Assembly (NCBI GenBank): GCA_018433865.1
Contig: JAHDQJ010000007.1
Coordinates: 1 to 64,000, forward strand
Reading direction: 5' to 3'
DNA: 64,000 nt
Origin: Spirochaetales bacterium
GTDB taxonomy: Bacteria > Spirochaetota > Spirochaetia > Sphaerochaetales > Sphaerochaetaceae
Under the pieces are notes generated by a model. It was not told the DNA's origin. It worked only from the letters and a program-made list of their open reading frames with translations, and ran no database searches. Shown one piece after another: positions 1 through 64,000 of the stretch. Both the position numbers and the translations under genes were made by a program. Numbering within the stretch: the stretch's first letter is position 1; each line of letters starts with the position of its first letter.

Positions 1-78
1 CATCCGAATTGTTTCTTCCTCCGCAACCCCCGGTCGGGCTGCCGTTACGCCATGCCCGCCGGTTGCACCCATGACCAT
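1..78 (-). CDS. Possible 5' end of an unidentified gene (partial)
   Basis: An ATG at 78 opens a reading frame that stays open for 26 codons to the window edge. The peptide begins MVMGATGGHGVTAARPG. An in-frame TGA lies about 15 codons upstream, and the sequence just before the ATG (TTTAGGG) is only a weak ribosome binding site. I do not recognise the protein and the fragment is too short to judge coding character. It could equally be part of a structured non-coding region. Confidence 0.25.
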   Translation of the reverse strand, partial: MVMGATGGHGVTAARPGVAEEETIRM

Positions 79-242
79 CCCTAAAGACCGAAAGGCCGTC
101 TTCAGACGTCACTCTCTCGGAAACCTGTCTTTCAATCGCCTCCCGTGGACTAAAGACTCCTCGCAAAACCCCTGAAAACCACTACTTTCTCAGGTGACTT
201 TTTCCCAGACGGTTGACGTACCAAATTGGCGAGAAACCGATC
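79..242. other. Short non-coding stretch between the window edge and pepF
   Basis: No reading frame with a convincing start lies here. One short hairpin-like segment (AAGACCGAAAGGCCGTCTT, about 84-102) is visible. I see no clear U-tract terminator behind pepF, which ends at 243. Confidence 0.4.
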
Positions 243-2057
243 CTAGAGCATCAATGATTCGAACCTGTCCAGGAGGCCCTTGAAGGAATCCAGCGCCTTC
301 CTGACCGGTTCCGGCCTGCTCATGTCCACACCAGCCAAACGCAGCGAATCCATCGGATATTTCGATCCTCCCGACTTCAGGAATGCCAGGTAACGATCCC
401 GATCCGCATCGGTACCGTGCAACACCTGCTCCGACAAGGCGATCGATGCACACAGCCCCGTGGAATACTTGTATACGTAGAAGGCATGATAGAAGTGGGG
501 AATGCGCAGTCCCTCGAGATCGCTGACGCCGAACAGTTGCACGTCTGGGCCGAAGTAAGCCTCCAACAACATGCGGTAGGTAGAACGTAACGAATCGACA
601 GTGATCGGTTCTCCCGATTCGACCATCCGATGCACGAGCATCTCATACTCGGCGAACATCGTCTGCCTGAAGAGGGTCGCAACCACATCGTCGATCTGCT
701 TCCCGATGATGAAAGCGGTCATCTCAGTGTTTTTCGCGTGCTTGAGCATGTGGGCGGCAAGGAGCTGTTCGTTGAACGTGGATGCGACCTCCGCCTCGAA
801 TATCGTGTAGTCATACGAGGAAAAAGGATTGTTCCGGGCACTATACCATGAGTGCATCGAGTGACCTCCCTCATGGGCCAGGGTGAACACATCCCGTAGC
901 ACATCCTCTTGGTAATTCATGAGGATGTAGGGCAGTCCGCTATAGATGCCCGAGGAGAACGCACCGGAGCGCTTTCCCCGGTTCTCATACCGGTCTACCC
1001 AACGGTCCTCCGTCAATCCCCGGGTGAGCGTCTGTACATATTCAGGTCCGAGCGGCCGTAATGCTTCTCCGATCAGTTCTACCGCCTCTTCATAGCGGTG
1101 ACGGACCGATACACCCTTCACCAACGGTACGTACACATCATAGTGACTCAATTTCTTCAATCCGAGCAACTTCCTGCGTATCTCATAATATCGATGCAGT
1201 TGATCCGTCGATCCGCGGACCGTCGAGACCAGGTTGTCATAGACTGTCGGATCAACCTTGTCGGGGAAGAGGAACATCGAACGGGAATCGGGGTAGGAAC
1301 GGACTTTCGCACGGAAAATATCCTGCTTCACGCTCGCATCATAGAGATTGGTCAGCACATTCTTGTGATGCTCGAAGGTGCGATAGTACTTCCGGAATGC
1401 CCGCTCCCTGACCGACCTGTCGCTGTGTTGCAAAAGATAGGCATAGGTGCTGTGGGTGAGGGGAACCTTGCCTTCGGGGGTGATGACGTGACCGAAATCG
1501 AAATCTACGTTCGTGAGTGCACCGAAGGCCTCCTGGGCTTTTCCCCCGACCTCCGATTGCAATGCCATGATCTTTTCCTCATCCGGGCCGAGGATGTGCT
1601 CTCTGAAGCGCAACATCTTGCTAAGCATGACACGAAATTCTTTGAAATCTGGCAATTTCGTCCATGATTCAATCGTATTTGGGTCGATTGTCATGATTTC
1701 CGGTTCGATGAAGCTGGTGGCGGCAGAATAGCGTGTCGCCAACTGGTGGGAGAGGCTCCTTCGGCGTTGGTTTTCCGAGTCGCTTCCGTCCGCGGCATGC
1801 TTGAGAAATGCGTATTGCATCACCTTCTCGACGATCTTGCCCGTTTCGCTGAGCCACGCGAGCATCTCAGCCAACGCTGCCGAGGATTGTCCGAGAGTTC
1901 CCTTGAACCGCGAGGACTCCTGCACAGACTGCTCGATCTTGTCACAATCGGATTGCCACGCAGCATCATCAGCATACAACGCGGTCAAGTTCCATGTATC
2001 GTTGGGCGGCACCTGTTTCCGTTCCGGAATGCTTGTGATTTTTCTTTCAGCAGACAT
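243..2057 (-). CDS. pepF: Oligoendopeptidase F (M3 zinc metallopeptidase)
   Basis: The 604-residue protein has the M3B family length and the zinc signature HEGGH, with H395, E396 and H399 as metal ligands and catalytic base. The expected downstream glutamate sits in the FEAEVAS segment. It should hydrolyse short oligopeptides in the cytoplasm, and no signal peptide is seen. The ATG at 2057 follows AAGGAG with a 7-nt spacer. The start lies inside the last codons of rdgB (11-bp overlap), so the two are likely co-transcribed and perhaps translationally coupled. The family assignment is firm; substrate range cannot be read from sequence. Confidence 0.95.
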   Translation of the reverse strand: MSAERKITSIPERKQVPPNDTWNLTALYADDAAWQSDCDKIEQSVQESSRFKGTLGQSSAALAEMLAWLSETGKIVEKVMQYAFLKHAADGSDSENQRRRSLSHQLATRYSAATSFIEPEIMTIDPNTIESWTKLPDFKEFRVMLSKMLRFREHILGPDEEKIMALQSEVGGKAQEAFGALTNVDFDFGHVITPEGKVPLTHSTYAYLLQHSDRSVRERAFRKYYRTFEHHKNVLTNLYDASVKQDIFRAKVRSYPDSRSMFLFPDKVDPTVYDNLVSTVRGSTDQLHRYYEIRRKLLGLKKLSHYDVYVPLVKGVSVRHRYEEAVELIGEALRPLGPEYVQTLTRGLTEDRWVDRYENRGKRSGAFSSGIYSGLPYILMNYQEDVLRDVFTLAHEGGHSMHSWYSARNNPFSSYDYTIFEAEVASTFNEQLLAAHMLKHAKNTEMTAFIIGKQIDDVVATLFRQTMFAEYEMLVHRMVESGEPITVDSLRSTYRMLLEAYFGPDVQLFGVSDLEGLRIPHFYHAFYVYKYSTGLCASIALSEQVLHGTDADRDRYLAFLKSGGSKYPMDSLRLAGVDMSRPEPVRKALDSFKGLLDRFESLML

Positions 2058-2667
2058 GCAGTATCTCCTTGTTCTCTATGCTTGCCAGGATCGTCAATAT
2101 CTTCCTTGCTGCGATTCCACGATGACTCACCCGGTGCTTCTCAGCGGGTGTGAGCTCAGCCATGGTCCTTTCGTTATCACCGACGAGGAACACCGGATCA
2201 TACCCGAACCCACCGTCTCCAAACGGTTTGTGAGCGATACGGCCTTCGACCGTCTCCTGCACCACATACTTGCGACTCGGAGAGAGCACGAGTGCGATCG
2301 CACAGATGAACCGTGCGCTCCTTGCTGCACCTTCGACTCCCTGCAAGTTGGAAAGCAAGTAGCGGTTCTTCTCTGGGGCATCGAGCATGCGGCCGAACAC
2401 ATCGGATCCATAGCGGGCACTGTAGATACCCGGGCTTCCGCCAAGCGCATCGACCTGAAGTCCAGAGTCATCGGCGATCGAAGGTTTTCCGGTCATCATG
2501 AAGAGGTGTTCGGCTTTGCCGAGTGCGTTCTCGATGAACGTGCTGCCAATCTCCTCGAATGAAAAGTCGATGCCGAGTTCACTCGGCATGATGATTGCAT
2601 GGGGGACGAGCAATGCAGCCATCTCCTCTTTCTTGTGTATATTCTGTGTGGCAAACATCAGTGTCAT
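2047..2667 (-). CDS. rdgB: RdgB/HAM1 dITP/XTP pyrophosphatase
   Basis: The 206-residue protein removes non-canonical purine nucleoside triphosphates (XTP, dITP, ITP) from the pool by cleavage to the monophosphate. The family motifs are in order: the N-terminal substrate loop (FATQNIHKKEE), ADDSGLQVDAL with the general-base Asp, SARYG, and FGYDPVF near residue 150. No Shine-Dalgarno sequence precedes the ATG at 2667. Instead TATGTT ends 6 nt before it, with TGGACG 17 nt further up inside the end of the sigma-like gene, so the message may be leaderless. The gene runs into pepF with an 11-bp overlap. Confidence 0.93.
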   Translation of the reverse strand: MTLMFATQNIHKKEEMAALLVPHAIIMPSELGIDFSFEEIGSTFIENALGKAEHLFMMTGKPSIADDSGLQVDALGGSPGIYSARYGSDVFGRMLDAPEKNRYLLSNLQGVEGAARSARFICAIALVLSPSRKYVVQETVEGRIAHKPFGDGGFGYDPVFLVGDNERTMAELTPAEKHRVSHRGIAARKILTILASIENKEILHVC

Positions 2668-2702
2668 GTCTTGAACATAGCCGATTTACTCGATGCCGTC
2701 CA
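2668..2702 (-). promoter_or_regulatory. Candidate leaderless promoter of rdgB
   Basis: On the minus strand TGGACG (2697-2702), a 17-bp spacer, TATGTT (2674-2679), six bases, then the rdgB ATG. The -35 box matches 4 of 6 consensus positions. A start point at about 7 nt after the -10 would fall on the A of the ATG. The -35 lies within the 3' end of the upstream gene. Confidence 0.45.
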
Positions 2703-3612
2703 TTATCTGCCGCACATATTTGTGCATCGCATGCAAGCCTGAGTCGATCGTGCCTTTGGGTACTCCGGACTTCTTGGCCAAGAGCGAATGACTCACCGGA
2801 TTCGGTCTCTTGCGCATCTGGGCTACACATGCAGCCAAATGTCGTTCCTCACGCTCCAACTTCTCCCGTACGCGTTCCATGAGGAGGGGATCCGCATGAT
2901 ACTCCTCGAGAATGACCAGTTCCTGCCTGAGGAATTGTCGTGTGCTGAAATGGCGGTTCCGTATCGATGCGAGAAACTCGGTACGTTCCCGTTTCCTCCG
3001 TGACAGATCATGCAACTCTGAGAGCTTGCGAGCCAGTGTCCGTTCATTCATATCGAGATAGCGGGCAAGGAATGTGACTTGATTTGCATTGAGTTCCTCC
3101 GAGGCAAGCAATACCAAAAGCAGGAAGCGGTTCCTGAAGGTTTTGCTGTGTTTGATCTTTTGCTTGAGGATCCTGCTTGCTTCAGAGTCCTCGCTCCATG
3201 CACATTCCTGCTCCCCGACCAGCAGGTGAGGATAATAGACTGGCGATTGGTCGGCGACATTCTCCCCATCCACATTCTCCAGGTTCCTGAAGAGGCTCCT
3301 GTATCGACGTCCCTCCCTCGCTTGCCGGCGCAACAACGATTGGGCTTGGAGATATGCGATCCGGCAGAGGTAGTTCTCGAAAGAAATCCGTTCGAAGGAG
3401 AACGTTTCGATGATCTTGCGCAACCGGTTTTCCATGAGGAGCAGGAGTTCCGAAGCATCCTCTTGCTTGAGTACCCTGATCCGTACCGGGTACGTATAGA
3501 AGATGATCCTGCATTCGTCACAGATCCGCTGGAACTCAAGTCTTCGGCGTTTCACATCCGAAGGGGGCAGGTGTTGGTAGGCCAGGACACGCATCGTCAG
3601 ATCGGACATCAT
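2686..3612 (-). CDS. Sigma-factor-like DNA-binding protein, spirochaete type
   Basis: I do not know a named family for this 308-residue basic protein. Residues about 17-100 look like sigma region 2: an acidic-hydrophobic helix (VLKQEDASELLLLMENRL) followed by FENYLCRIAYLQAQSLLRR, where a YL..i...q..s..R pattern resembles the core-binding and -10 helices. The last 40 residues contain a helix-turn-helix of region-4 type (LLAKKSGVPKGTIDSGL). The middle is rich in Arg, Lys and Glu. GGAGG lies about 8 nt before the ATG at 3612. It follows nrnA on the same strand after a 74-bp gap. A role in promoter selection or transcription control is inference; it could be another regulator with a similar helical core. 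Confidence 0.55.
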   Translation of the reverse strand: MMSDLTMRVLAYQHLPPSDVKRRRLEFQRICDECRIIFYTYPVRIRVLKQEDASELLLLMENRLRKIIETFSFERISFENYLCRIAYLQAQSLLRRQAREGRRYRSLFRNLENVDGENVADQSPVYYPHLLVGEQECAWSEDSEASRILKQKIKHSKTFRNRFLLLVLLASEELNANQVTFLARYLDMNERTLARKLSELHDLSRRKRERTEFLASIRNRHFSTRQFLRQELVILEEYHADPLLMERVREKLEREERHLAACVAQMRKRPNPVSHSLLAKKSGVPKGTIDSGLHAMHKYVRQIMDGIE

Positions 3613-3696
3613 GATGTATACCTCCGTGGGATGAAGGGTATTGCATCATGCATGCCAAATTACAAATGTATTACATGATAAGATTTTTATTTGTAA
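3613..3696 (-). promoter_or_regulatory. AT-rich leader with inverted repeat before the sigma-like gene
   Basis: The gap between nrnA and the sigma-like gene is AT-rich. TTACAAAT (about 3660-3667) is mirrored by ATTTGTAA (3689-3696), which overlaps the nrnA stop codon, with a 21-nt loop between them. It could be an operator or a weak hairpin. No U-tract follows the stem. Confidence 0.3.
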
Positions 3697-4691
3697 GAAT
3701 TTGGAGATTGTTCCAGCACAGACTTTATGGTCTCGATCAATGAAGGCTTCAGTTCCGAGAGGTTTCCCGTGACCGTCGCGCCTGCAGCCTTGCGATGTCC
3801 TCCCCCGCCAAGCTGCGCGCAAATTTTCCCCACGTCGGCAGACGAGGAGTGGGATGACCTGAGGCCAAGTTCCCAACGATCCTCTCCCATGAACTTGATG
3901 TAGAGCACCACTTCCACATCATCCACTCCGAGCAGGTGCGCATAGAGGGAATCGGAAGGACGCTGGTCAGCGCTGAATTCCTTGAGATCCTCTGGTGCTT
4001 CGACGACCACCATCAATCTTCCCTCAAGCAGCGGTTCAGCCCTGAGCAGCAATTTCCCGAGGAATTGTTGCGACTCGAAGCTGTTGCCTCCCTCCATCCG
4101 GTTGAAGATGTCGTTGGGGGAGACTCCGAGCTCGACAAGCTCACCCATCAGGTGGAACGTCTCACCGCGGTATGGCCCGATGAATTTCAAGAATCCGGTA
4201 TCGGTGGCGAGGCCGAAGAAGATATGATCAGCGATCTCATAGGTCATCTCGACCTCGAGCGCCTTGTAGAATTGCATCACACAGAGACTGGTGGAGAATG
4301 ATTTCGGTACGATATAGGAGAGGTCTCCGAACTTGGAGCCGGAGGCGTGGTGGTCGATCGTCAGGAGGGTGAGTCCATCGATCTCATCACCAAGATACCC
4401 GATGCGATCCAAGGTGGAACAATCCACCATCACCACCAATGGGTTGCGGTCGTAGAGCTGCCTGTCCACATGCGGAGCAAACAAGGGCTCGTACTGCTTG
4501 ATCTCTTTCCGTGCGAACGGACCGGCATTGACCAGGTGGACCTCGACTCCCAACCGTTGCAGGAGCTTCTGCATCGCGATCTGCGAATGGATGCAATCAC
4601 CGTCGGGGCCGACGTGCCCCACTACGATCGCAACCGTACAGCTGCGGATCTCATCGATGATCTTGGAGGGGATCTCGGGGTAGGTGAACAT
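3687..4691 (-). CDS. nrnA: DHH-family phosphoesterase, NrnA-like nanoRNase/pAp phosphatase
   Basis: The 334-residue protein carries the DHH superfamily layout: HVGPDGDC near residue 25, VDCST and IDHHASG near residues 100-120, and the DHHA1 signature GGGGHRKAAGA at the C-terminus. The expected role is degradation of RNA dinucleotides and nanoRNAs and, in many homologues, dephosphorylation of 3'-phosphoadenosine 5'-phosphate, using manganese. The ATG at 4691 is preferred to the GTG at 4694 because it stands 6 nt after GGAG. It begins 12 nt after the clpX stop, so it is probably the fourth gene of a tig-clpP-clpX-nrnA unit. Confidence 0.88.
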   Translation of the reverse strand: MFTYPEIPSKIIDEIRSCTVAIVVGHVGPDGDCIHSQIAMQKLLQRLGVEVHLVNAGPFARKEIKQYEPLFAPHVDRQLYDRNPLVVMVDCSTLDRIGYLGDEIDGLTLLTIDHHASGSKFGDLSYIVPKSFSTSLCVMQFYKALEVEMTYEIADHIFFGLATDTGFLKFIGPYRGETFHLMGELVELGVSPNDIFNRMEGGNSFESQQFLGKLLLRAEPLLEGRLMVVVEAPEDLKEFSADQRPSDSLYAHLLGVDDVEVVLYIKFMGEDRWELGLRSSHSSSADVGKICAQLGGGGHRKAAGATVTGNLSELKPSLIETIKSVLEQSPNSYK

Positions 4692-4703
4692 CACTTGCTC
4701 CGT

Positions 4704-5945
4704 TCACGCGATCTCGGCTGAATCGAATTCCAGCTCGGGCAGCTTCGATTTCTCGACCGTCTCGCGATTCACCACGACCCGCTTGATTCCCTTTCTCGAG
4801 GGAATGTCGTACATCACCTCGATCATGATGTTCTCCACGATCGATCGCAAACCGCGCGCACCCGTCTTCTGTGCGATCGACTTCTCTGCAATCGCCTCGA
4901 TCGCCCCCGATTCGAACACCAGATCGACGTTATCGAGCTTGAAGGACGCGGTATATTGCTTGATGATCGAGTTCTTGGGTTCGGTGATGATCCGCATGAG
5001 ATCATCCTTTCCCAGGTTGTTCAGCGAGACATGGATGGGCAGGCGGCCGATGAACTCGGGAATGAGCCCGAACTTGATCAGGTCGTCGGGGTGCATCTGC
5101 TTGAAAAGCCTTGCCGAATCCTTTGAATCGGCATCGCCTACCTTCGCGCCGAATCCCATCTGGTGGCTGGCGACACGCTTCTCGATGACCTTGTCGAGTC
5201 CGACAAATGCTCCGCCGCAGATGAAGAGGATGTTGCGGGTATTGATCTTGAGCATCTCCTGGTTGGGATGTTTCCTACCCCCTTGCGGAGGCACGGAAGC
5301 GTCGGTACCCTCGATGATCTTCAGCAGTGCCTGCTGGACACCTTCGCCCGAGACATCACGAGTGATCGAGACGTTCTCTCCCTTCTTCGCGATCTTGTCG
5401 ATCTCATCGATGAACACGATCCCATGCTCAGCAGCCGCGATGTCATCGTTCGCGTTTTGTATCAGCTTGAGAAGGATGTTCTCGACATCCTCTCCGACAT
5501 AACCGGCTTCGGTGAGCGTCGTTGCATCGGCGATGGCGAACGGAACCTTCAACTTCTTCGCAAGCGTCTTGGCAAGCAGCGTCTTTCCCGTTCCGGTCGG
5601 ACCGATGAGCAGGATGTTGGACTTGTCCATCTCAAGACCCTCGGCCTTGAACTGCTCCTGGAACTTCACCCGCTTGTAGTGATTGTACACCGCGACGGAG
5701 AGGACCTTCTTCGCCTCATCCTGGCCGATGACGTAATCGTCAAGATAATCGTGGATTTCCTTCGGAGTGGGAATTTCCCCAAGATAGTCATCAGGAACCG
5801 GTGCATGGCTGGGATCAGCCTTGAGGATGTCATTGCATGTGTGGATGCAATCCTCGCAGATCGCCACTCCCGGTCCGTCGATCAGTCGTTTCACCTCTTT
5901 GGAACCGCGTCCGCAGAATGAACAGACCTTGCTGCTGCGTGCCAT
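4704..5945 (-). CDS. clpX: ClpX, ATP-binding unfoldase of the ClpXP protease
   Basis: The 413-residue AAA+ protein starts with a zinc-binding domain (C8, C11, C30, C33) that recognises adaptors. The Walker A GPTGTGKT, Walker [14 protein letters not shown], the pore loop GYVGEDVE and the ClpP-docking IGF-type loop (here MGFGAK) follow. It unfolds tagged substrates and feeds them to ClpP in the cytoplasm. An in-frame upstream ATG at 6035 would add 30 residues that overlap clpP; the start at 5945 fits the family N-terminus and has GGAGAGGAG before it. It begins one base after the clpP stop. Confidence 0.97.
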
Positions 5946-5946
5946 C

Positions 5947-6555
5947 TCAACTCCTCTCCATGATCTTGTCAGCCAACCCGTATGCAACGGCTTCTCCGGC
6001 AGTGAAGAAGAAATCGCGCTCAAGGTCGGTCGCAATCGTTTCGACGCTCCTGCCCGTGTGGCGGGCGAAGTAGTCGATGCTCAGTTTCTTGATCCTGAGC
6101 AATTCGCGTGCATGAATGGCGATATCCGATACCTGGCCGTTCACACCTCCCCATGGCTGATGGATCATTACCCGTGCCGAGGGAAGGATGGATCGTTTGC
6201 CTGGAGCGCCTGCTGCCAACAGCAAGGCTCCCATGGATGCTGCCTGACCGAGGCAGATGGTCTGCACATCGCTTTTGATGTACTGCATGGTATCGTAGAT
6301 AGCCAGCCCGGCGGTCACGCTTCCGCCCGGGCTGTTGATATAGAGGCTGATATCCTTGGTCGGGTCCTCGGATTCCAGAAAGAGCAACTGAGCGACGACA
6401 ATATTGGCGACCGCAGAGTTGATTTCCTCGCCGAGGATGATGATCCGGTCACGCAAGAGGCGCGAGAAGATATCGAATGAACGTTCACCGACGCCCGAGT
6501 GCTCGATGACCACGGGGACGAGCGACGATTCCGTTTCAGTTCTTGGTACAAACAT
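5947..6555 (-). CDS. clpP: ClpP, proteolytic subunit of the Clp protease
   Basis: The 202-residue serine protease has the complete triad: S107 in GQAASMGA, H132 in MIHQPWGG and D181 in LERDFFF. The oxyanion loop NSPGGSV lies at residues 74-80. It forms the tetradecameric barrel that degrades substrates delivered by ClpX or another Clp ATPase. It follows tig by 26 nt and precedes clpX by one base, the common tig-clpP-clpX order. Only one clpP is present in the window. Confidence 0.97.
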
Positions 6556-6581
6556 ATGCCCTCCGTCGGACCAGGGGCGAA

Positions 6582-7925
6582 TCAGTGGTGGTGATCCGCC
6601 ATGAACGCTTCGTAACTGACTACCGATCCCTCTTTCATGATATTCTTCTCGATGAGGAAATCCCCGGCCTTGCGGAATTTCATCTCATCCTCGATCATGG
6701 TCCGGTAGTATGCCTTCGTTTCCTCGTCGGCGGTCTCTGGCAACTGCGCGGCGACTTCGGCGTCAAGCTCCGCAGCTTCCACCGAGAACGCTTCCTTGTC
6801 CTTGATCTTCTCCATGATCAGCTGTACCCGGATGTTCCGCTCGGCACCCTCGCGCCAGTTTGCAGTGAAATCATCCTTTGTCTGCCCCTGGAATTCGAGG
6901 AACTTGAGAACCTGGGATTCCGGCATGCCGGATTGGCTGACAAACCTTCTCCACGAGGAATCGACCTCGATATCGATCATGGAGCGGGGGACCGGGATGG
7001 TCACCTGCTCGAGGATCTTGTTCACTACGGCATTGAGCTTCGTCTCCTTCAGGTGACTCTCAAGACCATTTGCCAGCTTCTCACGGGTTGCTGAGACCAG
7101 ATCGGCGACAGTGTCGTATTTCTCGCTCACGTCCTGGGCAAACTCGTCGTCGAGCGCAGGAACCTCACGCACCTTGACCTGCTTTACCAGGATCTTGAGC
7201 GTGACCGTCTTGCCTGCGTACTCAGAATATTCGTGATCCTCGGGGAATGTCTTTTCAATGGTCTTGGTCTCGTCCTTGGACATGCCGACCAAGTCCTCGT
7301 CGATCTTGTAGAAATTGGTGCCGCTTCCTACGGTGAAGACGAAATCCTTCCGATCGGTACCTGCGACTTCGTTTCCTTCGGCATCGAGCTCGACATAGTC
7401 CAGCGTCACGATGTCGCCATGTTCGACCGGCCTGGATTTCTCGACCACCAAGGCGTTTTGCTCACGCAGTTTGTCAATCTCCTTGGTGATGGTCTCCTCG
7501 GTGATTTCCACCTGGGGAACCTCGACTTCCAGATCGGTGTAGGCGGGAAGCTCGAAGAGGGGCAGGATGTCATAGGTGACGGCGAACTGCAAGTCGGTAT
7601 CGATCGCAGTGGAGATGTTCTCCTCGTCGACAAGGCTCGGCTGGCTGTAGGGGAGGGGCTTGTACTTGTCCTCTACTGTCTTCAGCGCTTCCTGGACAGC
7701 TTCGTCGATGGTGGAATAGACGCCCTCTTCGCGCATGCCGGTACCGAATTTCTGTTCCAGCACGGAAGCGGGAGCCTTGCCCTTGCGGAAGCCGGGAAGT
7801 TGAAGTGTCTTCATGTACTTCTGCAAGACCTTGGTGTAGGACTGGGCGAGCGCCTCTTGCTTGACCGTGATGGTCAGTTCGACGGCTGAGTTCTCGAGTT
7901 CTTTGACTTTTTGTTCGGCAATCAT
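6582..7925 (-). CDS. tig: Trigger factor, ribosome-associated chaperone
   Basis: The 447-residue protein begins with the ribosome-binding domain ([12 protein letters not shown], matching the GFRxGKxP signature). A PPIase domain follows around residues 160-245 ([18 protein letters not shown]), and then the long helical chaperone arms. It binds nascent chains at the ribosome exit tunnel and acts as a peptidyl-prolyl isomerase. The reading frame is open further upstream through the tRNA cluster, but those residues are translated tRNA sequence. The ATG at 7925 follows AGAGGAAAG. The protein ends in a His-rich tail (DHHH). Confidence 0.96.
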
Positions 7926-8029
7926 CCTATTTCTTTCCTCTTTACATTGGTGTTCTCTATAGTAAGCATGCCTTTGCCTCTCGGCAAGCGCATTGCAGCA
8001 TACCCGGACCATCATAGCAAAATCCGAAT

Positions 8030-8057
8030 AAAAAAGCGACCCGGTCAACCGGGTCGC
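8030..8057 (-). terminator. Rho-independent terminator of the tRNA cluster
   Basis: A perfect 9-bp stem, GCGACCCGG / CCGGGTCGC (8036-8044 and 8049-8057), with a 4-nt loop is followed on the minus strand by six Ts. It stands between tRNA-Gly and tig and would separate tRNA transcription from the tig-clpPX unit. Confidence 0.9.
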
Positions 8058-8060
8058 CCA

Positions 8061-8132
8061 AGCGAGAGACGGGACTTGAACCCGCGACATCCACCTTGGC
8101 AAGGTGGAGCTCTACCACTGAGCTACTCTCGC
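8061..8132 (-). tRNA. tRNA-Gly (GCC)
   Basis: A 72-nt cloverleaf with acceptor GCGAGAG/CTCTCGC and discriminator T. The anticodon loop has GCC between CTT and AAG flanks, and the T-arm is GGGTTCAAGTCCC. CCA is not encoded. It is the last gene of the five-tRNA cluster. Confidence 0.95.
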
Positions 8133-8175
8133 AATCGTTCGCTGCATCTTACAGACTTGCCTGCCAAAGGTCAAG

Positions 8176-8256
8176 TGCGAGAGGAGGGATTTGAACCCTC
8201 ACACCTACGGTACTAGATCCTAAGTCTAGCGTGTCTGCCAATTCCACCACTCTCGC
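8176..8256 (-). tRNA. tRNA-Leu (TAG)
   Basis: An 81-nt class II tRNA with acceptor GCGAGAG/CTCTCGC, discriminator A and anticodon loop CTTAGGA. A long variable arm (GTACCGTAGGTGT region) and the T-arm AGGGTTCAAATCCCT follow. CCA is not encoded. Confidence 0.94.
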
Positions 8257-8294
8257 AGTGGTTGCCTTCCCGTACAGGATGGCGATGCCTTTCA

Positions 8295-8367
8295 TGAGCC
8301 GCAAAGGGATCGAACCTTTGACCCGCAGATTAAGAGTCTGCTGCTCTACCAGCTGAGCTAGCGGCCC
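8295..8367 (-). tRNA. tRNA-Lys (CTT)
   Basis: A 73-nt cloverleaf with acceptor GGGCCGC/GCGGCTC, anticodon stem GCAGA/TCTGC and loop CTCTTAA giving anticodon CTT. The discriminator is A. CCA is not encoded. Confidence 0.95.
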
Positions 8368-8390
8368 AAAACATTGTAAAAAAACACTCT

Positions 8391-8464
<74 letters not shown>

Positions 8465-8500
8465 ATCGCACGCCACTATCGTGTAGCTAAGCTGCACAAG

Positions 8501-8573
8501 GGTGGATGACGGGGCTCGAACCCGCAACAACCAGATCCACAATCTGGTGCTCTACCATTGAACTACATCCACC
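8501..8573 (-). tRNA. tRNA-His (GTG)
   Basis: A 73-nt gene with the extra 5' G (G-1) opposite discriminator C, the identity pair expected for bacterial tRNA-His. The anticodon loop is TTGTGGA (anticodon GTG). It is the first gene of the cluster in the direction of transcription. CCA is not encoded. Confidence 0.95.
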
Positions 8574-8624
8574 AAGATGTCTTTGCAGTCCGGTACGACC
8601 AGCGCAAATCAACGTACGATAATC

Positions 8625-8649
8625 TGCCCGATTCGATCCGTTTTGTCAA
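8625..8649 (-). promoter_or_regulatory. Possible promoter of the tRNA cluster
   Basis: A perfect TTGACA reads on the minus strand at 8644-8649, about 75 nt upstream of tRNA-His. The -10 is poor: GATTAT at a long 19-nt spacing is the nearest match. Confidence 0.35.
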
Positions 8650-8677
8650 TAGCATTCACCGGAACTTATGAAAAAAG

Positions 8678-10849
8678 TCAGCGGGCAGTGATCAGTGCCA
8701 CCGTCTGGTGCCATTGGGCATAGCGGTCGGCGAGCAAGGTAACCAAGGAATCGGTCACCTGTGCGATGTCGACCTCCGTGTGGGAACGCTGCCATGCGGG
8801 CGCATAGCTCTTTTCCATCCACCGCTGGATATCCTGGGATGCGATGAAACGGCGTTCGTTGCCTGCATGCCGCTGTGCTTCGCAATCAAAGCCGCAGGCG
8901 GTCATCTCCTGTACCAGCTGATCGAGTCCCCATGCGAAGCCGCTTGCGGAATCCGCTGCGAAAATCGAAGATTCCGCCTCTTTCAAGAGAGATTTCAGCT
9001 GCGCGTCGGAAACCAGGTCCGAGAGTCGGGAGCCTTCGGTAGGGATCGTCTGTGCGAGCACGAGCGTACCCCCCTCAGCCAGCCGTTCCCTGATCGCCGG
9101 TAGCAGGGTCCTCCCCTCGTGCAATCGTGTCAGCACGTTCCTTCCCATGATCGACTCGAATCGGAGCTCAGGCTCAAGCCCGCCCAAAAGGGCGAGCGGT
9201 TGGGCGTGCATGATCCTCGGTCGCTCAAGCTCATCGAGCGTTTGGGCGTAGTGCTCCATGTGCCTCACATGCTCGGCGACGGCAGATTGGGCAACCACCA
9301 AGCCTTCGGGTACCCTCCGGTACGCTTCCCACACGAACATCCCGTGTCCTGCGTTGAGCACGAGTATCCGATCGTGCCTGCGGATGGTGACACATGAGAA
9401 AATCTTGGTCCGCAGGTCGCTGAGGAATGTTCCCCGCTCCCCGATGGTCCGTTGTGCCCAACGGTCCCGTTGCCGATCGTTCGGTGAGAATGTCAGATTC
9501 CCCGCCACCGTATCGGGAACGACCGATTCGAGTTGGGACTCCCGTTTGCGGAGCACCTCCTCGCGGATCTTTCCCTCATGCCCCATCCGGGATGGTCTGT
9601 AGAAGACCTTTCCTTGCAATGTCGCGGGCAGATACTGCTGCGGAACCCAGTGGTCGTGATAGGCATGGGGGTAGAGGTATCCTTCGCCGTGGCCGAATCC
9701 CTTCTTGTCCCTGCTCCCGTCCTTCAGGTGATTCGGTACATCCGCCTCCCGCTCCTCTTCGACGGCCTTCAGCGCATCGAAGAATCCCAAGGTGGTGTTG
9801 GACTTCGGGGCGGTAGCGAGGTACAGGGCCGCGTGGGTGAGGTGGAACCTGCCCTCCGGCAACCCGATCCTCTCGAACGCAGCTGCGTCCGATTCGACCA
9901 CGGTGATCGCCGCAGGATCGGCCAATCCGACGTCCTCGCACGCGCTGATCAGCATCCTGCGGAAGATGAAGGCAGGATCTTCTCCCGCGCTGACCATCCT
10001 CGCCATCCAATAGAGTGCGGCATCGGGATCGCTCCCGCGGATCGACTTGATGAATGCACTGATGACGTCGAAATGGTAATCTCCTTCCTTGTCGTAGAGG
10101 ACCACTTTCCTTTGGATGCTCTCTTCCGCCGCTTCCCGTGAGATCTCTATCACCGAGTCTTCCGGCGGGGGAAAACTGTCCCCGCTGGTCTCGACCGCGA
10201 GCTCAAGCGCGTTGAGCAATGAGCGTGCATCGCCGTTGGCAATATCCACCAAGTGATCCAGCGCGCCGGGAGCGAACCGTACGGACCATCTGCCATACCC
10301 TCGTTCGCGATCCGCAAGCGCTTGGCGAGCCACCTGCATCAGTTCGACAGGACCTAACGGCAGCAACTGGAAGATCCGGGAGCGGGAGACCAGCGCGGAG
10401 TTGACCTCGAAATAGGGATTCTCGGTGGTTGCGCCGATCAGGATGAACGTCCCGTTCTCCACCCACGGCAACAGTGCATCCTGTTGGCTCTTGTTCCATC
10501 GGTGGACCTCATCGACGAACAGGATGGTACGCTTGCCGTAGTGGTCGAGCCGCTTCTTTGCCTCGTCGATCTCGTAACGCAACTCCTTCACTCCGGAGAG
10601 CACGGCGTTCAATGTGCTGAAATGACTGCGGGTCGTGTTCGCGATCACCCTGGCGAGCGTCGTCTTTCCCGTCCCCGGAGGTCCGTAGAGGATGATCGAG
10701 GAGAGCTGGTCGGCTTGGATGGCCCGCCTGAGCAACCGTCCCTTTCCCACGATATGATCCTGTCCGATGTATTCGTCCAAGGTCCTGGGGCGCATGCGGT
10801 AGGCAAGGGGTTGGTGGGCACTTCCGTCGTGCTGTGCAAAAAGGTCCAT
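8678..10849 (-). CDS. rarA: RarA/MgsA clamp-loader-like ATPase fused to a methyltransferase-like domain
   Basis: Residues about 1-420 of 723 are RarA (MgsA/WRNIP1 family): GQDHIVG, Walker [10 protein letters not shown], Walker [11 protein letters not shown], sensor 1 TTENP and the C-terminal tetramer domain. They end with the [11 protein letters not shown] signature. RarA acts at stalled replication forks. About 300 further residues ([36 protein letters not shown]) read like a degenerate Rossmann methyltransferase. I recall RarA/unknown-domain fusions annotated in spirochaetes. The ATG at 10849 has no ribosome binding site, but TATAAT ends 6 nt before it; a TTG at 10888 is the alternative. 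A T-run directly follows the stop and may help termination. Confidence 0.85.
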
Positions 10850-10884
10850 ATCGCGATTATACGCCAGAGGGCACTTCTCGACAA
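10850..10884 (-). promoter_or_regulatory. Leaderless promoter of rarA
   Basis: On the minus strand TTGTCG (10879-10884), a 17-bp spacer, a perfect TATAAT (10856-10861), six bases, then ATG. Initiation at the usual distance would start the mRNA at the ATG. It is the best example of this design in the window. Confidence 0.65.
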
Positions 10885-10893
10885 CCAAGATGC

Positions 10894-11625
10894 TCAGGGT
10901 CGTACATACAGGGTTATCAAGGGATTGTCATAGGCGGGAGCCATCGTCCGGACCAAAGCCTCCTGGGTACGCATGTCCTCCAAAAGAAGACGCAGAACGG
11001 TGACGACCACAGACCTGATCGGATCGATGTTCACTTCCACCCCATCGAACATGCTCTCAGTACCGCGCATGAGGAATTGGGAACGGTTGTACGTATGATA
11101 GGTACGCAGCAGTTCTCTCCATGATTCCAATGCGAATTTTCCCTCTTCTCCCCGTAGGCGGCTCTCAAGCCACGTCTCTACGGTGGGATAGACGATCGAG
11201 GCAAAGTATCGTGTCACCGCGTCATCCTCTCCTTCGATCAATGAGAACGGATCGGGTATCGCGAGGGAAGGGAAGACCGTCTTTTGCAGATACTCCGGAA
11301 GCAATTCGACCGACCTGACGACAGCCTCGTTCATCTGACCGAGATATCGTGAGAGGAGCCGGGGGATCCCGGGTACCGACTGAGCGCGCTGTACGATCAC
11401 CGCGGCTTGCGACGGGACCAGGTCTGCCGTCGTTCCGGTCCACCCTCCCGGCCTGCTGATGTTTCCCGATGCGGCGACCAGCGTCTCCTCCATCATCACG
11501 AGGACGGCTTCACGAGCGAACGCGATCTCCTCGGGAGTCTTCGCGATCGGATCGGTGCTCCGGCAGCTAAGGACGAGTCCGATCATGAGGAGGCACAGGA
11601 ACCACAGCAGGGGACGGCATTTCAT
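10894..11625 (-). CDS. Predicted lipoprotein of unknown function
   Basis: The 243-residue protein opens with a Lys-Arg n-region, a hydrophobic stretch and the lipobox LVLSC, so Cys21 should be lipidated. The mature part is largely helical with no motif I recognise; YLQKTVFPSL and VVVTVLRLLLEDM are typical stretches. It lies just upstream of rarA on the same strand, but rarA has its own promoter in the gap. TATAGT ends 7 nt before the ATG and no Shine-Dalgarno is present, so the transcript may be leaderless. It is divergent from the MATE gene. Anchoring to a membrane is inferred; function is unknown. Confidence 0.7.
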   Translation of the reverse strand: MKCRPLLWFLCLLMIGLVLSCRSTDPIAKTPEEIAFAREAVLVMMEETLVAASGNISRPGGWTGTTADLVPSQAAVIVQRAQSVPGIPRLLSRYLGQMNEAVVRSVELLPEYLQKTVFPSLAIPDPFSLIEGEDDAVTRYFASIVYPTVETWLESRLRGEEGKFALESWRELLRTYHTYNRSQFLMRGTESMFDGVEVNIDPIRSVVVTVLRLLLEDMRTQEALVRTMAPAYDNPLITLYVRP

Positions 11626-11690
11626 GGATCACACTATAGCACGCCCATCATATTGTGGAAACAGAAGGTGTGTGGTACAGTCATCCGGTC

Positions 11691-13061
11691 ATGTCCACAC
11701 AGATGGAACGCCTCACACAAGGCTCGGTGAATGCCCAGATCCTTCGACTCTCCTTTCCCACCATGATCGGCATGCTGTTGCAAGCTGTATATGATCTGGT
11801 CGACATGTTCTGGATCGGATTCATCAGTCCGTCGGCCATAGCGGCTGCCACGCTGTTCAGCACCTTCTTCTGGATGGTCGAAGTCCTCAACGAGATCGTC
11901 GGCACCAGCAGTGTCTCCCTGATCAGCCAGAGCCACGGAGCGGGTGATGCGAAGCGGACCGAGCGTGCCATACACCAGACTCTCCTGTTCAAGTTCCTCC
12001 TCGCAATCTGCGGAGCCATGTTGCTCGGTCTCGCGCTTCCGTACCTGTTCACCTTCTTTTCCGAGGATCAGGAGGTGAAGAGGCTGGGACTTGAGTACGG
12101 CATGATCCGTGTCATCTTCCTGCCGATTTTCTTCTCCTCATACAGCGTGAACACGATCTTCCGCTGCACAGGGGATGCAAAGACACCGATGAAGCTGATG
12201 GTGATTTCCGCTTTGGTCAATCTCGTCGCAGATCCGCTGCTGATGTTCGACACGATTCCCGGGACCTCGATCAGGGGCATGGGGTGGGGCATGAGAGGTG
12301 CGGCGATCGCAACCGTAGGCTCGATCACCCTTTCCTTTGCTATCGGTTTCGCCATACTTCTGTCGGGAAAAGGGAGTGCCCGCATCCGGCTAGGCCTTCT
12401 TGTCCGTCTGGACCGACAGGTGGCGCGCATACTCTTCTCGATCGGACTTCCCTCGGGGATCAACCTTTTGCTCAGGAACCTTTCGATCACGCTCTTCCTG
12501 CGGATGGTGGCCATCCACGGAACACAGGCCATTGCGGTGGCAGGCATCGGCTTCAGGGTCTACTCGTTCGGCATGATGCCGGGGTGGGGCCTCTCCATGG
12601 GAAGCGGAATCATCATCGGGCACAATCTGGGGGCCGATCGTGTCGATCGTGCCATGCGGGCGGTTCGCCTGACGACTTTGGATTGTTTGCTTTTCGTCGG
12701 ATTGCTCTCCATCCCCGTATTCTTCGCTCCGTCGGCAATACTCTCCCTCTTCATGGGAGGCACCGATGCGGGGGCCCAAGGCGTGCTTCTCATGCGCATC
12801 ATCGGACCGGCACTTCTGATCGGAGCGGCGATGAGCGGCATGGGAGCCGCTTTCACCGGATCGGGGAAGAACCGGCCGATGCTCATCGCGAGCATCGTCG
12901 GACAGTGGGCCGTCATGGTTCCCTATGCACTTGTCGTCTCCCTTGTGTTCCGGTTGCCCCTCATCTGGCTGTGGATCGCGATCCTTCTTGGGGATGGCGG
13001 CGAATTGATTGCCCGATACGTGCTGTTCAGACGGTCGCGTTGGGAACGCAATCGCGTGTGA
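11691..13061 (+). CDS. MATE-family multidrug/metabolite exporter
   Basis: The 456-residue membrane protein has twelve hydrophobic segments in two similar halves and begins in MATE style (MERLTQGSVNAQILRLSFP, then MIGMLLQAVYDLVDMFWIG). It should export cationic drugs or metabolites in exchange for Na+ or H+ across the inner membrane. An in-frame GTG at 11655 exists, but residue similarity to the family begins at the ATG at 11691. No ribosome binding site is visible; TACAGT ends 9 nt upstream, so it may have a very short leader. The closest branch looks like the NorM/DinF-type set common in anaerobes, which is a guess. Confidence 0.88.
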   Translation: MSTQMERLTQGSVNAQILRLSFPTMIGMLLQAVYDLVDMFWIGFISPSAIAAATLFSTFFWMVEVLNEIVGTSSVSLISQSHGAGDAKRTERAIHQTLLFKFLLAICGAMLLGLALPYLFTFFSEDQEVKRLGLEYGMIRVIFLPIFFSSYSVNTIFRCTGDAKTPMKLMVISALVNLVADPLLMFDTIPGTSIRGMGWGMRGAAIATVGSITLSFAIGFAILLSGKGSARIRLGLLVRLDRQVARILFSIGLPSGINLLLRNLSITLFLRMVAIHGTQAIAVAGIGFRVYSFGMMPGWGLSMGSGIIIGHNLGADRVDRAMRAVRLTTLDCLLFVGLLSIPVFFAPSAILSLFMGGTDAGAQGVLLMRIIGPALLIGAAMSGMGAAFTGSGKNRPMLIASIVGQWAVMVPYALVVSLVFRLPLIWLWIAILLGDGGELIARYVLFRRSRWERNRV

Positions 13062-13120
13062 GTTGACGATTCCTTGCAAACGTGTGACATTATGTGCAGA
13101 TACCACCATGGAGGTACCTG

Positions 13121-13828
13121 ATGACAGAACAACGCACCCAAACGCTCTCCTCCGTAAAGAACCGTGAGCGAAGCATCCTGAAGAACGTCTACCTGTGGAT
13201 GACCGCAGGCCTCGCCCTTACCGGCGTGATCTCATACCTGGTTGCCACGACACCCTCGCTCATGAGAATGTTCCTCGGCAGCTCAGTGAGCTTCCTTTTC
13301 ATCATCCTTGCCCAATTCGGCATCGTGTTCTTTCTCACTGCACGGCTGGAGAAGATGACCTCGACTGCGGCGGTCGCTTCGTTCGCAGCCTACTCGATGC
13401 TCACCGGGATCACGTTGTCGGTAGTGTTCTATGCCTACAGCGGACTGGTCATCTCCCGTGCGTTCTTCACCACCGCGGCGGCCTTCGGGGGCATGAGCTT
13501 CTACGGGATGATGACGAAACGGAACCTCGATGGCATCGGTCACTATCTCATCATGGGACTGTGGGGCATCATCATCGCATCGCTGATCAACATGTTTCTT
13601 GGAAGCGCCAACGTCTATTATTTCATCAGCATCATCGGGGTACTGGTATTCCTCGGGCTGACCGCATGGGACACCCAGAAGATCAGGCGGATGAATGAAG
13701 CATACGGGGATCGGATGGATGAGGAGCTCTATATCAAGCTCTCGATCATCGGAGCCTTGATGCTGTATCTTGATTTCATCAACATCTTTCTCTATCTCCT
13801 GCGCATTTTCGGACGCAACAACCGCTGA
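13121..13828 (+). CDS. Bax inhibitor-1/YccA family membrane protein
   Basis: The 235-residue protein has seven hydrophobic segments and the BI-1 hallmarks: a cytoplasmic N-terminus, FFLTARLEK between segments 2 and 3, YSMLTGITLS, and the C-terminal TAWDTQKIRRM followed by the final membrane hairpin. Bacterial YccA members modulate FtsH or act as pH-sensitive calcium leaks; which applies here is open. GGAGGT lies 5 nt before the ATG at 13121, overriding an upstream in-frame start at 13094. The nitroreductase gene follows after 11 nt. Confidence 0.9.
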   Translation: MTEQRTQTLSSVKNRERSILKNVYLWMTAGLALTGVISYLVATTPSLMRMFLGSSVSFLFIILAQFGIVFFLTARLEKMTSTAAVASFAAYSMLTGITLSVVFYAYSGLVISRAFFTTAAAFGGMSFYGMMTKRNLDGIGHYLIMGLWGIIIASLINMFLGSANVYYFISIIGVLVFLGLTAWDTQKIRRMNEAYGDRMDEELYIKLSIIGALMLYLDFINIFLYLLRIFGRNNR

Positions 13829-13839
13829 TGGAGGTTACC

Positions 13840-14394
13840 ATGGCTGATGCCTTGCAGGTACTGATGACCCGACGGTCGGTTCGGGAGTTTCTTGGGACGC
13901 AACTTAGCGACGATGAGGTGAAGACGATCGTGGACGCGGGATTGCACGCCGCGACGGCGATGAACCGGCAAAGCTGGCATTTCACCGTGGTACAGGACCG
14001 CAGGTTGCTCGATGCGATCAGCGGAGCGGTCGGAGCGGTGATGGTCGACTCGGGAATTCCCTCGCTTATCGAACGTGCGCGCACTACCGGTTTCAGCTGC
14101 TTTCACCACGCACCGACCGTGATCTTCGTCTCGAGCGACGGGTCGCACTACTCACTCGCCGATTGTGCGAATGCGAGCCAGAACATGTGCCTCGCGGCAA
14201 CCGCGCTGGGGTTGGGTTCGTGCTACATCGGTTCCTTCGTCCAGGCGTTCGACCATCCGTCGGGCAAGCACCTGCTTGCTCAGTTCGGACTTCCCGAGAA
14301 CTACAAGCCGGTTTTCTCCATCGCACTCGGACATGCGGCCAAGGCCGCATTCACCGAAAAGGAACGCGAGTGGAAAGTCTCCTATATCCGTTGA
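13840..14394 (+). CDS. Nitroreductase-family FMN oxidoreductase
   Basis: The 184-residue protein has the nitroreductase start (LMTRRSVREF) with the FMN-phosphate-binding RRSVR, AATAMNRQSWHF near residue 45, and a C-terminal GLGSCYIGSF that contacts the flavin. It should reduce nitro compounds, quinones or flavins with NAD(P)H in the cytoplasm; the substrate cannot be deduced. GGAGGT precedes the ATG at 13840. It probably shares a transcript with the BI-1 gene and ends before a strong hairpin. Confidence 0.88.
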   Translation: MADALQVLMTRRSVREFLGTQLSDDEVKTIVDAGLHAATAMNRQSWHFTVVQDRRLLDAISGAVGAVMVDSGIPSLIERARTTGFSCFHHAPTVIFVSSDGSHYSLADCANASQNMCLAATALGLGSCYIGSFVQAFDHPSGKHLLAQFGLPENYKPVFSIALGHAAKAAFTEKEREWKVSYIR

Positions 14395-14417
14395 AACGGA
14401 CGATCCCCTGACAAAAT

Positions 14418-14441
14418 GAAGCCCGGTTGACACCGGGCTTC
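14418..14441. terminator. Hairpin between convergent genes, likely bidirectional terminator
   Basis: GAAGCCCGGT and ACCGGGCTTC form a perfect 10-bp stem with a 4-nt loop. On the plus strand GTTGTGT follows; on the minus strand ATTTTGT follows. It could end both the nitroreductase transcript and the small exported-protein gene. Confidence 0.75.
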
Positions 14442-14464
14442 GTTGTGTATGCAGGGTAAGAGGC

Positions 14465-14713
14465 TCAGCGAGCGATCACCGAGAGGAGTGTCGTGTCCGA
14501 CAAGTAGCTGACACCGAGTTGCGCGCTCGGAACGTTGGAGTTGAAAAGCAATTCCCCGGTTTCGGAAAAGGATACCATCGTCCGTTCGGGGATGTAGGCG
14601 TAGATCTTCAACATCTCGGAGGCAACCACACGTGCGTGGATCGCGGACATGCCCAGCACCAGTATCAAAAGGATCAGTGTGATCGACTTGATTATCCTGT
14701 TGCCCCTCAGCAT
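14465..14713 (-). CDS. Small predicted exported protein, unknown function
   Basis: The 82-residue protein is mostly a signal peptide (basic MLRGNRIIK, then ITLILLILVLGM, with cleavage probably after AIHA) plus about 55 mature residues containing IYAYIPERTMVSFSETG. The mature part looks beta-rich. The start at 14713 has GGAGGA 4 nt upstream, whereas the longer in-frame start at 14755 has no binding site. I do not recognise the family. Confidence 0.6.
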   Translation of the reverse strand: MLRGNRIIKSITLILLILVLGMSAIHARVVASEMLKIYAYIPERTMVSFSETGELLFNSNVPSAQLGVSYLSDTTLLSVIAR

Positions 14714-15132
14714 GACTTCCTCCGTTTCGGGTCCAAGCTTCTTGAACCTCTTCATGGTTGGAATGTACAGGTATTCATGCGTAATGTCAACTATTAATTC
14801 TTTGTTATAAAAGGAGTTATTTGGTATGACAGATGTTGTGGGTTTTGCTCGTTTCCATCACTCACGGAACCTCCGTGTACGCTCACTTCGTACAGAAAAG
14901 CTCAAACATATGACATCGAATGTAAGAAGTGGACGTGCAAAATTTCACTGGAAATCGCAGGAATGCTCGAGCATGGGTGGTATTGGGATACTGCTATGAT
15001 AGAGGTGATGACATCGGTCACTGAGGTGGGAAGCTCTCACGTCGAGTACAGGGGAATGGGGTAAAAAGTCCCAACATATTTCAAACATTGATCAAATTTG
15101 GGTAATAAGTCGTCAGAAGTTTTTTTTGAAAA
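14714..15132. other. Non-coding region of about 420 bp with tandem hairpins and a doubtful small ORF
   Basis: Two overlapping perfect stems, CACGGA/TCCGTG (14863-14877) and TGTACG/CGTACA (14876-14894), lie in the middle. A 57-codon frame (14826-14999) starts 9 nt after AAGGAG but its Arg/Ser-rich translation looks unconvincing. A second frame stays open from about 14800 to 15063 without a start codon and reads more like protein (KKWTCKISLEIAGMLEHGW), suggesting a decayed gene or a dispersed repeat. A run of eight Ts ends near 15127. Confidence 0.4.
14826..14999 (+). CDS. Doubtful 57-residue ORF
   Basis: ATG at 14826 lies 9 nt after AAGGAG and TTATAA precedes it. The product is basic (MTDVVGFARFHHSRNLRVRS at the start) with no recognisable motif, and the hairpins at 14863-14894 run through it. 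The good ribosome binding site is the only support; it may be chance. Confidence 0.25.
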   Translation: MTDVVGFARFHHSRNLRVRSLRTEKLKHMTSNVRSGRAKFHWKSQECSSMGGIGILL

Positions 15133-15852
15133 TCATGAGTTGTGGGTTCCGAGGTAGCTGACGGCCTTCCGTCCGAGTGCATCACGTACCGCAGCGAACC
15201 CGGTCAACGGTGAATCGATGAAGCACCTGCGCCTGCCGACATGACCGATGTAGTGGGCATCCGAGCCTTGGATTACCGCGTGACCCAAGGTATCGACCGT
15301 CGGGGGAATGGCGATCGATTCCACGGCAGAGTAGGGCAGGGGGGGCAAGAATCCCAAGTTGGCTGTCACGCTGTTTGCCGGCCGGTCGATATGTGCGGGA
15401 ATCACCAAGGCTCCCGCTCCAAGCGTCTTCTCCACCAGATCGTCGAAGGATATGTCGGCCGGTCCGTAGAGGAAGAGCTGCACCTCCTCGACCTCTTGCC
15501 CCGAGACATCGCAGGCAAGCTGGTTTCCGAACAGCCGCGCATTGTTTCGTATCGGCGGAAGGATCGATTCGATCCACGAGCCGAAACGCATCGCCTCCTG
15601 AAGCGAGCCGAAGAGCGAGAGGACATGTATCTCCTCGATCGTGGTGACCTCGAGGCCGAATATGGGCTCGATTCCCACGATTTCGCATGCCTCCGAAAAG
15701 GCGGGAAGGTTTCGCGTGCTGTTGTGGTCGGTAAGGGCCAGGATGTCTATGCCCCTGTCTGCAGCCTCCATCGCCAATACTGCAGGCAACAGGTCGTCGC
15801 TCCCGCAAGGAGAGAGGCAGGAGTGGTTATGGAGGTCGATGCAATAGATCAT
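15133..15852 (-). CDS. PHP-domain metal-dependent phosphoesterase
   Basis: The 239-residue protein shows the PHP metal-ligand motifs in order: DLHNHSCLSPCG near the N-terminus, LALTDHNS, a Glu in GLEVTT, PAHIDRP near residue 165 and QGSDAHYIG near residue 205. It should hydrolyse a phosphate ester in the cytoplasm; the substrate is unknown. The start at 15852 falls 4 nt after the DRTGG-gene stop, while the ATG at 15912 would overlap it by 56 bp. It is the third gene of a CBS/ATPase-DRTGG-PHP unit that I recall next to [FeFe] hydrogenase genes in Clostridia and Thermotogae. No hydrogenase gene lies here. Confidence 0.8.
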   Translation of the reverse strand: MIYCIDLHNHSCLSPCGSDDLLPAVLAMEAADRGIDILALTDHNSTRNLPAFSEACEIVGIEPIFGLEVTTIEEIHVLSLFGSLQEAMRFGSWIESILPPIRNNARLFGNQLACDVSGQEVEEVQLFLYGPADISFDDLVEKTLGAGALVIPAHIDRPANSVTANLGFLPPLPYSAVESIAIPPTVDTLGHAVIQGSDAHYIGHVGRRRCFIDSPLTGFAAVRDALGRKAVSYLGTHNS

Positions 15853-15856
15853 GGGA

Positions 15857-16201
15857 TCAGGAGGCACCGATGAGATGGGCAATCCGCCAAGAGGCGGTGA
15901 ATTGCGTGTCATCGGTTCCCAGGATCGCCACCGATTCCTGGTTGGCAGCCTGGATCATATCCTCGGTCGGAGTCCTGCCGTTGCAGAGGACGATCGCGCG
16001 TATGCCGATCAACGATGCCACCGCAACGGTATTCTTGTGCGCCTGGATCGTGATGAGCACGCTGTCTTCGGATGCGTTGCCCATGACATCGGAGAGCAAG
16101 TCGCCGGTATAGCCGTGCGCTATCTGAATTGCGGGATTCGCCATCGCATGGACCTCATACCCGAGCTTGCTGGCCAATTCGTTGATCTGAACCATATCCA
16201 T
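15857..16201 (-). CDS. DRTGG-domain protein
   Basis: The 114-residue protein matches the small stand-alone DRTGG domain, a fold also found in phosphotransacetylase-like and HPr-kinase-like proteins. Typical stretches are HGYTGDLLSDVMGN, VLITIQAHKNTVAVA and GIRAIVLCNGRTPTEDMI. Function is unknown; a regulatory or ligand-binding role is usual for the family. AAGGAG precedes the ATG at 16201. It lies between the CBS/ATPase gene (25-bp gap) and the PHP gene. Confidence 0.75.
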   Translation of the reverse strand: MDMVQINELASKLGYEVHAMANPAIQIAHGYTGDLLSDVMGNASEDSVLITIQAHKNTVAVASLIGIRAIVLCNGRTPTEDMIQAANQESVAILGTDDTQFTASWRIAHLIGAS

Positions 16202-16226
16202 CCTTCTCCTTCCTGTACGTTACAAT

Positions 16227-17165
16227 CTATTCCTTGGCGCTTCTCTTTCGCTCAAGCTCGCTGAACCGGATGATCGAAGTCACCACGGTCCCTTGCGGGG
16301 TGCTGGTGATGCTGAACTCATCGGAGACAGACCGTATATTGGGAAGTCCCATCCCTGCGCCGAATCCGAGGGACCTGATCCACTCGTTCGCCGTGGAGTA
16401 CCCCTCTTCCATCGCCTTGTCGATGTCCGTGATGCCCGGCCCGGTATCCTCGCTGGTGATCACCACCTCTTCGGGTCCGTATTCAGCGGTGATGCGACCA
16501 CCGTTCGAGTGGACGACGATGTTCATCTCCAACTCATAGGAGGCGATCGCCGCACGGCGTATCGTCCGGGGGAACACGTCCCGCTGCTTGAGCTTCTTCT
16601 TGATCTCCGTCGAGGCGAATCCCGCATTCTCGAAGTCATGCTTGAGGATCGAGAATGACTGAACGTCTCGGGCGAGGCCGTCGGTCACCTTCGTGCTGAG
16701 GTTCATCCGCTCGAGGTTTTCCACCTCATGGTTGATCTCCCACAGCAACCTCGTCGAGATGTCGCGGGTGGTCACGATCCCCACCAGTTCCTTGTCCTTG
16801 TTCAGCACGGGGAAGCGGTGGAAACGGTAGCGGTCGAAGTAACTGATGGCGAAGGAAACCGGCATGTCATCCTCAAGCACGATCAGATTCTTCGTCATAT
16901 GCAGTTCGACCGACTCCTCGATATGTCCGAAGTCGAGCGCTTGGATGATGTCGTCCATGCTCACGATACCGAGGAGCCTCGTCCCCGAGACCACCGGGAC
17001 TCCGGTGATCGATTTCTCCCGCATCAAGTGCTGCACCGCACGCATGGTTGTTCCCAAGGGAACGCTGACCAGTTTCCTGGTCATGACATCCTTGACCTTC
17101 AGTCGATAGATGAGCTCGAGGATCACCGTCGGAGAATTGTATGTATTGATCGGTATCGTCTGCAT
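16227..17165 (-). CDS. CBS-pair protein with a serine-kinase-type ATP-binding domain
   Basis: Residues about 20-140 of 312 are two CBS repeats (VKDVMTRKLVSVP, ITGVPVVSGTRLLGIVS, then FHRFPVLNKDKELVGIVTTRDI). Residues about 190-305 are a GHKL/HATPase domain of anti-sigma kinase type: N-box YELEMNIVVHSNGG, EDTGPGITD and GFGAGMGLPNIRS. CBS pairs usually sense adenine nucleotides, so this may be a nucleotide-responsive switch or kinase for a partner protein. It heads the DRTGG-PHP operon. The ATG at 17165 has no Shine-Dalgarno; TATACT ends 6 nt before it. Confidence 0.82.
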   Translation of the reverse strand: MQTIPINTYNSPTVILELIYRLKVKDVMTRKLVSVPLGTTMRAVQHLMREKSITGVPVVSGTRLLGIVSMDDIIQALDFGHIEESVELHMTKNLIVLEDDMPVSFAISYFDRYRFHRFPVLNKDKELVGIVTTRDISTRLLWEINHEVENLERMNLSTKVTDGLARDVQSFSILKHDFENAGFASTEIKKKLKQRDVFPRTIRRAAIASYELEMNIVVHSNGGRITAEYGPEEVVITSEDTGPGITDIDKAMEEGYSTANEWIRSLGFGAGMGLPNIRSVSDEFSITSTPQGTVVTSIIRFSELERKRSAKE

Positions 17166-17223
17166 GTGACCAGTATACACAGGAACATGGCGCAAAGGAA
17201 GTGAATCTGCTATGCTGGATGCC
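17166..17223. promoter_or_regulatory. Divergent promoter region with two start-proximal -10 boxes
   Basis: Fifty-eight bases separate two divergent ATGs. On the minus strand TATACT (17172-17177) ends 6 nt before the CBS gene start. On the plus strand TATGCT (17211-17216) ends 7 nt before the pseudouridine synthase start. Neither gene has a good ribosome binding site and neither promoter has a strong -35. Confidence 0.45.
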
Positions 17224-17979
17224 ATGCAAGTGCCTCCGATCGAATTCGTGGCGGTAACATGTTCCTATCTCGTGGTAGCGAAGCCGGCCGGGATTCCGAC
17301 CGTTCCGCTCGCGGGCGAACCGCGTCGGACCACGCTCCTCAGCCTCGCGGCCTCCCGGTATCCCGAGATACTGCAAGGCGCGGGGAAGCTTGCCCATGAG
17401 GGATTGGTCCTGCATCGGCTCGACACCGCAACCAGCGGCTTGGTCCTCATGGCCCGCAGTGCCGATTCCTATGGCTCCCTCATGCAATCCCAATCGTCCG
17501 GACAGTTCGTGAAACGGTATGTCGCGGCGGTCTCTCACGTGTCACCCGCATCGGGGTTCCCCCCGTTCACGTGCGACCCTGACCGTGACGGGAGATTGGT
17601 GATCCGCAGCGGATTCAGGCCCTACGGCGCAGGAAGGAAATCGGTACGTCCGGTCACAGGGGATTCTCCGGCACGTGCAGCTGGGAAGGGGACGTCGAGA
17701 CAGTACCAGACCGTCGCCGAAGAAGCCTTCGACCGTGCCGGAAGAGCTTTGCGCATCTGTACGATCAGTGCAGGATTCAGGCACCAGATACGCTGCCACC
17801 TCGCGTGGTCCTCCTTTCCGATCGTCGGCGATGCGTTGTACGGAGGTACGCCTGACGAATTGCTGCACCTTGCATGCACGGAAATCCGTTTCCCTGATCC
17901 GATCACCAACGAACTAGTCCTTGTCAGGTGGCAGGCTCCCTTCGATTGGGCTACCGCAACATCCGAAGATGCGCTATAG
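17224..17979 (+). CDS. RluA-family RNA pseudouridine synthase
   Basis: The 251-residue protein has the RluA active-site motif HRLDTATSGLVLMA near residue 66, with the catalytic Asp present. KPAGIPTVP lies at the N-terminus and the late motif GFRHQIRCHLAW, followed by GDALYGG, near residue 190. It isomerises uridines in rRNA or tRNA. No N-terminal S4 domain is seen, so it resembles the shorter RluA/RluC-like or TruC-like members. The target base cannot be assigned. The alternative start at 17212 lacks a well-spaced binding site. Confidence 0.87.
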   Translation: MQVPPIEFVAVTCSYLVVAKPAGIPTVPLAGEPRRTTLLSLAASRYPEILQGAGKLAHEGLVLHRLDTATSGLVLMARSADSYGSLMQSQSSGQFVKRYVAAVSHVSPASGFPPFTCDPDRDGRLVIRSGFRPYGAGRKSVRPVTGDSPARAAGKGTSRQYQTVAEEAFDRAGRALRICTISAGFRHQIRCHLAWSSFPIVGDALYGGTPDELLHLACTEIRFPDPITNELVLVRWQAPFDWATATSEDAL

Positions 17980-18028
17980 TGTCTTGGTGGTTCTCCGATC
18001 CACCAATTCATGGCAAGAGGGTAGATGC

Positions 18029-19135
18029 ATGTCCGATCCCAGAGAGCGTGAGCTCGCCAAGCTTCTGGTCCGTTTTTCCGTAAACCTGCAACCTGGTGAG
18101 AATTGTCTGATCAACGCAGTGGATGTTCCCGAGTCGATCGTCGAGGAGCTGGTGCAGGCCGTATACGAGGCGAAAGGAAATCCTCAGGTCAACATGACCA
18201 CGGTCCGCATCGAGCGTGCGCTCGCGGCGGGTGCAACCGACGGCAGCCTTGCGGTATGGGCCGATTGCGACGTCTACAGGATGAAAAAGATGGACGCCTT
18301 CATCGGCATCCGTGGAATTGCGAACCCTCGCGAGAGTGCGACCATCGGTGCGCAGTATGCCCGATACATGCAAGCCTATAATACTCCGGTCCACCATGAG
18401 GTGCGCGTCCCGGCTACCAAGTGGGTGGTCCTGCGCTATCCGACACAGCTGATGGCGTATCAGGCGAACATGGGCACCCGTGAATTCGAGGACTACTTCT
18501 ATCGTGTCACCACGGAAGTGGACTACCAGGCCATGGCCGTGGCGATGGAGAAGGCCAAGGCCTTCCTCGACAAGGCGGATCGTGTCGAGATCAAGGCAGT
18601 CGGTACGGATCTTTCGTTCTCGATCAAGGGGATGGGTGCGATTCCCTGCGCAGGTCGGAAAAACATTCCCGATGGCGAGATCTACTCCTGTCCCGTGAAG
18701 GAGAGCGTCAACGGACGGATCACCTACAACACCGCCTCCACATACAACGGACACTGCTTCACCGACGTCTCGTTCACCATCAAGGACGGCAGGATCGTCG
18801 AGGCTTCCGCTGATGATACCGAGGCGTTGTACAAAGTACTCGACACCGATGCCGGTGCACGCTATTTCGGAGAGTTCGCACTCGGATGCAATCCGAAGAT
18901 CACGTTCGCGATGGACAACATCCTGTTCGACGAGAAGATCGCCGGTTCCATCCACTTCACCCCCGGCAACGCGTACGAGGAGTGTGACAATGGCAACCGG
19001 AGCGCAGTGCACTGGGATCTCGTGCAGATCCAGACACCACAATACGGCGGAGGCACGATCCATATCGACGGAGAACTGATCCGGAAGGACGGACTGTTCG
19101 TCCATCCCGCGTTCACGGACCTGAACTTCGCCTAG
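18029..19135 (+). CDS. M29-family aminopeptidase
   Basis: The 368-residue protein matches thermophilic-type M29 metallo-aminopeptidases (AmpS/PepS/aminopeptidase T). Metal-ligand regions are visible: NIPDGEIYSCPVKESVNG near residue 210, GEFALGCNP near 285, then HFTPGNAYEECD and SAVHWDLVQIQ near the end. It should release N-terminal residues from peptides in the cytoplasm. The start at 18029 follows AGAGGGT; an upstream in-frame start at 17921 overlaps the preceding gene. TATAGT at 17975-17980 may be its -10. It converges on purU with two bases between the stop codons. Confidence 0.88.
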   Translation: MSDPRERELAKLLVRFSVNLQPGENCLINAVDVPESIVEELVQAVYEAKGNPQVNMTTVRIERALAAGATDGSLAVWADCDVYRMKKMDAFIGIRGIANPRESATIGAQYARYMQAYNTPVHHEVRVPATKWVVLRYPTQLMAYQANMGTREFEDYFYRVTTEVDYQAMAVAMEKAKAFLDKADRVEIKAVGTDLSFSIKGMGAIPCAGRKNIPDGEIYSCPVKESVNGRITYNTASTYNGHCFTDVSFTIKDGRIVEASADDTEALYKVLDTDAGARYFGEFALGCNPKITFAMDNILFDEKIAGSIHFTPGNAYEECDNGNRSAVHWDLVQIQTPQYGGGTIHIDGELIRKDGLFVHPAFTDLNFA

Positions 19136-19137
19136 GA

Positions 19138-19998
19138 TCAGTGTTCGGCGTTGAATACGATCGTGCGGTTGTCGAAGATGATGATGCGGTGCTCAAGGTG
19201 TGCCTGGACGGCGCGTGAGAGCACCTGCCTCTCGACATCCTTGCCCACCTGCTTCAGTCCGTCCGGACTCAGCTCATGGTTCACCCGCACGACATCCTGT
19301 TCGATGATCGGTCCCTGGTCGAGGTCCTCCGAGGCATAGTGTGCCGTGGCTCCGATCATCTTCACTCCCCGTTCATACGCCCTGAGATAAGGATTGGCTC
19401 CCTGGAATGCCGGGAGGAACGCGTGATGGATGTTGATCACTTTCCCCGCCCATTCGTGGGTGAACGCGGGAGTCAGTATCTGCATGTAACGGGCAAGCAC
19501 GACGAGGTCGATGTCATGCTTGTCGAGCAACGAGCGGATCATCTGCTCCTGTTCCTCCTTGCCGTCTTTCTTGATCGGCAGGTAGTAGTAGGGGATGCGG
19601 AACTGATCCGCGATGTATTCAAGGTCGGGGTGATTGCTGATGATCAGGGGAATGTCGCACACCAGATCCCCCTCGTGTTGTCTGCTCAGCAGATCGAACA
19701 GACAGTGGCTCGTCTTGCTGACGAGGATCGCCACCCGGTTCCGATAATCGGTGAAATGGCATTCCCAGGTGAGCTCGAGATCCTGTGCGAACGCGGCGAA
19801 ATCTTTCTGCAGTTCCTTTCGGGTCGTCCTCAGGTCGGCGAGGTCGAGTTCGACGCGCATGTAGTAACGCTTGGCACGGGTATCGGAGTGTTGCTGGCAG
19901 TGCAGGATGTTGTATCCCCGTGAGTAGAAGTACTGGGAGATTGCTGCCAGCAATCCCTTGCGGTCATTGCACTGGATGAGGAATATGATCTTCTGCAT
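19138..19998 (-). CDS. purU: Formyltetrahydrofolate deformylase
   Basis: The 286-residue protein has an N-terminal ACT domain (IIFLIQCNDRKGLLAAIS) and a C-terminal formyltransferase-fold domain. The catalytic region is seen in INIHHAFLPAF (Asn and His) and in GATAHYASEDLDQGPIIEQD (Asp). It hydrolyses 10-formyl-tetrahydrofolate to formate and tetrahydrofolate, balancing the C1 pool. AGGAG lies 9 nt before the ATG at 19998. Length and domain order are normal for PurU. Confidence 0.95.
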   Translation of the reverse strand: MQKIIFLIQCNDRKGLLAAISQYFYSRGYNILHCQQHSDTRAKRYYMRVELDLADLRTTRKELQKDFAAFAQDLELTWECHFTDYRNRVAILVSKTSHCLFDLLSRQHEGDLVCDIPLIISNHPDLEYIADQFRIPYYYLPIKKDGKEEQEQMIRSLLDKHDIDLVVLARYMQILTPAFTHEWAGKVINIHHAFLPAFQGANPYLRAYERGVKMIGATAHYASEDLDQGPIIEQDVVRVNHELSPDGLKQVGKDVERQVLSRAVQAHLEHRIIIFDNRTIVFNAEH

Positions 19999-20081
19999 GC
20001 TCTGTCACTCCTGAACGGACCGCGGACGGTCGCCGAATTTCGGATCAGTATACGGAGAGAGAACGGTCGTGGCAACAGGAC

Positions 20082-20318
20082 CTAATCGCGTTGCGCCGCC
20101 CCGAAACTCTCCAGGTGCGGTTCGGTCGATTCCTTGTCCTCGATGGGAGTGAGGAGGATTTCCACCTTGCGTTCCATGCTGGCAAGCTGTTTCTCGAGCG
20201 CCTCCGCTATCCCGACGCCCTCTTCGAAGAGCTTGATCGCCTCTTCGAGCGGAGTCTGGTTGTCTTTCAGCTTCGCGGTGATCTCCTCCATCCTCTTGAT
20301 GTCCGTCTCTATGCTCAT
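20082..20318 (-). CDS. xseB: Exodeoxyribonuclease VII small subunit
   Basis: The 78-residue, helix-rich protein shows the XseB core ITAKLKDNQTPLEEAIKLFEEG. It binds the XseA subunit to form exonuclease VII, which degrades single-stranded DNA from both ends. Its ATG overlaps the xseA stop in an ATGA arrangement, with GGGAGGA before it, so translation is probably coupled. Confidence 0.92.
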   Translation of the reverse strand: MSIETDIKRMEEITAKLKDNQTPLEEAIKLFEEGVGIAEALEKQLASMERKVEILLTPIEDKESTEPHLESFGAAQRD

Positions 20319-21547
20319 CGTGATTCCTCCCCTTTGTTTCCAACATGGTCGAACTTCTCCGTCCGTGCCTGTGCGCTTCCCTCGGCAAACCTTATGTGCA
20401 ACAGCTCTCCCTCGGAAAGCACGGCAGCCGAACGGACGATCGTCCCTGCACTCGTGACGATCGCGAATCCCCGTCGAAGGACCGCCATCGGAGAAAGACT
20501 CTCCAGCTGCCCCTTCGCGAGTTGGTGTGCATGGCGTGCAGATCGCAGCCTCTGTTCGAGTGCTTCTTTGGCACCTTGGCGAATATCGTCACAAGTCAAC
20601 TGCGCCAGCTCGATTTTCCGCTTCACATACTCATGCATTCTCCCGGGAGAGACCAATGCCGCCTTGGACCGCTCTCGCATGATCCGTGCATGCATCAGCT
20701 GTCCCAACGATTGTACCTTTCCCTGCATGGCATCGACCAGCTGTTCCCATGATGTGCTGATCAGCTCTGCGGCCGCGGTAGGGGTGGATGCCCGGATGTC
20801 GGCGGCATAATCACTCAAGGCCCAGTCGATCTCATGCCCGACCGCACTGACTACGGGAATGCGGGAGGCGACTATCGCCTCCACGACGATCTTCTCGCTG
20901 AACGGCAGCAGGTCCTCGAGTGATCCGCCGCCCCGTCCTACGATCAACACGTCGGCGAGGCCGAATCGGTTCGCCGCCTCGATCTGGGCAGCTATCGTCC
21001 TCGCCGCCCCATCCCCTTGCACGAGTGCGGGAAGCACCACGATGTCTATCATGCGATTTCTCCGCTGCAGCGTCTTCAGGATGTCCTGGAGTGCCGCTCC
21101 GGTGGGGCTCGTGACGACTCCGATCCGTTTCGGATGCTCCGGAAGCGGTCGTTTCCTTTCCGTGTCGAAGTACCCTGCGGCGGCAAACTCCTGCTTGCGC
21201 TTCTCCAGCATGAGCAACAGGTCTCCGACACCGCTTTTGCGCATCGTCTCGCAGATGATCTGATACGTCCCGCGTTTCGCATAGACAGAGATGCTGCCGG
21301 TCACGACCACGCGATCGCCATCCTTCGGCATGAAGGGAAGACGCCAGGACTTTTGCTTGAACATCACTGCCTGAAGCGAGGCCTCGGCGTCATTGAGCTG
21401 GAAATACCAATGACCGCTCGCGGCAGGCCTGAAATTGGATATCTCTCCCTCGACCGACAACCCTTGGAACGATCCTTCCAAAGTCTGCTTGATGAGGCTG
21501 GTCAAATCCTCGACACTGAATATGTGATCGGAAAACAGGTCGCTCAT
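20315..21547 (-). CDS. xseA: Exodeoxyribonuclease VII large subunit
   Basis: The 410-residue protein has an N-terminal OB fold (SVEDLTSLIKQTLEGSF, WYFQLNDAEASLQAVMF) and the catalytic domain motifs VVTSPTGAALQDILKTLQRR, IVGRGGGSLEDLLPF and VGHEIDWALSDYAADIRASTPTAAAE. The C-terminal part is a long coiled coil. It is the nuclease subunit of exonuclease VII. The start at 21547 follows GGAGGA and overlaps the preceding membrane-protein gene by 4 bp (ATGA). Confidence 0.95.
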   Translation of the reverse strand: MSDLFSDHIFSVEDLTSLIKQTLEGSFQGLSVEGEISNFRPAASGHWYFQLNDAEASLQAVMFKQKSWRLPFMPKDGDRVVVTGSISVYAKRGTYQIICETMRKSGVGDLLLMLEKRKQEFAAAGYFDTERKRPLPEHPKRIGVVTSPTGAALQDILKTLQRRNRMIDIVVLPALVQGDGAARTIAAQIEAANRFGLADVLIVGRGGGSLEDLLPFSEKIVVEAIVASRIPVVSAVGHEIDWALSDYAADIRASTPTAAAELISTSWEQLVDAMQGKVQSLGQLMHARIMRERSKAALVSPGRMHEYVKRKIELAQLTCDDIRQGAKEALEQRLRSARHAHQLAKGQLESLSPMAVLRRGFAIVTSAGTIVRSAAVLSEGELLHIRFAEGSAQARTEKFDHVGNKGEESR

Positions 21548-22161
21548 TCGTGCTCCTCCGGATGCTCGTTCGGGTGTGCATCGGAACGCTTGTCCCTTCG
21601 GTGAGTTTGCGTGGATATGCCGGTGAGGGTCAAGAGGATGGCAATGAGGATGCACACCCACATCGGAAGGTAATAGAAGCGGGTGAAGAGCAGGGCGATT
21701 GCAATGCTGCCTACCATGCTGCTGGTGATGATGAGGTACCGTGTTGCATCGAACAGATGCCACAGTGCGAACGCGATGCCGATTCCCAGCATGCTCGCGA
21801 TCGTGATGAGCGGTGCATGGGGGGGGAGCACAGAGATGCCTGCGTAACTCGACAGCGCTCCGAAGAGTACATCGGTACAAATAGAGGCGAACTTCGGGAC
21901 GAACCGGACCGACAGGGCTGAGAGGGCGGCTGCGATGAGGGCTCCCACGGTCAGCGGCATCGTTGCGTCGCCGGCGTAACGTAGCACCTCTGGAAAATGC
22001 CATGCGGGCTCGGGTGCCCTGCAGACGAGCATGATGAGGATTGTTGCCAATACGAACGTGACGACAGTACCGATGGGAAGCAGGAACCTTCGGAGCCCGG
22101 AGCCTGCGAAGAGCACGACAGCACCTGCGATGACTGAGAAGAACATGACGAAACCACTCAT
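21544..22161 (-). CDS. Multi-pass membrane protein, unknown function
   Basis: The 205-residue protein has about seven hydrophobic segments (for example FFSVIAGAVVLFAG, VVTFVLATILIMLV, GIAFALWHLF) and a charged His-rich cytoplasmic tail (TQTHRRDKRSDAHPNEHPEEHE). I do not recognise the family. It is the first gene of a three-gene unit with xseA and xseB, overlapping xseA by 4 bp, but nothing suggests a functional link with exonuclease VII. Confidence 0.6.
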   Translation of the reverse strand: MSGFVMFFSVIAGAVVLFAGSGLRRFLLPIGTVVTFVLATILIMLVCRAPEPAWHFPEVLRYAGDATMPLTVGALIAAALSALSVRFVPKFASICTDVLFGALSSYAGISVLPPHAPLITIASMLGIGIAFALWHLFDATRYLIITSSMVGSIAIALLFTRFYYLPMWVCILIAILLTLTGISTQTHRRDKRSDAHPNEHPEEHE

Positions 22162-22189
22162 CCTCTGCCTGCCTCAGGTACCGGATGAT

Positions 22190-22215
22190 AAAAAAGACAG
22201 CTCGTGAGAGCTGCC
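22190..22215 (-). terminator. Rho-independent terminator after the ferredoxin gene
   Basis: An 8-bp stem (GGCAGCTC/GAGCTGTC with one G-U pair) at 22196-22203 and 22208-22215 is followed on the minus strand by six Ts. It isolates the ferredoxin gene from the downstream membrane-protein operon. Confidence 0.88.
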
Positions 22216-22251
22216 TTCTTGGTGCACCCGGATGCGCTCATCCGCCGATTG

Positions 22252-22419
22252 TCAGTCAGCGAGGATCGCACCGGTGGGGCATGCGTCGGCGCAAGCGCCG
22301 CAGCTGATGCACAGTTCGGCATCGATCACATAGATGTCTCCCTCTGAGATAGCCTCTACCGGGCACTCGGGAAGGCAGGATCCGCAAGCAACACACGCAT
22401 CGGTGATAGTGTAAGCCAT
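22252..22419 (-). CDS. 2[4Fe-4S] clostridial-type ferredoxin
   Basis: The 55-residue protein has two cluster motifs, CVACGSCLPECP and CISCGACADACP, each with CxxCxxCxxxC spacing. It is a small electron carrier for anaerobic reactions such as pyruvate:ferredoxin oxidoreductase or hydrogenase. The start at 22419 follows AGAAGGAG and is preferred over an upstream in-frame extension to 22518. A strong promoter and its own terminator indicate a monocistronic, probably well expressed gene. Confidence 0.95.
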   Translation of the reverse strand: MAYTITDACVACGSCLPECPVEAISEGDIYVIDAELCISCGACADACPTGAILAD

Positions 22420-22452
22420 AGTTGACTCCTTCTGGGTTTTTATACGCGTTCG

Positions 22453-22513
22453 ACTATATACCCTCACGTGCCACACGTCAAGGCTTGCCTTGCTCCCTCC
22501 ATCCCGGTATAGT
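22453..22513. promoter_or_regulatory. Divergent promoters for the ferredoxin gene and topB
   Basis: On the minus strand TTGACG (22476-22481), a 17-bp spacer and TATAGT (22453-22458) drive the ferredoxin gene. On the plus strand TTGCCT (22485-22490), a 17-bp spacer and TATAGT (22508-22513) point towards topB. The two -35 boxes are three bases apart. Confidence 0.6.
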
Positions 22514-22555
22514 CCCATCAGACAGCAATCATCCGGTTTTCAAGAGGTGTACACC

Positions 22556-24874
22556 ATGGGCAAACAGTTGGTATTGGCTGAAAAGCCGAGCGTCGGGCGC
22601 GAGCTCGCCCGGGTATTGGGATGTCGGATCCGTGAACGCGGCTACAGCGAGGGGGATCGCCATGTCGTCACCTGGGCACTCGGTCACCTGATCGAGCTGG
22701 CCGAACCTTCCCACTACGACGAACGATACAAGCGCTGGTCGATGCAGGACTTGCCGATGCTTCCGCATGAGTTGCGACAGACGGTGATGGAACAGACATC
22801 CGACCAATACCGCGTCGTGGAATCCCTGATGCGGCGAGCGGATATCGAGAGCTTGGTCATCGCGACCGATGCGGGACGTGAGGGAGAGCTGGTCGCCCGT
22901 TGGATCATGAAGATGGCTGGCTGGGACAAGCCGGTCAAGCGACTGTGGATCAGCAGCCAGACCGATGCGGCCATCACGCAAGGATTCGCCAATCTGAAGG
23001 ACGGGAGCCTGTATGAGAACCTCTATGATGCAGCGCAAGCCCGCGCTGCCGCCGACTGGTATGTCGGCATGAATGTCACCCGCGCGCTCACCTGCCGTCA
23101 TGATGCGAAGCTCTCCGCGGGACGGGTGCAGACTCCTACCTTGGCGCTCATGACAAACCGTGAGGACGAACGGGAAGCCTTCATCGGGGGGTTCTATTGG
23201 TCGATGCGTGTCGATTTCGACCGCTTCACCGCTTCATGGCAGGATGCAGGGGGATCGGTCCGCATTCCGACCGAGGAACTGGCACAAACGATCTCCGGCG
23301 CCGTGGAGGGGGGTTCCGGAACGGTACTCTCCGTCGAAGAGACGGAAAAGAGCGAACAACCTCCGTTGGCGTACGACCTGACCGAATTGCAGCGGGATGC
23401 GAACCAATATCTCTCCTACAGCGCGAAGGATACCCTGGATATCCTCCAGCGGCTCTATGAGAACCACAAGGTCGTAACCTATCCCCGTACCGACAGCCGC
23501 TATATCACACCTGACATCGTGCCGACGCTGGGCGGACGGCTTGCAGCGCTCGAGGCAACCCCCTTCGGGCAGGTGGCGGCAGTGTATGTGGCTCATGGGT
23601 ACCGGACGGATATGGATCGATTCGTGATGGAAAGCGGTGTGACCGATCACCATGCGATCATACCGACAGAACAGCACGTCGATCTGGCGAGACTTTCGAA
23701 AGAGGAACGGGCGCTGTGGGAGTTGATCGCCCTGCGTTTCATGGAGGTGCTCTCCGGTGACTACCTGTATCGTACGACCACGATCGAAGCAGAAGTGGCC
23801 GGCAATCGGTTCGTCTCCCGCTTGAGCGCTGCCATCCGCCAAGGCTGGCATGACATGGCGCGTCTGATCGGCAAGCGCAGCACCGCTGCCCTGATCGATG
23901 ATGCTCCGTATGAGCGTGCCGGAGGGGATGCACCGGCAGTACAGGTCGGCGATGAAGTGAAGGTCCTGAAGGTTCGGACCAGAAGGAATGCAAGCGCGGC
24001 TCCTGAGCGCTATACCGAAGGAACGTTGCTATCGGCGATGGAGCATGCAGGACGGTTCGTCGAGGATGCGGCGCTCAAGAAGCGGATGGGCGGCGGTCTC
24101 GGTACGCCTGCAACCCGAGCCGATATCATAGAGAAACTGCTCCAGAACCATTATGTCGAGCGGGAAGGCAAGTACCTGGTGCCGACGCCGAAGGGGAGGG
24201 AGTTGATCAGGCTTGCTCCGGTCGAGTTGCGTTCACCCGAGCTGACCGCGCGATGGGAGGACCGGCTCGCTGCGATCAGCGATGGAACCGAGTCGGCCAA
24301 GGATTTCCTTGAGGATATCAAGAAGAATGCGCGAAGCCTCGTTTCGGAGGTTGCATCGGGCAAAGAGCGCTTCGCACCGAATTTCCCGGACGGAAAGAGC
24401 TGTCCGTTCTGCTCTTCTCCCATGATGCGGTTCATCGATGAGTTCGGACAAGTGCACTTCCTCTGTCAGAAACTCTCCTGTTCCTACGAGGAGGCCTTGG
24501 TGAAGCGCAGGCGTTCCTCAATACCGGCCGCTTTGGTCGAGGATGATGCACCGAAGAAGGTTTTGGTGCGCACCAAGTCGATGTCTGCCTCCTCGGCGAC
24601 TGGAAAGAAGGTCGTGGTGGTGAAAAAGGGTCCGAAGGTTCCCTCAACTGATGAGTGGGAGACGGTGCTTGAGGTCGTCCAACCCTCAAAGATGCGCAGG
24701 GTACGTGAACCGGAGCGGGAGAGGCCGCAAAGAGAGCGGCGTGATGCACGACCGGATCACAAGCCAGCACCGGGAAGTTTCGGTTCCTCGGGGGGCGAGG
24801 GAACCACGTTCGCGGACCTTCTGGCGGCAAGCGAGAAACGCAAGCGCGAGCGTGATGAGAAGCGTAAAAGATGA
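22556..24874 (+). CDS. topB: Type IA DNA topoisomerase, TopB (topoisomerase III) type
   Basis: The 772-residue enzyme begins KQLVLAEKPSVGRELARVLG (Toprim), with the acidic metal site TDAGREGE near residue 105. The catalytic tyrosine lies in VTYPRTDSRYITPD near residue 313. It relaxes and decatenates DNA by single-strand passage. The C-terminus has a four-Cys zinc-ribbon-like segment (CPFCSSP, then FLCQKLSC) followed by about 120 residues of Lys/Arg-rich low-complexity tail (RVREPERERPQRERRDARPD). AGAGGTG precedes the ATG at 22556; the ORF extends upstream to 22490 without support. Confidence 0.93.
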   Translation: MGKQLVLAEKPSVGRELARVLGCRIRERGYSEGDRHVVTWALGHLIELAEPSHYDERYKRWSMQDLPMLPHELRQTVMEQTSDQYRVVESLMRRADIESLVIATDAGREGELVARWIMKMAGWDKPVKRLWISSQTDAAITQGFANLKDGSLYENLYDAAQARAAADWYVGMNVTRALTCRHDAKLSAGRVQTPTLALMTNREDEREAFIGGFYWSMRVDFDRFTASWQDAGGSVRIPTEELAQTISGAVEGGSGTVLSVEETEKSEQPPLAYDLTELQRDANQYLSYSAKDTLDILQRLYENHKVVTYPRTDSRYITPDIVPTLGGRLAALEATPFGQVAAVYVAHGYRTDMDRFVMESGVTDHHAIIPTEQHVDLARLSKEERALWELIALRFMEVLSGDYLYRTTTIEAEVAGNRFVSRLSAAIRQGWHDMARLIGKRSTAALIDDAPYERAGGDAPAVQVGDEVKVLKVRTRRNASAAPERYTEGTLLSAMEHAGRFVEDAALKKRMGGGLGTPATRADIIEKLLQNHYVEREGKYLVPTPKGRELIRLAPVELRSPELTARWEDRLAAISDGTESAKDFLEDIKKNARSLVSEVASGKERFAPNFPDGKSCPFCSSPMMRFIDEFGQVHFLCQKLSCSYEEALVKRRRSSIPAALVEDDAPKKVLVRTKSMSASSATGKKVVVVKKGPKVPSTDEWETVLEVVQPSKMRRVREPERERPQRERRDARPDHKPAPGSFGSSGGEGTTFADLLAASEKRKRERDEKRKR

Positions 24875-24883
24875 GAAGCAGCT

Positions 24884-24907
24884 GTTTCCGGAATGGAAAC
24901 AATTTGT
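24884..24907 (+). terminator. Weak hairpin after topB
   Basis: GTTTCC and GGAAAC form a 6-bp stem with a 5-nt loop, followed by AATTTGT. The U-tract is poor, so termination here is uncertain. Confidence 0.35.
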
Positions 24908-24972
24908 ATATATATACACTCTGCATTCCTAAGCATTCGTGGTGCATGGAAATATTTAATTGCACAATTTGA

Positions 24973-25027
24973 TTGACAAGGGGCAGGGCCGTGGTATGAT
25001 GTAGTTGCTACTCATACTGTAAGAAGT
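24973..25027 (+). promoter_or_regulatory. Promoter and GntR-type operator of the TRAP transporter
   Basis: TTGACA (24973-24978), a 16-bp spacer and TATGAT (24995-25000) are followed after 6 bp by the 21-bp operator at 25007-25027: GCTACTCAT, three bases, GTAAGAAGT. The left half is shared with three other sites in the window. A regulator bound here would cover the start point, so repression is the likely mode. Confidence 0.7.
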
Positions 25028-25071
25028 AGCTGATGTATCGTTAAGGAACATCGAAACAAGAGGAGGAAAAC

Positions 25072-26115
25072 ATGAAGAGGTTTTCGAAAGCTATGTTGGT
25101 GCTCGCGTTGGTACTGACATCGGGTATGCTGTTCGCAGCCGCACAGGGTGAGGCGATGGCTTCCGATGCCGAGGTACTGAAGCCCGCAACGTACTCCTGG
25201 ACTGCAGGTGGTATGGGTGGCGGCTGGTATACGCAGGCCGGTGGAATGGCTGCGATCGTGAAGAATTCGGTTGACGAGATCACCATCAAGGTCATCCCCG
25301 GTGGAGGAACGGTCAACCCGGCGAAGGTTGATGCGGGACAGGACAACTTCGGTTGGGGCGTCGGATATGTGGACAAGGCCGCCTACAACGGCATCGCCCC
25401 GCTGTTCGACAAGGAGTACAAGAACATCCGCGGTCTGGCGGGCAATTTCTCCGTCGACTTCTACCACTTCCTCGCTGCCAAGAACACCGGCATCACCACG
25501 ATCGATCAGCTGGTGGCCAAGGTGAAGGCAGGAGAGAAGGTGAACCTCGCGGGACCGATGGTCGGTACCAGTGAGCGGGCCCTCACCGGTCTGTTGTTCG
25601 AGAATTACTACGGCATTTCCTACGAGCAGATCGAGAAAAACGGCGGAAGGGTCATCTATGCCGCGTATGGCGACATGGTCAACCTCTACAAGGACCGCCA
25701 CGTAGACTATGTCATCGCATGTCTCGGACTTCCCGGCTCGGCCATTACCGAAATGGCTCTCTCCCGTGACTCCGTCTTGCTCGCAGCGAGCGATGACCTG
25801 GTCAAGTTCTCTGCCTCTACCTATGGTACGGTCGCGCTCGAGAGCGGACTGCTCAAGGTTCCCGCAGGTACCTATACCGGCATGACCACCGACGTGCAGG
25901 CCATCGGTCACTCCACCGAAATCATTGCCGGAGCAACCATGCCCGACATCGTTGCCTACAATTTCGTGAAGGCACTGATGGAGAATATCGATGATGTGAA
26001 GGCACTGAATCCCTCTTTCCAGAAGTACTTCTCGAAGGAAGGCGCAGTAAATACGATGGTTCCGTTGCACCCCGGTGCCGAGAAATATTATCGTGAGATC
26101 GGAGTGTTGAAGTAG
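25072..26115 (+). CDS. TRAP transporter substrate-binding protein, TAXI family
   Basis: The 347-residue protein has a signal peptide (MKRFSKAMLVLALVLTSGM, then LFAAAQG) and the TAXI pattern: GGMGGGWYTQAGGMAAIV, GGGTVNPAKVDAGQDNFGW and a late ADVVAYNFVKAL-like segment (DIVAYNFVKALM). It binds the solute in the periplasm and delivers it to the fused membrane subunit encoded next. Related TAXI proteins bind glutamate or other acids; the substrate here is unknown. AGGAGG precedes the ATG. The operator upstream places it under the GntR-type regulator at 34251. Confidence 0.92.
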   Translation: MKRFSKAMLVLALVLTSGMLFAAAQGEAMASDAEVLKPATYSWTAGGMGGGWYTQAGGMAAIVKNSVDEITIKVIPGGGTVNPAKVDAGQDNFGWGVGYVDKAAYNGIAPLFDKEYKNIRGLAGNFSVDFYHFLAAKNTGITTIDQLVAKVKAGEKVNLAGPMVGTSERALTGLLFENYYGISYEQIEKNGGRVIYAAYGDMVNLYKDRHVDYVIACLGLPGSAITEMALSRDSVLLAASDDLVKFSASTYGTVALESGLLKVPAGTYTGMTTDVQAIGHSTEIIAGATMPDIVAYNFVKALMENIDDVKALNPSFQKYFSKEGAVNTMVPLHPGAEKYYREIGVLK

Positions 26116-26143
26116 GAATCCGAATAGGGTTCATGTATCAATC

Positions 26144-26175
26144 GGGAGCGCGTTTCTTGTAGCAGACGCGCTCCC
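26144..26175 (+). other. Intercistronic hairpin between binding protein and permease genes
   Basis: GGGAGCGCGT (26144-26153) and ACGCGCTCCC (26166-26175) form a perfect 10-bp stem with a 12-nt loop. No U-tract follows. It probably stabilises the upstream message end, giving more binding protein than permease, as is common for binding-protein-dependent transporters. Confidence 0.6.
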
Positions 26176-26203
26176 ACATCAAGTACACATGGAGTGATCC
26201 CAT

Positions 26204-28114
26204 ATGCGTGAATTGAAAGGTTGGATGAAGTGGTTGGTCAGTATCTGTTTGGTTGCGGTGGCGTTGTTCCATCTCTATACAGCGATTTTCGGTGTGTTCC
26301 AGCCTAGGGTCCAGAGAGGAATCCACCTGTTGATCCTTCTCCCCATGGCATTCCTGCTCTATCCCGCGACCAAGAAATCGCCGAAGGATCGTCCGTCTGT
26401 GCTCGATGTGATCATGGCTTTGCTCGCGATCGCTCCGCCGATCTACCTGATGCTCATGAACGATACGTTGAACATGCGCATGGAGCTGTTCGATCCCGTC
26501 TCCACCGTCGAGACCATCCTCGGTTGGATCAACATCGTCCTGATCATCGAGGCCGTGCGGCGGACCGTTGTCCCTGCCATGGCGATCCTGATCGGTATCT
26601 TCTTTGTCTACATCTTCATTGCCCCGTTCCTCGGCGGCATATTCTACTCGAAGCCGATGGACCTCAGCAGGATCGCGGAGATCAACTACCTGATCACCAG
26701 TGACGGCATCTATGGGTCCATCGTGGGAGTCACCGCGACCTTCGTCGCCGTATTCGTCATCTTCGGCGCGTTCATGCAGAACACGAAGACTGGTGAATAT
26801 TTCACCAACCTCGCCGTCTCCCTGGCGGGAAAGAGTGTCGGAGGACCAGCGAAGATCGCCGTCATCTCCTCCGGACTGTTCGGTTCGATCAGCGGAGTGG
26901 CCGCTGCGAACGTCTACGCGACCGGCGTATTCACCATCCCGCTCATGAAGCGGCTGGGGTATCGCGCACAGTTCGCTGGTGCGGTCGAATCGGCAGCTTC
27001 TACCGGCGGATTGCTCATGCCCCCGATCATGGGAGCAGGTGCGTTCGTCATGTCCGAGATCACCGGAGTCGCGTACGTACATATCATCAAGGCCGCGGTG
27101 CTCGGCGCCATCTTCTACTATCTGAGCATCTTGATGCGCGTCCACTTCGTTGCGAAGAAAGAAGGCTTGCGTGGAATGGATGACAGCGAAGTCATCTCGA
27201 CAAAACAGATCCTGAAGGATTCCTACCAGCTCATTCCGCTGATTCTCCTCGTCATCTTCCTGGTCATCGGGTTCTCTCCCTTCATCGCAGCAGTCTACGG
27301 CATCCTCGCCACCTTCCTCCTTACGTTCCTCAGCAAGGAGACGATGATGACTCCCGCGAAGCTGTGGGATACATTCGAGCTGTCTGGCAAGAACCTGATC
27401 ATGCTTGCGGTCTCCTGTGCAGGAGCCGGTATGGTGATCAGCATCGTCACCAACACGGGACTTGCGCTCGGCATCGCTTCGGTCATCCAATCCTGGTCGG
27501 GCGGTGTCCTGCTGCCTGCGCTGATGTTGATCATGGTGACCAGCATCCTGATGGGCATGGGCATGCCCTGTACCCCTGCGTATATCGTCGCCGTCACCAT
27601 CGGGGGGCCTGCGCTCCAAGCGATGGGCATCAACGTCCTGACCGCGCACCTCTTCGTGTTCTACTTCGCAATCCTCGCGGAAATCACACCTCCGGTGAGC
27701 ATCGCTTCCTACTGTGGCGCAGCGATCGCCGGATCCGATCCGCTGAAGACGGGATTCGAAGCCATGAAGCTTGCTACTGTCGGATTCATCATCCCGTATA
27801 TCTTCGTCTTCAATCCGGCACTCATGCTCAACGGTTCATTCCTGGAGATCGTCACCTTGGTGATCGTGGTGCTCTATGCGGTGATCACCCTTGCCTCAGC
27901 GTTCCGCGGGTACCTGCACAGGGTCCTCACCAAGGTGGAGCGAAGCATCATGGGAGTGATTTCCGCAGCACTCATCATCGGTTCCTGCAACCTGACCATC
28001 ATGCACAACATGGCGGTGCAGATCGCGATCCTCGCTTCCGCAGTTCTGATCGTGGTCCTGTACGTATTGGCCAGGGTGAAGAAAAGTTCCGGAGGCACCG
28101 CCGCAACTGCGTGA
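26204..28114 (+). CDS. TRAP transporter fused permease (DctQM type)
   Basis: The 636-residue protein has many membrane segments. The first four, up to about residue 140, form the small DctQ-like part. The rest is the DctM-like channel with the family hallmarks GSISGVAAANVYATG, LMPPIMGAGAFVMSE and MGMGMPCTPAYIVAV. It moves the solute brought by the TAXI protein using a sodium or proton gradient. GGAG precedes the ATG at 26204. It shares the operator-controlled transcript with the binding protein. Confidence 0.93.
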   Translation: MRELKGWMKWLVSICLVAVALFHLYTAIFGVFQPRVQRGIHLLILLPMAFLLYPATKKSPKDRPSVLDVIMALLAIAPPIYLMLMNDTLNMRMELFDPVSTVETILGWINIVLIIEAVRRTVVPAMAILIGIFFVYIFIAPFLGGIFYSKPMDLSRIAEINYLITSDGIYGSIVGVTATFVAVFVIFGAFMQNTKTGEYFTNLAVSLAGKSVGGPAKIAVISSGLFGSISGVAAANVYATGVFTIPLMKRLGYRAQFAGAVESAASTGGLLMPPIMGAGAFVMSEITGVAYVHIIKAAVLGAIFYYLSILMRVHFVAKKEGLRGMDDSEVISTKQILKDSYQLIPLILLVIFLVIGFSPFIAAVYGILATFLLTFLSKETMMTPAKLWDTFELSGKNLIMLAVSCAGAGMVISIVTNTGLALGIASVIQSWSGGVLLPALMLIMVTSILMGMGMPCTPAYIVAVTIGGPALQAMGINVLTAHLFVFYFAILAEITPPVSIASYCGAAIAGSDPLKTGFEAMKLATVGFIIPYIFVFNPALMLNGSFLEIVTLVIVVLYAVITLASAFRGYLHRVLTKVERSIMGVISAALIIGSCNLTIMHNMAVQIAILASAVLIVVLYVLARVKKSSGGTAATA

Positions 28115-28128
28115 TGCAACTACTTGTG

Positions 28129-28168
28129 TGCCAGATACTTCCGTTACGGAGGTGTCTGGCATTTTTTT
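28129..28168 (+). terminator. Rho-independent terminator of the TRAP operon
   Basis: TGCCAGA and TCTGGCA frame an inner CTTCCG/CGGAGG pairing between 28129 and 28161; seven Ts follow at 28162-28168. The -35 box of the next promoter begins 2 nt later. Confidence 0.9.
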
Positions 28169-28169
28169 C

Positions 28170-28224
28170 TTGACAAGAGGAACCCTCATGGTACAATGAG
28201 GATACTACTCATCAAATGAGTAGT
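28170..28224 (+). promoter_or_regulatory. Promoter and perfect palindromic operator of the dehydrogenase operon
   Basis: TTGACA (28170-28175), a 16-bp spacer and TACAAT (28192-28197) are followed after 6 bp by ACTACTCAT, three bases, ATGAGTAGT (28204-28224), an exact 9-bp inverted repeat. Promoter spacing and operator offset are identical to the TRAP promoter. It is the best copy of the motif. Confidence 0.78.
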
Positions 28225-28376
28225 CATGGGTTGCGTGTAGTGTTCCTGCCGTGTGCCGAATCCTGCATCGACCGATTGCACTGGAAATGTGTGTTCTGTA
28301 ATCTGCGCAACAAGCGTGCGTACGGATGAAAGGACCTGCTCGTCGGGTCCCGCCCGCAAAGGCAAAGGATGTGAAG

Positions 28377-29564
28377 ATGGCTGGCTCGTATGATGTGATC
28401 GTAATCGGAGGCGGGATCATCGGACTCTCCTGCGGTTACTATCTTACCAAGCAGGGCAAAAGGGTCGCAGTGATCGAGGCGGGAGGATTTGCCGACGGAG
28501 CCTCGGGTGCGTGCGACGACATGATCCTGTTCCAATCCAAGAAGCCGGGGATCAATCTCGAACTCGCGTTCGAGAGCCTTGAGCTTTACAAGTCTCTCGT
28601 GGGGGAGTTGGATGATTCGCTCGGGTTTGCCAACTACGGTGGCATGGTCCTGATCCAGAACCAGCAGGAGCTCGAAGTGATGGAGGAGTTCGTCACGCAA
28701 CAGCAATCCTACGGACTGGATGTCAAGATTCTCGATCGCAAGGAGATGCTCAGGAAGCAACCCTTCCTCAGCGATCGCTTCATCGCATCGACCTACAGTC
28801 CGATGGACTCCCAGGCTTATCCGTTCGCGGTGATGCACAAGCTCTCTGGCAAAGGGAGAAAGCTGGGCATGCAGGTGATCCACAAGTCTCCGGTCACGGG
28901 GATCGAGAAGGATGGAAACGGGGATTATCGCGTATCCACGGGACAAAACCTTACGTATACAGCTCCGGTCGTGGTGAATGCCACCGGTGCCTGGGCCGGG
29001 AAGGTTGCTGCCCTTGCAGGTGCCTATGTACCGATGGAACCGCGGCGGGGTCAGATCATCATCACCGAGAAGGTTCCCGCGGTCGGCGAAACGAACCTGT
29101 GGACGGCAAAGTACCTGGTGAGCAAGCTCAAGAGCGGTTTCGAGATCGATTCGACGGAAGAGGAGAAGAGGCTGGGTCTGGGATTCGCATTCACCAGGAC
29201 CGAAGGTGATTCCTACCTGATCGGAAGTACCCGCGAGTCGGTCGGTTACGACAAGCGCACTACGATGGAAGGGATTCGTGCGATCATCAACCAAGCGGTC
29301 TCGATCGTACCGGTTCTCAAGGACGTCAATTTCATCCGGGCGATAGCCGGATTGCGGCCTGCGACCCCTGATGGGAAGATGATCCTTGGTGAACATGCCG
29401 GAATGAAGGGATTCTACACCGCAGCGGGACATGAAGGGGATGGCATCAGCTTGGCACCGATCACCGGCAAGCTGCTTGCCGACATGGTATGTGGGACCAC
29501 GGATGCAAGGCTCGGTGAGCTCTCTCCGAACAGGTTTGCGAAAGACGCCAAGGAGGTATCCTGA
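28377..29564 (+). CDS. FAD-dependent amine/imino-acid dehydrogenase subunit (HcnC/DadA-like)
   Basis: The 395-residue flavoprotein has the N-terminal dinucleotide-binding signature DVIVIGGGIIGLSCGYYL and the DAO-family C-terminal GLRPATPDGKMILGE, with YTAAGHEGDGISLAP closing the FAD site. It resembles the catalytic subunit of hydrogen cyanide synthase, opine oxidases and D-hydroxyproline dehydrogenase, all of which oxidise an amino or imino acid. It opens an operon with an iron-sulfur protein, a ferredoxin-like subunit, a second flavoprotein and a 4Fe-4S protein. AAAGGA lies 7 nt before the ATG at 28377. The exact substrate is not evident. Confidence 0.85.
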   Translation: MAGSYDVIVIGGGIIGLSCGYYLTKQGKRVAVIEAGGFADGASGACDDMILFQSKKPGINLELAFESLELYKSLVGELDDSLGFANYGGMVLIQNQQELEVMEEFVTQQQSYGLDVKILDRKEMLRKQPFLSDRFIASTYSPMDSQAYPFAVMHKLSGKGRKLGMQVIHKSPVTGIEKDGNGDYRVSTGQNLTYTAPVVVNATGAWAGKVAALAGAYVPMEPRRGQIIITEKVPAVGETNLWTAKYLVSKLKSGFEIDSTEEEKRLGLGFAFTRTEGDSYLIGSTRESVGYDKRTTMEGIRAIINQAVSIVPVLKDVNFIRAIAGLRPATPDGKMILGEHAGMKGFYTAAGHEGDGISLAPITGKLLADMVCGTTDARLGELSPNRFAKDAKEVS

Positions 29565-29857
29565 TGGCCGAGGACAAGGATTTTTTCATCTGCAGGTGCG
29601 AAGAGGTTACCCTACGGGAGATCGAACAGGTCATCGATGAGGGATACGATACACTGGACGATGTGAAGCGGATCACCCGTGCTGGGATGGGCCTGTGCCA
29701 AGGGCGTTCCTGCAGCAAGGTCATCGCCCGGATCATCAGCCAGAAGACCGGCAAGCCGATCGAGGAGGTACTCCAGGTGAGCTACCGCTTCCCCGTGAGG
29801 ACCGAGAAGATGAAGGCGCTTGAACAGGGGGGTGGGTCGGATGCAACGGATAATTGA
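29564..29857 (+). CDS. Stand-alone BFD-type [2Fe-2S] protein
   Basis: The 97-residue protein carries the bacterioferritin-associated-ferredoxin motif: ICRCEEV near residue 10 (Cys-x-Cys) and GLCQGRSC near residue 45 (Cys-x4-Cys). In HcnB-like and OoxA-like proteins this domain is the C-terminus of the larger flavoprotein, which here is short of it. It therefore looks like a split-off domain working in the same complex. Its ATG overlaps the stop of the preceding gene by one base. Confidence 0.85.
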   Translation: MAEDKDFFICRCEEVTLREIEQVIDEGYDTLDDVKRITRAGMGLCQGRSCSKVIARIISQKTGKPIEEVLQVSYRFPVRTEKMKALEQGGGSDATDN

Positions 29858-30161
29858 TCACCCGGTACTAGGACCGCTTCCCGAGGTGAAGATGGTCAGG
29901 ATCATCGTGGACGGAGAATCGCTCATGGCCAGGGAGGGTGAGATGATCGCCGCTGCCCTGATCGCGACCGGCAAGAAATACTTTAGGAAAACCGTGAAGA
30001 CTCACGAGCCGCGTGGCATCTATTGCGGAATCGGACGATGCACCGACTGTGTCATGACAGTGAACGGCATCCCGAATGTCAGGACCTGTGTCACTCCGGT
30101 CGAGGAAGGCATGGTGATCGAGACGCAGATGGGCTACGGCGTCTGGAAGCAGGAGCAGTAA
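29841..30161 (+). CDS. HcnA-like [2Fe-2S] ferredoxin subunit
   Basis: The 106-residue protein has the plant-type ferredoxin spacing in YCGIGRCTDC (Cys-x4-Cys-x2-Cys) near residue 63 and a fourth Cys in VRTCVTP. HcnA and the small subunits of D-hydroxyproline dehydrogenase and opine oxidase have this layout. It passes electrons from the catalytic flavin. It overlaps the BFD gene by 17 bp and lies 2 nt before the next flavoprotein gene. Confidence 0.88.
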   Translation: MQRIIDHPVLGPLPEVKMVRIIVDGESLMAREGEMIAAALIATGKKYFRKTVKTHEPRGIYCGIGRCTDCVMTVNGIPNVRTCVTPVEEGMVIETQMGYGVWKQEQ

Positions 30162-30163
30162 CG

Positions 30164-31255
30164 ATGGAAGAGAGAGAAGTCGTGGTCATCGGAGCGGGAC
30201 CTGCAGGTCTTTCCGCGGCGTTGGAAGCTGCACGGGCGGGAGCCCACGTGCTGCTGGTCGATGAGAACAGCAAGCCGGGAGGGCAGCTGTTCAAGCAAAT
30301 CCATAAGTTCTTCGGATCCCACGAGCACCGTGCGGGCGTGAGGGGCATCGATATCGGGACGCAACTGCTTGAAGAGGCGGAAAGGCTCGATATCGAGGTC
30401 TGGCTCGATGCGGAAGCCTGCGGAATCTTCAATACGACAGATGTATGGATCGTCAGGAACAAGGAGAAGTCGGTGACTGTCCGTGCGAAGCGGATCATCC
30501 TGGCGACCGGAGCTGTCGAGAACTCGGTCAACTTTCCCGGGTGGTCCTTGCCCGGTGTAATGGGAGCTGGTGCGGCACAGACCATGATCAACCTGCATCG
30601 GGTCCTCCCGGGACAGAAGATCCTCATGGTAGGTTCGGGCAACGTCGGCATCATCGTATCCTACCAGCTGTTGCAGGCAGGAGCGGATGTGAAGGCGGTG
30701 GTCGAGGCGGCTCCGCGCCTCGGCGGATACGGAGTCCATACCGCGAAGGTGCGGCGTGCCGGAGTTCCGTTCTACACCAGCCACACCGTCCTGGAGGCGA
30801 GGGGAACCGACCACGTCGAGTCTGCGACGATCGTACAGCTCGATGACAAGTGGAAACCGATACCCGGGACCGAGAAAGAACTCGATGTCGATACCATCTG
30901 CATCGCCGCCGGCTTGACGCCGTTGGTGGAGCTCGCCTTCGCCGCAGGGTGCGAGCCGCTGTACAGTCCCCTGCTCGGAGGCATGGTTCCTTGGCATGAT
31001 CGGAGCATGGCCACCAGCATCCCCACCATATATCTCGCCGGGGACATCTCGGGAGTCGAGGAAGCCAGTACTGCGATGGAGGAGGGGCGCATGGCAGGAC
31101 TATCCGCTGCCTACTCGCTGGGATATGTCGACCGGGAGACCTATGCCGTGGGATTCGATGCGGCTGAGAAGCGGATGCTCGCGCTGCGATCGGGTATGTT
31201 CGGACAGAAACGACGTGATGCGAAAGCGGCCATCGTGGGCCACTCGAGAGGATGA
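30164..31255 (+). CDS. HcnB-like FAD/NAD(P) oxidoreductase subunit lacking the BFD tail
   Basis: The 363-residue protein has two Rossmann folds: VVVIGAGPAGLSAALEAARAG at the N-terminus and ILMVGSGNVGIIVSYQLLQAG in the middle, with ILATGAVENSVNFPGW and YLAGDISGVEEASTAMEEGR closing the FAD site. HcnB/OoxA proteins normally run past 450 residues and end in a BFD [2Fe-2S] domain; this one stops about 100 residues earlier and the domain is encoded at 29564. AGGAG precedes the ATG. It should accept or hand on electrons, possibly to NAD(P) or a ferredoxin. Confidence 0.85.
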   Translation: MEEREVVVIGAGPAGLSAALEAARAGAHVLLVDENSKPGGQLFKQIHKFFGSHEHRAGVRGIDIGTQLLEEAERLDIEVWLDAEACGIFNTTDVWIVRNKEKSVTVRAKRIILATGAVENSVNFPGWSLPGVMGAGAAQTMINLHRVLPGQKILMVGSGNVGIIVSYQLLQAGADVKAVVEAAPRLGGYGVHTAKVRRAGVPFYTSHTVLEARGTDHVESATIVQLDDKWKPIPGTEKELDVDTICIAAGLTPLVELAFAAGCEPLYSPLLGGMVPWHDRSMATSIPTIYLAGDISGVEEASTAMEEGRMAGLSAAYSLGYVDRETYAVGFDAAEKRMLALRSGMFGQKRRDAKAAIVGHSRG

Positions 31256-31260
31256 TCTTA

Positions 31261-31788
31261 ATGGAAACGAAAGACACTTATGAGAAAGGATTGAAGATCA
31301 CGGGAGCTCCGAGCCTCGACGAACTGCATGCCAGTCCGTGCTACCAGCTTCCGCCGAAAGAGCGCAGGGCGCTCGCGGCCGTCATCGAATGCATCGAGGG
31401 GATTCCTTGCAATCCCTGTGAGACGAGCTGTCCGGTAGGAGCGATCACGGTTGGCGATGAGATCACGAATCTCCCTGTGGTCGACTTCGAGAAGTGTACC
31501 GGTTGCGGCATCTGCGTGGCCGCATGTCCCGGTTTGGCAATCTATCTGAAAAAGTATGAGTTCAAGGAGAATCTCTCCTATATCGCGTTCCCGTTCGAAT
31601 ACCTGCCGCTTCCGCCTGAGGGAGCCACGGTACAGATGGTCGACCGTTATGGTGAGTATGTATGCGACGGTACGGTGCTCCGCGTCGTGAAGATCAAGCG
31701 GATGGACAGGACCACAGTCGTACATGTCTCCTACCCGAACGACTATTATGAACGGGTAGTCAACATGAAGCGGTTGCCTGCAAACTGA
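31261..31788 (+). CDS. 4Fe-4S dicluster protein of the dehydrogenase operon
   Basis: The 175-residue protein has a Cys-rich segment (IPCNPCETSCPVGAI) and a complete motif CTGCGICVAACPG, consistent with two [4Fe-4S] clusters, then about 80 residues of beta-rich domain (VQMVDRYGEYVCDGTVLRVV). It probably links the HcnABC-like subunits to another acceptor; I recall similar genes beside such dehydrogenases in anaerobic Firmicutes. GAGAGGA lies 9 nt before the ATG at 31261; an ATG at 31252 overlaps the previous stop (ATGA) but stands too close to the binding site. Confidence 0.8.
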   Translation: METKDTYEKGLKITGAPSLDELHASPCYQLPPKERRALAAVIECIEGIPCNPCETSCPVGAITVGDEITNLPVVDFEKCTGCGICVAACPGLAIYLKKYEFKENLSYIAFPFEYLPLPPEGATVQMVDRYGEYVCDGTVLRVVKIKRMDRTTVVHVSYPNDYYERVVNMKRLPAN

Positions 31789-33003
31789 TCAGATACCGAA
31801 TTCTTCCCGTATGATCGCCGCGGCGCGATCGACGTCCGATGTCGGAGAGATGTAGGAAATCTTGCTCTCCGATGTCGTGACCGCGTAAATCTGGATTCCG
31901 GCGCGAGCCATGCAGGAAAATACCCGGTAGGCGACGCCCGATTGGAACTCCATTCCGGGTCCTTCGACCGTGAGCTTCGTGATTTCGTCCATGATGCCGA
32001 ACTTCACCGGTGGGTGTTCCCCGACCAAGTCCCTGAGCAGAGCCTCAGTCTTCACCCGATCCTTCAGGTGGATCGTGAACGAGACATCGATATGGCCATT
32101 CGAAGCACCGGTATGGCTGATCATGTCGATGAAGACATCATTTTCCGCGAGCAATCCATAGAGCCGGGTGATCAGGCCCATGTCTCTCGGAAGGTCCTCG
32201 ACCGAGACAAGGACCTGGTCAGGGTAGGCGTAAAGGGTAGTGACCGCGCTCGACTCGTTGATCATGTCCTGCATGGAGAAGAGTCCCGCCTTCTGGCGTG
32301 CTACATAGCGTGCGGCACTGAGTGCCCCGGTGGCGAAGACCGTCCGGGAGAATGATTGGTGTTCGATGCTGATGATTTCATCCTGACCTGCGAAGACGAC
32401 CTCATGCTGCCCCACGATCGTCCCACCGCGAAGCGAATGGATCCCCAGCTCGTCGGCCTGACGCTTGGTATCGGATCCCTCCCTTCCGCATACATACCGC
32501 AACTTCTTCAACCGTACGGCGTTGATCGAATCGGCGAGCATCAGCGCAGTCCCGCTGGGCGAGTCCTTTTTCTGGTTGTGGTGTTTCTCGATGATCTCGA
32601 TATCGTACCGGTCTCCCAGGACCTTCGTCGCGCTTTGCAACAGCTGCTGTACGAGATTGATCCCCAAGGACATGTTCCCTGAGCGAAAGATGGGGATGGA
32701 AAGAGCCGCATCCTCCACCAGAGTGAGCTCGTCCGGTCCCAGCCCGGTCGTCGCGATCACAAGCGGAAGACGCCTGGCGACCGCTATGGGAAGGAACGTG
32801 TGGATCGTCTGCGGCGAGGAGAAATCGATCATGACGTCTGCTTCCCGGTCGCACGCCTCGAGCGACGCGAAGACCGGGTAGGAGCGCTCGACCTTCGCGA
32901 TATCGATTCCCGCTACCACCTGCATGTCGTCCATCTTTCCGATGAGTTCTGAGAGCACCGTCCCCATCCTTCCGCCACATCCGTTGAGAATCACCCGTGT
33001 CAT
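31789..33003 (-). CDS. dapB: Dihydrodipicolinate reductase fused to a tandem ACT domain
   Basis: Residues 1 to about 250 of 404 are DapB: the nucleotide loop ILNGCGGRMGTVL, IATTGL near residue 85 and the catalytic signature IIEKHHNQKKDSPSGTAL with both His and the Lys. Residues about 265-404 resemble the paired ACT domains of aspartokinase (DQVLVSVEDLPRDMGLITRLYGLL, then ITKLTVEGPGMEFQSGVAYRVFSCM and VTTSESKISYI). The enzyme makes tetrahydrodipicolinate with NAD(P)H. The ACT pair suggests feedback by lysine or another amino acid, which is inference. AAGGAG precedes the ATG. It converges on the 4Fe-4S gene with no spacer. The gene has its own promoter region after a terminator. Confidence 0.9.
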   Translation of the reverse strand: MTRVILNGCGGRMGTVLSELIGKMDDMQVVAGIDIAKVERSYPVFASLEACDREADVMIDFSSPQTIHTFLPIAVARRLPLVIATTGLGPDELTLVEDAALSIPIFRSGNMSLGINLVQQLLQSATKVLGDRYDIEIIEKHHNQKKDSPSGTALMLADSINAVRLKKLRYVCGREGSDTKRQADELGIHSLRGGTIVGQHEVVFAGQDEIISIEHQSFSRTVFATGALSAARYVARQKAGLFSMQDMINESSAVTTLYAYPDQVLVSVEDLPRDMGLITRLYGLLAENDVFIDMISHTGASNGHIDVSFTIHLKDRVKTEALLRDLVGEHPPVKFGIMDEITKLTVEGPGMEFQSGVAYRVFSCMARAGIQIYAVTTSESKISYISPTSDVDRAAAIIREEFGI

Positions 33004-33033
33004 AGACAGCTCCTTGTTATCTGGATGACGGTG

Positions 33034-33051
33034 ATGTTATATTAAAAACAA
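33034..33051 (+). promoter_or_regulatory. AT-rich 18-mer shared with the dapB2 promoter (copy 1)
   Basis: ATGTTATATTAAAAACAA lies 31 bp upstream of the dapB-ACT start, near where its -10 box should be. Sixteen of 18 positions match 35015-35032. An ATAAC-N5-GTTAT inverted repeat lies next to it at 33065-33079. Confidence 0.4.
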
Positions 33052-33093
33052 AAATTAATCAATAATAACAAAACGTTATGTATGCGCAATCAT

Positions 33094-33124
33094 GAAGAAG
33101 CAGCCTCCCGGGGAGGGAGGCTGC
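33094..33124 (-). terminator. Terminator after dapA (first copy)
   Basis: A perfect 10-bp stem GCAGCCTCCC/GGGAGGCTGC (33100-33109 and 33115-33124) with a 5-nt loop is followed on the minus strand by TTCTTCA. The U-tract is interrupted, but the stem is strong and separates dapA from dapB-ACT. Confidence 0.75.
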
Positions 33125-33143
33125 CAAGGGACCTGCGGAAGAA

Positions 33144-34004
33144 TCAGTCGAAGGTTGCCAGCAGTTTTTCCTTGTTTTGCGGACGAAGCTCACACAAGGG
33201 AAGCCGGAAGACCTCCTGGAGCATGTCCTTCGAAGCCATGTACGTCTTGATCGGTACGGGATTCGTCTCGATGAACTGATTGACGAAGAAGGGATAGAGC
33301 CGGTTGTGTATCCCAAGCGCCTTCTCCAGGTTTCCTTCGAGCATCGCGTGTGTCATCGCCACCATCTCCGCGGGGAACATATTGCTGGCGACGCTGATGA
33401 TACCCTGTGCACCGCATGCCATCATCGGGAGGGTCAGTGCATCGTCTCCGGAAACGACGGAGAAGTCGGCGGGTCTCTTGTGCAACAGGTCCTGGATCTG
33501 CCCCATGTTTCCGCTTGCCTCCTTCACTCCGACGATCAACGGGTGTTCGGCGAGGCGCAACAGCAACGAGGAGCTCATGTTCACCGAACTGCGACCGGGA
33601 ACGTTGTAGAGGATGACCGGGAGGCCCGCTTCATCGGCAATCGTCGTGAAGTGGCGATACAGCCCCTCCTCGGAAGGTTTGTTGTAATAGGGAGCGACCT
33701 GGAGCGTCATGTCCGCACCGATGTCCTTGGCCCTCTTGGTCGCTTCGATCGCACTTTTCGTGTTGTTCGCTCCCGTCCCTGCGATGACGGGTATCTTCTT
33801 GTCGGCAGCCTCCACGGCGAGCCGGATCATCAAGTCCTTTTCCTTCGCATCCAAGGTAGGACTCTCTCCGGTGGTTCCCACCGGGACCAGTCCGTCGATA
33901 CCGTGTTCGACCTGCATGCGAAGCAAGGCCTTGTAGGCTTCGAGATCGATGCTCCCGTCCTTGTTGAATGGGGTGACCAATGCCGTGAATACTCCTTGGA
34001 TCAT
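33144..34004 (-). CDS. dapA: Dihydrodipicolinate synthase family protein, GntR-regulated copy
   Basis: The 286-residue class I aldolase has the full DapA set: GTTGES with T44 and T45, the YYNKPSEEGLY loop, YNVPGRS and the Schiff-base lysine in VKEASGN near residue 160. By these residues it is a normal dihydrodipicolinate synthase, condensing pyruvate with aspartate semialdehyde. The same fold also serves keto-acid lyases and pyrroline-4-hydroxy-2-carboxylate deaminase. It is transcribed alone from a promoter bearing the CTACTCAT operator. AAGGAG precedes the ATG at 34004. A second dapA lies at 35894. Confidence 0.88.
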   Translation of the reverse strand: MIQGVFTALVTPFNKDGSIDLEAYKALLRMQVEHGIDGLVPVGTTGESPTLDAKEKDLMIRLAVEAADKKIPVIAGTGANNTKSAIEATKRAKDIGADMTLQVAPYYNKPSEEGLYRHFTTIADEAGLPVILYNVPGRSSVNMSSSLLLRLAEHPLIVGVKEASGNMGQIQDLLHKRPADFSVVSGDDALTLPMMACGAQGIISVASNMFPAEMVAMTHAMLEGNLEKALGIHNRLYPFFVNQFIETNPVPIKTYMASKDMLQEVFRLPLCELRPQNKEKLLATFD

Positions 34005-34028
34005 GGGTTGCTCCTTCCGAATCAATAT

Positions 34029-34081
34029 GCTACTCATACTATGAGTGGTAGTAGTTTATAACGGATGTAGTGTGCAGTCAA
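34029..34081 (-). promoter_or_regulatory. Promoter and operator of the first dapA
   Basis: On the minus strand TTGACT (34076-34081), a 17-bp spacer and TAAACT (34053-34058) precede the operator at 34029-34049. Read on the plus strand the site is GCTACTCAT, three bases, ATGAGTGGT, an inverted repeat with few mismatches. TATAAA at 34055-34060 is an alternative -10 with a shorter spacer. Confidence 0.65.
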
Positions 34082-34138
34082 GGTAAAACATTTGCAAAAA
34101 ACCGAATAATTCAGCGGAAAACAACGTGATGCCTGGCC

Positions 34139-34159
34139 ACTACTCATCTTGTAAGGAAC
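34139..34159 (+). promoter_or_regulatory. Operator copy upstream of the GntR-family gene
   Basis: ACTACTCAT, three bases, GTAAGGAAC. The left half is identical to the perfect site at 28204; the right half resembles the one at 25019. It lies between the divergent dapA and regulator genes and may serve autoregulation. Confidence 0.55.
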
Positions 34160-34250
34160 GGATTTTCATTCTACTATGGTAATCGTCAATGACATGCGCT
34201 ATACTTTGCCCTGCCGGCAGATGCACGGGTGTCTTGCCTCGGGAGGTCTT

Positions 34251-35006
34251 GTGGATATTGCGAGTGACAAATGGAAGAAACCGATCTTGGAGATCATCAA
34301 TGAATCCGAGAGTCCTGTCGGCTCTTGGTATATCGTGAACACCTTCACTGAGCGTGGCATCGAAGTGAGCAGCGCGACCGTAGGACGTGAATTGAACCAA
34401 CTCGAGGTCCTGGGGTATGTGGAGAAGCACGGTTTCAAGGGACGATCGATCACCACGCTCGGAAAACAGGTCATCGAAGCGGCGAACACCAAGGTGGAGC
34501 TCGACTTCTACAAGAAGAGCCTGGATGAACTGATCAACAGCGATGTGCTCGAGAATTTCCTGATGGTGCTGGAAGCCAGGCTTGCGATAGAACGGCAAAC
34601 TGCCCGGCTGGCTGCCCTGCGGATCACCGATGAAGAACTGGATCAGCTTGAGTTTTGCCTGAAGAACCAGCAGAATCACTCCAAGGATCACCAGAGTATT
34701 GCGAACGACGACATCTCCTTCCACAGCACCATAGCGAAAGCCTCCAAGAACAAGGCGCTTTTTTCCCTCTACATGATGCTCTCCGCGATGGGACAGCAGT
34801 CTCAGCTCTTCGAAGAGTTGCGCCATAGGGTAGGAGACAATTACTCCAACTACCATGGACGCATACTTTCGGCTCTCCAATCACGGAATCCGGAGGAGGC
34901 CGAGCAATGCATGATCGACCACATCAGCAAACTTACCCGTGATGTGAATCAGTACTGGCATGAGTACCAGAAGAATCGCAATAGTGATGACAAGCGTCTT
35001 CTCTAG
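34251..35006 (+). CDS. GntR/FadR-like regulator with FCD ligand-binding domain
   Basis: Residues about 5-75 of 251 form a winged helix (KPILEIINESESPVGSWYIV, then VSSATVGRELNQLEVLGYVEK), less like classic GntR than the rest. Residues about 95-240 are a helical FCD domain with metal- or acid-binding candidates in NDDISFHSTIAKASKNKAL and the late YHGRILSAL and CMIDHISKL. FCD regulators usually respond to carboxylic acids. The GTG at 34251 follows GGGAGGT; upstream in-frame ATGs lack binding sites. Four CTACTCAT sites upstream of the transporter, dehydrogenase, dapA and this gene make it the obvious regulator of the island. Confidence 0.8.
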   Translation: MDIASDKWKKPILEIINESESPVGSWYIVNTFTERGIEVSSATVGRELNQLEVLGYVEKHGFKGRSITTLGKQVIEAANTKVELDFYKKSLDELINSDVLENFLMVLEARLAIERQTARLAALRITDEELDQLEFCLKNQQNHSKDHQSIANDDISFHSTIAKASKNKALFSLYMMLSAMGQQSQLFEELRHRVGDNYSNYHGRILSALQSRNPEEAEQCMIDHISKLTRDVNQYWHEYQKNRNSDDKRLL

Positions 35007-35014
35007 GCGCATTT

Positions 35015-35074
35015 ATGTTATTATAAAAACAATTTGTTAGAAATATAGACACAATGTTTCAATTCTGATACACT
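35015..35074 (+). promoter_or_regulatory. Promoter of the dapB-dapA-dapL-lysA operon with shared 18-mer (copy 2)
   Basis: TAGACA (35046-35051), a 17-bp spacer and TACACT (35069-35074) form a reasonable promoter. Just upstream, ATGTTATTATAAAAACAA (35015-35032) matches 16 of 18 bases of the element before dapB-ACT. No lysine riboswitch (L box) is recognisable in the short leader. Confidence 0.5.
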
Positions 35075-35107
35075 GCCCCCCAACGAGAAGAGGGGCGAGG
35101 AGGCTCT

Positions 35108-35863
35108 ATGCGAATTGCGATCGTCGGTTACGGAAAGATGGGACATGTGCTGCATGAAGCAGCCCTTCGGCAGGGACACACTGTAGTCTCAGTCATAGAT
35201 CCCCACGGGTCAGCCGGACAGATCACCCACAGGGACCTTACCGCTTCAGCACTGTCAGGTGCCGATGTGGCGATCGAATTCTCCGTTCCCGAAGGAATCG
35301 AGGGCCGGCTCGACACCTATGTCGCAGCGAAGGTCCCTGCGGTGATCGCGACCACGGGATGGTACGGTCAGCTCGATTCGATCACTGCCAAGATGGACGG
35401 CAAGGATTGTGCGATCATCTGGTCGGGAAATTATGCGATCGGAGTGCACCTCTTCTTCGCGATCGCCAGGAAGGCCGCGAGCCTGATGAATCGTTTCGCT
35501 ACCTACGATCCGGTGGTCCAGGAACTGTTCCATGCGGGCAAGGGTGACAGTCCTTCGGGAACCAGTCTCATGCTCGGAAAGATCCTGCTTGAGGAATTGG
35601 ATAGGAAAGAACGCCTCGAGACCGGCCGGTTGGACCGAAAACGCACTGCGGATGAGATCCACCTGAGCAGTGCCCGGGGTGGAGCGAATCCAGGGACGCA
35701 CACGCTGATCTTCGACAGTCCCGAGGATAGCATCGAGATCACCCATCGTGCCAGGAGCAGGGAAGGATTCGTCACGGGTGCACTGCAGGCCGCCGAGTGG
35801 ATCCGCGACGGGAGGAAAGGATTTTTCACGCTTGATGATATGTTGCGGCAATTGTTGTCATGA
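35108..35863 (+). CDS. dapB: Dihydrodipicolinate reductase, operon copy
   Basis: The 251-residue protein starts with a Rossmann loop (IAIVGYGKMGHVL) and ends in the DapB C-terminal domain. The catalytic region reads QELFHAGKGDSPSGTSL: the second His and the Lys are kept, but the first His of the usual HH pair is Phe. Activity is still likely, as SPSGT and the operon context fit. AGGAGG precedes the ATG. It heads a tight operon with dapA, dapL and lysA and is a distant paralogue of the ACT-fused dapB at 31789. Confidence 0.88.
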   Translation: MRIAIVGYGKMGHVLHEAALRQGHTVVSVIDPHGSAGQITHRDLTASALSGADVAIEFSVPEGIEGRLDTYVAAKVPAVIATTGWYGQLDSITAKMDGKDCAIIWSGNYAIGVHLFFAIARKAASLMNRFATYDPVVQELFHAGKGDSPSGTSLMLGKILLEELDRKERLETGRLDRKRTADEIHLSSARGGANPGTHTLIFDSPEDSIEITHRARSREGFVTGALQAAEWIRDGRKGFFTLDDMLRQLLS

Positions 35864-35893
35864 AAGGTGCGCCTTCGGCGCGAAGGAGTAAGG

Positions 35894-36805
<912 letters not shown>

Positions 36806-36817
36806 GAAGGAACATCA

Positions 36818-38065
36818 ATGGCTACGATCAACACGCATTACAGGAAACTTTCGGCAGGCTACCTGTTTCCGGAGATCTCGCGCCGGGCAAAGGCATACCA
36901 GGAATCCCATCCGGGTGTGACTCTGCATCGGCTCGGTATCGGCAATACGACCGAACCGCTTCCCCCGGCGGTCCTCGGGGCGCTGCATCACAAGGTCGAC
37001 CTGCTCGGCAATGGCGCAACCTACACCGGGTATGGTGACGAACAAGGGGATACCCCGTTGCGCGAAGCGCTTTCAGGCTATTATCGCTCACTCGGCGTGG
37101 ATATGCTTCCCGACGAATTCTTTGTGAGCGACGGTGCGAAATCGGATGCCGCGAACATCCAATCGATCTTCGGCGATGACAATGTGGTAGCCATCCAGGA
37201 CCCCGCCTATCCCGTCTACGTCGATTCCAACGTGGTATCGGGAAGGACGGAACTGTTCGACAAGGAGAAACAGCAGTACGGCAAGCTCGTGTATCTCGCA
37301 GGTTCGCAGGAGAACGGGTTTTTTCCAGCTCCTCCGAGAGAGAAGGTAGACCTCATCTATCTGTGCAGCCCCAACAATCCGACCGGAGCGGTTGCGACAC
37401 ACGCGCAACTGCAATCCTTCGTCGACTATGCGAGAGCGCACAAGGCCATCATCATCTTCGATGCGGCATACGCCGAATACATCGGCGATTCCTCCCTGCC
37501 TCGCACGATCTTCGAGATTCCCGGAGCGCGCGAGTGTGCGATCGAGATCAACAGCTTCTCCAAGTTCGCAGGGTTCACCGGTGTCCGCCTCGGATGGACC
37601 ATCGTACCGAAGGAGTTGCAAGCGGAAAACACGAAGAGCGGTGAGTTGCACGCGATGTGGTTCCGCAGGCAAGTGACCTTCTTCAACGGAGCGAGCAATA
37701 TCGCGCAAGCAGGCGGGATCGCCGTGCTTGGTGAAGAGGGTCTTGCGCAATCCCGTGCGATCATCGCCTATTACATGGAGAACGCACGGATCATCCGCGA
37801 AGGCTTGCGCTCGGTGGGGCTGACGGTCTTTGGCGGTGACAATGCACCGTATTTGTGGGTCCGGACCCCGGACGGCATTTCCTCCTGGGAATTCTTCGAT
37901 CAGTTGCTCAACCAATGCCAGGTGATCGCGACCCCGGGAAGCGGATTCGGTGCAGCGGGAGAAGGGTTTATCCGGGTCAGCGCGTTCGGTCACAGGGAGA
38001 ATGTCCTGAAGGCTGTCGAGAGCATAAGGAAAAACCTGAGACTCCGGAAGGAGGAGACCAGATGA
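36818..38065 (+). CDS. dapL: LL-diaminopimelate aminotransferase
   Basis: The 415-residue fold-type I PLP enzyme begins INTHYRKLSAGYLFPEI, close to the DapL family. K249 in NSFSKFAGFTGVRLGW forms the cofactor Schiff base. LCSPNNPTGAV and FDAAYAEYI are the other PLP-site motifs. It converts tetrahydrodipicolinate directly to LL-diaminopimelate, bypassing the acylated DapD/E steps. The ATG follows AAGGAAC and the stop overlaps the lysA start (ATGA). No dapF is seen in the window, so the epimerase must be elsewhere or replaced. Confidence 0.95.
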   Translation: MATINTHYRKLSAGYLFPEISRRAKAYQESHPGVTLHRLGIGNTTEPLPPAVLGALHHKVDLLGNGATYTGYGDEQGDTPLREALSGYYRSLGVDMLPDEFFVSDGAKSDAANIQSIFGDDNVVAIQDPAYPVYVDSNVVSGRTELFDKEKQQYGKLVYLAGSQENGFFPAPPREKVDLIYLCSPNNPTGAVATHAQLQSFVDYARAHKAIIIFDAAYAEYIGDSSLPRTIFEIPGARECAIEINSFSKFAGFTGVRLGWTIVPKELQAENTKSGELHAMWFRRQVTFFNGASNIAQAGGIAVLGEEGLAQSRAIIAYYMENARIIREGLRSVGLTVFGGDNAPYLWVRTPDGISSWEFFDQLLNQCQVIATPGSGFGAAGEGFIRVSAFGHRENVLKAVESIRKNLRLRKEETR

Positions 38066-39303
38066 GTGAGAAGAAACTGCCGCTCGATGCCAAGTCCCTG
38101 TTTGCCCTCGCACAGGAACTTCCGACACCGTTCCATCTCTATGACGAGAAGGCGATCAGGGAGCATGCCCGTGCGTTCAAGCGGGCATTCGCGTGGGTTC
38201 CCGATTTCAAGAACTATTATGCAGTGAAGGCGTGTCCCAATCCCCATGTCCTATCCATCATGAAGGAGGAGGGCTTCGGTGCCGATTGCAGCAGCCTCCC
38301 CGAGTTGGAGCTTGCCCGAAGTGTCGGTATCGTCGGAGAGGACATCATGTTCACCAGCAACGATACTCCCGACGAAGAGTTCAAGGCAGCGTATGACCTG
38401 AAAGCGGTGATCAATCTTGACGATGTCACCCACATCGATGCGTTGCTCCGTAGTGCCAGGATGCCCGAGTTGATCTCGTTCCGCTACAATCCGGGTCCCG
38501 ACCGGACCGGAAATGCGATCATCGGCAATCCGGTGGAAGCCAAGTACGGCGTGACCACCGACCAGCTTGCAGGATGCTATCGGAGGGCAAGGGATCTCGG
38601 TGCCACGCGATTCGCCCTCCATACGATGGTAGCATCGAATGAGTTGGACGGCACCTATATCGTGGAGACGGCCCGCATGCTCTTCTCCCAGGCGATCCGA
38701 TTGTACCGGGAACTCGGCATACGGCTCGAGTTCGTGAACATGGGAGGGGGAATCGGCATTCCGTATCGGCCCGATCAGGAGCCCATGGATCTCACCTGGG
38801 TATCGAGCGAGATCGAGAAACTCTACCGTTCGATGATCATTCCCGCGGGACTCGATCCGCTGAGGATCGTGTTCGAATGCGGAAGGATGGTGACAGGACC
38901 GTTCGGATACCTCGTCTCACGTGTGCGGCATGTCACCGAAAAGTACAAGAAATATGTCGGGCTTGATGCCAGCATGGCTAATCTCATGCGGCCGGCGCTC
39001 TATGGCGCGTACCACCATATCACGGTGGTGGGAAAGGAGGTCGATGCGGATGCGCAGGTCTATGATGTGACCGGTTCGCTATGCGAGAACAACGACAAGT
39101 TCGCGATCGACAGGAGACTGCCGAAAGTGGAACCGGGGGACGTGGTGGTCATCCACGACGCCGGCGCACACGGACATGCGATGGGGTTCAACTACAATGC
39201 AAAGCTTCGTTCTGCGGAGTATCTGCTACAGGAGGACGGGTCGGTGCGGATGATCCGGCGTGCCGAGACGATGGACGACCTGTTCGCCACACTCCGTTTC
39301 TGA
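38062..39303 (+). CDS. lysA: Diaminopimelate decarboxylase
   Basis: The 413-residue fold-type III PLP enzyme has K56 in YYAVKACPNP as the cofactor lysine, FVNMGGGIGIPY for phosphate binding, and GSLCENNDKFA with the active-site Cys contributed across the dimer. It makes L-lysine from meso-diaminopimelate and completes the operon. Residues such as HTMVASNE depart from the E. coli-type HIGSQ, marking a different LysA subgroup. GGAGGA precedes the ATG, which overlaps the dapL stop. Confidence 0.92.
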   Translation: MSEKKLPLDAKSLFALAQELPTPFHLYDEKAIREHARAFKRAFAWVPDFKNYYAVKACPNPHVLSIMKEEGFGADCSSLPELELARSVGIVGEDIMFTSNDTPDEEFKAAYDLKAVINLDDVTHIDALLRSARMPELISFRYNPGPDRTGNAIIGNPVEAKYGVTTDQLAGCYRRARDLGATRFALHTMVASNELDGTYIVETARMLFSQAIRLYRELGIRLEFVNMGGGIGIPYRPDQEPMDLTWVSSEIEKLYRSMIIPAGLDPLRIVFECGRMVTGPFGYLVSRVRHVTEKYKKYVGLDASMANLMRPALYGAYHHITVVGKEVDADAQVYDVTGSLCENNDKFAIDRRLPKVEPGDVVVIHDAGAHGHAMGFNYNAKLRSAEYLLQEDGSVRMIRRAETMDDLFATLRF

Positions 39304-39316
39304 GCGAGGTCTTGCC

Positions 39317-39724
39317 ATGGCTCATGCGTATGACCTGCGGGTGTACTACAGTGATACCGATGCCGGTGGCATCGTGTATCACGCACGCTACCTGGATTTT
39401 GCCGAACATGCGAGGACCGAGCTCCTTCGCGCAGTCTCCGATGGCCGTCCCGGCCAGATGCAGGTGATGCGTGATCGCAAGTTGGGGTTCGTCGTCAAGT
39501 CCTTATCGATCGAATACCACACGCCGGCGTTCCTCGATGATGCGCTGCAGGTGCTGACCACCATCGAGAGCGCCAAGCGGTTCTCCGTCACCTTTCTCCA
39601 ACGCATCATGCGATCGGGGGAGGAGTTGGCGACCATGCAGGTCCGTGTCGCCTCGATCGATCTTGATTCGCACAAGCCGGTGCCGTTCGAACCATGGTTC
39701 GCCGAGGCGGTAGCCACCCTCTAG
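39317..39724 (+). CDS. ybgC: YbgC-like acyl-CoA thioesterase (hot-dog fold)
   Basis: The 135-residue protein has the 4HBT signature YYSDTDAGGIVYHARYLDFAEHART, with the catalytic Asp of the SDTDA motif. It should hydrolyse short acyl-CoAs or acyl-ACPs in the cytoplasm. GAGGTC precedes the ATG at 39317. It follows lysA by 13 nt. Its TAG stop shares the palindrome CTAG with the TAG stop of the convergent lipoprotein gene, a 4-bp overlap. Confidence 0.88.
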   Translation: MAHAYDLRVYYSDTDAGGIVYHARYLDFAEHARTELLRAVSDGRPGQMQVMRDRKLGFVVKSLSIEYHTPAFLDDALQVLTTIESAKRFSVTFLQRIMRSGEELATMQVRVASIDLDSHKPVPFEPWFAEAVATL

Positions 39725-40764
39725 TCGGTGGTTTCGACGATTGACGGAACGCTGGCGACGGAGATGGTGATCGAAGCGGATCCGACCGTTCCGATCGCCG
39801 TGTGCGAGACGACCACATCGTAGCGGCAGCTTCCCGGGGTGACCTGTGCGATGCCATGGCTTTCGGACTGTGCCTCCGGAATCTCGCAACCGTCGCAGTA
39901 CCACGCATAGGTGAGATCTGCCACCGTGATGCCGGCAGGAAGGACATCGGGCTCGAACGTGAGGGTCACGGGGTCCCCGGCTCCGTATTCAACCGGATTC
40001 ACGCTGATCGTTCCGCTCACCGGTGTTCCCGTCGTGTCGATGATCGAGAAGGTGTTGTCATCGGAGATCACGCCGATGGTCAACTCCTTCACCGCCTGCG
40101 TCTGACTTCCGTCGATGATCGCCACCATCTCCGAAAAACCGGAGATCGTGGTCCCCTCGCACTCCATCGTCACATCGAGGGTATAGAATCCTGCGGGAAT
40201 GGATCCGGTGGTGAAGGTGACCGATGCGGTCGAGGCATCCACCGTCTCGGTCATGAGGAGGTCCTCTGTCAGGTTGTTTCCCGAAAGCGAGAACAGAACC
40301 GTGCTTCCTCCGAATGTCTGTGCCGCATTCCAATTGCAGGTGAGCGCGAAAGTTCCCGATCCGACCCGCTCATCAAGCAGGATCTCCAGGGTATCGGTCG
40401 ACGGAGTGATGATGCAATCGAGAGACCCGCTGGACAGCTGGACATCATCCGCGTTGTACGCGGTGGCTTCGAAGTGCCATGTGCCCACCGACATGTTCTG
40501 GAAGGTGAAGCTGTCGTTGGTGATCCGTACGTTGGAAAAACGTCCGTCTGAGTTCGGTCCCGTGGCTGTGATGTCGTAGGAGACGGGAATGACCGAATCC
40601 ACCGAATCCCCGGGATAGATGTTTCTCGCGAACCGTGGATCCTCGGTTCTCAGCACGAGTGTGACATCTTTGGTGGTGACCGTACCTTGCGTGTCGCATC
40701 CCGTTGCCCACAGGATCGTCAGCAACGCACAGAGCAGGAGTACGAATTGTGTGCTCTTCTTCAT
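39721..40764 (-). CDS. Lipoprotein of a three-member paralogous family
   Basis: The 347-residue protein has a lipobox ATGC (Cys23) after a hydrophobic signal. The mature part is predicted beta-rich with Ig-like repeats: residues about 75-130 (MSVGTWHFEATAYNADDVQL) and 130-220 (ERVGSGTFALTCNWNAAQT, IPAGFYTLDVTMECEG). The same order, GTW...A.N then GeGt..L...W then sGyY.L, occurs in the lipoproteins at 48985 and 51074. The last 80 residues contain a PKD-like segment (LTYAWYCDGCEIPEAQSE). AGGAGGA precedes the ATG. It probably lies on the periplasmic or outer face; function is unknown. Confidence 0.75.
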   Translation of the reverse strand: MKKSTQFVLLLCALLTILWATGCDTQGTVTTKDVTLVLRTEDPRFARNIYPGDSVDSVIPVSYDITATGPNSDGRFSNVRITNDSFTFQNMSVGTWHFEATAYNADDVQLSSGSLDCIITPSTDTLEILLDERVGSGTFALTCNWNAAQTFGGSTVLFSLSGNNLTEDLLMTETVDASTASVTFTTGSIPAGFYTLDVTMECEGTTISGFSEMVAIIDGSQTQAVKELTIGVISDDNTFSIIDTTGTPVSGTISVNPVEYGAGDPVTLTFEPDVLPAGITVADLTYAWYCDGCEIPEAQSESHGIAQVTPGSCRYDVVVSHTAIGTVGSASITISVASVPSIVETTD

Positions 40765-40809
40765 GATGTTTCCTCCTTCACCGGCTCTTTCCGGTTCGAG
40801 GAAGAAACT

Positions 40810-41580
40810 TCACGACTTGTTGTTTTGCTTCATCTCCAAGAGTTTTCCGATCGCCTCGTGCCCAACCCTGAGTCCGAACATTCCGGTGATTCCCGGCAAG
40901 CTTCCGAGTACCTTGCGCACCCTTCCGCGGTCCAGGATCTGTTCGTTATGTTCACGGTGTGCCTCTTCTTCGGCCTCACGGTATTCGAACCGCACCGGTT
41001 CGGTCGAGTAGATCGCAAGGATCCCGCGACCGACCTCACGGCGCTTGAGCTTGGTCCTGATCTGCTTCGCGAGCGGACATCCGCGGGTATCCATGAGATC
41101 CCCGGTGGTGATCAGCGAAGGATCGGTCCTCAGTGCAGCTCCCATGGAAGAGATGGTGGGAATGTTCCGTTTCCACGCTCCTTCGAGCAATGCAAGTTTC
41201 GGAGTCACCGAATCGATCGCATCGACCAGCAGGTCTATCGGTGGGGCGAGGATCGCATCGAGGGTATCTTCATGGGCAAACAGGTCCAAAGCTTCGACCG
41301 CAGCTTCTGGGTTGATGTCGAGGATGCGCTCACGGGCGACCAGGACCTTCTTCTGTCCCAAGCTTGATTCGGTTGCCAACAGTTGCCGGTTGATATTGGT
41401 GATTCCCACGGTATCGAAGTCGACCACCCGAAGATGTCCCACGCCGCTGCGCGCGAGGACTTCCAGGGCGTAGGAACCTACCGCTCCCATGCCGACGATG
41501 GTGACATTGCTCTCCGACAATGTCCTGACGGCATCCTCACCGAGCAATCGGCTGATGCGCAAGAACCTTCGTGAATCCAT
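40810..41580 (-). CDS. tcdA: tRNA threonylcarbamoyladenosine dehydratase (TcdA/CsdL)
   Basis: The 256-residue ThiF/E1-like protein has the nucleotide loop VTIVGMGAVGSYALEVLARSG, DFDTVGITNINRQ and LVDAIDSVTPKLALL. The C-terminal GSLPGITGMFGLRVGH matches TcdA. It uses ATP to cyclise t6A to ct6A in tRNAs. GAGGAG lies before the ATG at 41580, which is inside the 3' end of tatD (44-bp overlap). It is the last gene of an mntP-tatD-tcdA unit. Confidence 0.9.
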   Translation of the reverse strand: MDSRRFLRISRLLGEDAVRTLSESNVTIVGMGAVGSYALEVLARSGVGHLRVVDFDTVGITNINRQLLATESSLGQKKVLVARERILDINPEAAVEALDLFAHEDTLDAILAPPIDLLVDAIDSVTPKLALLEGAWKRNIPTISSMGAALRTDPSLITTGDLMDTRGCPLAKQIRTKLKRREVGRGILAIYSTEPVRFEYREAEEEAHREHNEQILDRGRVRKVLGSLPGITGMFGLRVGHEAIGKLLEMKQNNKS

Positions 41581-42271
41581 GCAGCTTCTCCTCTAGCAGT
41601 GTCTTTTCGCAGCCGAGCAATTCGGCGATCCTCCGATGGTGATCACGCATCAGGCCTGCATAATCCCGATCTTCCTTCCCTGTGAAATCGGACTCAAGGA
41701 GGAACGGAACGTCAAGCTCTCCCAACCGTTTTGCCAGCTTGGTGGGGAGCTTCCACACAGAGGGCGCAAGCGAGACTACAGCTCCCGACGATGCAAGCTC
41801 GCGGGCGCTCTCAATGGAACCGAGAAATCCGTGGATGATCACGGGGATGGAGTGCTCCATCCCTTGCAACAGTTTCCTCAGGTCTCCGGCCGATCCCACG
41901 TGATGGATCACCGCCGGGCGATGGGCCGCTTGTGCGATGCGCAGGAGTTGCCGGGCGAAATCGAGTTGCCGGGAGAGGCTGATCACATCTTGGTACCGCT
42001 CATCGATGCCGAACTCTCCCACGTAGGCCCAGCATTCCTGGGAAAGCTTGTGCGACAATCTCTCGAACAGCATGTCCCAACCATCGGTCGACGGATTCAG
42101 CCGTGCAATGTTCACGGGAAGGATCCCATACCCGATGCGCCTTGCGGAAGTTGCGGGAGTCGTCTGGCAGTCATCCCACTCCTGCGATGAGCTGGTTGCG
42201 AACCAGACGATCCAATCTTCAGGGATGGGGCTTTCGCCGGTCAGCGGGAGATGCCGATGGATGTCCAGCAT
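41537..42271 (-). CDS. TatD-family metal-dependent hydrolase
   Basis: The 244-residue TIM-barrel protein shows a relaxed TatD pattern: DIHRHLPL (DxHxH) at the N-terminus, GEFGID near residue 88, VIHHVG near 120, IIHGF near 146 and LLESDFTG near 193. TatD enzymes act as DNases or on D-tyrosyl or RNA substrates; which applies is unknown. The ATG directly follows the mntP stop with AAGGGGA upstream. The protein is shorter than E. coli TatD by about 20 residues. Confidence 0.82.
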   Translation of the reverse strand: MLDIHRHLPLTGESPIPEDWIVWFATSSSQEWDDCQTTPATSARRIGYGILPVNIARLNPSTDGWDMLFERLSHKLSQECWAYVGEFGIDERYQDVISLSRQLDFARQLLRIAQAAHRPAVIHHVGSAGDLRKLLQGMEHSIPVIIHGFLGSIESARELASSGAVVSLAPSVWKLPTKLAKRLGELDVPFLLESDFTGKEDRDYAGLMRDHHRRIAELLGCEKTLLEEKLHGFTKVLAHQPIAR

Positions 42272-42883
42272 TCAGATCCCCTTCAGCAGGTGTTCTGCAA
42301 AGATCTTCAATCCGAGCAGCAAAAGGACACTCCCGCCGATCATCTCCATCCGGTCTCCGAACAGCGGTCCGGTACGCTTTCCGATGTAGACACCGAAGGA
42401 GGAGAATGCGAAGGTGGTGGTGCCGATGATGAGGATGCTGAGCCAGATGTCGATGCGCAGCATGCCGAACGTGATGCCGACCGCAAGTGCATCGATGCTC
42501 GTGGCGATGCCCATCATCATCAGGTCGTTGAGATAGAGCCTTCCGCCGCAAGTCACTACACAGGCCAGACCGTTGGCCTTGGCATGCTGTTTCCTCCGGT
42601 AGTCCACAAACCCGTCGATGAACATCTTCCCCCCGATGATCGCCAACAGCAGCAACGCGATCCAATGGTCGAGATGTCCGATGATGGAGCTGAATGTGGA
42701 CCCGGCGAGATAGCCGATGAGCGGCATCAGTGCTTGGAACGCTCCGAATGTGACACCGATCGCCAATGGGTACTTGATCGTCCTGATGTCCAGGCACGCA
42801 CCCTGCGTGATCGAAACGGCAAACGCGTCCATGGATAATCCTACGGCGATGCCAAACACTGTAAGGAACTGTTCTCCATTCAT
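42272..42883 (-). CDS. mntP: Manganese efflux pump MntP
   Basis: The 203-residue protein has six membrane segments in two DUF204 repeats. The acidic metal site is seen in GLSMDAFAVSITQG in the first half and GIATSIDALAVGITFG in the second. It exports Mn(II) across the inner membrane. No yybP-ykoY riboswitch fits in the short leader: TAGAAT ends 9 nt before the ATG and TTGTCC lies 18 nt above it, so the leader is only a few bases long. Confidence 0.93.
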   Translation of the reverse strand: MNGEQFLTVFGIAVGLSMDAFAVSITQGACLDIRTIKYPLAIGVTFGAFQALMPLIGYLAGSTFSSIIGHLDHWIALLLLAIIGGKMFIDGFVDYRRKQHAKANGLACVVTCGGRLYLNDLMMMGIATSIDALAVGITFGMLRIDIWLSILIIGTTTFAFSSFGVYIGKRTGPLFGDRMEMIGGSVLLLLGLKIFAEHLLKGI

Positions 42884-42990
42884 ACGGAGGCCATTCTAGC
42901 CAGAATCGGGCGAAAAGGACAAGTATCGGACGTAACTCGGCATGGTAAAACCTCTTGCTCTCTGGTACGATGAAACAGCAGGAGGCATAC

Positions 42991-43806
42991 ATGCCCGTAT
43001 TCGTTCGCAATCTCGCGTTGGAGCATCTGGTGGAACACGGACAACTCGACTCGCAGAAGATGCTTGAATTGTATCGCAAGGCCCGGTGGAGGCACGCGCA
43101 TGGGGCATTCTATGCCGACCATACGCTTACTTCGGGCGTACGTTTCATCTTCCACGTGGTTCCCGACGGAGAAGAGTTGCGCATCATCGGTACCGATACC
43201 CACCTCGCTGGCCGTTGCCTCTGGAACGCAATCCCGTTCTTCAACGCGACACCGAAAGATGCCGATGAGCTGAGCGCCGTGGTCGCCTGCACGAACCAAG
43301 CACAGGACGGGGTCTTCGTGGCACACCTGATGAACGCGGCGGTGCTTGATGAACTGCAGGAAGGCCAGAGCTTGGCGATGCAGGTGGTCGCCTTTCCCTT
43401 CGTGCTCGAATCCTATGCCGACCGAGAGGCCTATGAGCGTTCCTATGCCGCGAACCCCGATGCCTCCGCGTTCCCGATGTTGCTGACTGACAAGCGCATC
43501 TTCCCCTTGAATTTCATGATGAAGCACGACCCCGACATCCCCGAGGAGCGGCGAAATCATAATCTTTCCGATGATGTGGTACTCTGCTGCGGACCCGTGC
43601 TGGAACTCCGTGAGAGTTCGCATTCGGATCCGGACCAAGAACGATCATTCCTGATCGCGACGATCGCCACGCAGTTCGGTCACTTGGACGTCGCATTCGT
43701 CAGGGAGATGTGCACGGGAACGTGCGAACGCGGCAGCTACCTGGTGTTCAGCGGCATGCTCTCCGCCGATGTCGCGGTGGAAGGGAAGGAGAACTGGGTC
43801 GACTGA
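42991..43806 (+). CDS. Conserved-looking protein of unknown function
   Basis: The 271-residue soluble protein is not recognised. It has no signal peptide or membrane segment and reads as an alpha/beta domain (GVRFIFHVVPDGEELRIIG, SLAMQVVAFPFVLESYAD) with a late CCGPVLELRE stretch. GGAGG lies 5 nt before the ATG at 42991, which is preferred to 42955. It is a single plus-strand gene between two minus-strand operons, ending one base from the convergent dipeptidase gene. Confidence 0.6.
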   Translation: MPVFVRNLALEHLVEHGQLDSQKMLELYRKARWRHAHGAFYADHTLTSGVRFIFHVVPDGEELRIIGTDTHLAGRCLWNAIPFFNATPKDADELSAVVACTNQAQDGVFVAHLMNAAVLDELQEGQSLAMQVVAFPFVLESYADREAYERSYAANPDASAFPMLLTDKRIFPLNFMMKHDPDIPEERRNHNLSDDVVLCCGPVLELRESSHSDPDQERSFLIATIATQFGHLDVAFVREMCTGTCERGSYLVFSGMLSADVAVEGKENWVD

Positions 43807-43807
43807 C

Positions 43808-45073
43808 TCAACCGCACCGGTAGTAGCTGTCAGGTTTTTCGTGCAAACTCTTCGACTCGGCACCGAATTCAACCAGAACCTCACGCACTTGGTTCCGGAA
43901 GGTCTGCTCCTCAGCAAGTGCCGCAACTGCTGTCTGGGCGAACATTCCCTTCTGGGCCTCCAGGATCATGCTTCGGCAGCGCAGTTCCGTCTCAATGGCC
44001 ACCTGTGCGATCCGTTCCCTCGCTTTCTGCGGTGCGATGAGGATGTGCTCGATCAACTCCAGCCGTTCCCGGGCAAAGCGATAGGCGAACCTGATGTCGG
44101 CATGGGGAGCAGTCTCGCATGCACTGTCGTCGACCGTGAACGGCAAGAACGGACTGTATGCAGGCAAGGGAGCACCGGTCATCCAGACCAACGGCACTCC
44201 GTCGTGGTACTCGACGATCATCGATGAGGCCGTACGGCTTTTCACGAATCCCGTGGCGTCCATGCAGATGGACCGCATGGAGTGATCCACCGAACCGGGT
44301 TTTCCTTCGTTGTGCCTGAGTATGGTCGCCATCGTCTCCCAATCGGCAGGGTTTCCTTCGAGCATGGACCTGCTGCGTTCCCTCCTGAACTCACCCTTCG
44401 TGAACCACAGATGCAATCGACTGGCATGCAAAGCAGCAAAATCGGTGGAATCCTTGCCGGTTTGTTCGTCGGCGAGGTGGTAGTCTTTCCCGATCGAGTA
44501 GGCGTTCGAGATGGAAGCAACCGATCCGACCTGCCGTGCAGCCCATCGTTTCCCTGCACTCTCGAACACCCATGCATCCTCGGCGTCTGCGAGGAGGAAT
44601 GAGTTGTGGTAGCGCAACGTACCCGCATACGATCCGTTGCCTCCCTGTCCGAACTCCTGCAGCAATCGAGAGATGAAATCGACACCTTCGCGGGCATTGC
44701 TCGCGTTGTGCAGGGCCAATCGCAGGATGTCCATCCCAAGCAACCCCTGTTTGTCCACCCGGGAGCGGGCGAAGACCGCTTCGTTGCCTATGGCCAAGCC
44801 CCGCTCGTTCACACCCATTTCCGCACCCCATATCCAGGATGGACGGCTGATCAGTGCCCTGATCGGATTCGTGAGCCCTTTTGCCGCTTCGACGAGACGG
44901 CGGTATTGGATCTTGTCATAGGAATCGCGATGTTCGGGGTGGCTCATTTCGTCCAAGCCTTCGCGACCCTCGACATATTGGATGATCTGCGGTTCTCCGG
45001 GATCCCGGTCGGAATTCTTGGCAAACAGGAACATCCCGGTATCCTTTGTCCGGCTCACCATCGTGTCGCACAT
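43808..45073 (-). CDS. C69-family dipeptidase (Ntn hydrolase)
   Basis: The 421-residue protein starts MCDTMVSR, placing Cys2 as the N-terminal nucleophile after Met removal. FAKNSDRDPGE and WGAEMGVNERGLAIGNEAVF are typical of the PepD/C69 family. It should cleave dipeptides in the cytoplasm. An upstream in-frame extension to 45190 overlaps msrBA and would bury the nucleophile. GAGG lies 7 nt before the ATG. It begins one base after the msrBA stop. Confidence 0.9.
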   Translation of the reverse strand: MCDTMVSRTKDTGMFLFAKNSDRDPGEPQIIQYVEGREGLDEMSHPEHRDSYDKIQYRRLVEAAKGLTNPIRALISRPSWIWGAEMGVNERGLAIGNEAVFARSRVDKQGLLGMDILRLALHNASNAREGVDFISRLLQEFGQGGNGSYAGTLRYHNSFLLADAEDAWVFESAGKRWAARQVGSVASISNAYSIGKDYHLADEQTGKDSTDFAALHASRLHLWFTKGEFRRERSRSMLEGNPADWETMATILRHNEGKPGSVDHSMRSICMDATGFVKSRTASSMIVEYHDGVPLVWMTGAPLPAYSPFLPFTVDDSACETAPHADIRFAYRFARERLELIEHILIAPQKARERIAQVAIETELRCRSMILEAQKGMFAQTAVAALAEEQTFRNQVREVLVEFGAESKSLHEKPDSYYRCG

Positions 45074-45074
45074 A

Positions 45075-46094
45075 TCAGAACCTCTTCGTCCAGCTGTGGC
45101 AGTACGGCTGGGTTCCCTTGTGCACATAATAATCCTGGTGGTACTCCTCTGCGGGCCAGAACTTTGCGGCCGGCAACAGCTTCGTGGCAATGCGCAGCCC
45201 CTTGTCCTGCAGGATGTCGAGCAGTCTCACGGCTGTGTCGTATTCATACTTGCCGCGGTAGAAGATCGCGGAGAGGTATTGATTCCCGATATCCGGCCCC
45301 TGTCCATCGGCCTGCGTGGGATCATGGATCTCGAGAAAATACTTCGTGAGCTCCTCGTAACTGATGACACGCGGATCATAGAGCACCTCGACTGCCTCCA
45401 GATGCCCCGTCGTATGGGTGAGGACCTGCTGGTAGGTCGGATTCGCAGCATGACCGCCGCTATAGCCGCTGGTGACCGAATGCACGCCGTCCAATTGTTC
45501 GAGCAGGTACTCCACCCCCCAGAAGCATCCTCCGGCATAGACGGCCTTCGCTACCGGATCACCTGGGCGGAACACCATCGAGACCGAATTGACACAGTGA
45601 CGGGTCTCCTTGTCGGTGAACCCTTCGTTGAAAAATACATGGCCGAGGTGCCCCTTGCAGGTGGCGCACACGATTTCGGTCCGCATCCCGTCGGCGTCGG
45701 CGTGCCGCTCGACCGCCTGAGGCAGCTCATCGTCGAACGATGGCCACCCGCATCCCGAGTGGAACTTGTCGGCAGAGTGATAGAGCGGAGAGTCGCACTG
45801 GCGACAATAGTAGGTTCCCTCGTCCACAGTATCGGTATAGGTACCGACGAAGGCCCGCTCAGTTCCTTTCTGGAGAATCACATGGGCTTCGAACAGATTG
45901 AGTTTCGCAAGCAGATCCTGCGACAACGGTTGGTATGGATAACGGTCCCCGATCGATTCCTTGTTCATGTCTGCAACCTTTTCCCCGGAGGAACGGATCT
46001 CCTCCCCGTTCTCTTGTTTCCCTGATGCCGACAACGGCATCAGACATGCGACCAACAGGACCACCACGACGATGCGCATTCCCTTGGTGCCCAC
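45075..46094 (-). CDS. Exported methionine sulfoxide reductase, MsrB-MsrA fusion
   Basis: The 339-residue protein has an N-terminal hydrophobic signal (RIVVVVLLVACLMPLSASG), either a Sec signal or a lipobox at LVAC. Residues about 45-185 are MsrB: zinc pairs YCRQC and CATC, SGCGWPSF, and the catalytic Cys in RHCVNSVSM. Residues about 190-339 are MsrA with its nucleophile in AGGCFWGVE. Together they repair both methionine sulfoxide diastereomers outside the cytoplasm. The GTG at 46094 has GGAGG 5 nt upstream; the internal ATG at 46079 does not. It shares an operon with DUF1295 and C69 genes. Confidence 0.93.
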   Translation of the reverse strand: MGTKGMRIVVVVLLVACLMPLSASGKQENGEEIRSSGEKVADMNKESIGDRYPYQPLSQDLLAKLNLFEAHVILQKGTERAFVGTYTDTVDEGTYYCRQCDSPLYHSADKFHSGCGWPSFDDELPQAVERHADADGMRTEIVCATCKGHLGHVFFNEGFTDKETRHCVNSVSMVFRPGDPVAKAVYAGGCFWGVEYLLEQLDGVHSVTSGYSGGHAANPTYQQVLTHTTGHLEAVEVLYDPRVISYEELTKYFLEIHDPTQADGQGPDIGNQYLSAIFYRGKYEYDTAVRLLDILQDKGLRIATKLLPAAKFWPAEEYHQDYYVHKGTQPYCHSWTKRF

Positions 46095-46133
46095 ATAAGC
46101 CTCCACCCGGTCCCACCAGGACCGGTTCCCCAG

Positions 46134-47030
46134 CTACCAGAGCTTGGGGAAGATCGGCCATACCGTCTTGCGATATGTTTCATACTCGACATATTTCTCT
46201 CTCGTGATCCCCTCCGTGAAGATGGTGGACCCGATGAAAAGCAGGGTGAGCAGGATCGGACCGGCGATGCTCCAATGGATCGCACTGCCGGTGGACGCAC
46301 TTCCCATGATATATGCGCTCCACCACACTCCCAGTTCCCCGAGGTAGTTCGGGTGACGGGATATCGCGAACAGTCCGGAAGTCCTGAATCCGCGCAGATA
46401 ATCGTCCTCGAAATCCTCCAGGCGAGGCAAATGCCCGTGCTTGGATTGCTGGAACACGAATTGCTGCTGATCCGCGATGGTCTCCAACACCAGGAAGGTG
46501 AGCAGGAGGACGGCTGCACCGATCACACCCACCGAAAGGCCCGGGTCGGTTTCCCTGGCAATCACATACAGCGGCAACGTGAAGCAGATGAACAGGAACT
46601 GCTGATAGACGGCGATGAACAGGAGGTTGAACAGCTGCCAGATGACGGGATTCCCGATTCGGGTACGGAGGATAGGCCACCGATAATCCTCCCCGCCGGT
46701 GTAGCCATCCCTTCGTGCGAAATTATAGGTGAGACGTACTCCCCAGAGCGTCACCAGTATCGCGGCGAGGGTCACGACGGTGGAAAAGCCTCCTGCAGCG
46801 GCATAGATCCACGCGTATGCCACGGGAGAGGTGCTCCACAACCGGTCGGTCCATGAGTAGTCGTTGGTGAACAAACCGAAGAGGAAGCTCACTGCAGCGG
46901 TAAGCGCCGTGATCATCCCGACAGTCACCAGGGGATTCGCGAGCGGTGCTTCCATTGCGAACAAGACCGACGCGAAACATCCGATGATGATGACGAAGAA
47001 CAGCATGATGGTTTTTACGGTTATCTTCAT
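46134..47030 (-). CDS. DUF1295/steroid-5-alpha-reductase-like membrane protein
   Basis: The 298-residue protein has six or seven membrane segments. The C-terminal half carries the DUF1295 signature: TSGLFAISRHPNYLGELGVWWSAY, then the end EYETYRKTVWPIFP. The family shares a fold with isoprenylcysteine methyltransferases and 5-alpha reductases, but bacterial functions are mostly unknown. Being directly upstream of the exported Msr fusion hints at an envelope redox or lipid role; that is inference. No Shine-Dalgarno is present; TATATT ends 6 nt before the ATG. Confidence 0.85.
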   Translation of the reverse strand: MKITVKTIMLFFVIIIGCFASVLFAMEAPLANPLVTVGMITALTAAVSFLFGLFTNDYSWTDRLWSTSPVAYAWIYAAAGGFSTVVTLAAILVTLWGVRLTYNFARRDGYTGGEDYRWPILRTRIGNPVIWQLFNLLFIAVYQQFLFICFTLPLYVIARETDPGLSVGVIGAAVLLLTFLVLETIADQQQFVFQQSKHGHLPRLEDFEDDYLRGFRTSGLFAISRHPNYLGELGVWWSAYIMGSASTGSAIHWSIAGPILLTLLFIGSTIFTEGITREKYVEYETYRKTVWPIFPKLW

Positions 47031-47065
47031 AGGAAAAATATACGTGGAGTGTCACGAAGAGACAA
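47031..47065 (-). promoter_or_regulatory. Leaderless promoter of the DUF1295-msrBA-C69 operon
   Basis: On the minus strand TTGTCT (47060-47065), a 17-bp spacer, TATATT (47037-47042), six bases, then ATG. The layout copies the rarA promoter almost exactly. Confidence 0.6.
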
Positions 47066-47172
47066 GCGTTATCTTGCGTCGCACAAGAGGAAATTGTGGG
47101 GAAAAGGATTTGATTTGTAGTGTCGCACATGGTACCCTTCTTCAGGATCAGAATGGAAATGGGAGATATGTG

Positions 47173-47748
47173 ATGAAAAAGATCGCCTTGGCCCTCGCGG
47201 CTTGTCTGGTAGTGATGCTGGTATCGGTCGGATGTACATCCGGAAAGGACGTTTCTGCACAGAAAGGACCTGCGATCATCGGTGCCGAGGGTGTAGTGCA
47301 GCCCGGGTGGGTGATGACCACGCCCAAGGGTGAGGATGTCCACTACGAGACCGGTTATGCGAAACTGAGTAACAAGGCAAACTCGATCAAGCGTGCCAGT
47401 GCCGACGGAAAGGAAAAGATTTCCCAGTGGATCAACACCACCGTGGAGAACGTGGTGGTCAATTATACGAGCGACATGGGGACCGAAGGGGACTTGCAGG
47501 CTCTTGAGGCGTTCGAGTCGATCTCCCGGCAGACTAGCGTCACGTCGCTGATGGGTGTCACCCAGGAGGCGTTGTGGGTTGATCCCGATGGAGGCGTATG
47601 GGTATTGCTTTCCATTCCCAAGGAGAACGTGGAAAAGGCCTTCCAAAGTGCATCCCAGGAGTTCGAGCGAAACGATGCAGCCCGTTATGCGGAATATAAG
47701 ATGGAAGAGGCGCTCGCGATGCTCGAACGGACGCTCGCGAACCAATGA
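47173..47748 (+). CDS. LPP20-like lipoprotein
   Basis: The 191-residue protein has a lipobox SVGC (about Cys21) after a hydrophobic signal. The mature part has the LPP20-type pattern: QPGWVMTTP, YETGYAKLSNKANSIKRASADGKEKISQWI, and a closing beta-helix segment (GGVWVLLSIPKENVEKAFQ). LPP20-like proteins are membrane-anchored and of uncertain function. GGGAGA lies 6 nt before the ATG. An upstream in-frame extension to 46864 runs antisense to the DUF1295 gene and is rejected. Confidence 0.8.
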   Translation: MKKIALALAACLVVMLVSVGCTSGKDVSAQKGPAIIGAEGVVQPGWVMTTPKGEDVHYETGYAKLSNKANSIKRASADGKEKISQWINTTVENVVVNYTSDMGTEGDLQALEAFESISRQTSVTSLMGVTQEALWVDPDGGVWVLLSIPKENVEKAFQSASQEFERNDAARYAEYKMEEALAMLERTLANQ

Positions 47749-47754
47749 TCGCAA

Positions 47755-48429
47755 TCAGCGACTCCTGACCAACTTGCCCTTGCAGAGGATTGCGTATTCC
47801 TGGATCGTCGCGATCTTGTCTGCGACGGAGACGATCACGCTCTCGGGATGACGGGGGAGGGCGAGCGTCTTGGGGAACATATGCTTGACGATGATGTCGG
47901 CCTCCAGCTCATTGACGGAAAAACAGGCCTTTGCATTGCGTAATGCGATATGGGGATGCTCCTTGCCATGTCGTGAACGCTTTTCGTCGGATGCTTTCCG
48001 CTCACGCCAGTCGTACAGGAAGAAATCGTGCAGCAGGCCGCCCCGTGCAGCCGCGTGATAGTCAAGTCCGAAAGCCTTTGCGATCACATACGACAGGTAG
48101 GAGACCCGCACCACATGATCATAGATGTGCGACGTGTGGTGAAAATGGTCCTTCAGTTTCATGAACTGCTGGTGATGCATGATATCGCCGACGATACGCA
48201 GGTACTCCCTTCGTCGAGGACGCGCGATCGCGTGCGGGATCCTGCCATTGCGTACTTGTGCGAAGTGGACGTGCGTGCCGAGCAGAAACACCAGCAGAGA
48301 GATGACGATGAACAGATATATGCTCACATCCGAGTAGAGCCTGATTGAGTGTGTGATCCGATCGGTCAGGTAGAAGCAGAACAACCCCAAGGGAAAGAGG
48401 AACAGCATCCTCAGCTGCCGATGATCCAT
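47755..48429 (-). CDS. HD-domain protein with N-terminal membrane segments
   Basis: The 224-residue protein starts with two hydrophobic segments (LRMLFLFPLGLFCFYL and YLFIVISLLVFLLG). An HD-type domain follows: HTSHIYDHVVRVSYLS, GGLLHDFFLYDW with the His-Asp pair, and a His in DIIVKHMFP. HD domains are metal-dependent phosphohydrolases, often acting on nucleotides; the substrate is unknown. The start is uncertain: the ATG at 48429 has no binding site, and GGAGG further upstream would suit only a CTG. Confidence 0.75.
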   Translation of the reverse strand: MDHRQLRMLFLFPLGLFCFYLTDRITHSIRLYSDVSIYLFIVISLLVFLLGTHVHFAQVRNGRIPHAIARPRRREYLRIVGDIMHHQQFMKLKDHFHHTSHIYDHVVRVSYLSYVIAKAFGLDYHAAARGGLLHDFFLYDWRERKASDEKRSRHGKEHPHIALRNAKACFSVNELEADIIVKHMFPKTLALPRHPESVIVSVADKIATIQEYAILCKGKLVRSR

Positions 48430-48984
48430 GATGCCTGCAACACGTGCAGCGAGTGGAATGTACAGTACGGTCCTCCAAAAACAAACTGAATCCAAATTTA
48501 TGGGAATATCGAAATCCCGTCTACCGTTTGTACATAAAGGGTGGTGCACGGTTGCGTCATGAGCATTATGACAACTTTGGTACATGCAGGTCTGCAAGAG
48601 CTTGGCAAGAGAGTATATTATTATTAATTCACCTGATTATCGTCATGTTGCATGTCAAAAGAGTTCATTAAAAATGACTTGGGAGAAACATAAAAAAAAT
48701 ATCCGATTATGATAAAATCATAAAGATATGTCATAATTAATTACTGTTCTCTTTTGTCTTTCACATCGAGAAATGTAATCAGTATAAAAGCAAATAATTG
48801 CTTTTCCACTTAACTTGTCATAACATATAAAAATTTTAGTCAATAAAAATATACCATTGATATATAAGGAATTATTAGAATTTTTGCTATTGACAGCTTA
48901 TCTGACAGTGCTAAGATTTACGGTGAAATAGGTGTTTGATTGTCATCATTGTTACGTAATCATCAGTGAATCGGAGGAACTCAC
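48430..48984 (+). other. AT-rich intergenic region with a strong promoter
   Basis: About 555 bp, markedly richer in A and T than its surroundings from about 48600 on. I find no convincing gene on either strand. TTGACA (48890-48895), a 16-bp spacer and TAAGAT (48912-48917) form a good promoter for the lipoprotein gene at 48985, leaving a leader of about 60 nt with CGGAGGA before the ATG. Many short A/T runs could bind nucleoid proteins. Confidence 0.6.
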
Positions 48985-51003
48985 ATGAGTAAAAAAATCA
49001 GGGGAATCGTGTATGCTTCTCTCTTGTGTCTTTTGTCAGTGGTAGCGCTGAGCTGTACGTTGGAGTCTTTCACTACCGGTGACCTTCACATTGTACTCGG
49101 GGATGACTCAATCGCGACCAGGACTATCGATACCGATATCGTGATGGATATCGCATACTATCGTATCGTGGGTGAAGGACCGGGTGAAACCTTCGAAGTT
49201 GAGAACCTGGAAACCGATTCCATCGTGATCGAGGATTTGGCCATCGGTACCTGGACCGTTACCGTCGAAGGCTTCAATGCCTCCGGTATTCTCATCGGGC
49301 GGGGATCCTCGAATGCCACCATCACCCGATCCGCTACGACAGAGGCATTGGTTACCGTCAGGCCGATATCCGGTGAAGGTACGCTCACCCTGGCAGTGGA
49401 TTGGACCGAAGGGATACTTTCCAATCCTTCCATTGAAGCGGCCTTGAACCTGTTCGATAGCGATGGTGAAATCGGACTTGAATTCACCCTTGAAGGCACT
49501 CATGCTAGCTACACCGGTACCATTCCTTCAGGATATTACCACTTGGAATTGACCCTGAATAATAATGATACCTTGATCTGGTCAAAGAACGCGATCGTAC
49601 GGATCGTAGCCGGTGGGACATCCGCTGCCACCTACACGATCAATCTGTTCGAAACCGGAACCGGAGCGATCGAGGTAGTGATCACGGAGGATCTGCGCAA
49701 CCCCATTCCCATCACGTTGAACGGCGTGGTGGAGAGTATCCAAGCAGGAGAATCGATCACTGTCACCGCTGAGTGTGCACAGACGCCCGATGAATTCGTC
49801 TGGTTGTTGAATGGAGAGGAGATCAGTTCCGATAGTACTACAGTCACGGTCACTCCTCCTGTCGGTACCTACTCATTGGATTTCCTCATGTACAAAGACT
49901 CCGTATATAGTTCCGAGGGATTTACGTTCAGCGTCTTGCCGATCGACCCTTCCGCAAGCTTGCAACTATACCTCAAGACCATGGCATGGGGTAGTGAGAA
50001 TTCCTGGCGGATCGACAATGCTGCAGGAACCGCAGTGGCAAGCGGCTCAGGATACTCATCGTATAATGAATACACCGTCGATCTGAGTCTGGCACCGGGA
50101 ACCTACACCTTGTATGGATTCGATTCCTGTGGAGACGGATGGTCACGATCGGTGGAACCAATGTCCTCCGTTCCCTTGTTCACGACCAGCTCTATTCCCT
50201 CCGACATGGGATACCTCAACATCACCCTTGGCTCGATGTTCCTCGTGCGGGAGTTCTATGTAGGAGCAAGCCAGGGGAGCATCACCTTCACCGTGCCTGC
50301 GTATGGAAGCGGCGAGGTGTCTGATGTACTGTGCTATGTCGATTATGATCATGCGGATAGCATATATATCCTGGGGGCGCTCGAGGCTCTTGGCTATGAG
50401 GTGACCCAGGCCTCCTCGGTGGACGATCTCAACCAAGCGACGCTTTCCGATACGTATGGGATGCTGATCATCTTCGAACAAGGCGATTGCTCGTTGGATT
50501 ACCTGGATATGAGCAATCTTGCAGGGTATATCTCTCGTGGCGGAAAGGTCATGGCAAATTCATGGTATATGAGAGAAAGCTTGGCAGCCTGCCTAGACGC
50601 TGCGTTCACCGGTAGTGTGGATTTGACCCCGATGACGATCACGGATGATTCGGTTTCTGACGGTGTGACCAATCCTGTTGCACTACGCACTGACGTATGG
50701 GCTGTTGATACCACCGGCCTCACGCCCGCATCTGGTGGCGTTTCCTTGGCAACTTTCCCTTCCAGCGAATCTGCTATCGTGTGGGGCAATGGTGGCAATA
50801 CGTTGCTTCTCGGGTTCCTGCAGGATACGGTGCCTTCCTCGGATGGCCAGAAGCTCTTCGAGAACTTGTTGCGGAAGATTGACGGCAGCACTCCGATGCC
50901 TGTCTCGTTATCGGGGCCGCGCACCGATGCACTCAAGTTCGTGGAACGCAGCGAATCGAGCATAGTCTCCGATTCCCGTACCAACAACTTGCTTGGTCTT
51001 TGA
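48985..51003 (+). CDS. Large lipoprotein, paralogous family, with a GATase-like C-terminal domain
   Basis: The 672-residue protein has lipobox ALSC (Cys24). Residues about 40-240 match the lipoproteins at 39721 and 51074, including TRTIDTDI near residue 47, IGTWTVTVEGFNASG, GEGTLTLAVDWTEG and IPSGYYHLELTL. Residues about 330-390 contain WGSENSWRID and YGFDSCGDGWS, a beta domain also seen in secreted multidomain proteins. Residues about 440-640 look like a Rossmann-type class I amidotransferase/ThuA fold (VLCYVDYDHADSIYILGALEALGYEV, GYISRGGKVMANSW) without an obvious catalytic Cys. It is probably surface- or periplasm-exposed. Confidence 0.75.
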   Translation: MSKKIRGIVYASLLCLLSVVALSCTLESFTTGDLHIVLGDDSIATRTIDTDIVMDIAYYRIVGEGPGETFEVENLETDSIVIEDLAIGTWTVTVEGFNASGILIGRGSSNATITRSATTEALVTVRPISGEGTLTLAVDWTEGILSNPSIEAALNLFDSDGEIGLEFTLEGTHASYTGTIPSGYYHLELTLNNNDTLIWSKNAIVRIVAGGTSAATYTINLFETGTGAIEVVITEDLRNPIPITLNGVVESIQAGESITVTAECAQTPDEFVWLLNGEEISSDSTTVTVTPPVGTYSLDFLMYKDSVYSSEGFTFSVLPIDPSASLQLYLKTMAWGSENSWRIDNAAGTAVASGSGYSSYNEYTVDLSLAPGTYTLYGFDSCGDGWSRSVEPMSSVPLFTTSSIPSDMGYLNITLGSMFLVREFYVGASQGSITFTVPAYGSGEVSDVLCYVDYDHADSIYILGALEALGYEVTQASSVDDLNQATLSDTYGMLIIFEQGDCSLDYLDMSNLAGYISRGGKVMANSWYMRESLAACLDAAFTGSVDLTPMTITDDSVSDGVTNPVALRTDVWAVDTTGLTPASGGVSLATFPSSESAIVWGNGGNTLLLGFLQDTVPSSDGQKLFENLLRKIDGSTPMPVSLSGPRTDALKFVERSESSIVSDSRTNNLLGL

Positions 51004-51073
51004 TTTCACGAAATAGAAAGCTTGGGGCACCGCTTGCATGGTGATGCCCCAGGTGATAGCCAAGAGGAATCGG

Positions 51074-53644
51074 ATGTCGAAGAAATCATTCGCGACGAAC
51101 ATACATATGATACTCACACTCACCGTGCTGGTGCTCTCGTTGGTCGTGGGATGCGATCATGCTGAACTCTCGAGTGACCTGGGACCGTATCGGGGAGATG
51201 TGAGGCTCTTTTTCTTTGGAGCTTCGAGCCGTACGATCGATACCGATATCGATATGCGAATCGTCTCCTATGGACTTGAGGCGATCGGCCCCAATGGATC
51301 AGAGGTTTCCCTCTCCGATATCACCGAAGAGAGTGTGTTGCTGAACAATCTGGACGTCGGGACCTGGCAGATCACCATCGATGGATACAATCCGGAGGGA
51401 ATCCGCGTCGGAAGCGGATGTGTCACCGTCCAGGTCTCCCGTGGTCTCTCTGTCCAAGCCGATGTGCACTTGGTCCCCTTGGAAGGCGAAGGTTCCTATG
51501 CGCTCGATATTACCTGGGACAGCAGCGAGGTGGGGGATCCCTCGATATCGGGACGCCTGTTTTCCCTGTCCGATGAGGATTCATCTGAGATCGCTGTCAG
51601 TTTCCATCTCCATGATGGGTTGGCCACCGCCTCCGGAACACTCGACTCAGGCTATTACGGAGTGATCATCTCGCTGTCGGACGGCGATGCGATCATCTGG
51701 ACGAAGACCGATATCCTGAGGATCGTCGCCGACGGTGATTCAGCCGCTTCCTATGCAGTCTCTGGCTCCCACGCTGACTCGGATGTCCATCCGTTGGGAT
51801 TCCTCCTGGGGTTCGCGGACAATCCCGATACGCTGTTCACCGATTCGGTAGGGGAGATAGATCAGGAATCCAGGAGGATTCGCGTGTCCGTACCGGTCGG
51901 GACCATCCTTTCCGCGTTGGTTCCCCGCTTCATCACCGAAGATGGTGTGGATCTCTATGTGGACGGCGTTCGACAGATAAGCGGTGAGTCGGTCCAGGAT
52001 TTCTCAACCGGAGTGATCTATGGGTTGTACCGGGGAGAGACGCATCTGGGTGACTATCTGGTCGAGGTCCATCCCGAGCAGACAGTCCTGGAAATCGACC
52101 GACACGGTGCTTTCAGCGTATCACTCGATTTTTCTGACGATCCGAAGGATGTCTGGTACATCCTGACGAATCCCAGTACGAACAGCAACCTGAGTGTTCC
52201 TTCGATCGGACTTGGCGCTGGGTATGTGTCAACGGATCGGTCACTGTCGGTAGCCAAGGCAGTCTCCAGGACCATGCTACCCGACATCCGGCAGAAATCG
52301 GGTGTCGATGAGTTCAACAGGCAATTGCCCTCCGCATTTCCCGCCCGGTATCCAACCAGCAGGCACCTTGCAAGTGTATCCGAGGAAATCCGGTTTGATG
52401 ATGCACGATTGTTTTCCATCGACTACCATGGCACGAACCATGTTCCTGCGATCTGCAAGAAAGTACGTACCGGCATCGATACCTTGAACGGAACGAAGAA
52501 CCTCTACATCTGGGTGGAGGAGCGTTCCTGGTCTCCCTCTGGTGATCGTGCGTTCCTCGTGACCCAGCAGATGGTCGATGTCCTGGCCGACAAGTTCCTT
52601 GTACCGGGTCCCGCGAACGACATCTATGATTGGGTCACTGCGATCTACGGCGAAGAATGGGGGGCAAGCGAATGGCCGAATCTCATCCCGGATACCGATG
52701 ACATCCATATCTTGCTGAAGGATATCGATGGGGATGACAGCACCGATGGTGGCGTGTTGGGATACTATTGGGCAAAGGACAATTACCTGGCAAGCTCGAT
52801 CTCAGGATCCAATGAATCCTTGGTGTTCTATCTCGACTCGGTGCTCCTGGCGAACCCGGATGGAACGGAATGGGAAGCCGATGACTATTGGCCGGGAAAA
52901 CAGATCTCGACATTGGCTCATGAGTTCCAACACATGATCCACTTCTATCAGAAGAACGTGCTCAGGGACGTATCGAGCGAGGTATGGCTCAATGAGATGT
53001 GTTCGCTGGTCACGGAAGACCTGGTTGCAGACAAGTTGATGCTGAGCGGTCCGCGTGGCGTTCCCGTCGCAGGCACCTTTGATTACTCCGGGGGAACTCC
53101 GGGACTCCTCGAGGGCCGGCTCCCGCTGTTCAACAGGTACAATGATCAATCGGTGAATGTCTGGTTGAGTGGGGATGAGGTATTGCGCAGCTATGCCACC
53201 GCGTATGCATTCGGAGCCTACCTCTGTAGGAACCATGGCGGAGCCACCTTGTTCAATGCCATCATGGATGCACAAGAGGGGGATCATCGGGCGATTGAGG
53301 CCGCACTGGCCACAAGTTGTCCGGATCTCACCTTCGCGGATGTGTTGGTGGATTGGGGAAAGGCAGTGGTACTCTCCGATTCGACGGATACCGAACCATA
53401 CACTTCCTACAACAACGGTTCGTGGTTTGCCAGTTCCCAGGGAGGAGTCGAGTATCACGTGGGTTCCATCAACTTGGAAAACTATTCCTATGCTTCGCAG
53501 GCTGGACCTCATCACACGATCTCCGGTACAGTCGGAAGAGGCCTGAAAGCTTCCAACGCATACTTCAAGGAGTCCTCAGTGGTACGGCGAACCTACGAAT
53601 TTTCCATTCCTGACGGGTACGTGATGACTTTGGTGGTGCGATGA
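51074..53644 (+). CDS. Lipoprotein zinc metallopeptidase, M30-like
   Basis: The 856-residue protein has lipobox VVGC (about Cys26). Residues about 50-230 are the same family domain as the two other lipoproteins (TIDTDIDMRIVSYGLEAIGPNG, VGTWQITIDGYNPEG). The peptidase part has HEFQH (H616, E617, H620) and a downstream VWLNEMCSLVTEDL supplying a glutamate ligand, as in M30/hyicolysin-like gluzincins. DIHILLKDIDGDD and WAKDNYL are other typical stretches. It probably digests proteins outside the cell. AGAGGA precedes the ATG at 51074. Its stop overlaps the next gene by 4 bp. Confidence 0.82.
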   Translation: MSKKSFATNIHMILTLTVLVLSLVVGCDHAELSSDLGPYRGDVRLFFFGASSRTIDTDIDMRIVSYGLEAIGPNGSEVSLSDITEESVLLNNLDVGTWQITIDGYNPEGIRVGSGCVTVQVSRGLSVQADVHLVPLEGEGSYALDITWDSSEVGDPSISGRLFSLSDEDSSEIAVSFHLHDGLATASGTLDSGYYGVIISLSDGDAIIWTKTDILRIVADGDSAASYAVSGSHADSDVHPLGFLLGFADNPDTLFTDSVGEIDQESRRIRVSVPVGTILSALVPRFITEDGVDLYVDGVRQISGESVQDFSTGVIYGLYRGETHLGDYLVEVHPEQTVLEIDRHGAFSVSLDFSDDPKDVWYILTNPSTNSNLSVPSIGLGAGYVSTDRSLSVAKAVSRTMLPDIRQKSGVDEFNRQLPSAFPARYPTSRHLASVSEEIRFDDARLFSIDYHGTNHVPAICKKVRTGIDTLNGTKNLYIWVEERSWSPSGDRAFLVTQQMVDVLADKFLVPGPANDIYDWVTAIYGEEWGASEWPNLIPDTDDIHILLKDIDGDDSTDGGVLGYYWAKDNYLASSISGSNESLVFYLDSVLLANPDGTEWEADDYWPGKQISTLAHEFQHMIHFYQKNVLRDVSSEVWLNEMCSLVTEDLVADKLMLSGPRGVPVAGTFDYSGGTPGLLEGRLPLFNRYNDQSVNVWLSGDEVLRSYATAYAFGAYLCRNHGGATLFNAIMDAQEGDHRAIEAALATSCPDLTFADVLVDWGKAVVLSDSTDTEPYTSYNNGSWFASSQGGVEYHVGSINLENYSYASQAGPHHTISGTVGRGLKASNAYFKESSVVRRTYEFSIPDGYVMTLVVR

Positions 53645-54063
53645 TCGGGTATCGCAGGACGCTCCTCGCGATCATGTTGCTCTGTCTCCTGTGTGTGCTG
53701 CCAGCTGCGGGTAGACGCGAGCAACCATCCAAAGCGATTTCCGATCTTCTGCTTATCCGCGGCACGATCGTATTGACCGGGAACGAACCGCACACAAGCC
53801 TGGTGATCCGTAGTGAGAAGGTGAGGGATGATCATGTGCTCGTCGGCGAAGCCGTCGCTCTGTTGACCGCGTATCAGCAAGAAGCGGTCATCGTGGTCGG
53901 TACGATCGTCACGGCGGCCATAGGTCCCGGATTCCCCGCCTCCTTGGACGTGCACTTCTTCCGTACTCCAGACAGGGTGTGGCACGATGCCGGGGGGAGA
54001 GTGATCCTTGTTCCCCAGGATGTGGCATCGGATGCTAAAATCCTGGAATTCCTTGGCGAATGA
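53641..54063 (+). CDS. Small exported protein following the metallopeptidase
   Basis: The 140-residue protein has a signal peptide (RRTLLAIMLLCLLCVLPAAG) and a short beta-rich mature part (LLLIRGTIVLTGNEPHTSLVIRSE, YQQEAVIVVGTIV) resembling a small OB or barrel fold. I do not recognise it. The ATG overlaps the peptidase stop (ATGA), so the two are translationally coupled and may function together. It converges on pcm with one base between the stops. Confidence 0.6.
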   Translation: MIGYRRTLLAIMLLCLLCVLPAAGRREQPSKAISDLLLIRGTIVLTGNEPHTSLVIRSEKVRDDHVLVGEAVALLTAYQQEAVIVVGTIVTAAIGPGFPASLDVHFFRTPDRVWHDAGGRVILVPQDVASDAKILEFLGE

Positions 54064-54064
54064 T

Positions 54065-54643
54065 TCAACAGTACTTTCCCACCAGGTCGACGAAGGCGAC
54101 GTCGAGCAGGTGAGTGTTGGTGATGATGCCCTCTGCCGATCGTTCGATGCGCAGGAGCCTCTGCCTGCCCCGTTTTCCCAGGGGAAGGATCATGATGCCG
54201 TTCGGAGCCAATTGATCGGTCAGGTCATCCGGCATGAAACGTGGAGCGGCGGTGACGATGATGCGGTCATACGGCGCGTGTTCGATCCAGCCCGAACTGC
54301 CATCTCCTGTCTTGTACGAAATGTTCCGATACCCCAACTCGGTGAGCCTGCTCCTCGCGAGTTGCGACAGCTCGCTGATCCGCTCGACCGTGTGGACCCA
54401 TCGTGCGAAGTGAGCGAGGAATGCCGTCTGGTATCCGCTTCCGGTACCGATTTCCAGCACTGAACACGTGTGGTCAAGCCGAAGCTTGTCAGTCATGTAG
54501 AGAACGAGACTCGGTTGGCTGATCGTCTGACCACATCTGATGGGGAACGCGGCATCGATGCCTGCAAGATCCTGATACGATTCTTCCATGAATCGGCTGC
54601 GGTCCAGAGATCTGAAGAACGAAACCAACCGTTCATCTGTCAT
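54065..54643 (-). CDS. pcm: Protein-L-isoaspartate O-methyltransferase
   Basis: The 192-residue enzyme has the Pcm pattern: ISQPSLVLYMTDKL near residue 55, SAM-binding VLEIGTGSGYQTAFLAHF near 72, VERISELSQLAR, and ILPLGKRGRQRLLRI near 165. It methylates isoaspartyl residues to start repair of aged proteins. AGGTGG precedes the ATG at 54643; the longer in-frame start at 54682 is less likely. Confidence 0.92.
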   Translation of the reverse strand: MTDERLVSFFRSLDRSRFMEESYQDLAGIDAAFPIRCGQTISQPSLVLYMTDKLRLDHTCSVLEIGTGSGYQTAFLAHFARWVHTVERISELSQLARSRLTELGYRNISYKTGDGSSGWIEHAPYDRIIVTAAPRFMPDDLTDQLAPNGIMILPLGKRGRQRLLRIERSAEGIITNTHLLDVAFVDLVGKYC

Positions 54644-54876
54644 CACGACCACCTGTGTGTTCCATGCTAATCCCTGATTCACGATCCGTCAAACCGTGGA
54701 AGGGCAAGAGTGGTGCCAACGCCACATAACTTGGCAGTGACAGGGAGCAGAGGACCTTGAGCATGATCATGATGCTCTGCGTCGAGAGTATGCAAATCGA
54801 TACATCTCTCCGATATGGTACTACCGACATGATATCCGTGCGATACTTTTCACATCTCTGGACCGGAGGTGGCTTG

Positions 54877-57054
54877 ATGGAAAAACAGATGACCGAGGAA
54901 GCCCTGTCGAGAATAGGGAGGATACAGGGGACCGACATCGGATTCTTCGCCCTGGCGGTTCACTCGTTCATCGAAGGCATACTCAGGGAGCGCTATCATC
55001 TGTCGTACGGGGAGGGATCCGACTCCTTTCCCAGCCTGGTGTTCAGGCTCAAGGACGACAACCCCGGTAACTGGGATATCTCCAGGTTCTGTCACGATGT
55101 CGTGCAAGCCCACCATGAGGTGAACGAGGTACGACATCTGTTCAAGGAGTGCAGCAGGGACACCGCCCTGGTGGCAATCTCACACTTGCAATTTTTCTGT
55201 GCCACCCTGGGGTTGACCCCGAGCAGGGCCTTGAGTGATATCGCGAGTCGCATGGAGGCCCTGTGGTCCATCCGTGAATCGCTTGGGAACCTTTTCGAGG
55301 AAAAACAGCGATTGCAACTGCAACTGACGAATGCATTGTCCGAGAATAGCGAACTGTCCAAGAGCCTCGGGAAACTGTCCGGTATCGAAGAAGAGACGCG
55401 GGTGATGGAATTTCAGCTCGCACAGTTGAATGTACAGATCGGGCAACTGGAGAAGGGCAAGCTGAAACAGAAGGAGAAGATCGAACAGCTGCGGAAGGAA
55501 CGGTGGGAGTTGAATGAGCAGCTGCGAGCTCAAGCACAACAGTATGAGCCCGTGCACCGCTACGTGTCGGTCATGAGAAGCATGACCCTCTACACCCGCA
55601 CCCGAGGAGATTACGAACGCATGATCGTGCGACTCACTGCTGAGCAGAAGGGGATATTGGAGCGTATCCGACTCGACAGCGATTTCCTTGTCAAAGGCGG
55701 GGCAGGGACGGGAAAGACCCTGGTGCTCCTGAAAGGCATCGAGAAGATGCTGGGTCGGGGGGAGCAAGGTGAGTTGCACTTGGCCGATCGTACCGAAACC
55801 GTTGCGTTGGTGACCTTCACGAAGACACTGACCAAATTCAACCGATATCTTGCCCATATCATGAAAGGTGATGTTCCCGAAGATACCATCAGTACTGCAC
55901 ACTCTTTCCTCTTGCAGAGGATACAGGAGGCAGACGGGAGATGGTCCGCACTCCCGATCGATCAGCACCGATCCCTTGAGGAGATCTGCGACCGATACGC
56001 GACCGAGTCTTTTTCCGGGAAGGACATATTCCAGGAAATCCTCATTTTCCTCTGGGGAAACGATATCACGGAAACCGAGTACATCGATCTGATGATCGAG
56101 CGTACCGGGATGGGCAAGCCGTTGCAGAAACACGTACGCATGATCGTCTGGAAGGCGAAGGAGGAGGTGGAACGGCTGATCGAGCAGACGCATCGGGTTC
56201 CGTTCCAGGCTTTTGCACCGTTCTTGCTCAGGCTGCTTGACGATGAGTCTGTCGCAGCACGTATTTCCCGGTTCGACCATATTTTTGTCGATGAGGCGCA
56301 GGATTTGTCTGCGGCGGTACTCAAGAGCCTGAAGCGATTGGCTAAACGCGGCGTGATACTCTCGGGAGATGCCGATCAGTCGATCTACCAACCGGGGTTC
56401 ACCTATGTACGCGCAGGGTTGGACATCCAAGGGAAGACCCACATCCTCCGCACCAATTTCCGCAATACCGTGCAGATCCATGCGTTGGCAGAGCACTTCA
56501 GAAGTGGTTCCGCATCCGCAGGACCATCGGTCACCACTGCATTCAAGGATGGCCCCATGCCCGAATTGCACGTGGATTGCCGAGCCGATGCACTGCGTAC
56601 CAGGCTGTGGGAGCGAGCATGCTTTTTCACCGATGCGTTGGGCTATGATCCCGCAAACATTTGCATCATCGTTCCCTCCAAGACTGACTTCGGGCATTTC
56701 AGTTCTTTTGCGGCGGAGTCGGACGTACAAGTCATGAGCATCGTGGATGAAAAATTCTCCTTCGAAGAGGAGCAGCGCAACGTAATGCGCATGACGACCT
56801 TGCACTCGGCAAAAGGATTGGACTTCCCCGTGGTGCTGCTCTTCCTGACTGGGGAGACGAAATCCTCCGAAGCCTACGACCAGACGGTACATGAGACCCT
56901 TTCGCGCAATCTGATCTATGTGGCGATGACTCGTGCGATGGAACACCTGCAAGTGTTCGTACTGGAGGATCCGGGAAACAAGATCCTTGGGGATGTGAAA
57001 ACCTGTTTCCGCGATATCCGACCGAATGAGGTCACGAGGCCTGCCATCGATTGA
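54877..57054 (+). CDS. SF1 (UvrD/PcrA-like) helicase with HEPN-like N-terminus and coiled coil
   Basis: Residues about 1-130 of 725 are helical (FFALAVHSFIEGILRERYHL, VRHLFKECSRDTALVAISHL) and resemble DUF4145/HEPN-like domains. Residues about 145-220 form a coiled coil rich in Leu, Glu and Lys. The helicase core follows: GGAGTGKT (G274-T281), DEAQD (D472-D476), GDADQSIYQ, LRTNFRN, TLHSAKGLDFPVV and YVAMTRAMEHL. It should translocate on single-stranded DNA. GGAGG precedes the ATG at 54877. The nuclease gene follows after 29 nt, so the pair probably acts together. Confidence 0.85.
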   Translation: MEKQMTEEALSRIGRIQGTDIGFFALAVHSFIEGILRERYHLSYGEGSDSFPSLVFRLKDDNPGNWDISRFCHDVVQAHHEVNEVRHLFKECSRDTALVAISHLQFFCATLGLTPSRALSDIASRMEALWSIRESLGNLFEEKQRLQLQLTNALSENSELSKSLGKLSGIEEETRVMEFQLAQLNVQIGQLEKGKLKQKEKIEQLRKERWELNEQLRAQAQQYEPVHRYVSVMRSMTLYTRTRGDYERMIVRLTAEQKGILERIRLDSDFLVKGGAGTGKTLVLLKGIEKMLGRGEQGELHLADRTETVALVTFTKTLTKFNRYLAHIMKGDVPEDTISTAHSFLLQRIQEADGRWSALPIDQHRSLEEICDRYATESFSGKDIFQEILIFLWGNDITETEYIDLMIERTGMGKPLQKHVRMIVWKAKEEVERLIEQTHRVPFQAFAPFLLRLLDDESVAARISRFDHIFVDEAQDLSAAVLKSLKRLAKRGVILSGDADQSIYQPGFTYVRAGLDIQGKTHILRTNFRNTVQIHALAEHFRSGSASAGPSVTTAFKDGPMPELHVDCRADALRTRLWERACFFTDALGYDPANICIIVPSKTDFGHFSSFAAESDVQVMSIVDEKFSFEEEQRNVMRMTTLHSAKGLDFPVVLLFLTGETKSSEAYDQTVHETLSRNLIYVAMTRAMEHLQVFVLEDPGNKILGDVKTCFRDIRPNEVTRPAID

Positions 57055-57083
57055 TGGAAATAGGTGTGACAAGGGAGGAGCAC

Positions 57084-59066
57084 ATGAATGCCGACCGGTA
57101 TCTGACGAAGTCCCGTTTCAGGCTCGCACAAGAGTGTCCGACCAAACTTTTCTACACGAACAAGCCATACTATGCCGACCAGAAGATCGACGATGATTTC
57201 CTGCTCGCCCTCGCGGAAGGCGGATTCCAGGTAGGCGAGCTGGCCAAGTGCTATGTTCCCGAAGGAAAGGAAATCACCACACTGGACAAGGATGAGGCGT
57301 TGGCTCTGACACGCAATCTGTTGGAACTCGGGCATGTCACGATTTTCGAAGCGGCCATCCGATACGAAGACTTTTTCATCCGTGCCGATATCCTGGTGAA
57401 AGATGGGCGGCGGATCGACTTGTTTGAGGTGAAATCGAAATCGATCGACGGTGACGGTGATGCCAACTTCCTTACCAAGCGCGACCGGAGGATCACCAGT
57501 GAATGGTTACCATACCTGGAAGACATCGCATTCCAGAAACATGTGGTTTCCTCAGCCTTTCCCGAATGCGATGTACACGCATTCCTGATGCTCATGGACA
57601 AGAACAGTGTGTGTCCCTCCGAGGGGTTGCACCAGAAATTCAAGATCGTAAAGGATGGACACGGAAGAAAGCGTGCCGAGCGGGTCGGTCGCCTCTCCGA
57701 GACCGAACTCTCCGAACGTCTTCTGGTAGCTATTCCCGTGGACACCTATTGCTCGATGATCTTTCAGGCACGATACGGCGAAGAAGGCGCGTTGAGTTTC
57801 GTCGAACTTGCGGATTTCTATGCCGCGAGTTACCGGGAAGACAGGAAGATCCCTCCCAGGATAACGGGCGAGTGCAAGACCTGTGAATTCAGGACGAACG
57901 AAAGTTCCGGTCCTCATATGAAAAGCGGATACCATGAGTGTTGGAAAGAGGCTCTTGGGTGGACCGACGAGGATTTTCTTGCACCTACGGTCCTCGATAT
58001 CTGGAACTTCAGGAGAAAGCAGGAGCTGCTCGACCAACGTATCGTCAAGATGTCGCAGGTTGACAAGCGGATGATCGATCCTGATGGGAAAAGCGGACCG
58101 GAAGGATTGTCGGTTAAGGACCGACAGTGGTTGCAAGTCCAAAAGGTCCGCACAGGCGATTCACAACCGTGGGTCGACCGTGCGAACCTGCGCAGGCAGA
58201 TGGAGAGCTGGACATATCCCCTGCACTTCATAGATTTCGAGACGACCCTCACCGCCATCCCGTTCAACAAGGGACGACACCCCTATGAGTTGCTTGCTTT
58301 CCAGTACTCGCACCATACGGTCGATGCTGATGGACGCATAGCCCATGCAGGGCAGTATCTGCATACAGCTGTCGGCGATTTCCCGAGTCATGAGTTCCTG
58401 CGACACCTCAAGCGGGAACTCGACCGTGACGAAGGGACGGTCTTCCGCTATTCGCATCATGAGAATACCGTATTGAATACGATCCACCGACAGCTCGAAG
58501 AGGATCCCTCCCAAAGCGACCGTGAAGAACTGTGTGCATTCATACGCTCACTCACCCAATCGGGACGGGCAAGCGATATCCAATGGATCGGTTCCCGGTC
58601 GATGGTGGATATGTGCGAGTTGGTGAAACGGTATTGGTACGATCCGGCGACACGGGGTTCAAACTCGATCAAGCAGGTGCTGCCCGCCATATTGAACGGA
58701 TCGGCGTACCTCCAAGAGAAATACTCCGAGCCGATCTACGGAACTGAGGAAGGGATCCCGAGTCACAACTTTCGCGATCACAGATGGGTCACCTGGGAGA
58801 AGGGGAGGGTTGTCGATCCGTATAAGCTGTTGCCCAAGATGTTCTTGGACGTGTCGGATCAGACGCAAGAAATCCTGCTGATGAGCGACTCGGATGACCT
58901 GCACAATGGCGGAGCTGCCTTGACCGCCTATTGCAGGATGCAGTTCGAAGAGATGTCGGCATATGAGCGCCAGGAGATTTCCAAGGCCTTGCTGAAATAT
59001 TGCGAGTTGGATACCTTCGCGATGGTGATGCTCTATGAGGGGTGGTGTGAGATGGTTCGATCATGA
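57084..59066 (+). CDS. DUF2779-type double nuclease: Cas4/RecB-like plus DEDDy exonuclease
   Basis: Residues 1 to about 290 of 660 look like a Cas4/AddB-type PD-(D/E)xK nuclease with an iron-sulfur site: C18 in ECPTK, active-site D102, E115 and K117 (FEVK), and C264, C267 and C286 late in the domain. Residues about 375-650 carry a DEDDy exonuclease pattern: D384 and E386 in FIDFETT, a possible middle Asp in SMVDMCELV and Y639-x3-D643 in YCELD. The C-terminal part fits DUF2779. GGGAGGAG precedes the ATG. It lies in an operon with the SF1 helicase. A joint DNA-degrading or processing role is inferred. Confidence 0.78.
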   Translation: MNADRYLTKSRFRLAQECPTKLFYTNKPYYADQKIDDDFLLALAEGGFQVGELAKCYVPEGKEITTLDKDEALALTRNLLELGHVTIFEAAIRYEDFFIRADILVKDGRRIDLFEVKSKSIDGDGDANFLTKRDRRITSEWLPYLEDIAFQKHVVSSAFPECDVHAFLMLMDKNSVCPSEGLHQKFKIVKDGHGRKRAERVGRLSETELSERLLVAIPVDTYCSMIFQARYGEEGALSFVELADFYAASYREDRKIPPRITGECKTCEFRTNESSGPHMKSGYHECWKEALGWTDEDFLAPTVLDIWNFRRKQELLDQRIVKMSQVDKRMIDPDGKSGPEGLSVKDRQWLQVQKVRTGDSQPWVDRANLRRQMESWTYPLHFIDFETTLTAIPFNKGRHPYELLAFQYSHHTVDADGRIAHAGQYLHTAVGDFPSHEFLRHLKRELDRDEGTVFRYSHHENTVLNTIHRQLEEDPSQSDREELCAFIRSLTQSGRASDIQWIGSRSMVDMCELVKRYWYDPATRGSNSIKQVLPAILNGSAYLQEKYSEPIYGTEEGIPSHNFRDHRWVTWEKGRVVDPYKLLPKMFLDVSDQTQEILLMSDSDDLHNGGAALTAYCRMQFEEMSAYERQEISKALLKYCELDTFAMVMLYEGWCEMVRS

Positions 59067-59106
59067 TATGGATGTGTGGGACAAGGAAAGGTTGAGAGGA
59101 TAGGAA

Positions 59107-59391
59107 ATGGAACAGACACAGGGAAACCCGGTGAGAAAGGTCTATCTGACGGCATGTTGGGGTAACGGTGATGCATCGTCGGATACGGTCGTCACGGAAG
59201 CAAAATGGCTAAAGATCGAAGAGGGATTGCGCTTCTCCAAAGGTGCGTATGCATGGTATGAGGGGAAGCGGTACCATGTCACGTGGTCTTTCAACCAGCG
59301 GGAGGAGGGTTCGTTCAGCATTGACGGAGACGATGGCCGGCAATGCATCGTGGAAGCTCCGCTATCGGAAATCCACGTGAGTGAACATTGA
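59107..59391 (+). CDS. Small protein, third gene of the helicase-nuclease cassette
   Basis: The 94-residue acidic protein (KVYLTACWGNGDASSDTVV, YAWYEGKRYHVTWSFNQREE) has no motif I know and looks like a small beta fold. AGAGGA lies before the ATG, 40 nt after the nuclease stop, so it should share the transcript. It could be an accessory or regulatory subunit, or unrelated. Confidence 0.6.
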   Translation: MEQTQGNPVRKVYLTACWGNGDASSDTVVTEAKWLKIEEGLRFSKGAYAWYEGKRYHVTWSFNQREEGSFSIDGDDGRQCIVEAPLSEIHVSEH

Positions 59392-59438
59392 CCGTGATGC
59401 ATTACGGAGCCTGATGCACAGGTTCCGTCGCATCTGTC

Positions 59439-59993
59439 TCAGCGCCGTTTCTGTGGTACCAGATAGAGCGCGTCCAGATCATACCCTTGCCCTGTGGCGA
59501 TGGTGTGCATGCTCGCCAGTGTTTCATCGGAAATCTCATGGGTCCGCGCAAGGAACCACAATGAGTCACGCTCATTATTGCCGACCAGTGCCCATTGGTA
59601 ATTTTCATCCAGGCCGAACACCAGGTAATCGGCGGTGAACAATCCGAAGAACTTGACTTTCAATGCTCCCGGGACCGCATCGTCAGGCCTCCATGCGACG
59701 GCTTTCACTGACGTGTATGCACCCTCGAGGGTTTTCTTGAATCCGCTGTTCACTACCTGTATACGCCCGTCTTCCCTGAGCGAATACTCAGCGGTTGCTC
59801 CGACGATATTCTTTTCGAATCCCTTCTGGTAGCGGGCAATCTCATACCACTGTCCGAGATAGCGCTCGAGATCCAAGGAATCGACCGTAACGAGCGGATC
59901 GACGGCAGCCGGGTGCGTCGCGCAGCCGGCAAGGGCGACGAGAGAGAGCATCAGGACTGGGAAAAAACCGATACTGCGTTCGGAGCGTTTCAT
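59439..59993 (-). CDS. blc: Bacterial lipocalin (Blc-like lipoprotein)
   Basis: The 184-residue protein has lipobox LAGC (about Cys23) and the lipocalin signature YLGQWYEIARYQKGFEKN near residue 50. The later strands YLVFGLDENYQWALVGNNER and SLWFLARTHEIS also match. Blc binds fatty acids or lysophospholipids at the envelope. GGAGG precedes the ATG at 59993. It converges on the small cassette gene; an imperfect hairpin (59404-59428) without a U-tract lies between. Confidence 0.93.
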   Translation of the reverse strand: MKRSERSIGFFPVLMLSLVALAGCATHPAAVDPLVTVDSLDLERYLGQWYEIARYQKGFEKNIVGATAEYSLREDGRIQVVNSGFKKTLEGAYTSVKAVAWRPDDAVPGALKVKFFGLFTADYLVFGLDENYQWALVGNNERDSLWFLARTHEISDETLASMHTIATGQGYDLDALYLVPQKRR

Positions 59994-60136
59994 GACATAC
60001 CTCCGGATGCGATGCATCGCATCGCATGACCTGCTCACATTGATTCTATCGCATGGCAAAAGGGAACACAATCATGATGAGCGCACTTGTCCGGCACACA
60101 AGAGCTGTCGCGAGCGTGAATGAGGAGGGCATCAAT

Positions 60137-60170
60137 GAAAAGGGGAACCACAGTCTCCCGTGATTCCCCT
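60137..60170 (-). terminator. Rho-independent terminator of tRNA-Pro
   Basis: An 11-bp stem (60141-60151 and 60160-60170, one G-U pair) with an 8-nt loop is followed on the minus strand by TTTT. It begins 2 nt downstream of the mature tRNA end. Confidence 0.82.
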
Positions 60171-60172
60171 GA

Positions 60173-60246
60173 TCGGGCTGGGCGGATTTGAACCGCCGAC
60201 CCCAAGTCCCCCAGACTTGTACGCTAAACCCCTGCGCTACAGCCCG
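60173..60246 (-). tRNA. tRNA-Pro (GGG)
   Basis: A 74-nt cloverleaf with acceptor CGGGCTG/CAGCCCG, anticodon stem CAAGT/ACTTG and loop CTGGGGG giving anticodon GGG. The T-arm is GGCGGTTCAAATCCGCC and the discriminator is A. CCA is not encoded. Confidence 0.95.
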
Positions 60247-60644
60247 TGTACGATGTCTCGCAACACTTGGATGAACATAGCACAAATGAAAAGTTCAGTC
60301 AACAAATGCGAGTGTTTCCGATACGGTTTCATTCTTGGGAACAAACCGGATACTATGTCATAAGATCGCATGTGTATCAAAATTATAACTTCAATCCATG
60401 TATACAGAAGATAATAATAATTGAAAAATTTGTGAGATATTGACAAGATGTGTGCACTACAATTGACATAAGTGGGGATTTCTCGTATCCTTGACATCAC
60501 CGATGGATGCAAGCCTTCTGGCGGTACTGCCGAATGGTAAGGTCGGGTCAGATTATCATAAGCATGGAGTATTTCATGAAATCGTACATAGCAGTAGTAA
60601 AAAGACCTTTGCACCCCGTACGTTTGAATGATATGATGCAACAC
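60247..60644 (+). promoter_or_regulatory. AT-rich region with promoters upstream of the chaperone-usher genes
   Basis: About 400 bp without a convincing gene. TTGACA occurs at 60440, 60463 and 60491. The middle copy has TATCCT (60486-60491) at a 17-bp spacing. A second, start-proximal promoter is TTGCAC (60609-60614), a 17-bp spacer and TATGAT (60632-60637), ending 7 nt before the chaperone ATG. The chaperone may therefore have both a long-leader and a leaderless transcript. Confidence 0.5.
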
Positions 60645-61409
60645 ATGAACAGGAAACGGATTCTGATACTGGCAATCATTTTGTGCTTGTGTGCAGTCTC
60701 TCCTCTCTTTGCGTTCCAATTTTCTCCCCTGGAGCAAACCTTTGCCCCCAGTGGTGCGAACAGCACGAAGACGTACACCATCGTGAATGATTCCAATGAT
60801 AGCATCGCCGTGGAGATCTCGGCACTGACACGTGATCTTACGGTGAACGGCCAAGAAGTGAATGAGAACGCGGCAGCATATTTCTCGATCGTTCCCAGCA
60901 AGGTGATCCTGAAGCCGCAAAGTACCCAGATCGTGCGTGTCCAATACCGGGGCCCCCGCACGGTACCGACCGAAATGTCCTTCCGCCTGCGAGCAGAGCA
61001 GATTCCCTACTCACAGGGACGTGCAACGGAAGGGCAGAGCATGTTCAACTTCCTCTACGTCTATACCACCAGTCTCTATGTATCACCATCCCGTTCCACC
61101 ACACGCGTCCAAGTCGATGCAGCCAAGCCCATGGTGACCACCGATGGGAAGCAGGTCATCGCACTTACGGTCACGAACTCGGGAACGATCCACCAGATCC
61201 TCAACGGAGTGCAGGTGGAGCTCGTCAACAATGCGACGCGCCAGAGTGTGATCTATGAGGGCGCTGCCCTGGGTTTCGTGAACGGATTGAACCTCTTGGC
61301 AGGGAAGACGGTGACCGTACAGGTCGCATGGCCGCAGAACATGCAGTTCCCGGTCAATCTGGCTGATGCAGAAAGGTTGTTTACTGGCAAGATCACCTAC
61401 ACAAATTGA
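60645..61409 (+). CDS. Fimbrial periplasmic chaperone
   Basis: The 254-residue protein has a signal peptide (RILILAIILCLCAVSPLFAF) and the two-domain pilus chaperone pattern: FAPSGANSTKTYTIVNDSNDSIAVEI at the start, SIVPSKVILKPQSTQIVRVQYRG near residue 95 and TVTNSGTIHQIL in domain 2. It should hold pilin subunits in the periplasm and deliver them to the usher encoded next. An in-frame extension to 60507 is rejected; no Shine-Dalgarno precedes 60645, but TATGAT does. Confidence 0.82.
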   Translation: MNRKRILILAIILCLCAVSPLFAFQFSPLEQTFAPSGANSTKTYTIVNDSNDSIAVEISALTRDLTVNGQEVNENAAAYFSIVPSKVILKPQSTQIVRVQYRGPRTVPTEMSFRLRAEQIPYSQGRATEGQSMFNFLYVYTTSLYVSPSRSTTRVQVDAAKPMVTTDGKQVIALTVTNSGTIHQILNGVQVELVNNATRQSVIYEGAALGFVNGLNLLAGKTVTVQVAWPQNMQFPVNLADAERLFTGKITYTN

Positions 61410-61437
61410 TTCAGTCGCTGGGTAGAGGGACAAATGC

Positions 61438-64000
61438 ATGACAGATGCAGGAAGGAAGCGACTCATCAGCATCTTGGTCATCTTGCTGATCTATATGATC
61501 GTGCTCTTTGCCGTCATCTCGTTCCGCTCGCTTTCCTTCATGCCCGCCGAGCCTGCTGTCGTTGAAACCACTGAGACTCCAGTCGTACAACCCCAACCGA
61601 TCGACATGCCTCCTCCGATAGCGGTGGAGGCCCCACTGGAAACGCCTTTCCCGATCATCGAAGAACCTGCTCCCGTCGAACCGGAACCGGTCATGGTCAC
61701 GACTGGACCGGAACCTGTCACGGTCACGACCGAACCTCCTTCCGAATCCCAACCTGTCCAAAAGATACCCGAGAACGTCATCATGCCCGTGGAGGAGACC
61801 GTTGCAGAGGAACCCCTCCCTGAAGAAACTCCGTACGTAGAACCCGACCCCTGGGCCGATTTCGTTACGGTCGAGGAGGACCCTTGGGCTGACTTCTACG
61901 TAGCTGGCGAGGAAGACTATTCCATATTCTCCGACGGAACCTACTTGGTCCCGCTGATTGTCAATGATGAGTACCTGACCGACATCAACGTCACGTTCAC
62001 CACGGATGCACTGTTTTTGGAAGTGAACGAGTTCAGGGCAGTCATCTCGGATCTGTTGGTCGATGACTTCGAGGCACAATTGTTCGCAACCACGGAGACT
62101 CGGTTCAGCCTCGACTACCTGCAGTCCCAGGGGATCGATGCATGGTACGACTACACCACATTCGAACTATACATGAATTTCCCCTCCTGGATGATGCCGG
62201 TACGTGTCCTCTCCATCAACCGGGGAAATGTCGTCCGCTACAATACCTACAGCATGACCGGCAGCACCCCGCTTGAACCCGCACGGTTCTCCTGGTTCAC
62301 GAATCTCTCGCTCTATTCGCTGATCGACCTGAACAAAGCCACCGGTTGGCAACCGAACATCGGTTCGTTGCTGACGATGCAAGCCCAGAACTCGATCGCA
62401 CTGTACGACGTCGCGTTCGATTTCAGCTACACCGTGCATCCCGGCCGGGGATACTCCAAGTTGCTTGCCGACCCGTGGTCCGACGACATTTCCGATTACA
62501 TCACCTTCCATGGTATCCAGGGATTCTACGACATCAAGCCGAAAAGCCTCCGGTTCTTCTTCGGAAACGTGAACGATTATCTCGGATTGTCGAAGGATTC
62601 GATCGGATTGGGAGTGGAGAAACGGTACAATTACGGCGACATCGTACCCAAGTCGCACCAATTCGAGTATTCGGTGACCGTGGAAGAACCATCCACCGTC
62701 GAAGTGTTCATCAACGAGCGAAGTGTGTACAGACGGGAATTGCAAGCGGGAATCTACAAATTGCGGGACTTCATGTTCACCCAGGGGGCGAACGATGCTC
62801 GCGTGGTGGTCACTCCGCTTGCCGATCCTTCGCGGGAACAGGAGTTGTTCTTCGTCCTCGGGTATGATTCACGGCTGCTGGCGCGCGGCGATACGCTCTA
62901 CTCGCTCAGCCTGACATTCCCCGAGACCAACATCGCACGTACCACGTTCCGGGCCAACCAACAGCTCGGGCTTACCGACACCATCACCGGTTCCTATGCA
63001 TTCGCACTCAGTCCCTCGGCGATCACGTTGGGATTCTCCGGCACCTTTGCAACCAGGTTCGGATCCTTCGACAGTACCATCGCATCGAGTTACAGCGGTC
63101 CGTTGGGTTTCGGAATCTCCTCCCGCCTCAACTACCGCATCGCAGGCAGGGAAGATTCCCCGTTCGGCTCCTTCGACACCTCCTTGGGGTTCAGTACGCG
63201 AAACTACAACACCAGTTTGCAGGTGAGTCCTACGGCCATCGCCGGAACGGGTGACACGTATGACCTCTCCGCCTCCTATTCGGGAAGTGTGGGCAAGGCG
63301 CTGCGCTATTCATTCGGTGGCAGTCTCAATTGGCTTACCAGCCAGGTGTTGCCTACGTGGAGGCTTACAGCCAGCGCAGGAATCCCCCTGATCCCGAACA
63401 TGTCCATCAGCGGGTCGGTCAGCATCTACACCAATGTCTCATCTCCGGTTCCCCAAGTCAGGGGACAACTTAGCATGAACTACGCGTTCACTCCGAACCT
63501 GAGCATGTCCGCCTCATCCGACTTGGTCAATTCTACCTACCTCAGTGCATCCTGGAAACCGTTCGGATCACAGAACAACAGCTTCCAATTCTCCTTCAGC
63601 AACCTCGATTTCACCGATCCTCTCGGGCACCAGGGAAGCGTCTCCTTCAGCCACAGCGACAAGGCATATGGTCTTTCGGTCCGCCAACAGTACGGCGATC
63701 ATTTCTCACGGTTCTCCACGAGCATCTCGCTGAACACCTCGATAGCCTACGCCAAGGGAATGCTCGGGATCACTCGCTCGATCGGAGACAACTTCCTCCT
63801 GGTGAGACCGACCGGTGCATTGAAAGGCAGTGACATCGCGGTCACCCGGACCATGACCAGCGAACCGACTGCATTGCCTTCCCTGTTCGGCGTCGGCACC
63901 TACTCAGCCATCACTTCCCACCAGCAGAACAACGTGGTCGTCTATGGCATCGGGGAATCACTGTTCAACAACAGCGGTTCGTACATTTATGACTTCCTCC
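61438..64000 (+). CDS. Outer-membrane usher with N-terminal anchor and proline-rich linker (partial)
   Basis: The frame runs from ATG 61438 to the window end (854 codons) without a stop. Residues about 10-32 are one hydrophobic segment (LISILVILLIYMIVLFAVI) with no clear cleavage site. Residues about 35-135 are rich in Pro, Glu, Val and Thr, TonB-like in look. Usher-like sequence follows: residues about 160-230 resemble the N-terminal pilus-binding part, VEVFINERSVYRRELQAGIYKLRDF the usher signature, and then many alternating beta strands (TITGSYAFALSPSAITLGFSG). It should export pilin subunits. No pilin gene is visible in the window. Confidence 0.75.
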   Translation, partial: MTDAGRKRLISILVILLIYMIVLFAVISFRSLSFMPAEPAVVETTETPVVQPQPIDMPPPIAVEAPLETPFPIIEEPAPVEPEPVMVTTGPEPVTVTTEPPSESQPVQKIPENVIMPVEETVAEEPLPEETPYVEPDPWADFVTVEEDPWADFYVAGEEDYSIFSDGTYLVPLIVNDEYLTDINVTFTTDALFLEVNEFRAVISDLLVDDFEAQLFATTETRFSLDYLQSQGIDAWYDYTTFELYMNFPSWMMPVRVLSINRGNVVRYNTYSMTGSTPLEPARFSWFTNLSLYSLIDLNKATGWQPNIGSLLTMQAQNSIALYDVAFDFSYTVHPGRGYSKLLADPWSDDISDYITFHGIQGFYDIKPKSLRFFFGNVNDYLGLSKDSIGLGVEKRYNYGDIVPKSHQFEYSVTVEEPSTVEVFINERSVYRRELQAGIYKLRDFMFTQGANDARVVVTPLADPSREQELFFVLGYDSRLLARGDTLYSLSLTFPETNIARTTFRANQQLGLTDTITGSYAFALSPSAITLGFSGTFATRFGSFDSTIASSYSGPLGFGISSRLNYRIAGREDSPFGSFDTSLGFSTRNYNTSLQVSPTAIAGTGDTYDLSASYSGSVGKALRYSFGGSLNWLTSQVLPTWRLTASAGIPLIPNMSISGSVSIYTNVSSPVPQVRGQLSMNYAFTPNLSMSASSDLVNSTYLSASWKPFGSQNNSFQFSFSNLDFTDPLGHQGSVSFSHSDKAYGLSVRQQYGDHFSRFSTSISLNTSIAYAKGMLGITRSIGDNFLLVRPTGALKGSDIAVTRTMTSEPTALPSLFGVGTYSAITSHQQNNVVVYGIGESLFNNSGSYIYDFL

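Follow-up and report, generated by a model that had tools for sequence, protein, structure and literature searches.

Both the UvrD-type helicase and the DUF2779 double nuclease encoded side by side in the 64,000-nt stretch of DNA analyzed here (the window) belong to real families of patchily scattered accessory genes, and their pairing in the window, seen in no other genome examined, is a one-off combination of known part types, possibly an anti-viral device. In our best reading, the helicase is a scattered, defence-associated protein that is found with interchangeable nucleases, and it is this helicase, not the pair, that constitutes the most interesting lead. The features considered are the following:

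54877-57054, plus strand: SF1A (UvrD-type) helicase gene, 725 aa (assigned by Pfam, homologue alignments, a structural model and a fold search)
57061-57083, plus strand: helicase/DUF2779 spacer region (29 nt), with the Shine-Dalgarno-like run AAGGGAGGAG ahead of the DUF2779 start
57084-59066, plus strand: DUF2779 protein gene, 660 aa (assigned by Pfam, alignments, a structural model and fold searches)
59107-59391, plus strand: orphan ORF, 94 aa, 40 nt downstream of the DUF2779 gene and co-directional with it

The reading of the ORFs confirmed the three genes of the original prediction, with gaps of 29 and 40 nt, and profile scans of the neighbours likewise placed pcm and blc at the flanks, on the opposite strand. 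Purine runs resembling Shine-Dalgarno sequences precede all three starts (GGAGGT, AAGGGAGGAG and AGAGGATAGGA, respectively), and the one in the spacer between the helicase and DUF2779 genes would be compatible with co-transcription of the two. The third gene had been presented as a protein without assignment, and an orphan it is: the 94-aa product matches no family, and a search of the phylum sample (393 genomes) returned no homologue; neither a role in the system nor membership of the operon is supported for it. The idea that the locus is an inserted cassette was not supported either. No flanking direct repeat or duplicated tRNA end was found at the locus, the GC content and third-position GC of the pair equal those of the neighbouring genes, and, since synteny with the two other genomes of the genus (both of which lack the helicase and the DUF2779 gene) is lost around pcm, no empty site can be demonstrated. 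No defence genes were recognized around the window's copy of the two genes. A tRNA-Pro gene at 60173-60246, just past blc, was the sole match of an Rfam scan of the 47-64 kb region of the window; it is a possible integration target, and a duplicated end of it was not found. Elsewhere in the window, local GC dips to 0.425 at 48001-49000, against about 0.55-0.57 for the window, and two large genes for lipoprotein-like products, alike at the N-terminus (TRTIDTDI), lie in tandem at 48985-51003 and 51038-53644; a HEFQH motif in the latter suggests a secreted metalloprotease.

The assignment of the first protein to the SF1 helicases was borne out by its Pfam matches (PF00580, E=5e-18; PF13361, E=1.6e-8), its motifs and its fold. 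It comprises a helical bundle (about residues 1-110), a coiled coil (about 117-236) and a two-lobed core (about 253-700) in which Walker A (GGAGTGKT, 274-281), motif II (DEAQD, 472-476) and the motif VI arginine (R686) are intact, and all SF1 motifs are invariant in alignments of 25-26 homologues. The model of the whole protein (pLDDT 83) contains five N-terminal helices up to about residue 110, followed by the coiled coil, and its predicted fold is that of PcrA/UvrD (Foldseek E=2e-17). The protein thus shows the Walker A motif, the DExxD motif II, the motif VI arginine and the UvrD fold by which UvrD/SF1A helicases are recognized. Its best PADLOC match is GajB (E=5e-25), the helicase of an anti-phage pair.

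The second protein matches DUF2779 (PF11074) over residues 381-528 with E=5.6e-20 and 72.3 bits, the gathering cut-off being 23.3. Its N-terminal, Cas4-like half (about 1-300) carries D102, E115-x-K117, Q151 and the cysteines C18, C264, C267 and C286, and its C-terminal half (about 376-660) carries the DEDDy exonuclease residues D384/E386 (DFE), D509 and Y639/D643 (YCELD). The motif residues of both halves and the four cysteines are invariant in alignments of 15 and 16 sequences, whose members are 25-57% identical to the window protein. The model of the whole chain (pLDDT 86.6, pTM 0.85) has Cas4 and MGME1 as its top structural matches, led by Cas4 (8d3l_I; Foldseek prob 1.00, E 2.8e-3, the best of the modest E-values obtained for the whole two-domain chain), and the region of about 376-660 matches the exonuclease domains of family-B polymerases (Z 13.7, rmsd 3.1, 184 residues). 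The two nuclease signatures originally read in this protein were therefore recovered, each half is predicted to adopt a nuclease fold, and the invariant catalytic residues together with the Cas4 and polymerase-exonuclease fold matches give good support to both. Sequence and fold combine in the N-terminal half into a PD-(D/E)XK core with the D, ExK and Q residues and four cysteines in a 1+3 arrangement, as in Cas4-type Fe-S nucleases; as PF01930 is not matched at E 1, this half is a member of the Cas4 fold and not of the PF01930 family. A sequence-only search of the DUF2779 profile against the PDB and a PADLOC scan of the protein returned no match. The architecture itself, Cas4/DUF83 plus an RNase H-like exonuclease, was described in 2014 (PMC3985635), when Majorek et al. 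listed COG2251 and DUF2779 together as DUF83-containing and noted the resemblance of DUF83 to PD-(D/E)XK nucleases (PMC3985635). The open-access papers found contain no established function for the DUF2779 family.

Of the 393 genomes sampled from the phylum, 21 encode relatives of the helicase and 9 relatives of the DUF2779 protein; the former also occur in 15 of the 101 nearest relatives, the latter in 16 of 395 genomes of the class and in other phyla too. As is common among accessory genes, both families include broken copies (helicase: L046, L099, L101 and L104; DUF2779: L026, L064 and L148). Plasmid homologues of either protein are few, and none were found in phages or viral contigs. We examined the flanks of 30 genomic helicase loci, one plasmid helicase locus (L073) and 43 DUF2779 loci. 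DUF2779 adjoined the helicase in 0 of the 30 genomic loci and not on the plasmid, and the helicase adjoined DUF2779 in 0 of the 43, in a sample whose helicase loci are almost all from a single phylum and which includes four DUF2779 contigs that start within the gene. As the pair is not conserved, the link between the two proteins rests on their adjacency in one genome. The conserved three-gene cassette of the original prediction, which had itself named a lack of conservation of the gene pair as one of two refuting outcomes, was thus contradicted within this sample, the pair being adjacent in no other locus and the small gene being without relatives. Two genomes (G351 and G437) encode both proteins on different contigs. 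In the phylum sample, the helicase is present in 3 of 9 genomes with DUF2779 versus 18 of 384 others (p=0.009); leaving out the window's own genome, the count becomes 2 of 8 (p=0.06), the two remaining genomes sharing one genus, and we do not find the co-occurrence convincing.

Ordinary neighbours lie beside most of the helicase relatives; others directly precede DNA-processing genes or overlap them translationally. At locus L047 (1590-7105), a gene 20 nt 3' of the helicase encodes a 1110-aa protein with RNase_H_2 and AAA_11/AAA_12 domains (the COG2251 architecture), to which the DUF2779 protein is only weakly related in a profile comparison (prob 44); this locus holds a second, analogous pairing of helicase and exonuclease, independent of that in the window. 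Overlaps of 4 nt join the helicase to a UvrD-PDDEXK_1 fusion that also scores as Cas_Cas4 (L091), to the DISARM gene drmD, which in turn overlaps drmMI (L098), and, on the plasmid (L073), to a DruE-like DEAD/MZB helicase. Furthermore, an HNH nuclease gene lies 57 nt downstream of the helicase in L093, and Cas3/Cse1 lies 71 nt downstream in L056. In L098 (G401, 1-8443), the helicase relative is placed as if it were an extra DISARM component, and the contig ends there. In L096 (6084-6647) and L101 (5497-6075), a possible partner family of about 190 aa, without a Pfam match, is encoded 36 nt downstream of the helicase. PADLOC matches (1e-15) were obtained for 6 of the 14 close downstream partners compared with no more than 7 of 52 further genes in those loci (Fisher one-sided p=0.02; p=0.05 without the plasmid locus), a small effect in a test defined after the data had been seen. 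The control genes also included matches to AbiEi, a type II restriction enzyme and TIR, so these surroundings as a whole are slightly enriched in defence genes. That members of this helicase family repeatedly stand immediately ahead of unrelated nucleases and known defence genes points to a loading motor that can be reused. The stronger version of this idea, one motor for many nucleases, would have the conserved helical N-terminus and coiled coil act as an exchangeable dock for effectors, nucleases or helicases, of unrelated kinds (DUF2779, COG2251, UvrD-Cas4, DISARM DrmD/DrmMI, DruE, HNH and Cas3), and many defence systems would share the family as a loading module; we consider it unlikely.

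Among the DUF2779 relatives, the gene immediately follows SbcD-SbcC in L015, L061 and L148, all of them spirochaete-type loci, and lies on a conjugative plasmid in L071, near type I restriction genes in L072 and after an Eco57I methylase gene in L026. It adjoins HipA in L139, where the neighbours were scanned, and L140-L144 have similar neighbours. Many other DUF2779 genes appear to be single genes amid unrelated neighbours. An Arcobacter plasmid likewise carries SbcD-SbcC genes upstream of one for DUF2779 (PMC6690266), and this plasmid and the three spirochaete-type loci point to a possible SbcCD-DUF2779 unit.

Taken together, these results lead us to propose, tentatively, that the helicase and the DUF2779 protein form an accessory module of two genes which degrades or resects DNA starting at the ends, with defence against invading DNA as the likeliest purpose. 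UvrD-type helicases move 3'-5', Cas4 nucleases contain an Fe-S cluster and for the most part degrade single strands in the 5'-3' direction, and DEDDy domains digest 3'-5', like the proofreading domains of polymerases. The helicase would load at a free DNA end or gap and unwind 3'-5', the Cas4-type half would trim one strand and the DEDDy half the other, and, because the two trimming domains would act on opposite strands, both strands of a linear intermediate would be consumed. The helicase itself would be a generic motor set beside different nucleases in different genomes, in the window beside DUF2779, and its helical N-terminus and coiled coil may serve as a sensor or docking part. Defence is the favoured purpose on account of the partners of the helicase and the patchy distribution of the genes.

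The strongest rival of this proposal, and nearly as likely, is that two independent accessory genes, for a UvrD-like helicase and a Cas4-DEDDy exonuclease that each work alone, are adjacent by chance. The two families are apart in every other locus read, including the two genomes that hold them on separate contigs, and DUF2779 genes often appear to stand alone; against it, the two genes of the window lie on one strand at a spacing of 29 nt, with a good ribosome-binding site, nuclease and helicase partners recur beside the helicase, and the analogous pair of L047 involves the RNase_H_2 family that the literature groups with DUF2779 (PMC3985635). A role as a helper in repair or recombination of the host chromosome (end resection, mismatch or gap processing) instead of defence is less probable than either. 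It would be in keeping with helicase-nuclease chemistry such as that of AddAB/RecBCD, with the position of DUF2779 beside SbcCD and with the Clostridiales operon of UvrD and Cas4-like genes, which its describers judged to be non-defence (PMC5704561), but, in contrast to core repair genes, the two are uncommon, patchily distributed and in some cases broken, and several of the genes that partner the helicase belong to restriction or defence. In addition, the genome of the window encodes a RecB/AddA-like protein of 1172 aa elsewhere, and the pair is therefore probably not its sole means of processing DNA ends.

It is also conceivable, if very improbable, that the system is abortive and armed with a HEPN domain, the N-terminal bundle of the helicase being a toxin-like RNase that is released when the helicase-nuclease fails. 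The original prediction had described this N-terminus as HEPN/DUF4145-like; its helical nature and the coiled coil were upheld by the model, and the HEPN identity found no support in sequence profiles. The idea was a reasonable one, since fusions of DUF4145-type HEPN domains to UvrD helicases have been published (PMC3710099), and the homologue alignment does show a conserved TNxVRHxF motif in the helical N-terminus. However, the Pfam profiles of HEPN and DUF4145 (PF13643) matched none of the 25 homologous N-termini even at E 5, and a profile of this region found no HEPN match among PDB sequences at E 10, and none that was convincing. Besides, the classical R-x4-6-H motif of HEPN was not seen by eye, the consensus having Thr in place of Arg before the conserved Asn.

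Returning to the joint module as the preferred reading, cooperation of the two proteins would make them a minimal degrader, in which a helicase is coupled to a single chain with two exonuclease domains, presumably of opposite polarity; the catalogues searched contain no helicase-nuclease machine of this form, whether for defence or for resection. Should the two genes act independently, the window contributes a further patchy member to the DUF2779 family.

As originally claimed, no named defence system has this set of domains, there being no GajA, no AddB and no fused helicase. The further claim that it is undescribed stands in part: the DUF2779 architecture and its resemblance to COG2251 have been published, as have operons and fusions of UvrD with Cas4 (PMC3985635, PMC5704561), whereas the open-access literature searched yielded no description of the helicase family with its conserved N-terminus and changing partners, nor of its pairing with DUF2779. 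Like Gabija, the window has a stand-alone UvrD-type helicase, with GajB as its best PADLOC match, and a partner nuclease. GajA, however, combines an ATPase with a TOPRIM (OLD) nuclease, and the protein adjoining the helicase has neither domain, only PF11074 and no PADLOC match, so identity with Gabija was rejected. AddAB/RecBCD likewise join an SF1A helicase to an Fe-S nuclease of the Cas4/AddB type, but the window pair has no AddB/RecC scaffold and adds a DEDDy exonuclease; Pfam finds no nuclease domain in the helicase and no helicase domain in its partner, and identity with AddAB was rejected as well. Fusions of UvrD to Cas4 (pfam12705) have been assigned to defence loci as an ancillary module of several systems (Hudaiberdiev et al. 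2017, PMC5704561), and an unfused operon of UvrD and Cas4-like genes is known in Clostridiales (PMC5704561). These fusions share the UvrD-type helicase and the Cas4-like nuclease with the window and differ in being single proteins with a pfam12705 nuclease and no DEDDy domain, whereas the window has separate genes and no PF12705 match; in L091, a protein of this very architecture is itself the partner of the helicase family. The second protein of the window is a member of the DUF2779 (PF11074) family, which includes the mycoplasma UU173 family and whose members in other loci are single genes, follow SbcCD or have HipA or methylase genes nearby, and do not accompany this helicase. Finally, the COG2251/TM0106-type proteins likewise bring together a Cas4/DUF83 nuclease, an RNase H-like exonuclease and an SF1 helicase activity (PMC3985635), but they do so in one polypeptide with AAA_11/AAA_12 and PF13482, neither PF13482 nor AAA being matched by the DUF2779 protein in the Pfam scan, whereas the window encodes its UvrD-type helicase separately and has an exonuclease of the PF11074 family.
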